Below the pieces are notes generated by a model. It was not told where the DNA came from. It made no database searches and worked only from the letters and a program-made list of their open reading frames with translations. From positions 1-29,568 of IMG/VR virus record IMGVR_UViG_3300029957_000032: 29,568 bases of DNA; one strand, written 5' to 3'. Shown here piece after piece: positions 1 through 29,568 of the stretch. The translations under genes were made by a program, and so were the position numbers. Position 1 is the first letter of the stretch. Every line of letters starts with the position of its first letter. This DNA comes from a virus.

Positions 1-10
1 CTGCGTCGCA

Positions 11-406
11 ATGGGAACAGAGGTCAGAGGTCAGAGGTCAGAGGTCAGCTTGCGCTATTTGACTGCATTGAGCGATTTGGAAAGCGGTGGCAATGATTTT
101 AAGCGGGGAAGGGCCGGCGAGTTGGGGCGCTATCAATGCCTCAAGTCGGTGTGGAAGATTGAAGGCGGAAACCTGAAACCTGAAATGGCTACGAACCCGA
201 TCACGGCGGCGGCGGTGACGGTGAAGGTGATCCGGGGGCGCACCGGTAAGGAAATTTACGATCTGACGCCGGAACAGTTTGCGCGGGCCTGGCATTGTCC
301 ATCGGCGAAGCGGCTGAATCGCGAGCAGCGGGATTATGTGGAGCGGTTCTGCAATTTGACCAGAAAGACTGTAACAAACCAAAAAATCACCCTCTACACC
401 AAATAA
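11..406 (+). CDS. Lysozyme/transglycosylase-like protein, possibly 5'-partial
   Basis: Probably a peptidoglycan-cleaving protein of the soluble lytic transglycosylase/lysozyme-like fold. Seen: an LSDLESGGND segment (about residues 19-28), where the Glu of ESGG would be catalytic; then GELGRYQ, a typical follow-on motif; and a C-terminal stretch AWHCPSAK...YVERFCNL resembling the end of this fold. Two tandem heptamer tracts are translated in frame, GQRSEV at the N-terminus and GGNLKPE in the middle, so repeat DNA has expanded into the gene. The frame stays open to the window edge, so the true start may lie upstream. At about 130 aa it is minimal for the fold. It could act in lysis or in cell-wall penetration by the virion. 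The family assignment is inferred from motifs only. Confidence 0.55.
   Translation: MGTEVRGQRSEVSLRYLTALSDLESGGNDFKRGRAGELGRYQCLKSVWKIEGGNLKPEMATNPITAAAVTVKVIRGRTGKEIYDLTPEQFARAWHCPSAKRLNREQRDYVERFCNLTRKTVTNQKITLYTK
18..48 (+). repeat. Tandem heptamer CAGAGGT, 4.4 copies
   Basis: Four exact copies of CAGAGGT plus a partial copy, lying inside the start of the lysozyme-like ORF. The same unit recurs at 2821-2881 and 3449-3483. Confidence 0.9.
168..186 (+). repeat. Tandem heptamer GAAACCT
   Basis: Two exact GAAACCT units followed by GAAAT, translated as part of GGNLKPE. The reverse complement (CAGGTTT register) resembles the CAGAGGT unit, so the two tracts of this gene are arranged roughly as an inverted pair. 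Confidence 0.75.
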
Positions 407-409
407 ATT

Positions 410-547
410 ATGCCAGACGAAATTGAATCCTTTATGGACTTTGAACGTGCCCGGCGCCGGGCGTTTGATCGGGCGCAGTGGGAGCAGGGCTTCTATGTGT
501 CGGCGATTCTAGCGGTGGGCTTTTTGCTCGGGCTGATGGCGCACTAA
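410..547 (+). CDS. Small single-pass membrane protein (45 aa)
   Basis: A 45-residue ORF starting MPDEIESFMDF, with a charged amphipathic first half rich in Arg and Glu, then one hydrophobic helix (about residues 28-44, YVSAILAVGFLLGLMA) ending in His. It begins 3 bases after the stop of the lysozyme-like gene and is probably co-transcribed with it. That adjacency would suit a small holin-like or lysis accessory role, but the sequence alone only shows a one-helix membrane protein. No Shine-Dalgarno sequence is visible. Confidence 0.5.
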   Translation: MPDEIESFMDFERARRRAFDRAQWEQGFYVSAILAVGFLLGLMAH

Positions 548-554
548 AAGAAGG

Positions 555-583
555 CTGAAATCTGAAACTTGAAACCTGAAATC
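555..583 (+). repeat. Degenerate heptamer tract (TGAAAYY)n, intergenic
   Basis: About four copies of a TGAAATC/TGAAACT/TGAAACC heptamer lie in the 67-base gap between two small ORFs. It is the same family as the in-gene tracts. Nothing else is visible in this gap. Confidence 0.7.
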
Positions 584-614
584 GGATGAACAACAAAGAC
601 GCGAAGGCGCAAAT

Positions 615-929
615 ATGAGCCTGACGATCTGCAATGTGGGCGAAAGTGGAGACGAGGACTTTGATTTCTGGGAGATTCCGTGTCCGGCGGATCACTTCGC
701 CGGGTTGGAGGTTGCCGAATCCGATGAGTTGGAGTTGCTGTGTCAGGATTATCACCGCTGTCAGCGGCAGAATTCGCAGCTTCGTAAAATCGCCCCGGCG
801 AAGGCGGAGTTTTACCAAGGCCAGTGTGACATCGCCGTGGATCTGATCGAAAAGAAAATCAAGAAATTATTGAGCAACCGGATTGCCTATCAGTCGAGCA
901 TCAAAACCGCAGTCATTTTAACCAAATAA
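615..929 (+). CDS. Hypothetical acidic protein, 104 aa
   Basis: Not recognised. The N-terminal half is acidic (GESGDEDFDF), with Cys at C6, C23 and C43 and CQDYHRCQRQ in the centre. The C-terminal half is helical and basic (AVDLIEKKIKKLLSN). It ends 3 bases before the sliding clamp gene and is probably in the same operon. A role beside the clamp, such as replication or recombination, is suggested only by position. Confidence 0.5.
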   Translation: MSLTICNVGESGDEDFDFWEIPCPADHFAGLEVAESDELELLCQDYHRCQRQNSQLRKIAPAKAEFYQGQCDIAVDLIEKKIKKLLSNRIAYQSSIKTAVILTK

Positions 930-932
930 CCC

Positions 933-2570
933 ATGAAACTTACTATTCCCAAAAATGTGTTGGTGGAGGCGCTGAACCAGGTGAAGGGGGCCACGGGCAA
1001 GACGACGCTGCCGATTTTATCGTGCGTGCTGCTCCGGCTGGATAATTCCGAATTGTCGCTGACGTGCTCGGATTTGGATTTGACGGTGCGCGTGGTGGTG
1101 CCGGTGGTGTCGAAATCATCGGGCGCGGCCTGCGTGCGGGTGGCGCTGTTGCACGGGATTGTGAATGCGCTGCCGAAGTCGGACGGGGATATTTCGCTGG
1201 AGCAGGTGGAGGACAAGCTGCGGATTACTTCGGCCACGGGAGTTTATGATCTGGGGGTTTTGGAGGCGGGAGAATTTCCGCCGCTGGCCAAGGTGAAGGG
1301 GAAGGAATTCACTTTGGAGCAGATGCCGCTGGTGCAGATGCTGTTCAGCACGGCGGATGCGATGAGCGATGATGAAGGCCGCTATATTCTGAACGGGGTG
1401 AATTTGACGATGGCGGGCGGCGCGTGGACGGCGGTGGCCACGGATGGGCGGCGGTTGCATCGGGTTATTTTGGGCGACACCCAGCCGGCAGCGGTCAAGA
1501 AATCCAAAAAGTCCAAGGCTCCGGCGGCGGAGTTGGATTTGATTATTCCGCGTAAGACAGTGAAGCAGCTTTTGCGTTTGTTGCCGGTGGCGGATGTGGC
1601 TCAACTGACTTTGAAGGCATCGGCTTCGGCGGTGGAGTTTGAGGCGGGCGGACTGCTGGTGCAGAGCAAACTGGTGGAGGGAAGTTTTCCGAACTGGCAG
1701 CAAGTGGTGCCAGCGGCGGGCCATGCGGTGCCGGTGCAGCGGTCGGAACTGGCCGAGGCGGCGGCCCGGGTCGCGCTGATTGATGAGCATTGCGTGATTT
1801 CTCTGGCGAAGGGCTTTTCCAAGATCACGGCGGCGAGCAAGGGTAATGTGGACACTGGGCAGGAACGGTTGGGCATTCTGGAATCGGAGCCGTTCACCAT
1901 CAAGCTGCAAGTAAAATATCTTTTGTCGGCGCTGGGATCGGTGGCGGAGGCGGAAATCGGGATGTGCTACTTGAATGCGACTTCACCGCTGGTGCTAAAA
2001 ACCACGGCGCTGGATTGGCTGGCGGTCATCATGCCGATGCGGATGGACCAGCCGCCCACCAGTTTTGAAAAAGAGCAGCCGCAGTCTGGACCCACCGAGG
2101 AAGTGACTGAGGCACGGCCGCCGGAGGCGGAAGCTCCCGCCCAGCCAGAGCCGGATGTGGAAGTGGAAGCCAACGGCGATTTCAAGGATGGAAAGTTGAC
2201 GGCCAAAGGCAAACGGAAGATTGCCGCCGCAGCGGAGAAACGCTGGGCCAAGGTGAAAGCGAAAGTTGTGACGGATGAAGAGGTGCAATCGGCCCGGGAT
2301 CAGGCGGAAATGAAGAATCTGCGGGCGAAAATCAAGGCAAATTCGTCGGCGGTGCAGGACGAAAACGAGACCCGGATTCAGCAAGCCATCAAGGCGATTT
2401 CCGATGAGGGCAAATGCAGCGTGAGCCTGATTCAACGCTGGATGAATCTGTCATATTCGCAGGCGAATGACGTGCTGGATGAACTTCAACAGCGCGGGAT
2501 TGTGGGCAAAACCATCAAGACCGGCAAAGGCGCCGGCACCCAGCCGATTTTGATCACGCTCAAAGATTAA
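933..2570 (+). CDS. DNA polymerase III beta-type sliding clamp fused to an FtsK-gamma-like winged helix
   Basis: Residues 1-371 are a complete beta clamp: N-terminal KLTIPKNVLVEALNQV, central ATDGRRLH, and the canonical end VIMPMRM at 367-371. Known clamps are about 366 aa and stop here. This protein continues for 174 residues. A Pro/Glu-rich linker (about 372-415) comes first. Then a basic segment with the AAAEKRWAKVKAK motif (about 416-446), a short motif I recall from DNA-associated bacterial proteins. Residues 478-545 closely resemble the FtsK gamma winged helix (EGKCSVSLIQRWMNLSY, then LQQRGIVG). The clamp would tether polymerase or other partners to DNA; the tail could add sequence-specific DNA binding or recombinase contact. 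The recognition helix differs from E. coli FtsK (YSQAND rather than YNRAAR), so KOPS specificity is unlikely. The clamp call is firm and the gamma-like call is good. Confidence 0.9.
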   Translation: MKLTIPKNVLVEALNQVKGATGKTTLPILSCVLLRLDNSELSLTCSDLDLTVRVVVPVVSKSSGAACVRVALLHGIVNALPKSDGDISLEQVEDKLRITSATGVYDLGVLEAGEFPPLAKVKGKEFTLEQMPLVQMLFSTADAMSDDEGRYILNGVNLTMAGGAWTAVATDGRRLHRVILGDTQPAAVKKSKKSKAPAAELDLIIPRKTVKQLLRLLPVADVAQLTLKASASAVEFEAGGLLVQSKLVEGSFPNWQQVVPAAGHAVPVQRSELAEAAARVALIDEHCVISLAKGFSKITAASKGNVDTGQERLGILESEPFTIKLQVKYLLSALGSVAEAEIGMCYLNATSPLVLKTTALDWLAVIMPMRMDQPPTSFEKEQPQSGPTEEVTEARPPEAEAPAQPEPDVEVEANGDFKDGKLTAKGKRKIAAAAEKRWAKVKAKVVTDEEVQSARDQAEMKNLRAKIKANSSAVQDENETRIQQAIKAISDEGKCSVSLIQRWMNLSYSQANDVLDELQQRGIVGKTIKTGKGAGTQPILITLKD

Positions 2571-2592
2571 ACGCCAAACCGCACCAAATCAC

Positions 2593-2895
2593 ATGAGCGC
2601 GACACAGAAAAATAAAACGGCGGTGCCGAATGAGCTTTTGGCGCGGGCCTTGGCGCGGCGGCGCAAGACGCTGTTTCCGCTGTCGAGCCGGCAAGTCTGT
2701 GAGGCGCGCTGCCGGTTGGTTCAGCAACTGGCGGTGAATGATGGCTATTCCGCCCGCGAAGTGCGCCAGATTTTGAATTTGTCCGGGCCGGATGAGGCGC
2801 GGCGGTTGCTGGCCAAAAGCCAGAGGTCAGTTGTCGGAGGTCAAAAGCCAGAGGTCAGAGGTCGGAGGTCAGAGGTCAGGGGGAGGACGATATGA
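2593..2895 (+). CDS. Small basic protein with HTH-like segment
   Basis: Not assigned to a family. Residues about 45-76 (LAVNDGYSAREVRQILNLSGPDEARRLL) look like a helix-turn-helix. The N-terminus is basic (ARALARRRKTLFPL). The last 24 residues or so, with the repeated RSEVRGR pattern, are translated heptamer repeat (2821-2881) and probably not part of the original fold. The stop overlaps the next start (ATGA), so the genes are translationally coupled. A DNA-binding regulatory role is a guess from the helix pattern. Confidence 0.5.
   Translation: MSATQKNKTAVPNELLARALARRRKTLFPLSSRQVCEARCRLVQQLAVNDGYSAREVRQILNLSGPDEARRLLAKSQRSVVGGQKPEVRGRRSEVRGRTI
2821..2881 (+). repeat. Heptamer tract, CAGAGGT-type, imperfect
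   Basis: About seven units of CAGAGGT/CGGAGGT spaced by short variants form the 3' end of the preceding gene and encode an Arg/Glu/Val/Gly-rich tail. Confidence 0.8.
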
Positions 2896-3200
2896 TTCTT
2901 GATTTTAATCCGGCGGCGGTGGTGGCGGCGGCGATGGCGCGTGGTTTGGTGAAGCCGCCGCCGGCCGCGGATAATGGTCGGCTGGATGATAATAAAATCC
3001 ATCGCTTGCGGATGAAGGCTCTGGGGCTGACGGCCCGGGGAACGGTGCCAAAACAGCGTCGTAAGATCGCGGCGCTGGCGCGGTTCAAGACGAATTCTCC
3101 CGAATATAAGCGGGCTTACGACTTGTTGCGGTCGGAGAAATTCCACGCGCTTGGGCTGACGAAGCGCGGGACGGTGCCGGTTTACAAAATCTCACTATGA
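2892..3200 (+). CDS. Hypothetical protein with an internal LGLTxRGTVP duplication, 102 aa
   Basis: Not recognised. A motif occurs twice: KALGLTARGTVPK (about residues 43-55) and HALGLTKRGTVPV (about 86-98), separated by a basic helical stretch. Such repeats resemble short nucleic-acid-binding modules, but I cannot name the family. The start overlaps the upstream stop and the end overlaps the next start by four bases, placing it in one tightly coupled operon. The N-terminus (FNPAAVVAAAMARG) is Ala-rich. Confidence 0.5.
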   Translation: MILDFNPAAVVAAAMARGLVKPPPAADNGRLDDNKIHRLRMKALGLTARGTVPKQRRKIAALARFKTNSPEYKRAYDLLRSEKFHALGLTKRGTVPVYKISL

Positions 3201-3925
3201 ACGAAATCATCCAGCAATGTCCGCAGTGCTACCGCTATTTGGTGGATGGCACGGTGGTGGCGTTGTCAATGGGTGACGCTTCGGCGGCGGTGGTGGCGGA
3301 CCGGCTGGTGAGCCAGGCTTGCGGGTTGCCAGATTGCGAGTTGATGGTGCAGGTGATTCGTGAGCGGGAATCGAGCCGTCGGCAGCGGGCGGCGATTGAC
3401 CGGATCACGCGCCGGGATCGGCATGATGCGAAGCGGGAATGCAGGGAACAGAGATCAGAGGTCAGAAATCAGAGGTCAGAAATTGCGCGGATGCCGTATA
3501 AGGACGCGGAGGAAAGGGATGAGACCGGAAACCTGAAACCTGAAGTGACTGCGGCACCGGCATCGTCGCCGTTTGGGGTGAATCTTGGGCAGGTTATCGA
3601 ACATTCGATGTCTCAACATGATTTTCAGGCAAGCGGGCTCGCCGATAGCCAGAATGCCAAGCTCATCGAGTTTTTTTCGAAGCCGCACAATTTCGGTTTG
3701 TGGTTCAAGTCCACGATGCTCGAGGAGTTGAGCGGGGCGACGCGGATGAATAACCGCGCGATTGATCTGCGTCCGGTGTTCATTGAGCGCGGCCACTACA
3801 TTGATAATTGCATGATGACGGATACGAACACGGACCGGAAGGCGAGCTATTACCGGGTGTGCAACATCGAGGATGCTCTGAGCCTGACGGCGGAGCAGAA
3901 AGCCAAGATTTTGGCCATGGATTGA
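3197..3925 (+). CDS. Two-part protein: Cys-motif N-terminus and winged-helix-like C-terminus
   Basis: The N-terminal part (1-80) has CPQC at 8-11 and CGLPDC at about 43-48, possibly a metal site, followed by a very basic helix. The middle (about 83-118) is heptamer-repeat translation (REQRSEVRNQRSEI, then GNLKPE). The C-terminal part (about 125-242) resembles phage winged-helix domains: LWFKSTMLEELSGATRMNNRAIDLRPVFIERG, then a wing with YYRVCN. The repeat seems to serve as an inter-domain linker. A DNA-binding, replication or regulatory role is inferred. It ends 5 bases before the next gene, where base composition changes. Confidence 0.5.
   Translation: MNEIIQQCPQCYRYLVDGTVVALSMGDASAAVVADRLVSQACGLPDCELMVQVIRERESSRRQRAAIDRITRRDRHDAKRECREQRSEVRNQRSEIARMPYKDAEERDETGNLKPEVTAAPASSPFGVNLGQVIEHSMSQHDFQASGLADSQNAKLIEFFSKPHNFGLWFKSTMLEELSGATRMNNRAIDLRPVFIERGHYIDNCMMTDTNTDRKASYYRVCNIEDALSLTAEQKAKILAMD
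3449..3483 (+). repeat. Five tandem heptamers (CAGAGRT/CAGAAAT)
   Basis: Five contiguous 7-base units alternate between CAGAGGT-type and CAGAAAT-type within the winged-helix gene. Confidence 0.85.
3528..3541 (+). repeat. Tandem heptamer GAAACCT, 2 copies
   Basis: Two exact GAAACCT units lie 44 bases after the CAGAGGT-type tract, repeating the pairing seen at 18-186. Confidence 0.75.
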
Positions 3926-3930
3926 CCCAG

Positions 3931-4302
3931 ATGAAAACCACATTTTCAATCAAACCACAACGGGCTGCGCGGAATATCTTTTGCTGTGCTGGCAAATATC
4001 GGGTGCTCATCACCCGCCGGCCTAAAAACATTTATGGTGGAAGATTTTCCAAGCTATCGGATGCCGTCCGAGTTCGCAACGAACTGGAAAAGACAGTGGC
4101 ACCGTGCAAGCCGTGGCAAAACACACCGCGATTGAAGGTGCGCCGGACTCAAACCACGCTGCGCCTGGAACGCCGCGCCGCTGGCCTGTGCCAGTCGTGC
4201 GGAACTGAACCGCCGAAATCCGGCTGCGTGACTTGCCAGGGCTGCATGGATGCTATGCACGCCAAACGTAACCTGCGGCGGGAATTGTCCACTAACAAAT
4301 AG
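3931..4302 (+). CDS. AP2-like DNA-binding / zinc-cluster protein, 123 aa
   Basis: I chose the ATG at 3931, directly after the preceding stop; an earlier in-frame start would overlap that gene widely. Residues 21-54 (GKYRVLITRRPKNIYGGRFS, then KLSDAVRVRNELEK) resemble AP2-type DNA-binding domains of mobile elements. Residues 87-105 hold CQSC and CVTCQGC, five Cys that probably bind zinc. The gene is less G-rich on this strand than its left neighbours. Its last codons (STNK, stop TAG at 4300-4302) lie inside the first attC-like site, so it abuts the cassette array and may itself be an old cassette. Product function is inferred. Confidence 0.55.
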   Translation: MKTTFSIKPQRAARNIFCCAGKYRVLITRRPKNIYGGRFSKLSDAVRVRNELEKTVAPCKPWQNTPRLKVRRTQTTLRLERRAAGLCQSCGTEPPKSGCVTCQGCMDAMHAKRNLRRELSTNK

Positions 4303-4404
4303 CTGAGCCACAGCCGCCCCGAATGACCGCAACGCTGCCATCGCCAGAAGCCACCCGCCAACCTGAAGGCCGGGCGGCTGTTGTGCTCCAGCGTCTGGTT
4401 CGGA
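4290..4404 (+). other. attC-like recombination site A (115 bp)
   Basis: End boxes are CACTAAC (4290-4296) and GTTCGGA (4398-4404). Five-nt unpaired spacers follow each: AAATA and GTCTG. GCT (4302-4304) pairs with AGC (4390-4392). The arms continue pairing as GAGCC...CAGCCGCCC with GGGCGGCTG...GCTC. The right arm carries an unpaired C (4388/4389) and extra T residues. The geometry matches integron attC sites: core box, spacer, arm with extrahelical base. The boxes are more degenerate than in the other two sites. Confidence 0.75.
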
Positions 4405-4889
4405 TGCGGATTGTTCCGACGAGCCTCGAAGAAGCAAATGCCTACGTGACCGAGCATCACCGGCACCATGATCCAGTGACAGGCCACAAATATAGCATCG
4501 CGCTGGCCGACGAAGGCGGGACGGTGCGCGGCGTGGCCATCGTGGGACGCCCAGTGAGCCGCATGGCCGACAACGGCTGGACGCTGGAAGTGAACCGATG
4601 CTGCACAGACGGAGTGCCGAACGGCTGCTCGATGCTCTACCGGGCCGCCTGGCGAGCTGCGCGGGCGATGGGATACACACGACTGATAACCTACACGCTG
4701 CCGGAAGAAGGCGGCGGAAGCCTCAAAGGTGCGGGCTTCCGACTCGTGGGTGAACGCGGCGGCGGCAAGTGGACAAGAGCATCGAGACCGCGAGTGGATA
4801 CGCATCCGACTCAAACCAAATGGCTGTGGGAAGTGCAAGACGCTAAGCAGCCGAACGTAGAGCTATGCAACGTGGCGTCAAAAACCTAA
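4323..4889 (+). CDS. XF1762-family GNAT-like protein
   Basis: Belongs to the phage-associated XF1762 family, an acetyltransferase-fold protein of unknown substrate. Seen: HHRHHDP (45-51), GVAIVGRPVSR (70-80), LEVNRCCTDG (88-97), GCSMLYRAAWRAARAMGY (101-118, the pyrophosphate-binding helix region of GNATs) and ITYT (122-125) with a GAGFRLVGE close. The family core begins near residue 29. The first 28 residues, including QRLVR (23-27), are encoded by attC site A and look like an added leader. It ends within attC site B. It is the gene of the leftmost of the three cassettes. Family firm; function unknown. Confidence 0.85.
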   Translation: MTATLPSPEATRQPEGRAAVVLQRLVRMRIVPTSLEEANAYVTEHHRHHDPVTGHKYSIALADEGGTVRGVAIVGRPVSRMADNGWTLEVNRCCTDGVPNGCSMLYRAAWRAARAMGYTRLITYTLPEEGGGSLKGAGFRLVGERGGGKWTRASRPRVDTHPTQTKWLWEVQDAKQPNVELCNVASKT

Positions 4890-4979
4890 ACTGACCGGCG
4901 AAACCTATGAATAAAAAAAATCAAAAACCGAACGAAACTGTAGGGGCAAGCCACGTTGCGCATCAGCGACTTGTTAGGC
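4850..4979 (+). other. attC-like recombination site B (130 bp)
   Basis: Boxes are GCCGAAC (4850-4856) and GTTAGGC (4973-4979, a perfect GTTRRRY). Spacers are GTAGA and GACTT. The left arm, GCT-AT-GCAACGTGGC (4862-4876), pairs with GCCACGTTGC-GC-AT-C-AGC (4950-4967). The right arm carries an unpaired C at 4964 and a 2-nt bulge. Twelve or more base pairs flank the bulges. Confidence 0.88.
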
Positions 4980-5194
4980 ACTGGTGTAATCACATAGATC
5001 GGAAAGAAAACCTCGAAGACTGGTCTTGGACTGACGGAAAAGGCTGGATCTTCTGGAGCGTATCTAGCGATCACCCGCTCTATGATTGGGTGATTCCAAA
5101 CTCATGGAAATGCTGCCCGATATGTGGAGCGATCCGTCCCAAAGTGCCTAACGAAAAGCTGAAAGATCGCACGGTCGAAAACCAGAAACCATGA
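4907..5194 (+). CDS. Small cassette-encoded protein with CPIC motif, 95 aa
   Basis: Not recognised. The first 19 residues or so and QRLVR (20-24) come from attC site B. The body is rich in Trp (HWCNHIDRKENLEDWSWTDG, then KGWIFW) and ends in WKCCPICGAIRP (67-78), a half zinc-ribbon that could pair with Cys27. The gene starts inside site B and its stop lies in site C, four bases overlapping the methyltransferase start. The C-terminus (NEKLKDRTVENQKP) is therefore attC-encoded too. It is a typical short unknown cassette ORF. Confidence 0.65.
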   Translation: MNKKNQKPNETVGASHVAHQRLVRHWCNHIDRKENLEDWSWTDGKGWIFWSVSSDHPLYDWVIPNSWKCCPICGAIRPKVPNEKLKDRTVENQKP

Positions 5195-5275
5195 ACGGAG
5201 TCGCTGACATTCGAGAAACGGAAACGGTCGCAAGCCCAGAGGCCAAGTGCGATTCTTTCCAGCGTCTTGTTATCC
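5146..5275 (+). other. attC-like recombination site C (130 bp)
   Basis: The clearest hairpin. Boxes are GCCTAAC (5146-5152, perfect RYYYAAC) and GTTATCC (5269-5275). Spacers are GAAAA and GTCTT. The left arm GCT-GAAAGA-TCGCAC (5158-5172) pairs with GTGCGA-T-TCTTTC-C-AGC (5247-5263). Fifteen pairs are interrupted only by an unpaired T (5253) and an unpaired C (5260) on the right arm, 7 bases apart, like the two extrahelical bases of known attC sites. Confidence 0.92.
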
Positions 5276-6054
5276 CAATTCCTTTCGTGGACTCAATCAT
5301 TCACGGCGATAACTGTGACGTGCTCGGACAACTACCGCGTTCGTGTATAGACCTGGTGGTAACGTCTCCACCATACGACGACCTGCGAACCTACGTCGGT
5401 CACTCATGGGACTTCTACGGTGTGGCTTGGCAACTCAAGCGCGTGCTTAAACCCGGCGGCGTCATCGTGTGGGTCGTCGCGGACGCGACGAAAGACGGAA
5501 GCGAAAGCGGCTCGTCAATGCGTCAATGCCTGCACTTCCAACAACTCGGTCTGAAAATCCACGACACGATGATATATCGGAAGTCGAATCCAATCCCACT
5601 GACGCACAACCGATACGAGCAAGAGTGGGAATATGCTTTCGTGCTGTCTCTCGGCAAACCTAAAACGTGGAATCCGATACTCAAGAAAAACAAGACGGCC
5701 GGAAAAGTGGTGAACTGGTCAACGCGAGCGGTCGAAGATGGTGCCGCGCGTCGGTGCCGCGACGAAACAACCATCGCAAATGAAACCGGCTACATCGGGA
5801 ACATCTGGGAATATCCCGTCGGCGTGGACGCAATCGGCGACCATCCCGCTCCGTTCCCAGAAAAACTGGCGAAAGACCACATCGTAAGCTGGTCAAACGT
5901 CGGCGACGTGGTGCTCGATCCGTTCAGTGGCAGCGGAACGACGTGCTCCGCCGCGAAGGAACTGGAACGCCACTACATCGGAATCGAAATCAATGAAAAG
6001 TATCTCAAACAATCAAACGCTCGAACCGCGCAAGACGTGCTCGGATTGGGATAA
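5191..6054 (+). CDS. DNA methyltransferase, N4-cytosine/N6-adenine class
   Basis: S-adenosylmethionine-dependent DNA base methyltransferase of the N-4/N-6 type. Seen: IHGDN (37-41), catalytic VVTSPPY (57-63), LKRVLKPGG (82-90), and near the C-terminus VVLDPFSGSGTT with HYIGIEINEKYL, the cofactor-binding motif. SPPY before FxGxG is the beta-class order. Residues 1-27, ending in QRLV, derive from attC site C, and the enzyme core starts near residue 31. The TAA stop sits in the GGATAAC box (6049-6055), so the ORF fills the cassette exactly. No restriction enzyme is adjacent, so it is probably an orphan protecting phage DNA. The target sequence is unknown. Confidence 0.9.
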   Translation: MNGVADIRETETVASPEAKCDSFQRLVIPIPFVDSIIHGDNCDVLGQLPRSCIDLVVTSPPYDDLRTYVGHSWDFYGVAWQLKRVLKPGGVIVWVVADATKDGSESGSSMRQCLHFQQLGLKIHDTMIYRKSNPIPLTHNRYEQEWEYAFVLSLGKPKTWNPILKKNKTAGKVVNWSTRAVEDGAARRCRDETTIANETGYIGNIWEYPVGVDAIGDHPAPFPEKLAKDHIVSWSNVGDVVLDPFSGSGTTCSAAKELERHYIGIEINEKYLKQSNARTAQDVLGLG

Positions 6055-6115
6055 CAGTTATTTGACAGAAACAAATCTAGGTGAGATAAAGAAATGAACC
6101 CGAATTGCAGAAATT
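6049..6115. other. Putative attI region
   Basis: GGATAAC at 6049-6055 (GTTATCC on the - strand) exactly complements the outer box of attC site C, as expected for the first-cassette/attI junction. No partner arm follows, in contrast to the attC sites. Its position immediately before intI suits an attI. Exact limits cannot be seen. Confidence 0.5.
6062..6090 (+). promoter_or_regulatory. Putative intI promoter
   Basis: A perfect -35 TTGACA (6062-6067), a 17-bp spacer and a -10 GATAAA (6085-6090) lie 26 bases before the intI ATG. It overlaps the attI-like region. No LexA-type palindrome was seen. Confidence 0.5.
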
Positions 6116-7063
6116 ATGAAACCGTTACGCGAACAGTTCCGCGAATGGATGGTGTTTCATCATTATTCGCCGCGCACAATCCAAACTTACATTGGCTGCG
6201 TGTATGCCTTCGTAGTTTGGTCGGGCAAGCGCGATCCGTTGACCATGGGAGCGACGGAGGTAAATGCGTTTCTGTCGCATTTGGCCAACGATTATCATGT
6301 AACAGCCAAGACGCAGACGCAAAATCTCTGCGCGCTGGTTCGATTTTACGATGGCTGTCTGGGCAAGCCGCTGGGGGATATAGGCAAATTCGATTACGCT
6401 TCAAAGCCGTCCAGGCTGCCGGTGGTGATGTCCAAGTCGGAAGTATTTCAGGTAATCGAGGCGCTGCCCCCCAATGCGCTGCGGTTGATGACCAAGCTGC
6501 TTTATGGATGCGGCCTGCGGTTGATGGAGTGTTGCCGGCTGCGGGTGAAGGATGTGGACTTCGCCAGGGGCGTGGTGAATGTGAAGTGCGGAAAGAACGA
6601 CAAGGACCGCAACATCCCGCTACCCAAATCAATCATCACGGAGTTGCAGTCGCATCTGGCCTACAATCACACGCGGTTTCTGGCGATGAAGTGGGTGGTT
6701 CATTTGCCGGACGGCTTGCCGCGCAAGTTTCCGAATTACGAGCACGAATGGCCGTGGCAATATGTCTTTGCGGCCCGTGGTTTTTCGACAGACCCAGACG
6801 ATGGCCGGCAAAAGATTCATCATATTCATCAGAACACACTGCAAAAGGCAGTTCACACTGCGGTGAGGAATCTAGCGCTGACCAAGCGCATCACTTGCCA
6901 CACCTTCCGGCATTCTTACGCCACACATTTGATCGAGTCCGGCACGCCGATTTACGATGTGCAGCAGTTGCTCGGTCATTCGCGGCTGGAAACCACTATG
7001 ATTTACAATCATGTGGCCATGCCGCCGGAGCAGCGTATCGCCTCACCATTGGATACCCGATAA
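6116..7063 (+). CDS. intI: Integron-type tyrosine recombinase (IntI)
   Basis: Site-specific tyrosine recombinase of the integron integrase group. The N-terminal SAM-like domain has REQFREWMVFHHYSPRTIQTY. Catalytic residues visible are R135 (GCGLRLMECCRLRVKDVDF), H262 and R265 (CHTFRHSYATHL), H288 (LLGHSRLETTM) and nucleophile Y297 (MIYNHV). The insertion specific to IntI is present at about 196-240: HLPDGLPRKFPN, EWPWQYVFAARGFSTDP, then HHIHQNTLQKAV. The ending RIASPLD is also IntI-like. This motif is absent from ordinary phage integrases and XerC/D. Length (315) is normal. The start at 6116 fits IntI alignments although no clear ribosome-binding site is seen. It could move cassettes at the adjacent sites and might also serve as the phage integrase. 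Confidence 0.92.
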   Translation: MKPLREQFREWMVFHHYSPRTIQTYIGCVYAFVVWSGKRDPLTMGATEVNAFLSHLANDYHVTAKTQTQNLCALVRFYDGCLGKPLGDIGKFDYASKPSRLPVVMSKSEVFQVIEALPPNALRLMTKLLYGCGLRLMECCRLRVKDVDFARGVVNVKCGKNDKDRNIPLPKSIITELQSHLAYNHTRFLAMKWVVHLPDGLPRKFPNYEHEWPWQYVFAARGFSTDPDDGRQKIHHIHQNTLQKAVHTAVRNLALTKRITCHTFRHSYATHLIESGTPIYDVQQLLGHSRLETTMIYNHVAMPPEQRIASPLDTR

Positions 7064-7114
7064 TTTTCTTGTTTCGAGGGTTCAGTGGGCTGCAATTATC
7101 AACCCTCTGAACGC

Positions 7115-8200
7115 ATGACTGACACTATAACCACGCCACTGGCCGCTCGCCGTAACCCAGCCACTTTGTCACCGCTGCGGGTCAATCGCAGCGCGTATGG
7201 GCCATTCTGTGACGCTGTGAGGCGGTTAAACTGCATTACGCCGACGCAAGCGGAGGTGGCGCGGTTCGTGGCGTGGGCCACGTTGAGGCAGGGGTTTAAT
7301 TCGCTGGCGTTTTGTTCGTTGAGTGAATTGACCCAGGTGCGGGCGCATGCACGTCCGTTTGCCGGGTTGGGGAAAAATGATTTGTCGCCGGCCTTGATTG
7401 CTTTGCAGCATTTCGGGCTGGTGAAGATGGAGACGCGGGAGCAGTTGGAGCCTGGCGTGCCGCCGGTGACGCTGCTCCTCGTCATTGCTGACTCTAGCCA
7501 ATGGTCCGTGCCGGACTCGGGCTGGAAATTCAGCGTGGAAGAAGAGAATGCACTGCTACTTCACCTGTTGGCGTGCCGCCAGCGGTGGACGGCGCAGTTG
7601 CCGGAACTGGCCGAAGAGCCTGATCTGCTCGATGCGCGTGCCGCCATCGCCGCAGAACAGGCCGCCAGTCAGAATGACGCAGGGCCGCAGGCAGCGTGCC
7701 GCACCTCGGCTCCCAGCGTCAGAACCAATGCACTTGACCTTTGCCCTACCCCCGAACGCGGGCGAGTAAGTCAGTGCCGTTCCGAAAGTCAGAACGCTGA
7801 AAGCCCAATGAATGCGCGTGCCGTTCCGAAAGTCGGAACTCCCCCTGTTAAACAGTTAAACAGAATTAAACAGAGAGCAGTTCAACCGTTGAACAGCGCA
7901 AAGGCTGATGACTCGAACCGATTGCTGGCGCTGCTGGCGAAGGAGTTCGAGCGCGTCCACGGACCCGCCGCAACGGCCAAGGAGATGGCGAACAGCGGGG
8001 CGTGCTGGCGCATGGTGGCAAGGCGGTGGCCGGATGAGTTCGAGCAGCAAGTAGATGCGTTGCGCTGCTTCCTAAACGAAGGCGGCAAAGTGAGACGAGC
8101 GGCGTGGTTTTACATCCAGCACTACCTGTCCCGGGCCGTGGGGTGCGACACATGGGCCGCCGTCTGTGAAAAATCAAGGGAACCTCTTAAAACCCTATAG
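7115..8200 (+). CDS. Replication-type protein with HTH-like N-terminus (361 aa)
   Basis: Not firmly recognised. I prefer the ATG at 7115; a GTG at 7085 would add ten residues. The N-terminal region (NCITPTQAEVARFVAWATLR, then CSLSELTQVRAH and LSPALIALQHFGLVKME) has the pattern of winged-helix replication initiators or helper proteins of phages and plasmids. The centre is a low-complexity linker (about residues 180-275). The C-terminal part (LLALLAKEFERVHGPAATAK, then RRWPDEFEQQVDALRCFL) resembles C-termini of such proteins. Iteron-like TTAAACAG repeats lie within the gene. It is the last gene before the GC-skew switch. A replication role is inference. Confidence 0.5.
   Translation: MTDTITTPLAARRNPATLSPLRVNRSAYGPFCDAVRRLNCITPTQAEVARFVAWATLRQGFNSLAFCSLSELTQVRAHARPFAGLGKNDLSPALIALQHFGLVKMETREQLEPGVPPVTLLLVIADSSQWSVPDSGWKFSVEEENALLLHLLACRQRWTAQLPELAEEPDLLDARAAIAAEQAASQNDAGPQAACRTSAPSVRTNALDLCPTPERGRVSQCRSESQNAESPMNARAVPKVGTPPVKQLNRIKQRAVQPLNSAKADDSNRLLALLAKEFERVHGPAATAKEMANSGACWRMVARRWPDEFEQQVDALRCFLNEGGKVRRAAWFYIQHYLSRAVGCDTWAAVCEKSREPLKTL
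7847..7873 (+). repeat. Iteron-like direct repeats (TTAAACAG x3)
   Basis: GTTAAACAG at 7847-7855 and 7855-7863, then ATTAAACAG at 7865-7873: three copies with 8- and 10-base periods in an AT-rich patch of a GC-rich gene. TTCAACCGTTGAA follows closely as an inverted pair. This resembles an initiator-binding cluster, but unproven. Confidence 0.45.
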
Positions 8201-8234
8201 AATACAAGGTTATTAAACATTCCAACCAACTCGC

Positions 8235-9068
8235 ATGAGCCAAAAAATAAACAAGAAACACACCGTCAACAAATCGCGCCAGCCTGATTTGATCGCGGCA
8301 CCCGTCGGAGCCAAGCCGATCACCTCGCAGTTTGTATCCGCCGCGCAATTATCTGCCGCGCTGCCGTTCGCCAAGATCACCGACCAGTTTTTGCGCGACC
8401 GCGCCGGCACGCGGAACCCCAATCCCCGCACCGGCTTGCCGTGGATACCGAAACCTCGCGGCGCAAAATACGACCTCAACGCCACCGTCCTCGGCCTCCT
8501 CGAATGGTTTTGCGTCCAGGCCGAGCGCGCTGAAGGTTTGCCCCGCGTTTGCAACTCCATGAAGCACGCCGAAGAGTTGTTTCATCTCCCCTACGAATTG
8601 CAGCAATACGTTCGCAGCCACGGCGGCGCGGAAGCCTTTGAAGCCAGCAACCGCGTGCGCGTCCTCGAAGTTTTGCGGCATGCTTTTCCGCTGCTCAAAA
8701 AGATATTCTCCGGCGGCGCGGCGCAGATCAAAGGCGTCGAAGGCATGGAAGACCTCGACAGCGACTTTCAGCTCGCCCGCGTCCGCAAGGAAGACGCCGA
8801 CGAACGAGCCCGCGACAACGCCCTAGCCAACAAAAACCTTTACACCCGGGAAGGCATCGTCACCGAACTTGGCGACCCTTTGCTCAGCGCCGCCAATGCC
8901 TGGAAAAATTACGACAAAGACACCGGCGCCAAACTCCAGACTTACCTCACCACCGCCGGGCTGACCGTGGAACAAGCCAAAGCCGCCCGCGCCCTGGCCA
9001 CCGCCGGCGTCGAGAAAATTCCCGCCGAACTTCGTGAAAAATTGAAACTCGAAACCAAATCCAAATGA
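8235..9068 (+). CDS. Putative small terminase subunit / DNA-packaging protein
   Basis: 277 aa at the left end of the packaging module. Its general build recalls Nu1-type small terminases: an N-terminal DNA-binding-like part (ITDQFLRDRAGTRNPNPRTG) and a charged helix (ARVRKEDADERARDNALANK), followed by the pattern TREGIVTELGDPLLSAANAW. It would recognise phage DNA and stimulate the large terminase. It is first in a run of coupled genes (the next start overlaps its stop) and the first gene with strongly C-rich coding strand. I could not verify the family, and two accessory genes separate it from the large terminase. Confidence 0.5.
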   Translation: MSQKINKKHTVNKSRQPDLIAAPVGAKPITSQFVSAAQLSAALPFAKITDQFLRDRAGTRNPNPRTGLPWIPKPRGAKYDLNATVLGLLEWFCVQAERAEGLPRVCNSMKHAEELFHLPYELQQYVRSHGGAEAFEASNRVRVLEVLRHAFPLLKKIFSGGAAQIKGVEGMEDLDSDFQLARVRKEDADERARDNALANKNLYTREGIVTELGDPLLSAANAWKNYDKDTGAKLQTYLTTAGLTVEQAKAARALATAGVEKIPAELREKLKLETKSK

Positions 9069-9691
9069 AAGAAAGACCGATACTATTCAGCGGCCCGATG
9101 GTTCGCGCCCTACTGGATGGAACCAAGACGCAGACGCGGAGGGTAATGAACCCACAGCCATCTGAGGACTGGTGTCCGCACGCTTTTACCGAGGTCCACA
9201 AAATGGCCAGCTACGGCTTCAAGCTGCGCAAAGGGGAGCCAATCGTGATTGGATGGGGTGTTACGAATCGCGCCGGAGACGAGGCATACGTTTCAAAACA
9301 CGGTCAGATTGGCGACCGGCTGTGGGTGAAAGAGACTTTCCGCGATTGCTTCAATGACACCAGTGGGCGCAAGCAGTTTGAATATCGTGCTGACGAATCC
9401 CGAATTGATGCGGATATGTGTCCGGTCAAATGGAAGCCGTCAATCTTTTGCAGCCAAAAAGCCAGCCGCATCACCCTCGAAATCACCGGCCTTTGCGTCG
9501 AGCGGCTGAATGACATCACGCAAACAGATGCCATTGCGGAAGGCATCGACATCGAATTGCCGATAGCCGATGAGATCACCGGCAAAAAAGATTTCCGGGC
9601 ACATTATGCCGACCTCTGGGAAACCATCAACGGCCCCGGCACCTGGGCCGCCAACCCGTGGGTCTGGGTTATCCAATTCAAACGCATCTGA
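9065..9691 (+). CDS. ASCH/PUA-like phage protein
   Basis: The opening KERPILFSGPMVRALLDGTKTQTRRV (residues 2-26) is diagnostic for a widespread phage family with an ASCH fold, thought to bind RNA or modified nucleotides. GDRLWVKETF (about 82-91) and the closing NPWVWVIQFKRI are also typical. A DITQTDAIAEGI segment in the middle matches the family pattern. Exact biochemical function is unknown. The ATGA overlap with the upstream gene shows tight coupling, and the adenine methylase follows at once, so a DNA-modification or nucleic-acid-editing context is plausible. Confidence 0.85.
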   Translation: MKERPILFSGPMVRALLDGTKTQTRRVMNPQPSEDWCPHAFTEVHKMASYGFKLRKGEPIVIGWGVTNRAGDEAYVSKHGQIGDRLWVKETFRDCFNDTSGRKQFEYRADESRIDADMCPVKWKPSIFCSQKASRITLEITGLCVERLNDITQTDAIAEGIDIELPIADEITGKKDFRAHYADLWETINGPGTWAANPWVWVIQFKRI

Positions 9692-9693
9692 TA

Positions 9694-10728
9694 ATGACCA
9701 TCACCGAAATCAAAGCCCCCTTCCCGTGGTTCGGCGGCAAATCCCGCGCAGCGGATCTCATCTGGCCGCGCCTCGGCCATCCCGGCAACTACGTCGAACC
9801 CTTCGCCGGCTCACTTGCCGTCCTGCTCCGCCGCCCCACCGAACCCGGCAATGAAATCGTCAACGACCTCGACTGCTACGTTGCCAACGCCTGGCGCGCC
9901 ATCAAGTTCGCCCCCGATGAAGTCGCCGCGCATACCGATTGGCCCGTCAACGAAGCCGACCTCCACGCCCGCCACCGCTGGTTGCACAGCCGCGCCGAGT
10001 TCCGTGATCGCATGGAACACGAACCGGATTTTTACGACGCGCGCATCGCTGGATTTTGGGTCTGGGGATTATCGTGCTGGATCGGAGATAATTTCTGCCG
10101 GCCTTCGCGGCAAAACTCTTTGCCCCACCTCACAGGTGGCCAAGGTTGCGCCGCGCAAATTTTAAACACCCGGCCAGCCCGACAATCCTCGCGAACCACC
10201 GGCGGTCAAGGCGTCGCCCGTCAGGTGCCGCACCTTACGGGCGGGAAAGGCGGAGACCCGTCAGGTGCCGCACCTTACGGGCGGGAAAGGCGCTCCCGCC
10301 GCGCCCAAATTCAAACCGAGAATCTTATGGCCTGGTTTGAATCCCTATCCGCCCGCCTCCGCTTCACCAAAGTCTGCTGTGGAGGCTGGGATCGCGTTTG
10401 CACCAAAGCCAGCACCTACGGCCAGGGCCTGACCGGCATCCTCCTCGACCCGCCCTACGACACCGACGGCCACGACGATGTTTACGGCGACCTATCGCGC
10501 GGCGTCAGCGCCCAAGTCCGCGAATGGGCCATTGAGAATGGTTCCAACCCGCTCCTCCGCATCGCCCTGTGCGGCTACGCCGGCGAACACGCCATGCCTG
10601 CGGGCTGGACCGTGCTGGAATGGAAAGCCTCCGGCGGCTTCGGCAACCAATCTGGCAATGAGAATTGCAAACGCGAACGCATCTGGTTCAGCCCGCATTG
10701 CGTCAATCCCGAACCCACCCTGTTTTGA
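9694..10728 (+). CDS. DNA adenine methylase, D12/Dam class, with repeat insertion
   Basis: N6-adenine DNA methyltransferase. Motif I is FPWFGGKSRAADLIWPRL (about 9-26), then YVEPFAGSLAVLL (35-47) and IVNDLD (58-63). The catalytic motif LLDPPYDTDGHDDVY is near residue 251 and the end is WKASGGFGNQSG. This order is the Dam-like (D12) arrangement. Between the two halves (about residues 146-206) lies a Gly/Arg-rich insert encoded by palindromic repeats (10131-10315), lengthening the protein to 344 aa against about 270-280 for relatives. Whether it remains active is open. The start at 9694 follows the ASCH stop closely. It probably protects phage DNA. Confidence 0.88.
   Translation: MTITEIKAPFPWFGGKSRAADLIWPRLGHPGNYVEPFAGSLAVLLRRPTEPGNEIVNDLDCYVANAWRAIKFAPDEVAAHTDWPVNEADLHARHRWLHSRAEFRDRMEHEPDFYDARIAGFWVWGLSCWIGDNFCRPSRQNSLPHLTGGQGCAAQILNTRPARQSSRTTGGQGVARQVPHLTGGKGGDPSGAAPYGRERRSRRAQIQTENLMAWFESLSARLRFTKVCCGGWDRVCTKASTYGQGLTGILLDPPYDTDGHDDVYGDLSRGVSAQVREWAIENGSNPLLRIALCGYAGEHAMPAGWTVLEWKASGGFGNQSGNENCKRERIWFSPHCVNPEPTLF
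10217..10292 (+). repeat. Two 36-bp palindromic repeats inside the adenine methylase
   Basis: Identical 36-base copies at 10217-10252 and 10257-10292 (period 40). Each contains an inverted repeat, CCCGTCAGGTG-CCG-CACCTTACGGG, with one mismatch. Degenerate related units lie upstream from about 10131 (CCACCTCACAGGTGG). The period is not a multiple of three, so the copies are read in different frames. Confidence 0.9.
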
Positions 10729-10730
10729 CA

Positions 10731-13106
10731 ATGACCTCCGCCCTCGCCACCCCTGCCCCCAGCTTTGGCTGCAACGACACGTTGCTCGCCCAGATCCGCG
10801 CGCAAGACGCCGCCCTTGCCCGCGAACTCCTCGAACTCTTCACCCGCCCGCTCCCCAGCGGCCAGCCCTTCGACTGGGCCGTCGCCGAACTGGTGCTCGA
10901 CACCCCCATCATCAAAGGCCAGCCCTTCAACGCCACCGGCCGCGAATACCTCCGCGACCCCATCAACGACATCAACGCCGACGATTGCCGCGAACAAACC
11001 TGCTGTTGGGGCACCGGCAACGCCAAGACCCTGAAAAACCTCGTGCAAGCCACCTGGGCCATGGAACACGCCCCATTCTCCGGACTCTTCATCCTACCAA
11101 GCAAAGAAGGCCCCGGCGGCGGCCGCCAGTTCAACAACGGATCACTGATTCCCACCATCGAACGCACCCGCTGCTTCGCCGATAAAATCCCGACGGGCGC
11201 CGACCGCCACAATTTCAGCGGACTCCACCTCCAATTCGCCGGCAACAACGTCGATCTCGCCGGGGCGAATAGCCCCACGCAGTTGGGTGCCAAACGCTGC
11301 CAATTTGTTTGGCTGGACGAACAGGACAAATACAAAGCCAAGCTCGGCCGCGAAGAAGGTGCCGACTACCTCGCCGGCGAACGCACCAAGCAAGTCCCCA
11401 ACGCCAAGATCATCCGCGGATCCACGCCCACCAAGGAAGATTTCGGCATCTGGCCGCACCTCATGCGCTCCGACCTCCGCCGCCGCTTCCTCCCTTGCCC
11501 TTTGTGCAATTCCGATCAGATGAGTGCGGCGCGCCGCTTCGTCCTCATCAAAGACGCCCAATTTTCCGTCATGCCCACCAAGTTTGCGGATGGAACAGAG
11601 ATCCCCGCCGCCCCGCTCGTCTGGGACAAAGAAGCCAAGCGGCAGGACGGCACATGGGACATGGACCGCGTCATCCGCTCCGCCCGGTTCGAATGTCCCC
11701 ACTGCCAAGGCCACATCCAGGATCATCACCGCATCTGGCTCGATAAAAACGGCGTCTGGCTCCCCACCCGCCTCAGCATCGGCCACAAGGGATACCATTT
11801 GCCCAGCTTCTACGCCCCCCACATCGACACCGAGACAAGCTGGGGCCACATGGCCAAGAAATTCCTCGACAAAAAAGACTCCGGCGAACTCCAAGGCTAC
11901 ATCAATTCCGACCTCGCCGAAGTCCACGTCAGCCAGGAACAAGGGCGCGGCACCATTACCTTCACCTCCCGCCCCGTAGCCCAGGCGGATTGGACCCCGC
12001 TCCTTACCGTGGACGTTCAAAAGCAATGGCCCTACCTCTGGTTTGTCGTCCGCAAATGGTCATCCTTCAAGCTGCTACCGCCCGTGGAATTCTCCAATGG
12101 CCGGCCCGTCCTCGGCGAACTCATCCCCGAATTCAAAGCCAAGCTCGAACGCCTCGTCGCCGGGCAGGCTGCCGCCTGGCTGCCCGTGGCCGAGCTGCTC
12201 CGGTTCGACACTGGCACCGCCGAGACGCCGCTGCTGGACTTCCTGCTTGCCAAAGACATCACCGGGACCAATCTCGCCGCCGCCTTCCGCGAACGCTGCA
12301 TGAGCCAAACGGTGGACTTCGGCAAATGGATATACCGCGAGATGGGTTTAAAGATGCCTCGGGGCGGTGACAGCGAATCTGTAGCTGTCGGCCATTGCCA
12401 GACCGACGACTGGGCCGAGCTGCGCGAAATCTTCACCCAGTTTGAAGTCGGTAAACATCTTGTCAACCGCAACGCCGCCGTGCTCATTGACTCCGGCTAT
12501 CGTGAAAGAAATAATCCCGAAGTGCTCCGCAAATGTTATGAAACCGCCACCGAGTTCGGGCATTACGACCCCGCCAGCAAAAAGATTTGGGCGCACCCCG
12601 TCAACGGTTTCTGCAAGCCCGTTCCACTCAACAACTGGCAGCCGTGGAAAGGCTATCCCATCCGCAAACGCTGGAACGTGGACGGCATCGCCCGCGAGTG
12701 GCACTACAACATGGCCGACCCCTTCGGCGGCAGCAGCGAAGCCGATCAATGTGTCATCCAGGTGCTCGAAGGCGCGGCGGACCTATTCTGGGAGCGGTTC
12801 AACAACCTGCGCGAAAACCGCACCTCCAATGTCTGGGCCATCAGCGGCGCGCTCGCGCTGTTCCCCAAAGATAAATTCCAGATCAGCCAATACGAGCGCC
12901 AGTTGAATGCCCGCTATTGGGATGAAGAAAAGCAGGAAGTCCGCAATCGCGGCACCGGCGGCTCCGGCCACCGCCTCTGGCCCGATGAATTAAACGATTG
13001 CGAAAAAATGCAAGTGGCCCTCGCCGACAGCCTCGGCTTTTTCAGCTACGAAAACCAACCCACCCAAAACACCAACACCGAAATAAGATATGAAAACGAA
13101 AACTGA
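10731..13106 (+). CDS. Phage terminase large subunit, GpA-type
   Basis: ATP-driven DNA-packaging motor and nuclease (about 791 aa, normal for the GpA family). Seen: a deviant Walker A CCWGTGNAKT (91-100); AGANSPTQLGAKRCQFVWLDEQDKY with Walker B LDE at D196-E197; a coupling motif IIRGSTPTKED; a zinc finger formed by CPLC (256-259) and CPHC (322-325); and a nuclease half with TVDVQK and DSGYRERN. The ATG at 10731 lies just after the methylase stop; an upstream in-frame ATG would overlap that gene. It acts with the portal protein encoded further on. Identification is firm. Confidence 0.93.
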   Translation: MTSALATPAPSFGCNDTLLAQIRAQDAALARELLELFTRPLPSGQPFDWAVAELVLDTPIIKGQPFNATGREYLRDPINDINADDCREQTCCWGTGNAKTLKNLVQATWAMEHAPFSGLFILPSKEGPGGGRQFNNGSLIPTIERTRCFADKIPTGADRHNFSGLHLQFAGNNVDLAGANSPTQLGAKRCQFVWLDEQDKYKAKLGREEGADYLAGERTKQVPNAKIIRGSTPTKEDFGIWPHLMRSDLRRRFLPCPLCNSDQMSAARRFVLIKDAQFSVMPTKFADGTEIPAAPLVWDKEAKRQDGTWDMDRVIRSARFECPHCQGHIQDHHRIWLDKNGVWLPTRLSIGHKGYHLPSFYAPHIDTETSWGHMAKKFLDKKDSGELQGYINSDLAEVHVSQEQGRGTITFTSRPVAQADWTPLLTVDVQKQWPYLWFVVRKWSSFKLLPPVEFSNGRPVLGELIPEFKAKLERLVAGQAAAWLPVAELLRFDTGTAETPLLDFLLAKDITGTNLAAAFRERCMSQTVDFGKWIYREMGLKMPRGGDSESVAVGHCQTDDWAELREIFTQFEVGKHLVNRNAAVLIDSGYRERNNPEVLRKCYETATEFGHYDPASKKIWAHPVNGFCKPVPLNNWQPWKGYPIRKRWNVDGIAREWHYNMADPFGGSSEADQCVIQVLEGAADLFWERFNNLRENRTSNVWAISGALALFPKDKFQISQYERQLNARYWDEEKQEVRNRGTGGSGHRLWPDELNDCEKMQVALADSLGFFSYENQPTQNTNTEIRYENEN

Positions 13107-13278
13107 ACCCGCCGCCCCCGCCGCTCCGGCCATTCCCTTCACCGCTTGCACCGCTTGCCGCTATTGCTGGCGCGGCCAGTGCCGCTTGCACCCGCCAAAC
13201 CAGACCGGCGGCTGGGCGGCTTATCCCAATGTCGCCAACGATTCCAACCACGGCTGTTTTCAGGGAAAAAATAAATAG
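13090..13278 (+). CDS. Small Cys-rich protein, 62 aa
   Basis: An Ala/Pro leader is followed by CTACRYCWRGQCRLHPP (C20, C23, C26, C31, H34) and a second cluster NHGCF (H54, C56). These suit a metal site, probably zinc. The gene overlaps the terminase end by 17 bases in another frame, suggesting translational coupling. The PPNQTGGWAAYPNV segment resembles small phage proteins of unknown role, and I cannot name the function. Confidence 0.55.
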   Translation: MKTKTEPAAPAAPAIPFTACTACRYCWRGQCRLHPPNQTGGWAAYPNVANDSNHGCFQGKNK

Positions 13279-13293
13279 CCTCTTGTTTTTTTT

Positions 13294-13321
13294 ATCTGTG
13301 TTTCATCTGTGAAAATCTGTG
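13294..13321 (+). repeat. Triple ATCTGTG repeat
   Basis: ATCTGTG at 13294-13300, 13305-13311 and 13315-13321, about one helical turn apart, in the short gap before the next ORF. I recall similar ATCTGTG strings as dispersed repeats in environmental bacteria. It could be a binding site or repeat DNA. Confidence 0.6.
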
Positions 13322-13334
13322 GCTAAAAAAAATT

Positions 13335-13553
13335 ATGACCCCGCAATTTATATTCAGCCAGAAAGAAATGTGCGCCAAGCTCGGACGCAGCCGGGAATAT
13401 GTCCGCGCCATGTGCTCGCGCGGTTTTGTTCTGCCTGCCACCATCGAGGAAGCCGTCGTCTTTCTCCGCCAGCATCCCAAACCCTGCCAGAAAATGGCGC
13501 GGCACGGGGAAAAGCGCAAGCGTTTGGCATCATTAGGCAATACTAGCCACTAG
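13335..13553 (+). CDS. Small HTH protein, 72 aa
   Basis: Residues about 7-40 (FSQKEMCAKLGRSREYVRAM, then CSRGFVLPATIEEAVVFLRQ) look like a MerR/excisionase or Nu1-like winged helix-turn-helix, and the tail is basic. It could regulate the late genes or bind the packaging site. A second frame overlaps this stretch, but only this one shows a recognisable fold. The stop (13551-13553) leaves a 32-base gap before the next ORF. Confidence 0.5.
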   Translation: MTPQFIFSQKEMCAKLGRSREYVRAMCSRGFVLPATIEEAVVFLRQHPKPCQKMARHGEKRKRLASLGNTSH

Positions 13554-13585
13554 CCCGCTAACACATTCTGCCATTAGGGCGCAGA

Positions 13586-13990
13586 ATGGCGGTAGTGATT
13601 AGGATTCAATCAGAGACCAAACGCGCCATCCTGCGGCAGATTGCCAAGGGCGCCAAAGACTCTACCACTTCTCTCAAAGACGCGCTCATCGCAGTCCAGG
13701 GCAAAGCCACCGACGCATCCTTTCTAACCGGCCGCTTGCTCATCTCCACCTCCGGCAACGGTCAATCCGCCAGCTTCCAGATTTCCACCGCCGGTTTCAC
13801 CCAGGATGTTTTTGTCGGACTTACCGAGGAACTCATCAACATCCTGGAAGATGCCGTCGCCAATGGCGCCAGCGAAGACGCCGCGCAGATTGACGCGCTT
13901 TTCATGGCCATGTGCGGCGATGATCGTCTCCAAGGCGTCCGCGTCCAGCATGGCGACTTCACCAGCCTCCGTTTTCCTGTCACCCGATGA
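13586..13990 (+). CDS. Head-region hypothetical protein, 134 aa
   Basis: Located between terminase and portal, the place of head-completion or gpW-like genes. Visible: a basic N-terminus (KRAILRQIAKGAKDSTTSLK), a beta-rich middle (FLTGRLLISTSGNGQSASFQ) and a helical acidic end. The last codons overlap the portal start by four bases. The family is not recognised. A head-tail joining role is inferred from position only. Confidence 0.5.
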   Translation: MAVVIRIQSETKRAILRQIAKGAKDSTTSLKDALIAVQGKATDASFLTGRLLISTSGNGQSASFQISTAGFTQDVFVGLTEELINILEDAVANGASEDAAQIDALFMAMCGDDRLQGVRVQHGDFTSLRFPVTR

Positions 13991-15612
13991 AACAGCGCCT
14001 TCAATCCATCACGTTTTCCGCCATCAAAGGCGTGTTGCATCTGGGCAGCCGTCTGCCGCTCGTCGGCGGCGTTTTTGCCCGATTCGAGAGCGCGTGGCAG
14101 GGATGGGGCGAGCGTTCGTGGCTTCAGCAGTCCCTACAGGATGCGCGGTTCGACATCGACGCAGCCACCCGTCAGGAACTCCAGCGCCGGCACCGCTACT
14201 GGGTCAGCAACAACCCGCTCGTCCAGAAAATCCGCAATTTGTTCCTCCAATTCGCCGTCGGCCCCGGCGGGTTGACCGTCACGCCCAATTCCGACGACGA
14301 AAACTGGAACCATTCCCGCACGCACGCCTTCAATCTCTGGGCGCGCGAACCCGATCTCGGCTCCCGCCTCACACTTCCCGGCTGCACCCGCCAATGGGCC
14401 GGCCAGTTGTTTGACGACGGCGAATTCTTCATTTACAAACGAACGCTTCCAAACGGCTTAAAAGCCGTGCAAACCATCGAAGCCCACCGCATCTGCACCC
14501 CGTCCAAGGTAAAAGAATATCGCGGCATGTCCATTTTTGACGGCTGCGTGGTGGATGCGAACGGCAAAACGCAGTTCTACGCCGTCCGCGTTAATCAGGA
14601 TTCATCCCTGAATGGCTTTCTGGATCAGCAAGGCCAGAAAAATTACGGCGAGGAGGAATTTTCCTTTGTCAAAGCCAGCGCGGGCGCGAAGTCCGACGGC
14701 ATCATCCACAAATTCAAGCACCGTCGCCCTGGGCAACTGCGCGGAATTCCAGAAGGTTTCTCCGGGATGAATATCCTCCACGATCTGGACGATTTGCAGA
14801 AATTGGAAATGCAATGCGCCAAAATGGCGGCGGAAATCGGCCTTACCGAGACCAACCCCAGCGGCGAGCTTGATGTTCTCGCCAATCGCAAGCTCAAGAC
14901 CAGCATCCAGACCGTGAACGGCTCCGGCCAGCCCGTCACCAAGAACGTCTGGGCGGATTACAACGTCTCTTTTGGCGGCAAAAAACTTGCATTGAAATCC
15001 GGCGACAATCTCCAGAATTTCATGGTCAACCGGCCCACCGTGGCCCAGCAGGATTATTACGACCTGCTCATCTCCCAGATCTGCGCCAATTACAACGTGC
15101 CGGTAATGATCGCCTTCCCGCACGCCGCCGCCAAGGCCAGCGGACCAGCCATCCGCGCCGAACTGGACATCTGCTCCAATGCCTTCCGCGTCAACTTCGA
15201 GATTGTGGCCGAGGCCCTGCGCGAACTCTACGAATGGCAGGGCGAATGGGCCAAGGATTACGACCTTATGCAAGACGGCGCTTGCCCGCCGGATTATTTC
15301 GCCTGCGTCATCCGCCCGCCGCGCTCCCCCAATGTGGATATTGGCTATACGGCCCGCGCCTTGCAGACCGAACTCGAACTCGGCGTCAAGACCATTCAGG
15401 ACGTTTACGCCGAAAAACAGCAGGACTGGCGCGTCCAGCTTCGCCAGATCGCCGAGGCCGTCGCCTTCACCAAGGAACTCGCCAAGGAATTCGGCATTGA
15501 CGCCGACCAGATCACCAGCCTCGCCGAAAAACAGATTTTACCCCCCGCCCCCGGCGGCGGCACCAAACCCGAAGCTGTGGAAGACCTCGAACCACAGGAA
15601 GTCCAAGCATGA
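13987..15612 (+). CDS. Phage portal protein, lambda B-type
   Basis: Forms the dodecameric ring at the head vertex through which DNA is packaged and ejected. Seen: an N-terminal region ending RYWVSNNPLVQKIRNLFLQF and VGPGGLTVTP (about 74-103); KAVQTIEAHRICTP (159-172) followed by YRGMSIFDGCVVDANGK; HKFKHRRPGQLRGIPEGFSG (245-264), the typical motif of the lambda portal family; and GGKKLALKSGDNLQNF with NYNVPVMIAF near the C-terminal half. Length (541) is normal. The stop overlaps the next start by four bases. Strong identification. Confidence 0.93.
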   Translation: MKQRLQSITFSAIKGVLHLGSRLPLVGGVFARFESAWQGWGERSWLQQSLQDARFDIDAATRQELQRRHRYWVSNNPLVQKIRNLFLQFAVGPGGLTVTPNSDDENWNHSRTHAFNLWAREPDLGSRLTLPGCTRQWAGQLFDDGEFFIYKRTLPNGLKAVQTIEAHRICTPSKVKEYRGMSIFDGCVVDANGKTQFYAVRVNQDSSLNGFLDQQGQKNYGEEEFSFVKASAGAKSDGIIHKFKHRRPGQLRGIPEGFSGMNILHDLDDLQKLEMQCAKMAAEIGLTETNPSGELDVLANRKLKTSIQTVNGSGQPVTKNVWADYNVSFGGKKLALKSGDNLQNFMVNRPTVAQQDYYDLLISQICANYNVPVMIAFPHAAAKASGPAIRAELDICSNAFRVNFEIVAEALRELYEWQGEWAKDYDLMQDGACPPDYFACVIRPPRSPNVDIGYTARALQTELELGVKTIQDVYAEKQQDWRVQLRQIAEAVAFTKELAKEFGIDADQITSLAEKQILPPAPGGGTKPEAVEDLEPQEVQA

Positions 15613-17855
15613 AAAAACATCTCCGCAAACTCCAACTCCGAGGCGAGCCGCTTGCGTTCTCGCCCATCGTCCGCGCCAAGAAACTGCCCGTGGATGCCGC
15701 CGCCTCGCTCGGCATTGAGAAATTGGACGGCGAAAACCGACTTGAAATCCGAAATGAATCGGATGAAACCCACCTGTATTTGTCCGGCACCGTCGGCTCG
15801 AGCTGGTGGGATGAATCCGGCATCACCGAAAAGGAAGTGCGGGACGCCCTCGCCGTTGCCAAAAAAGGAAAAACCATCCATGTCCACATCAATTCCGAAG
15901 GCGGATCAGTCAAAGAAGGCCTCGGCATCTACAACGCCATCAAAGAGCGTGCCGCCGACATTACCTGCCACATTGATGGTTACGCGCTGTCAATCGCTTC
16001 CGTTTTCCCGCTTGCAGCCGGCAAGGTCGTCAGTCCGAAGTCTGCCATCTGGATGATTCACAATGCGTGGAGCTGGGCGCAGGGCAATGCCGCCGACATG
16101 GAGGCGCAGGCCAAAATGCTCCGCGAGCACGACCAGATGCTCAATGAGATTTACCAGGAACACACCGGCAAATCCGAAACCGAGATCCGCGATGCGATGA
16201 ATGCCGAGACGTGGATACGCGGCTCGCTCGCCGTGGATTGGGGTCTGGCCGATGAGACCGGCGAGGAAAAATCCGACGATTCACAAGCCCGCTACACCGC
16301 GCTGCCCCAGGCGTGGCTGGATCGTTGCAAAAATATCCCTGAAACCATTTTGGCCGCAGTCCGCCGGGAACCAAACCAGACCCAACCCGCGCCGGTATCC
16401 ACCCTGGCAAACAACTCCGCAGCTCAATCTGCGGTTTCATCCACCCCGCCCACTGCGCCTGCGGCTAATTCAACCCTTTCACCGGCACAACCAACGCCGC
16501 CGGCGAATACCAACCCAACCCCAAACCCCACACCAAAAATGAACGAACCCACCCCTCCGGCGGCGGCTCAACCCGCAGCCAGCACCAACGATGCTGTTTT
16601 GGCCCTGACCAAAAAGCTCATCAACCAGCGCCTCAACGAATGCGTCAAAGCGCAGAAAATCACCAAGGCCGAGATGCCGATTTACCTCGAAGCCGCGCTG
16701 AAGGATGAGGAAGGCACCTTTGCCATCCTCGACGCCAAGGCTTCCGCCATCGCCGCCTCCGAACCTGTCGCCGGCAATGTCTTTGTCACGGCCCAGCCGT
16801 CGCACGCGGACACCATCGTGGCCAAGGCGCAGGAACGCTATCCGCTGCTCAAGACCACGGGCGGGGCCAAAGCCCGCTTCACCGCGCTCCGCAATGATTG
16901 GGACAGCATGATCGCCGACGCGCTCCGCCAGGACGATGTCCGCGCCCAAGCCGTCCTCCGCACGGGTGCCCTGCCGAACAACAGCAACACCTACAGCTCC
17001 ACGTTGGTCACGGCTTTCCTCACGGATGGCGCCACCACGGTCCTCACGCCCAAACTCGCGCCGTTCCGCGCCTTCAACCGCGACTTCAGCGCCGATCCCT
17101 ACAAGCCCAACGCGGTCGCGCAGCACAAGTTCGTCTCCGGCGGTTCCACCACCCAGACGGATGCCACGAACTTTGAGTCCGGCGATAGCGTCGTGGCTCC
17201 GGTCACCATTACGCCGCACCAATACACCACCTCCATTCAGATCAGCAACTCCGACCTGAACAACGGACTTCGCATGGAAAACCTCGTGACCATCAACGCC
17301 TCCAAGCACGGCACCAAGCTGCTGCAAGTGGCGATGGCTCCCATCACGCTGGCGAACTTCACGGAAACGATTGACGGCTCCCAAAACGTCATCACCGCCG
17401 CCAACTTCGGTTTCTCCTCGCTGGCCACCCTGTGGGGCCGCGCGCAGAAATTCAACATGAGAAACTTGGTCATTGATGGCAACTATCTGGCCAAGCTTCT
17501 CAACCAGCCTACCTACTTCCAGCAAATCAATGCGGATGAAGGCGCTTTCAAGGCGTTCGGCTGGGACGGCATCTTCCTCTGCTCGGACTTCACCGGCGCG
17601 AGCAACAACGCGATCTTATTCGCGTGCGATCCGCAGGCGATTGCCGTCTTGGCGGGCTTGCCGCTCACGCCGCCGACTGGCATCCCCGGCAACACGCTCC
17701 AAACCGGCGCGTTCAAGCTGCCCGGCGTGGAACTGAGCACCCAGACCAATAGCTGGTTCAACCTCGCCAGCCGCACCGCATGGATGAGCTTTGACAACAT
17801 CCTCGGTGCCGCCAAGCAGGATGGCACCGCCGGCATCGTCGGCTGCTCCAGCTAG
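15609..17855 (+). CDS. ClpP-like head protease fused to major capsid protein
   Basis: Residues 55-220 are a ClpP-type maturation protease: TIHVHINSEGGS (89-100), nucleophile S128 in GYALSIAS, H151 in MIHNAWS and GLADETGE at 212-219. The third, acidic residue is uncertain. A Pro/Thr/Ala-rich linker (about 245-325) follows, then a helical scaffold-like part (about 330-400). From about 400 to 748 it is the major capsid protein: NNSNTYSSTLVTAFLTDGAT, GDSVVAPVTITPHQYTTSIQ and TAWMSFDNILG are typical of lambda E-like capsids. Self-cleavage would release capsid from scaffold. An in-frame ATG at 16539 (residue 311) could start capsid alone, as in lambda's nested scaffold gene, though no ribosome-binding site is visible. 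Firm for both halves. Confidence 0.9.
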   Translation: MKKHLRKLQLRGEPLAFSPIVRAKKLPVDAAASLGIEKLDGENRLEIRNESDETHLYLSGTVGSSWWDESGITEKEVRDALAVAKKGKTIHVHINSEGGSVKEGLGIYNAIKERAADITCHIDGYALSIASVFPLAAGKVVSPKSAIWMIHNAWSWAQGNAADMEAQAKMLREHDQMLNEIYQEHTGKSETEIRDAMNAETWIRGSLAVDWGLADETGEEKSDDSQARYTALPQAWLDRCKNIPETILAAVRREPNQTQPAPVSTLANNSAAQSAVSSTPPTAPAANSTLSPAQPTPPANTNPTPNPTPKMNEPTPPAAAQPAASTNDAVLALTKKLINQRLNECVKAQKITKAEMPIYLEAALKDEEGTFAILDAKASAIAASEPVAGNVFVTAQPSHADTIVAKAQERYPLLKTTGGAKARFTALRNDWDSMIADALRQDDVRAQAVLRTGALPNNSNTYSSTLVTAFLTDGATTVLTPKLAPFRAFNRDFSADPYKPNAVAQHKFVSGGSTTQTDATNFESGDSVVAPVTITPHQYTTSIQISNSDLNNGLRMENLVTINASKHGTKLLQVAMAPITLANFTETIDGSQNVITAANFGFSSLATLWGRAQKFNMRNLVIDGNYLAKLLNQPTYFQQINADEGAFKAFGWDGIFLCSDFTGASNNAILFACDPQAIAVLAGLPLTPPTGIPGNTLQTGAFKLPGVELSTQTNSWFNLASRTAWMSFDNILGAAKQDGTAGIVGCSS

Positions 17856-17873
17856 TCCTGACTGAAATCACAC

Positions 17874-17908
17874 CCCCGCCGTGGCAATCCGGCTCCGGCG
17901 GGGCTTTT
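17874..17908 (+). terminator. Rho-independent-like terminator after capsid gene
   Basis: CCCCGCCG (17874-17881) pairs perfectly with CGGCGGGG (17896-17903), a 14-nt loop between them, followed by CTTTT. It lies between the capsid stop and the first signal-peptide gene. Confidence 0.65.
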
Positions 17909-17941
17909 CCAAAACCGCAACGCCCGCAATCCGCCACCGCT

Positions 17942-18817
17942 ATGAAAAACTACATTTTTGCCCTGTTCTTGCTCGTCGCCACCTTGGCCAACGCGCAAAC
18001 CCCCGCCTACAATTTGCAGACCAATTTGCCGATTGGTGCCACCACCATCGCCACCAATAGCCTTGTGCCGCTGCCCATCCTGCAGGCCACCACCTACGCC
18101 ACCAACGGCGTCAGCCAGTATTATTGGGCCACCAATACCGCCATTGTTTCCAACCTGTTCACCATCCCGGCAACAAATTGGCTTAAGATCACCAACACCT
18201 TTATTGAGTCCAACAGCATCACCGGCACCGCCTCCAACACCTGGACCGTTTTGGAAACCGTCACCAACCGCAACCTGGCCGCGTATTACGTCACCAATGC
18301 CGCCTTTGTCACCGCGTATTATTCCACCAATTACACCACCAACGTCGTTTTGGGTGTTACCAATGTTTACCGATGGCAGACCAATCGCGTCGCCGTCACC
18401 AATGCCGCCGTCATTACCACCAATTACCAGCAGGTAGTGTTCACGGTCCCGGTCAGCTTTACCGCGTTCGGCACCAATACCGCCATTACTACTAATCTCG
18501 CTTATGGCGCAAGATTCATTGATGTCACCCGCAGCGCCAGCGCCGCCATTTATATCGGCTACCGCCTCACCGGCCCCGGCACCGGCCCCGTTGGCTTCGG
18601 CTATTACCCGAGCGTCGATGGCGTCACCACCAACACCGGCCCCGGCGTGGATCTGGATTTCTTCCTGAATGCCAACGGCACCAACTGGGTGAGCACCAAT
18701 GTCAGCGTCAATGTCGGCCCGTTCGGCTATCTGAATCTGGCCTACCTCACCAACGGCAACGCCAATATCGTCACCAACCTAATCCTCAAGGTGGCCCAGA
18801 AACAATCCGCGCCCTGA
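17942..18817 (+). CDS. Secreted Thr/Asn-rich protein with signal peptide, 291 aa
   Basis: A Sec signal peptide is visible: MKNYIFALFLLVATLANA, cut about A18/Q19. The mature part is full of TN-type dipeptides (ATNT, TTNY, VTNA), with beta-strand character and a Gly-rich domain at about 200-250. Verrucomicrobial surface proteins have this bias. It is odd here because it sits between capsid and head-tail connector genes, which act in the cytoplasm. It may decorate the cell surface, the virion after lysis, or be a lysogenic conversion factor. Family not recognised. A terminator-like hairpin precedes it, so it may have separate expression. Confidence 0.6.
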   Translation: MKNYIFALFLLVATLANAQTPAYNLQTNLPIGATTIATNSLVPLPILQATTYATNGVSQYYWATNTAIVSNLFTIPATNWLKITNTFIESNSITGTASNTWTVLETVTNRNLAAYYVTNAAFVTAYYSTNYTTNVVLGVTNVYRWQTNRVAVTNAAVITTNYQQVVFTVPVSFTAFGTNTAITTNLAYGARFIDVTRSASAAIYIGYRLTGPGTGPVGFGYYPSVDGVTTNTGPGVDLDFFLNANGTNWVSTNVSVNVGPFGYLNLAYLTNGNANIVTNLILKVAQKQSAP

Positions 18818-18818
18818 T

Positions 18819-19148
18819 ATGTCCCTGACCCGCTCCATCCTTGCCGGGGCTATCGCCGACCGCGAGATGCTGTTTGGTGACGCGGTAACAAACACGCGGA
18901 CGGGCCGGAAGTTTTTCGCAGAGATTCAGCCGATTGCCGACATGGAATTGAACGCAGCACTCGGACGCGACGCGCGCGAGGCGGTTACATTCCACATCCG
19001 CGACAAGGTTGCAGCAGCAGAGATAAATTTAAACGACCAAATCACCGTGGACGGACTCGGCAAATTCACCATTTTGCGGCGTTCAGACAATCCGATTAGC
19101 AGCCAAGTAGAATTTGGCGCAATGAAAATAACCGACAAAGACAAATGA
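18819..19148 (+). CDS. Head-tail joining protein candidate
   Basis: A 109-aa protein whose end GKFTILRRSDNPISSQVEFG and AMKITDKD fits small head-tail connector proteins of the gpFII type, which stabilise the head vertex and attach the tail. Location after portal and capsid supports this. The middle has a beta-rich NLNDQITVDGLGKF. It starts two bases after the upstream stop and overlaps the next start by four bases, so it is interleaved between two secreted-protein genes. Moderate confidence. Confidence 0.5.
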   Translation: MSLTRSILAGAIADREMLFGDAVTNTRTGRKFFAEIQPIADMELNAALGRDAREAVTFHIRDKVAAAEINLNDQITVDGLGKFTILRRSDNPISSQVEFGAMKITDKDK

Positions 19149-19687
19149 ACTTCGCAAGCCTCCAACCCAAAGCAGCGGTGGCGCTCATCCTCTTGACCGT
19201 GGCCGCTGCGTTCCCTTTGCGCGGTGCAACTATAGTCTGCACCAACCTGATTGACTCGCTTGGCGTGCCCGCGCGCGTCACCCGCGTCACGTTTACGCCC
19301 GTGCCCGTCGGCGGCAAGCTCATTCCCCAGGCTTACGGCAATCAGACCGTTCTGCCGCAAGTCGTCGGAGCGAACTGTGACACGAACAGCGCGTTTTCAG
19401 CCACAATTCTTGCGGGCGGGATTTACACCGTCACCTTTCTGCCGTCCAGTCCCTACGTCCCGCCCGTGAATGGCTTGGTCCCGTCAAATACAAACGCAGT
19501 TTACACGCTCAATCAGATCATTGCGGCGGCAACAAATCAAAATGTGTTTGGCGTCACCAACATTTACGGCGGCATTGCATGGGGCAGTTCAAACGGCATC
19601 ACCGGCAGCGCCTCAATTTTCTTCTATCTGCCGACAAACAACATCAGCAGCAACAACTACCCGCACGGAATCATCAACCTGAATTGA
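19145..19687 (+). CDS. Secreted beta-rich protein with signal peptide, 180 aa
   Basis: A hydrophobic leader (AAVALILLTVAAAF, cut near A28) follows a short basic start. The mature part has two Cys (C32, C78) and beta-strand segments such as GGIYTVTFLPSSPYVP, as in small Ig-like or transthyretin-like folds, with Asn/Thr-rich loops at the C-terminus (TNNISSNNY). Not recognised as a known virion protein. It overlaps the connector gene by four bases and is followed immediately by the fibre-like gene, so it may partner with the fibre outside the cell. Confidence 0.55.
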   Translation: MNFASLQPKAAVALILLTVAAAFPLRGATIVCTNLIDSLGVPARVTRVTFTPVPVGGKLIPQAYGNQTVLPQVVGANCDTNSAFSATILAGGIYTVTFLPSSPYVPPVNGLVPSNTNAVYTLNQIIAAATNQNVFGVTNIYGGIAWGSSNGITGSASIFFYLPTNNISSNNYPHGIINLN

Positions 19688-19688
19688 C

Positions 19689-21257
19689 ATGAAAAAACTT
19701 ATTGCCGCACTCGTCCTTGGTTCAACGCTCGCCATTCAAGCCGCGCCGCAAATTCCGATTGCGAACGACTTCACCGGTCCGCTCATCAACTTAGCCACCA
19801 ATGGCCAGACCTTCCGCGACATGATCGGCGTGACAAATGGCGGAAGCGGTGCCGGCGGTTCTACCATCGTCACCAACAACAACACGGCGTTGAGGGCTGG
19901 CGTTGTCTATCAAGATTCAATCAGCGCAACGGTTGGCACGAACACCACGGGGCTTGTGAGCATGAATGACACCCGCACCATGACGCTGCGAAACGCGAGC
20001 GTTTTGTTTGCTACCAACGCCACGGCGGCCACGACCGCCAATTCAGCACCGTGGGCTGGTATCACTGGCGTTGAAAATGTTTTGACAAATGATGCTGTTA
20101 TTCCATCGAATGTTTCTTTGAGCGCAGGGAACGCGCCAAACGCCAATTCTGATGCGTATGGATTTTCATTTACAACAGGCTCAGCTAACAATCCCGGTGG
20201 AACCGCATATAACGGCGGGCCTTTTACAGTTACAACCGGCACAAGCATTGGTGACATTGGAACCGGCATCGGCGGGCCTATAACCTTTAACTTAGGTGCG
20301 GGAACAATCGGCAACGGCATCTTCACCGTCAACGGCAACTCGCTTTTCAACGGGACAATTTCCGACCCCTACGGCATCCTGCCGCAGTCCAATCTGATTC
20401 TCACGAACGGCGGCGACGGCAGCTTGCTGACGGGAGTTTTGCACGACTCATCCAATCTGCAAACGACGAACGCGAACCTTACCGCGCTCGCCGCTGGCAC
20501 GCTGGCCCAGAATAACGCCGCATCGCTTACGAATGTCCAAGGCTCGTCCATCGTCGGCTTGCTCCCAATGGGCACCGTCGCATCAGGCTACACCAACGCG
20601 GCAGGCCCGATGCTCACCACGAACAACGGCGCACGCTACTACACTTTCAACGGCAATGCGCTGACGAACCTCGCCGCCGCATCGCTCGTCGGCACTATTC
20701 CGAGCGCGTTGCTGCCAGCGATGAACTATGTGGCGAATACGAATGGGCAAAGCTACGGGCAGACGAATTTAGACACGTTCACGGCAAATGGATTCCGCAC
20801 GATTGGGGGGACAAACTTCAGCGTGAATACGAATGGTAACGGGATAATTGGTGCAGTTGCATTTACAAATGGTGCGATGACCACATCTGGGGCCGCAGTT
20901 GCAACTACGCTCGCAGCCAATAACGGGTCAAGGCTTGAGAGTAGTGCGTTAAAACTTTCTTCAACTTCAATAATATCAGCATCATCTGATGCCACTTTTT
21001 TCGGTTCTGTAGCTGGTCAAATTATTTCAAAAAATGGTGGTGTATTTGGGAACTGGGGAATGAACACAAATCTGGTTGTTTATGGAACCGTCGCCGCCAC
21101 CAACGGCTATATCCTGCCGCCCATCGCCACTGGCCCCGCTTGGTCTGGCGCGTCTAATAATATCATCATCTGGTGTTCAAACTCAATCCCTCCGACTGAA
21201 TGGCACAGCTATTTCAACGGATCGAGCAACCGCGTGGACTTTTACCACAACCCCTGA
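19689..21257 (+). CDS. Fibre-like protein with signal peptide, 522 aa
   Basis: It opens MKKLIAALVLGSTLAIQAAP, a Sec leader. The rest is a repetitive low-complexity beta structure typical of tail or adhesion fibres: recurring TN, GNSLFNG, LTNVQGSSIVGLLPMGTVAS and LTNLAAASLVGTIPSALLP. It closes with a compact C-terminal module (IIIWCSNSIPPTEWHSYFNG, then SSNRVDFYHNP) like a fibre tip. It could be the receptor-binding fibre or a secreted adhesin. A leader on a phage fibre is unusual. Function is inferred from repeat pattern and position. Confidence 0.55.
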   Translation: MKKLIAALVLGSTLAIQAAPQIPIANDFTGPLINLATNGQTFRDMIGVTNGGSGAGGSTIVTNNNTALRAGVVYQDSISATVGTNTTGLVSMNDTRTMTLRNASVLFATNATAATTANSAPWAGITGVENVLTNDAVIPSNVSLSAGNAPNANSDAYGFSFTTGSANNPGGTAYNGGPFTVTTGTSIGDIGTGIGGPITFNLGAGTIGNGIFTVNGNSLFNGTISDPYGILPQSNLILTNGGDGSLLTGVLHDSSNLQTTNANLTALAAGTLAQNNAASLTNVQGSSIVGLLPMGTVASGYTNAAGPMLTTNNGARYYTFNGNALTNLAAASLVGTIPSALLPAMNYVANTNGQSYGQTNLDTFTANGFRTIGGTNFSVNTNGNGIIGAVAFTNGAMTTSGAAVATTLAANNGSRLESSALKLSSTSIISASSDATFFGSVAGQIISKNGGVFGNWGMNTNLVVYGTVAATNGYILPPIATGPAWSGASNNIIIWCSNSIPPTEWHSYFNGSSNRVDFYHNP

Positions 21258-21289
21258 TTTATGGCTGATGCCGACCAGACACTGAACCT

Positions 21290-21622
21290 ATGAGCCGCGA
21301 ACCACAACAACTCTCCGATAAAACGCCGGTCAAATTCACCAGCGTCACAGCGGCATGGAGCGTGGCGGTTTCGCTGCTGGTGACCGGATGGGTTGTGGCT
21401 ATCAGTTACAGCAATATTCTGCACCGTCTCGACCGGATGGAAGGAACGCACGTTAAGACCTCGCAGCTTCAGCAGTGGATTGACAGCTACCGCGAGCGCA
21501 ACCCGACTGTCAACGTTCCACCGCTGCCAGCGTCAGACCATCCGTCGAAGCGCGAGACGCACGGGGAATTTCTGGCGGTGATTTCCGAAACGCATAACGA
21601 ACCAAATAAAAAAAGGGAATGA
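21290..21622 (+). CDS. Single-pass membrane protein, 110 aa
   Basis: A hydrophilic N-terminus, one membrane segment (about 19-40, VTAAWSVAVSLLVTGWVVAISY) and a long polar C-terminal domain with LHRLDRMEG and a Pro-rich portion. The topology resembles spanin- or lysis-accessory proteins. It stands directly before a three-helix holin candidate, two bases apart. No lipobox is seen. Role inferred from neighbours. Confidence 0.5.
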   Translation: MSREPQQLSDKTPVKFTSVTAAWSVAVSLLVTGWVVAISYSNILHRLDRMEGTHVKTSQLQQWIDSYRERNPTVNVPPLPASDHPSKRETHGEFLAVISETHNEPNKKRE

Positions 21623-21623
21623 T

Positions 21624-21977
21624 ATGACACCCGACCCGCTTCAAACCATTTGGGCCATGATTCAACTCAAGGCCGCGCTGCTCGTCGTTGTGGCCGTCGT
21701 CATCATTGGCTATTTGCTCAAGCTCATTCCCAAGTGGAACAATGACAACATCCCGTGGGTTGTCATTCCGTCCAGCATCCTGCTCTACGGCATCCTTTGC
21801 GTGCCGCCGGCCAGCTCATTTGACACCGTTTCAGACTCGCTTCGATATCTCGTCACCACAGCCATCCTTGGCGCATTGGTTGGCCTGATTGCGTGGGGAT
21901 TGCACGCCAGAATATTGAAACGAATCCTCGACGCGAAGATTCCGGCGCTGAACCAAGACGAACCACCGAAACCCTGA
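21624..21977 (+). CDS. Putative holin, three membrane helices
   Basis: A 117-aa protein with hydrophobic segments at about 14-34 (QLKAALLVVVAVVIIGYLLK), 43-61 and 74-93, and a charged C-terminus (LDAKIPALNQDEPPKP). Size and three helices fit class I holins, which perforate the inner membrane at lysis. It lies between another membrane protein and a 33-aa membrane peptide, a cluster typical of lysis cassettes. The endolysin is not obvious next to it; the lysozyme-like gene at the left edge is a candidate. Confidence 0.5.
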   Translation: MTPDPLQTIWAMIQLKAALLVVVAVVIIGYLLKLIPKWNNDNIPWVVIPSSILLYGILCVPPASSFDTVSDSLRYLVTTAILGALVGLIAWGLHARILKRILDAKIPALNQDEPPKP

Positions 21978-22000
21978 ACCATGATCCCTGAACCCGAAAC
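21970..22000 (+). repeat. CCTGAAC-type repeat tract
   Basis: AACCCTGAACCATGATCCCTGAACCCGAAAC-type sequence with three degenerate heptamers spans the end of the holin-like gene and the following gap. The same family recurs at 25335-25362. Confidence 0.5.
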
Positions 22001-22012
22001 CATTGAGCCGCC

Positions 22013-22114
22013 ATGCTCGCAGTAATCGTCAATCACAGCCAAACGGTGATCCTGGCCGTCGCCCTGACGCTGCTGGTGGCACTGAACTGGATTCGATTAA
22101 CACCCAAAAATTGA
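22013..22114 (+). CDS. Tiny membrane protein, 33 aa
   Basis: MLAVIVNHSQTVILAVALTL is followed by LVALNWIRLTPKN. One helix spans about residues 10-26 and the tail is basic. Its TGA stop precedes the next ATG by one base. Its place in the lysis-like cluster suggests an accessory role, but so short an ORF may be chance. Confidence 0.4.
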   Translation: MLAVIVNHSQTVILAVALTLLVALNWIRLTPKN

Positions 22115-22115
22115 T

Positions 22116-22643
22116 ATGAAATTTAACCAATGGACACTTGCGCTAATAGCGGCATTCGCTATTTGCGGCTGGCAAACGAACGCTCAGACGAACCTGACCA
22201 GCTTTCCGGCATGGAGTAGCGCATTGACGAACTACACGCCAAGCAAAGCGTCATTTGCCGCGCGCGTTGACGCCAGGGCGGGCTACGGCATCAATCTGAC
22301 CTCCCATGACCCAATCGCCGCCGCCGCGCTGTCGGTCTCTCTAGCGCCATCCTTGGCATTTGGCGGGGTCATTTCGCACGATTCAACCGGCTGGTGCGCG
22401 GGCGGACTGACCATCGGCATCAATGGCAGCGTCCAAGCTCCCTACATCGGCACCGTGGATATGTTTGCCGGCGACGGTGTGGCCTACGATTTCCACACTC
22501 ACGGCGCGGCGAATTACCTATTCATCGGCGCGGAGCGGCCGTTCCTGATTGGCTCATTCCGCATCGCACCCGGCATCTCGCTGGCGAACACATCCACCCG
22601 CGCCGGCACGGATTTATTTTTCGGAATTAGCTGCCGATTCTAG
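22116..22643 (+). CDS. Outer-membrane-type beta-barrel protein with signal peptide, 175 aa
   Basis: A leader (MKFNQWTLALIAAFAICGWQTNA, cut about A23) precedes alternating beta-strand segments with aromatic belts (SVSLAPSLAFGGVISHDST, ANYLFIGAERPFLIGSF). It ends in Phe (FGISCRF), as do outer-membrane barrel proteins recognised by BamA. A phage-borne barrel of this size recalls lambda Lom or surface-exclusion proteins that alter the lysogen's surface. The specific family is not identified, and secretion and topology are inferred from sequence. The next gene starts 2 bases after its stop. Confidence 0.55.
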   Translation: MKFNQWTLALIAAFAICGWQTNAQTNLTSFPAWSSALTNYTPSKASFAARVDARAGYGINLTSHDPIAAAALSVSLAPSLAFGGVISHDSTGWCAGGLTIGINGSVQAPYIGTVDMFAGDGVAYDFHTHGAANYLFIGAERPFLIGSFRIAPGISLANTSTRAGTDLFFGISCRF

Positions 22644-22645
22644 CC

Positions 22646-23158
22646 ATGTTCATCTACCACGACCCCAAAATCCATTTGCCCGCCACGCAGCAAATCGCGG
22701 CGGACCAATGGGTGCTGGAATTTCCATTTTGGCGCGTGGACCCCGTTACCGGCGAAGCACTGCTCATCCCCCCGTCCGGCATCGGCCCGATTGATAGCTG
22801 GATTGATAGCCCGATCTGGACCACTGATTATCGTTCCGGCGGCAACTTCGTGGACTTGATCGCCGACAAGCTCGGCATCGAATCCCCTTGCTGGCTGGTC
22901 CACGATTGGAGCTACACCGCTGAATTATTCCCGCGCAAAACCTGCGATTGGCGGCTGTTGACCGATCTGCAATCCGTCGGCGAAAACTGGCTTCAGCGGA
23001 ATCTGGTATGGACCGGCGTAAAACTCGGTGGCGGCTTCGTTTGGGCCAAGCACGACCCCAGCTACATTGCGCAAATGAAGCAATACGCCATTAATTGCGC
23101 GAATATGTTCACGCGCCCGGCGGCCAGCGGTCAACTGCTCACCGCCAACTGCCCATGA
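22646..23158 (+). CDS. DUF1353-family phage protein
   Basis: The motif order matches DUF1353: TTDYRSGGNFVDLIADKLG, then PCWLVHDWSYTAELFPRKTC with the conserved HD and RK, DWRLLTDLQSVGENW, and GVKLGGGFVWAKHD. DUF1353 proteins occur mainly in tailed phages, often near lysis or tail genes. Biochemical activity is unknown, although the His/Asp residues suggest a hydrolase-like metal or catalytic site. At 170 aa it is of usual length. The next gene starts within its stop (ATGA). Confidence 0.8.
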   Translation: MFIYHDPKIHLPATQQIAADQWVLEFPFWRVDPVTGEALLIPPSGIGPIDSWIDSPIWTTDYRSGGNFVDLIADKLGIESPCWLVHDWSYTAELFPRKTCDWRLLTDLQSVGENWLQRNLVWTGVKLGGGFVWAKHDPSYIAQMKQYAINCANMFTRPAASGQLLTANCP

Positions 23159-24021
23159 ACGCCTCACCCCTCAACACCACGGTTGACATGACCGGCTTGA
23201 ATGAAAAGCTCGGCAATCTCCTGGGCGCTTTGATTGGCACCGGGCAGAAGGGTGACATTCACACCTTTCTGCGCACGGAAGCCGGCCAGCTCGCTTGGGA
23301 CATCAGCAATGCGGTGGGGCCGACCAATGCTGAATCCGCCCGGGATGGAGTGAGCAAATCAATGGCTTACGTTTTCCGCACCGAACCATCGAGCAATCTT
23401 GATCGTGACCAGCGGTATTCTAGCACAGCGGATTTCACCTGGATTTATTCATGGAGCAAAAACGGCGGTGGTGTCATCGGTGTAAACGACGAGGATAACC
23501 AGACGCGGGCCGGTGCCGGTGAACTGGAAACCATGTTGCGCGCCGGGCTTAAGCACAAACGCGGCAAGGCATACATCGACCTCGGCAAGCGTGGAAAAAT
23601 GCACATTATGCGACTGAATCGCATCATGATTTCAAAAAGCGGATGGAATGGCTTGGCCAAGAAAATCATGGATTCCACCGGCCAGTTGCGCGCGTCATTC
23701 GCCGCCACTGCTGAAAGGTGCGGCATCAAAAAACGCATTCCCGCCTTTGTCCGGCGACACATCACCGGCGGCATGAGCAAGAAATCCATCTTCGATGATT
23801 CCGCCATGAATCATCCGACCAACCCCAGCATTACCTTTGGGAGCACCGCCAAAGGGGTTTTCTCGAATCCGTATGTGGAGGGAAAAATCGCCAAAGCCGT
23901 CGCCAACCGGAAGCACATCCTGATTAAAAAAATGAATCAGATCATTGCGGGCCATACCTACAACTGGAACACCGGGCAAGTGTTCAAAAAGCAAGTGCCG
24001 GAAGGGGGATTGCCCGATTGA
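23155..24021 (+). CDS. Tail-completion/minor tail-type protein, 288 aa
   Basis: I chose the ATG at 23155, overlapping the previous stop, rather than an upstream in-frame ATG inside it. The protein is Lys/Arg-rich in its second half (IAKAVANRKHILIKKMNQII, HKRGKAYIDLGKRGKMHIM) with helical segments, like virion morphogenesis or tail-terminator proteins. It ends five bases from the convergent DNA ligase gene on the - strand. Family not firmly recognised; position between connector and tail genes supports a tail role. Confidence 0.5.
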   Translation: MNASPLNTTVDMTGLNEKLGNLLGALIGTGQKGDIHTFLRTEAGQLAWDISNAVGPTNAESARDGVSKSMAYVFRTEPSSNLDRDQRYSSTADFTWIYSWSKNGGGVIGVNDEDNQTRAGAGELETMLRAGLKHKRGKAYIDLGKRGKMHIMRLNRIMISKSGWNGLAKKIMDSTGQLRASFAATAERCGIKKRIPAFVRRHITGGMSKKSIFDDSAMNHPTNPSITFGSTAKGVFSNPYVEGKIAKAVANRKHILIKKMNQIIAGHTYNWNTGQVFKKQVPEGGLPD

Positions 24022-24026
24022 AAACT

Positions 24027-24581
24027 TTAATTGCCAGCAAATTTGCAGCGCAAAAGGCTTTTGCTGCGGCCCTGCTCATACTCGGCCTCGGGCTGGCGGA
24101 ACATCACGCCCTCGGCATTGCGCTGGCCCCAGCCGGCCAGCCAGATGCCAAAGCCGATGCCTTCAGCCGGAGCCGTGCCGAACTCGATTGCATCCGCTGC
24201 GGCCGCCCCGCGGACAGCGCGGCGAACCTCCGCCATGCGCTTTGCCCAGCCGCCGGCGATCTGCGGCGCATCGAACGCGGTGAACCGGACCGCTCCATCA
24301 TCAAACCATTTACCGCCGAAGCGGACGGCATTGCTGGCCAGTTTGAACGACTCCATGCCCCAGCGCCCATCGCGACCCGCCCAAATCTCGCCGTCGAGGT
24401 GGACGGATGGCAGCCCGCGGGTGAACCATTTCGGTGCTTTCACCGCATTGCCATGCCGAGTCCAGAAGTGGCGACCATCCCAGACCACGCGGCAGCCATT
24501 GAGCTTTTCGGAATACAGCCAGCCGCGCAGGCTTTCGCCCGTCCAATCCAATGCCAACTGCATGGAAGTTTCGTCGATCAT
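24027..24581 (-). CDS. Minimal ATP-dependent DNA ligase (nucleotidyltransferase domain only)
   Basis: Motif I is EKLNGCRVVWDG, with K26 the adenylated Lys; the usual KxDG Asp is Asn here. Next come FWTRHGN, LPSVHLDGEIWAGR (motif III), AVRFTAFDAP (motif IV) and AEGVMFRQPEAEYEQGRSKS followed by LLRCK (motif V). These fit the short Haemophilus LigA-like ligases. The protein stops right after motif V at 184 aa, so the OB domain normally following is missing. It may act with a partner or be a reduced nick-joining enzyme. It is transcribed against all surrounding genes with the small GGRPRK protein from one promoter. Confidence 0.85.
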   Translation of the reverse strand: MIDETSMQLALDWTGESLRGWLYSEKLNGCRVVWDGRHFWTRHGNAVKAPKWFTRGLPSVHLDGEIWAGRDGRWGMESFKLASNAVRFGGKWFDDGAVRFTAFDAPQIAGGWAKRMAEVRRAVRGAAAADAIEFGTAPAEGIGFGIWLAGWGQRNAEGVMFRQPEAEYEQGRSKSLLRCKFAGN

Positions 24582-24584
24582 GGG

Positions 24585-24713
24585 TCAAATCGGTTTGGTG
24601 ACTTTGCGAGGGCGTCCACCGAGCTTGCCGTTGCGGCGGCTGGCGGCGGCGCGTGCGGCGGACTTCCGCTTTCCAAGCTCCCGCATAACCGCGCTGATAG
24701 TTTTTTGGTTCAC
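24585..24713 (-). CDS. Small basic AT-hook-like protein, 42 aa
   Basis: The GTG start gives VNQKTISAVMRELGKRKSAA, then RAAASRRNGKLGGRPRKVTK. The NGKLGGRPRK motif is common in tiny bacterial proteins and resembles AT-hook cores (GRP), so DNA binding is likely. The stop lies three bases before the ligase start, showing co-transcription. The GTG coincides with the expected transcription start (about seven bases after the -10), so the mRNA may be leaderless. An internal ATG at residue 10 is an alternative start. Confidence 0.6.
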   Translation of the reverse strand: MNQKTISAVMRELGKRKSAARAAASRRNGKLGGRPRKVTKPI

Positions 24714-24719
24714 GTTCAA

Positions 24720-24748
24720 TATATAACCAAGCCGCTAGGTTTTGTCAA
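24720..24748 (-). promoter_or_regulatory. Consensus sigma70 promoter for the reverse-strand module
   Basis: On the - strand: a perfect -35 TTGACA (24743-24748), 17-bp spacer and -10 TATATA (24720-24725). It overlaps the upstream side of the forward tail gene at 24752. Confidence 0.75.
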
Positions 24749-24751
24749 CAC

Positions 24752-25330
24752 ATGAACTTCACCGATCTAAAACCGCTTTTCGACTTCTCCCAATGGGAAG
24801 TCGGCATCCAGGCATTTTTCTGCGATGCGGTGCAGGGTGGCGGATTGTTCGCTCAGCCACCGGACAATGAAGATGCAACCGCAGCCGACTGGAATCCGGC
24901 CGACGGCAAGACCGCATTTTTCACCGGGCGGCAATCGAATGTGTTTCAACGCCAGCGCCCCCGCGTGGATCTCGCCCCGATTGATTATACCGTGTTCAAC
25001 AACGCGATGATCATAGACGTCAACCGCCGTAAACAGCATCGTGCGTGGGTGGTTCCGCTCAAGTTTTTCGCCATCACCCCGGCGGATTACGCCAGGCATG
25101 TGGATTTCATTGCCACCTGCCGCGCCATCATTTCAGGAATGCAGCCCGCCAATGATGCCATTGCCACCACCGGATTGAACCCGTTTCTGACCACGCACGA
25201 ACTCGGCGAGATTCACGATCTCGGCGGCCCCACGCTCGGCGGCAAATGGACCGGCGACCAAGGCTATTTCATCACTCCCCTAAATTACCAAGCCACCTTC
25301 GCCGTCAAAGCCTCCGCCTGGCCAACCTGA
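24752..25330 (+). CDS. Tail-region hypothetical protein, 192 aa
   Basis: Not recognised. Starts MNFTDLKPLFDFSQWEVGIQ. The centre has a beta-rich stretch (VDLAPIDYTVFNNAMIIDVN) and the end carries HELGEIHDLGGPTLGGKWTG followed by an aromatic strand. Size and position before the major-tail-like gene suit a tail terminator or tail-tube-associated protein. The start is only a few bases from the reverse-strand promoter. Confidence 0.5.
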   Translation: MNFTDLKPLFDFSQWEVGIQAFFCDAVQGGGLFAQPPDNEDATAADWNPADGKTAFFTGRQSNVFQRQRPRVDLAPIDYTVFNNAMIIDVNRRKQHRAWVVPLKFFAITPADYARHVDFIATCRAIISGMQPANDAIATTGLNPFLTTHELGEIHDLGGPTLGGKWTGDQGYFITPLNYQATFAVKASAWPT

Positions 25331-25334
25331 CTTT

Positions 25335-25362
25335 AAACCCTGAACCCAAAACCCTGAACCAA
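25335..25362 (+). repeat. AACCCTGA-type repeats, intergenic
   Basis: AAACCCTGAACCCAAAACCCTGAACC in the short gap before a signal-peptide gene, related to the tract at 21970-22000. Nothing else is visible in this gap. Confidence 0.6.
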
Positions 25363-25373
25363 TAAAAAACACC

Positions 25374-25769
25374 ATGAAAAAAACATTGATCCTAACCGCG
25401 CTGGCCCTGGCTTGCGCTTTCACTGCCCCCGCTGCCCAGACGCAGCTCTTCGGCACGCTGACGACTGTTGTCGTCAACAACACGTCATCCAACAGCCCGG
25501 CCATCAGCCTGGCCTTGACGCAAAATCCGGCGGGCTATGTGCAGGTCACGCACGGCGCGTTGTCCAACCTCGCCGCGCTCACCATGACCGGTCAGCTCTC
25601 GCTGGATAACACGAACTTCGTGACCGCCACCGCCGTCTGGACACCCAACACCACCGCCGCCGCCACAGAAAACTGGCAGCCCGCGTGGATACTGCCGCCG
25701 CTTTATTTCCGGTCTGTGGCCACGACCACCAACAGCGTGAGCGTCGGCACGGCGTTTACTACTCAATAA
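25374..25769 (+). CDS. Secreted small protein with signal peptide, 131 aa
   Basis: MKKTLILTALALACAFTAPA is a Sec leader, cut around residue 20-21. The mature chain is beta-rich and Thr/Asn-rich (VVVNNTSSNSPAISLALTQN, SLDNTNFVTATAVWTPNTTA). It resembles the other secreted proteins of this window in composition rather than in identifiable sequence. It lies between tail genes, which is unexpected for an exported protein. No homologous family recognised. Confidence 0.55.
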   Translation: MKKTLILTALALACAFTAPAAQTQLFGTLTTVVVNNTSSNSPAISLALTQNPAGYVQVTHGALSNLAALTMTGQLSLDNTNFVTATAVWTPNTTAAATENWQPAWILPPLYFRSVATTTNSVSVGTAFTTQ

Positions 25770-25816
25770 AATCTGTTCCCAAACCAAAACCATAACCACC
25801 AAACCCACCCAATAAC

Positions 25817-26299
25817 ATGAGCGCATCACCTGCAAACATAATGTATTCATCCGCTGGAATGCCCGTCGGGGCATTCGACGTGATCTTCTATCGCGGCACG
25901 AATTCCGGCGGCGTCATCACCATCCCGCCCACGCCACTGGCCGGGGCCACCGGCCGCCTCGGCACCTACGTCATCGAGGGATTCGACCCGAAGATCGCCG
26001 GCAAGGTCGTTGACCGCCAGAACAGCGTCGGCGCTGATCTGGACTTCGACATCCTGCGCCAGGCTACCACCGGCAGCATCACGGCCCAATTCGCCACGGC
26101 GGCGCAGCCCGTTCTGCTCGTCGGCGATTGCTTCGAAGTCGTGCTCGGCAAAGACGCCGACGGGGCCACGGACCTGCCCTATGCCCGGTTCGTCGTTACG
26201 GATGCGTCTCCCGCGTTCAAATCGGGCGAGAGCCGCAAGCAATCGCTGTCGCTCCGCCTTGATCGCCAGAATAGCAGCGCGAACCTCACGCAATTCTGA
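25817..26299 (+). CDS. Major tail/tube-like protein candidate, 160 aa
   Basis: Compact beta-rich protein of tail-tube size: GAFDVIFYRGTNSGGVITIP, GRLGTYVIEGFDPKIAGKVV and a regular end (RKQSLSLRLDRQNSSANLTQ). Location two genes before the tape measure is where tube proteins normally lie. The N-terminus MSASPANIMYSSAGM is nearly repeated by the gene at the right edge (MSASPASILYSSSPM). The assignment rests on position and size. Confidence 0.5.
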   Translation: MSASPANIMYSSAGMPVGAFDVIFYRGTNSGGVITIPPTPLAGATGRLGTYVIEGFDPKIAGKVVDRQNSVGADLDFDILRQATTGSITAQFATAAQPVLLVGDCFEVVLGKDADGATDLPYARFVVTDASPAFKSGESRKQSLSLRLDRQNSSANLTQF

Positions 26300-26318
26300 T
26301 TCGTTCGGTGGATTATGG

Positions 26319-26349
26319 GTTGCCTGCGCCGGCCGGCGGCGCGGGCAAC
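26319..26349 (+). other. Strong hairpin before tail-chaperone-position gene
   Basis: GTTGCCTGCGCCG (26319-26331) pairs with CGGCGCGGGCAAC (26337-26349): 13 pairs with one mismatch and a 5-nt loop. It is followed by TAAAAAAC, not a T-run, so it is not a classical terminator for + transcription. It may control expression of the next ORF (start 26359). Confidence 0.6.
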
Positions 26350-26358
26350 TAAAAAACC

Positions 26359-27003
26359 ATGACTGACGGCCAGACATATTTACGCCCGCTGCAAGTGCCC
26401 GGGATCGAGGAAGCTGTGCGCGCGGAGAATGAGCAGCGCGACATGGCATTTCTCGCGCTGGGCGACCGGACTGGAATTTTCAACGAGCAGATTGCCGGCG
26501 TTCCCGTCCTGCCATTCACTGCGCGGCATCTGCTCTGGCTGGATTTCACAGGCTCCGCCTTCACCGATGGCGAACTGTTTGCCGATGCCGTGGTCGATGA
26601 GATTATAAAGTTCTTTCGCGTCGTCCAGGTGCCGCCGCCCCGCCGCTGGTGGCAATTCCGGGTGGCCCCGGTCAAACAAAACGTCGCCATCATGCGGACG
26701 ATTCGCCACGAGGATTTGGACGCCACCGTAACCGCCATTCGCAACTATATTGCCGACGCTTTTGCCGACGCTCCCGCGGGCGCTGGCGGCAGCGATAAAA
26801 AGTATTTTTCCTTTGCCGCCGGGATCTGCCATTTCCTTGGGAAAAAATATTCCATGCCGCCCGTCGCCGCTTTGGATGTGCCGCTCAAGGTTGTCTTTCA
26901 ACTGATGAAAGCCTCCCGCAAATCTAAAGATGCCAATGCTGTTTTATTTAATCCGTCCGACAATGTGATTGCCCGCCACGTGCGCTCGCTTTCGACCAAT
27001 TAA
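26359..27003 (+). CDS. Tail assembly chaperone-position protein, 214 aa
   Basis: Directly before the tape measure, the usual place of tail assembly chaperones. Seen: charged helices (GIEEAVRAENEQRDMAFLAL), a Trp-rich segment (RRWWQFRVAPVKQNVA), an Ala/Gly segment (ADAFADAPAGAGGSDKK) and a basic C-terminus (QLMKASRKSKDANAVLF). No conserved motif identified. A two-base gap separates it from the tape measure. I see no obvious slippery sequence for a frameshift product. Function by position only. Confidence 0.45.
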   Translation: MTDGQTYLRPLQVPGIEEAVRAENEQRDMAFLALGDRTGIFNEQIAGVPVLPFTARHLLWLDFTGSAFTDGELFADAVVDEIIKFFRVVQVPPPRRWWQFRVAPVKQNVAIMRTIRHEDLDATVTAIRNYIADAFADAPAGAGGSDKKYFSFAAGICHFLGKKYSMPPVAALDVPLKVVFQLMKASRKSKDANAVLFNPSDNVIARHVRSLSTN

Positions 27004-27005
27004 CT

Positions 27006-28766
27006 ATGAACGCCGAAGAAATTAGACTTAGAATGGGGCTGGACGCATCCAGCTTGAAATCGGGCAGTGAGGCCGTGCTGCAGGACCAGAAAAAAAAGGC
27101 GATGGAATATGTCGCGTTCTGGAAAAAAGCGGCCGACGACCGCGAAGCCATTGAGACCCGCTCGGCAGTTGAACAGGCCGCCCGCAATAACAAAGCCGCG
27201 GCGCTCTGGCGGAAACGCGAACAGGATCGCGTCGAGGCCACCAAGCAGGCGGAACTGGAGATCCAAGAGGCGCAAGCCAAGACGGCCTATCAAAACAACC
27301 CCCAACGGCTGCAACAAAAAGCGGCGTCCCAAGCCGCCATCAATGCCGAAATCGCAGCGGGCAGCGGCGGCTGGGGCTGGCGAAAAGACACATCCGCAAA
27401 AAAGCAGGGCGGGGCATCGGGGATGGTTGTCGGCGGCGCGGCAACTTCCGCCGCGTCAAGTCTCGCCGCCGGCGAAAGTGCGGGCGGCGCCTTGAAAAAT
27501 GCCGGCTGGTTTATTGGTCTATCCGCCGCCGCCGTAAAAATAGAGCATTGGGTGAATGGGATCATCTCAGAGGGAAGCTTTACCAAAGGTCTGAAGGGTG
27601 TCGGCGGATCATTCAAAAAGCTGGGCTCAACCATCGCGGAATACGGGCTAGCCATCGCCAAAGGCATCGGCGTGATTGCGCTTTTGACTGAGGCGTATTT
27701 GATTGCCGCCTCCGCCATTAAAATGGGCAAGGCCGCTACTGTTGAAGGGCAAACCATTGCCGATTTACACAGGCAAACCATCAGCCTCAAAGACAGATTG
27801 CTGAAGGAATTGGAAATGAAGTTCAGTCTCGGCCAAATTGGAAAAGCTGAGTATAACGCCTTGAATTACAAACTTAACAGCGGAACAAATAACAGCGACA
27901 TCCGGCGGATACAAAACCGTTTTTTACAGTTGAATGAAATTTATGATCCGGGCGAAAAAGCCGAGGAAATCAACACCAAGGCCGGCCAGCGTAAGGCCAA
28001 TGCCGACAAGGAACTCAATACTCTCATTCACGGCAAGCGGGATGAAGCTCAAATCCAGTCGGCGCTCAATAGCGGAACAGCCATTCAGGCAAAACTGGAG
28101 GCGGATATCGCCGTCCTGAAATCAAAGCAGGCATTGACCGCCGATGAAAATATCACGCTCGTGGAAAAGGAGGCGGAATTGTCGGAGCAGATGTTACAAA
28201 ATGCGAAGGACAAAGAAGCCCTGAAAGAAAAGGAACTGGAAACCCAAAAAGAGGCATTGCGCGTCGTCGAGGAGCAAAACAAAGCTTCGCAGGAAATCGC
28301 GGATTTGGAAAACCAAAAGGCCCGTCACAACGACCGCTTCAGCACCATCGAGGAAATCGCCGGGCGCAATTTCGCCAAAAATCTGAACCAGCGGTATGGC
28401 CAAGGCGGACGCTTCGACCTCGGCACCGGGAACGGGCGGGGCGGCCAGGCGGCGCGGGATTTCATGGAAGCCGAAAAGCGGCAGCTTTACGACCGCCAGT
28501 TCGCCCGCGACCACTACGAAGCCGGCGGCGAAGAGGTAGATCCCAGCGTCCTTGGTGCAAAGTTTGTCTCCCGTGCTTCGATCTTGGGCGCGGATCAATC
28601 CCGCATGAAGCAGGCCCGCTCCGCCATGGAAAGCACCGGGGTTCAAGCCGGCGATTCCCAGCTCGCCGCCATTGACGCCAAACTCGAAACCCTAAATGCC
28701 ACCCTCGACAGATTAAATACCCTGGCCACTGGCGATGGTCTCCATACCAAACTGACCGCTGACTAA
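27006..28766 (+). CDS. Tail tape measure protein candidate, 586 aa
   Basis: Long Ala/Lys/Glu-rich coiled protein. The N-terminus IRLRMGLDASSLKSGSEAVL matches the start style of tape measure proteins. Hydrophobic segments lie at about 137-176 and 212-238 (AIAKGIGVIALLTEAYLIAA), and long coiled coils at about 340-450 (KDKEALKEKELETQKEALRV). Such proteins set tail length and enter the host membrane on infection. It is short for the family, so tails would be modest in length if the assignment is right. It is followed six bases later by a tail gene cut at the window edge. Confidence 0.65.
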   Translation: MNAEEIRLRMGLDASSLKSGSEAVLQDQKKKAMEYVAFWKKAADDREAIETRSAVEQAARNNKAAALWRKREQDRVEATKQAELEIQEAQAKTAYQNNPQRLQQKAASQAAINAEIAAGSGGWGWRKDTSAKKQGGASGMVVGGAATSAASSLAAGESAGGALKNAGWFIGLSAAAVKIEHWVNGIISEGSFTKGLKGVGGSFKKLGSTIAEYGLAIAKGIGVIALLTEAYLIAASAIKMGKAATVEGQTIADLHRQTISLKDRLLKELEMKFSLGQIGKAEYNALNYKLNSGTNNSDIRRIQNRFLQLNEIYDPGEKAEEINTKAGQRKANADKELNTLIHGKRDEAQIQSALNSGTAIQAKLEADIAVLKSKQALTADENITLVEKEAELSEQMLQNAKDKEALKEKELETQKEALRVVEEQNKASQEIADLENQKARHNDRFSTIEEIAGRNFAKNLNQRYGQGGRFDLGTGNGRGGQAARDFMEAEKRQLYDRQFARDHYEAGGEEVDPSVLGAKFVSRASILGADQSRMKQARSAMESTGVQAGDSQLAAIDAKLETLNATLDRLNTLATGDGLHTKLTAD

Positions 28767-28772
28767 ATTTAT

Positions 28773-29568
28773 ATGAGCGCATCCCCCGCATCCATTCTCT
28801 ATTCGTCATCGCCCATGACCGATTTTGCGATGGGCGGTCAGCCGCGCCCCAAATGGCTGCTCCCCCAGCAATGCCCAATCCGCCGCAAGGCATTCCAATG
28901 GGATGTGCCCTATTCCACCAAGTTCGCCACCATCGGCAACAATGGCACCTACGATTACAACACGCCATCCACCACGCTGGGGCTTTCCAGCGCCGATGCC
29001 ATTCTCGTCAACTATTCCCAGCCGCAAGACCTCGGCGCGGCCATTGCCGTGGGGAATGCCACCTTCGCCATCGTCCCCGAATCATGGGACGATTACCGCT
29101 GGATGCCGGTTTCGTTCGTAGATTTCAACGGCCAATATCCTTCCACCGCGCCATCCTCATCCATCCTCCCCGCCAACATCATCCCGCGCAGCTCGTTTTC
29201 GGATATCGTCCCCGTAAAGTTCACCTTTGATTATTACGTTGTCGATCAGAACCACATCATCAGCACCGTGGCCAATAATACTCCGGGCATCGCCACCACG
29301 CTGAAAGACACCGCTGGCAACGCCGTCAAAGTCGTTTACAAAGCCGGCGATATTCCGTCCGTGCCCAAGGCTAATTTCGGCGTGGATTGGTCCTTTGGCA
29401 ATACGCGCAGCGGGAATCTCACCAATTTCGGCGGCACCGGCGTCGGCGGCAATACCTATTACCAGACCCTGCCCACCAAGGAAGAATATCAGCAGATGAT
29501 CGCCAACGCGGACGCCGGCGGCTGGAACACCAACGTCTGGGATGGCACCACCACCGGAATATTCCCCG
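28773..29568 (+). CDS. Tail-associated protein, 3'-partial (runs off window)
   Basis: The reading frame from the ATG at 28773 stays open for 265 codons to the window edge, so the C-terminus is missing. It starts MSASPASILYSSSPMTDFAM, echoing the N-terminus of the tube-like protein. The visible part is beta-rich with aromatic residues (RWMPVSFVDFNGQYPSTAPS, VKFTFDYYVVDQNHIISTVA) and Gly/Asn-rich loops. Location after the tape measure suits a distal tail or baseplate component. Not recognised as a family. Confidence 0.6.
   Translation, partial: MSASPASILYSSSPMTDFAMGGQPRPKWLLPQQCPIRRKAFQWDVPYSTKFATIGNNGTYDYNTPSTTLGLSSADAILVNYSQPQDLGAAIAVGNATFAIVPESWDDYRWMPVSFVDFNGQYPSTAPSSSILPANIIPRSSFSDIVPVKFTFDYYVVDQNHIISTVANNTPGIATTLKDTAGNAVKVVYKAGDIPSVPKANFGVDWSFGNTRSGNLTNFGGTGVGGNTYYQTLPTKEEYQQMIANADAGGWNTNVWDGTTTGIFP

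Follow-up and report, generated by a model that had tools for sequence, protein, structure and literature searches.

Integrons are gene-capture devices that are usually bacterial. In class 1 and sedentary chromosomal integrons, an integrase of the IntI family carrying a specific insertion has an attI site beside the 5′ end of its gene, intI is divergent from the attC direction, and single-gene cassettes, each with its own attC, are cut at G^TT; the locus described here shares these traits, the cut points being predicted ones. Integrons in phages have been in the literature since 2023 (Qi et al., PMC9892861), a precedent that had escaped the original prediction, which knew of no well-described example in a tailed phage. 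The accessible text of that report describes integron parts and CALINs in tailed phages, with methyltransferase cassettes as in our locus, and places on record a Vibrio phage that lies between attC sites. According to the same text, the complete published phage integrons are host-derived (Vibrio, Shewanella and a class 1 integron in P1); unlike what we describe below, that text reports neither a phage-only IntI clade nor cassette inversion.

Other known arrangements resemble the present one only in part. The published phage CALIN of TJE1, unlike our locus, has one clear site and a gene in the canonical sense. In "reverse" integrons of the Treponema type, intI is transcribed toward attI and in the same direction as the cassette genes (PMC3607928); our locus shares this common direction, but its intI points away from attI and its cassette genes point toward it. 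Virus Rctr41k (KX853513), in which the IntI-like gene is annotated "xerD", is likewise a phage record with an attC array, but the array lies downstream of intI, the genes run in the attC sense, and the integrase is only 36% identical to ours. A literature search, with preprints and most subscription journals outside its coverage, returned no description of inverted phage cassettes.

The window, by which we mean the whole stretch of 29,568 nucleotides analyzed from an IMG/VR virus contig, holds a complete integron, with intI, attI and three attC sites, in a phage-type genome (Table 1). The Caudoviricetes markers terminase, portal and head protease/capsid lie on the same contig, and the prediction of an integron inside a phage-type genome is therefore upheld. 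The IntI model TIGR02249 matches the recombinase with 343.8 bits over residues 6-314 (cut-off 265), whereas no Xer model came near its own cut-off in a profile search. When the protein was aligned to IntI1 and to the enzymes of Vibrio, Shewanella and Rctr41k, all of the catalytic residues (R135, H262, R265, H288 and Y297) were in place, as was the IntI-specific patch LPDGLPRKFPN...W.YVF, confirming the insertion noticed originally, and in a tree the protein falls within IntI, apart from E. coli XerD. The prediction was to be abandoned if all attC sites proved non-significant and the recombinase fell outside IntI; two sites are significant and the recombinase lies inside. Relatives of the enzyme were reached only by an alignment query; when the single protein was scanned against viral and genome contigs, nothing matched. 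One relative of the phage, L006, has a terminase 69% identical to that of the window, but its sequence begins downstream of the array and thus cannot show an empty site. The TerL family phrog_2, searched across the set, was matched in only two records.

Table 1. Integron components and phage context genes in the window (positions in nucleotides).
Feature	Position	Strand	Basis or detail
Sliding clamp (DNA pol III beta) with C-terminal FtsK-gamma-like domain	933..2570	+	phage context gene
attC of cassette C (attC1), array end, weakest	4290..4404	-	scan 26.3; covariance model 8.4 bits, E 3.9
Cassette C, distal, Mom-like gene, inverted	4296..4855	-	cut points 4295/4296, 4855/4856
XF1762-family / Mom-like DNA-modification protein, cassette C	4404..4889	+	NF045478, phrog_1384 (Mom-like)
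attC of cassette B	4850..4979	-	scan 28.3; covariance model 27.1 bits, E 2.9e-4, rank 2 in window
Cassette B, small zinc-ribbon-like ORF, inverted	4856..5151	-	cut points 4855/4856, 5151/5152
Cassette B ORF, 95 aa, small zinc-ribbon-like	4907..5194	+	ORF
attC of cassette A	5146..5275	-	scan 27.9; covariance model 28.9 bits, E 1.2e-4, rank 1 in window
Cassette A, next to attI, DNA methyltransferase gene, inverted	5152..6054	-	cut points RYYYAA^C, covariance model; cassette unit as established in L028/L029
N6/N4 DNA methyltransferase ORF, cassette A	5191..6054	+	PF01555 E 1.3e-41; phage methyltransferase homologues
attI, R box common to first cassette (minus GTTATCC)	6049..6077	-	cut between + strand 6054 and 6055
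intI, integron integrase, 315 aa, intact	6116..7063	+	TIGR02249, alignment, tree
Terminase large subunit, GpA type	10665..13106	+	PF05876 E 5.7e-25; phrog_15 E 6.8e-49
Lambda-type portal	13987..15612	+	PF05136 E 1e-33
ClpP-type prohead protease / capsid fusion	15609..17855	+	NF045542, phrog_94

A box-plus-stem scan of the whole window, with extra bases scored symmetrically on both strands, returned exactly three sites with scores of at least 23, where dinucleotide-model shuffles give a chance expectation of 0.37 (0.07 at scores of at least 26). In all three the R boxes and the L boxes pair, and extrahelical bases are present. With a covariance model trained only on 42 bacterial and class 1 attC sites, two of the three predicted sites are significant; the score of the third is so low that the site at the array end is identified by its anatomy, which combines a long L stem and canonical extrahelical bases with R boxes that pair poorly. 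An Rfam search of the window gave no match to an attC family. As single-stranded DNA the three sites fold no better than shuffles, with no significant z-score, their stems being short compared with the loops, and stability alone is therefore no evidence here. The predicted pairing of cassette end boxes is perfect for TTAGGC/GCCTAA and TTATCC/GGATAA and has one mismatch for TTCGGA/GCCGAA. The attI site adjoins the 5′ end of intI, and its sequence AACAGTKMTT..AC is conserved between the window and phages L008, L009 and L010; in another phage clade, the sequence common to two phages starts exactly at the attI cut point (AA^C). A truncated fourth attC beside the methyltransferase gene was considered and rejected, as the element is this conserved attI. 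Could the array be a decayed, inactive relic? The poor R-box pairing and low covariance score of attC1 would fit such a history, but intI is open with its catalytic residues intact, attI and two attC sites are sound, and the cassette ends match their own partners, all of which make decay unlikely. We infer that the integron is active in the window phage.

The geometry of the sites is canonical, with intI on the plus strand and the attC sites on the minus strand, pointing away from intI; at all three sites the extrahelical bases sit in the plus-strand 3′ arm, which is the mark of a minus-strand attC. The cassette ORFs are another matter. Genes of typical integrons are read in the attC direction, but all three in the window lie on the plus strand, so that they oppose attC, face intI and share the direction of the phage genes, and two of these three directions are backed by family matches. 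The minus-strand attC sites with their inverted cassette genes, and the attI beside intI, were absent from the original prediction. The same inversion is found in relatives: of the cassette genes from phage clades, 77 of 90 oppose attC, but of those from bacterial genomes only 2 of 48 do so (Fisher p 3e-22), a contrast of 77:13 with 2:46 that rests on a top-80 selection. Direction was called with a codon-model gene caller plus homology checks, a longest-ORF comparison being too noisy, and the homology-supported cassette genes run in the same inverted sense. By the gene caller, phages L063, L082 and L041 of clade P1 break the rule. With the exception of Rctr41k, covariance model matches in related viral loci lie on the strand opposite intI.

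Cassette differences between related phages, a comparison proposed in the original prediction, can be seen directly. Phages L028 and L029, near-identical around intI, have five cassettes in common that are 99.5-100% identical end to end but are interrupted by additional whole cassettes; the junctions fall exactly at AA^C, and each attC moves with the gene on its right. The same holds for L021 and L022, whose intI surroundings are also near-identical: entire cassettes set the two apart, and the junctions again fall exactly at the IntI cut point. Gain and loss of cassettes at such arrays is thus seen in relatives, and by extension from them the cassette capture originally proposed probably applies to the window phage, none of whose cassettes is held in common with any sequenced relative. 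It has to be considered whether IntI might instead serve as the phage's own integrase, acting on attC or attI of the host and leaving cassettes as by-products. No PF00589 recombinase besides IntI was found in the four phages of the window clade, and the attC-flanked Vibrio phage in the accessible text of Qi et al. (PMC9892861) is a possible precedent. However, the contigs of this clade may be incomplete, over half of the related phage records examined contain a second tyrosine recombinase (adjoining intI in L012, L040 and L068), and cassette turnover is observed in relatives, so that this role is rather improbable.

The relationships of the integrase bear on whether a fragment of a bacterial chromosomal integron was taken up by chance, as in the phages from Vibrio anguillarum and Shewanella studied by Qi et al. 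In our tree, the published Vibrio and Shewanella phage enzymes group with the IntI of their hosts, and accidental carriage therefore does occur. In contrast, the window enzyme belongs to a separate viral-only clade with L008, L009 and L010 (support 99), another clade, of about 45 of the nearest IMG/VR integrases, likewise consists of phages alone, and the remaining phage IntI mostly fall within phage-only clades as well. In L008 the layout is the same and IntI is 77% identical, with different structural genes. Moreover, the window genes are inverted, whereas 46 of 48 bacterial cassette genes follow attC, and cassette homologues were found between phages but never between a phage and a bacterium among the bacterial arrays sampled. 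Chance uptake is accordingly quite unlikely for the window. An ordinary plus-strand array would have its cassettes ordered from left to right and end in intI, with a truncated fourth attC following the methyltransferase gene. Such a layout would suit the start and stop codons near the boxes and is permitted by gene direction and the R′′/R′ boxes, which alone are symmetrical, but is very improbable given the minus-strand covariance matches, the extra bases in the plus-strand 3′ arm of every site, the movement of attC with the gene on its right in L028 and L029, and the identity of the supposed fourth site as attI.

The predicted methyltransferase of cassette A is confirmed by its family match; its likely start is near 5285, and its TAA stop lies within the R box. 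No family in Pfam or NCBIfam matched the ORF of cassette B. The gene of cassette C, read originally as GNAT-like, instead encodes an XF1762-family protein (205.7 bits to NF045478, cut-off 50; ORF open from 4323) that matches phage Mom-like DNA-modification proteins and is 54% identical to that of phages Min1 and Samy. Across phage integrons, the captured genes often belong to DNA modification or anti-defence, and examples encode DNA methyltransferases, Mom-like modifiers and Tad1/Tad2-like proteins. Most likely, the window cargo shields phage DNA from host restriction, a presumed counter-defence role.

The window very probably carries an integron variant that is dedicated to phages and serves largely to exchange genes for counter-defence. 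IntI, encoded on the plus strand, would recombine the folded minus strand of attC into attI at its own 5′ end, and with insertion beside intI, as in bacteria, cassettes would stack leftward from the integrase gene. Because each gene is inverted relative to its attC, the attC comes before the start of the gene, which runs in the direction of intI and of the phage transcription unit. Expression therefore presumably comes from phage transcription that crosses the array and not from a Pc promoter at attI, which would read antisense to the inverted genes. Such cassette exchange may let phages swap counter-restriction genes. In the sample examined, phage integrons differ from bacterial ones in their inverted genes, their placement in phage operons, their own IntI clades and a separate cassette pool.

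Integrons have been treated as bacterial devices, and the complete published phage examples look borrowed from hosts. It is likely, though with less assurance than our reading of the window itself, that tailed phages own an ancient and widespread integron class, made up of several IntI lineages confined to phages, whose inverted cassettes are read by phage transcription and come from a phage-restricted pool rich in DNA modification and anti-defence genes; this would be an exchangeable counter-defence arsenal and the mirror image of bacterial integrons. The inverted layout uncouples attC direction from gene direction, which are normally confounded in bacteria, and can therefore be used to test expression and cassette choice without Pc. 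It also offers a searchable signature for new anti-defence genes. If this view is correct, integron recombination would be a native means of phage evolution, and would give phages a direct route to trade anti-restriction and other counter-defence genes.

The recombinase encoded at 6116-7063 is, judged from its sequence, an integron integrase beyond reasonable doubt, as the original prediction held. Its product matches the TIGR02249 family model across the whole protein (343.8 bits, where the cut-off is 265), all Xer models fall far under their own cut-offs in the same search, and the catalytic residues and IntI-specific patch are kept in an alignment that also takes in IntI1, the enzymes of Vibrio and Shewanella, and one phage homologue. 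The predicted phage-type setting is likewise borne out, since this 29.6-kb IMG/VR virus record carries genes for a sliding clamp, a GpA-type terminase, a lambda-type portal and a ClpP-protease/capsid fusion. As to the host, the terminase gives only a hint of Verrucomicrobiota, through remote similarity to an Akkermansia phage (27%). The clamp (DNA polymerase III beta, 933-2570) is joined to an FtsK-gamma-like winged-helix domain, a DNA methylase ORF (9694-10728) has a tandem-repeat insert (PHLTGGQG / PHLTGGKG) near 10080-10290, and short repeats are scattered at 11-60, 2790-2890 and 3470-3540, so that several ORFs encode EVRGQRSEVRGQ variants.

A scan for an R box and L stem found three window sites scoring >23, versus 0.37 expected, exactly where three attC sites had been proposed. 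A covariance model was trained on 42 attC sites, all of them from bacterial genomes or class 1 integrons (one of the source loci, L071, is an IMG/VR entry with a chromosomal-type array), and its structure has 83.8% standard pairs versus 68.9% in shuffles. By this model the sites of cassettes A and B rank as the top two in the window, but that of cassette C scores low. Known attC sites have extra, extrahelical bases in the 5′ (L″) arm, a placement recovered by the scan in the class 1 array borne by phage P1 and in virus Rctr41k. At 3/3 window sites the extra bases are in the 3′ arm of the plus strand, and the sites are therefore read on the minus strand. With the array left of a plus-strand intI, the geometry is thus canonical, with attI at the 5′ end of intI and the attC sites leading away. 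Among IMG/VR and bacterial IntI loci, minus-reading sites left of a plus-strand intI account for 104/109 in clade P1, a phage IntI clade, and 70/75 in genomes. A candidate truncated fourth attC at 6049 was rejected; it is attI, with a motif conserved before intI. In the window and in its clade members L008, L009 and L010, the cut point before intI is followed by AACAGTKMTT..AC.

Positions of attC sites and cassette genes
Feature	Position	Strand	Remarks
attC of cassette A	5146-5275	minus	covariance model 28.9 bits, rank 1 in window
attC of cassette B	4850-4979	minus	covariance model 27.1 bits, rank 2 in window
attC of cassette C	4290-4404	minus	anatomy; covariance model only 8.4 bits
PAPS-reductase-like cassette genes	L012 3709-4479; L053 8726-9469; L072 8112-8864		three different phages
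L017 Tad-like cassette genes	8886-9137 and 9525-9890		converted from reversed contig

The window's three cassette genes lie on the plus strand, opposite to attC, pointing toward intI and co-directional with the phage genes; two have family support (PF01555 methyltransferase and XF1762/Mom-like). We compared the nearest IntI loci, 80 from IMG/VR and 80 from bacterial genomes, calling cassette-gene direction with a home-made codon-model gene caller and setting it against attC direction. Genes opposed attC in 77/90 cases in phage clades versus 2/48 in bacterial genomes (Fisher p 3e-22), figures that are not census values because both sets were picked by likeness to the window IntI. The caller's results are consistent with family matches and with the comparison of cassette units, and inversion is confirmed by Pfam-supported cassette genes in loci L058, L016, L064, L053, L072, L012 and L029. 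Judged by this caller, L063 and L082 depart from the pattern, and L041 is evenly split. All three window cassette ORFs may begin within an attC loop (4323-4404, 4907-4979 and 5191-5275), and all read an attC arm in one common frame (QRLV). The end of the cassette B ORF overlaps the first ATG of cassette A, which suggests translational coupling across attC between them.

Loci L028 and L029 come from separate metagenomes, yet are 99.9% identical across 4 kb around intI. They share cassettes of 299, 397, 450, 916 and 425 bp with 99.5-100% end-to-end identity, and differ by whole cassettes (616 and 757 bp extra in one, 451 bp in the other), with junctions at RYYYAA^C on the plus strand, or G^TT on the minus. 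Each attC here moves together with the gene on its right, which supports inversion without recourse to the extra bases. The same exchange pattern distinguishes L021 from L022, including an insertion precisely at attI, AA^CTTAAATTC. Cassettes turn over at the IntI cut point in these relatives of the window phage, and the integron of the window itself is presumably active as well. At 18898-19896 and 20071-20737, the P1-type integron phage L029 further encodes a reverse transcriptase and carries two 121-bp repeats that are 90% identical to each other, possibly a diversity-generating retroelement beside the integron.

In a quick IntI tree (FastTree), the window enzyme forms a viral-only clade with L008, L009 and L010 (support 99), in keeping with its predicted identity. 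A second clade (n=45) is made up of viral contigs (44) except for a single genome contig, L101, and three further groups are viral only. L101, a contig of a Rubrivivax MAG (JAJTDE010000039, 34,391 bases), is probably a mis-binned phage contig, because viral contig L026 has the same length and an identical IntI. Integron contigs encode tail proteins (L040, L068, L017, L053, L072, L064), a portal and head protease (L058) or terminase (L010, L050, L083); in L012, L040 and L068 a distinct phage integrase sits next to intI. L008 shares the window's layout, with 77% IntI identity and different structural genes, and lies upstream of a terminase-like gene. The contigs compared may be incomplete.

In temperate phages, Qi et al. 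2023 (PMC9892861) described an In0 along with three complete integrons, each of them similar to integrons of the host or of class 1. They also listed 17 CALINs, some with methyltransferases, and demonstrated recombination of phage attC sites. TJE1, a phage of that study, has one well-scoring site in our box and stem scan, with its gene in the canonical sense. In Treponema-type integrons intI is transcribed toward attI (PMC3607928), a topology different from that of the window. The Rctr41k integron (L002, KX853513, 4680-10101) is Treponema-type, with an IntI annotated 'xerD', then an array whose genes run in the sense of its attC sites; this virus is missing from the phages that Qi et al. tabulate in their accessible text. 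In the literature searched, which excludes preprints and most subscription journals, descriptions of neither inverted cassettes nor phage-only IntI clades turned up.

Most of 86 phage cassette proteins had no family match in Pfam or PHROGs. The cargo includes several DNA methyltransferases, two Mom-like proteins and three that resemble PAPS reductase, along with a DHH phosphoesterase and, in L081, an RtcB ligase. Neighboring cassettes of L017 hold a Tad2-like gene and a Tad1/Acb2-like gene, the latter under the family cut-off; Tad2 and Tad1/Acb2 are anti-Thoeris/anti-CBASS families. Cassette homologues cross phage clades (L008 and L053, 57%) and also link bacterium to bacterium, with zero phage-bacterium homologues among the sampled arrays. 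Components, orientation and clade structure are matters of observation. The window cassette genes would be expressed through phage transcription rather than from a Pc promoter, and the methyltransferase and Mom-like protein would shield phage DNA against restriction.
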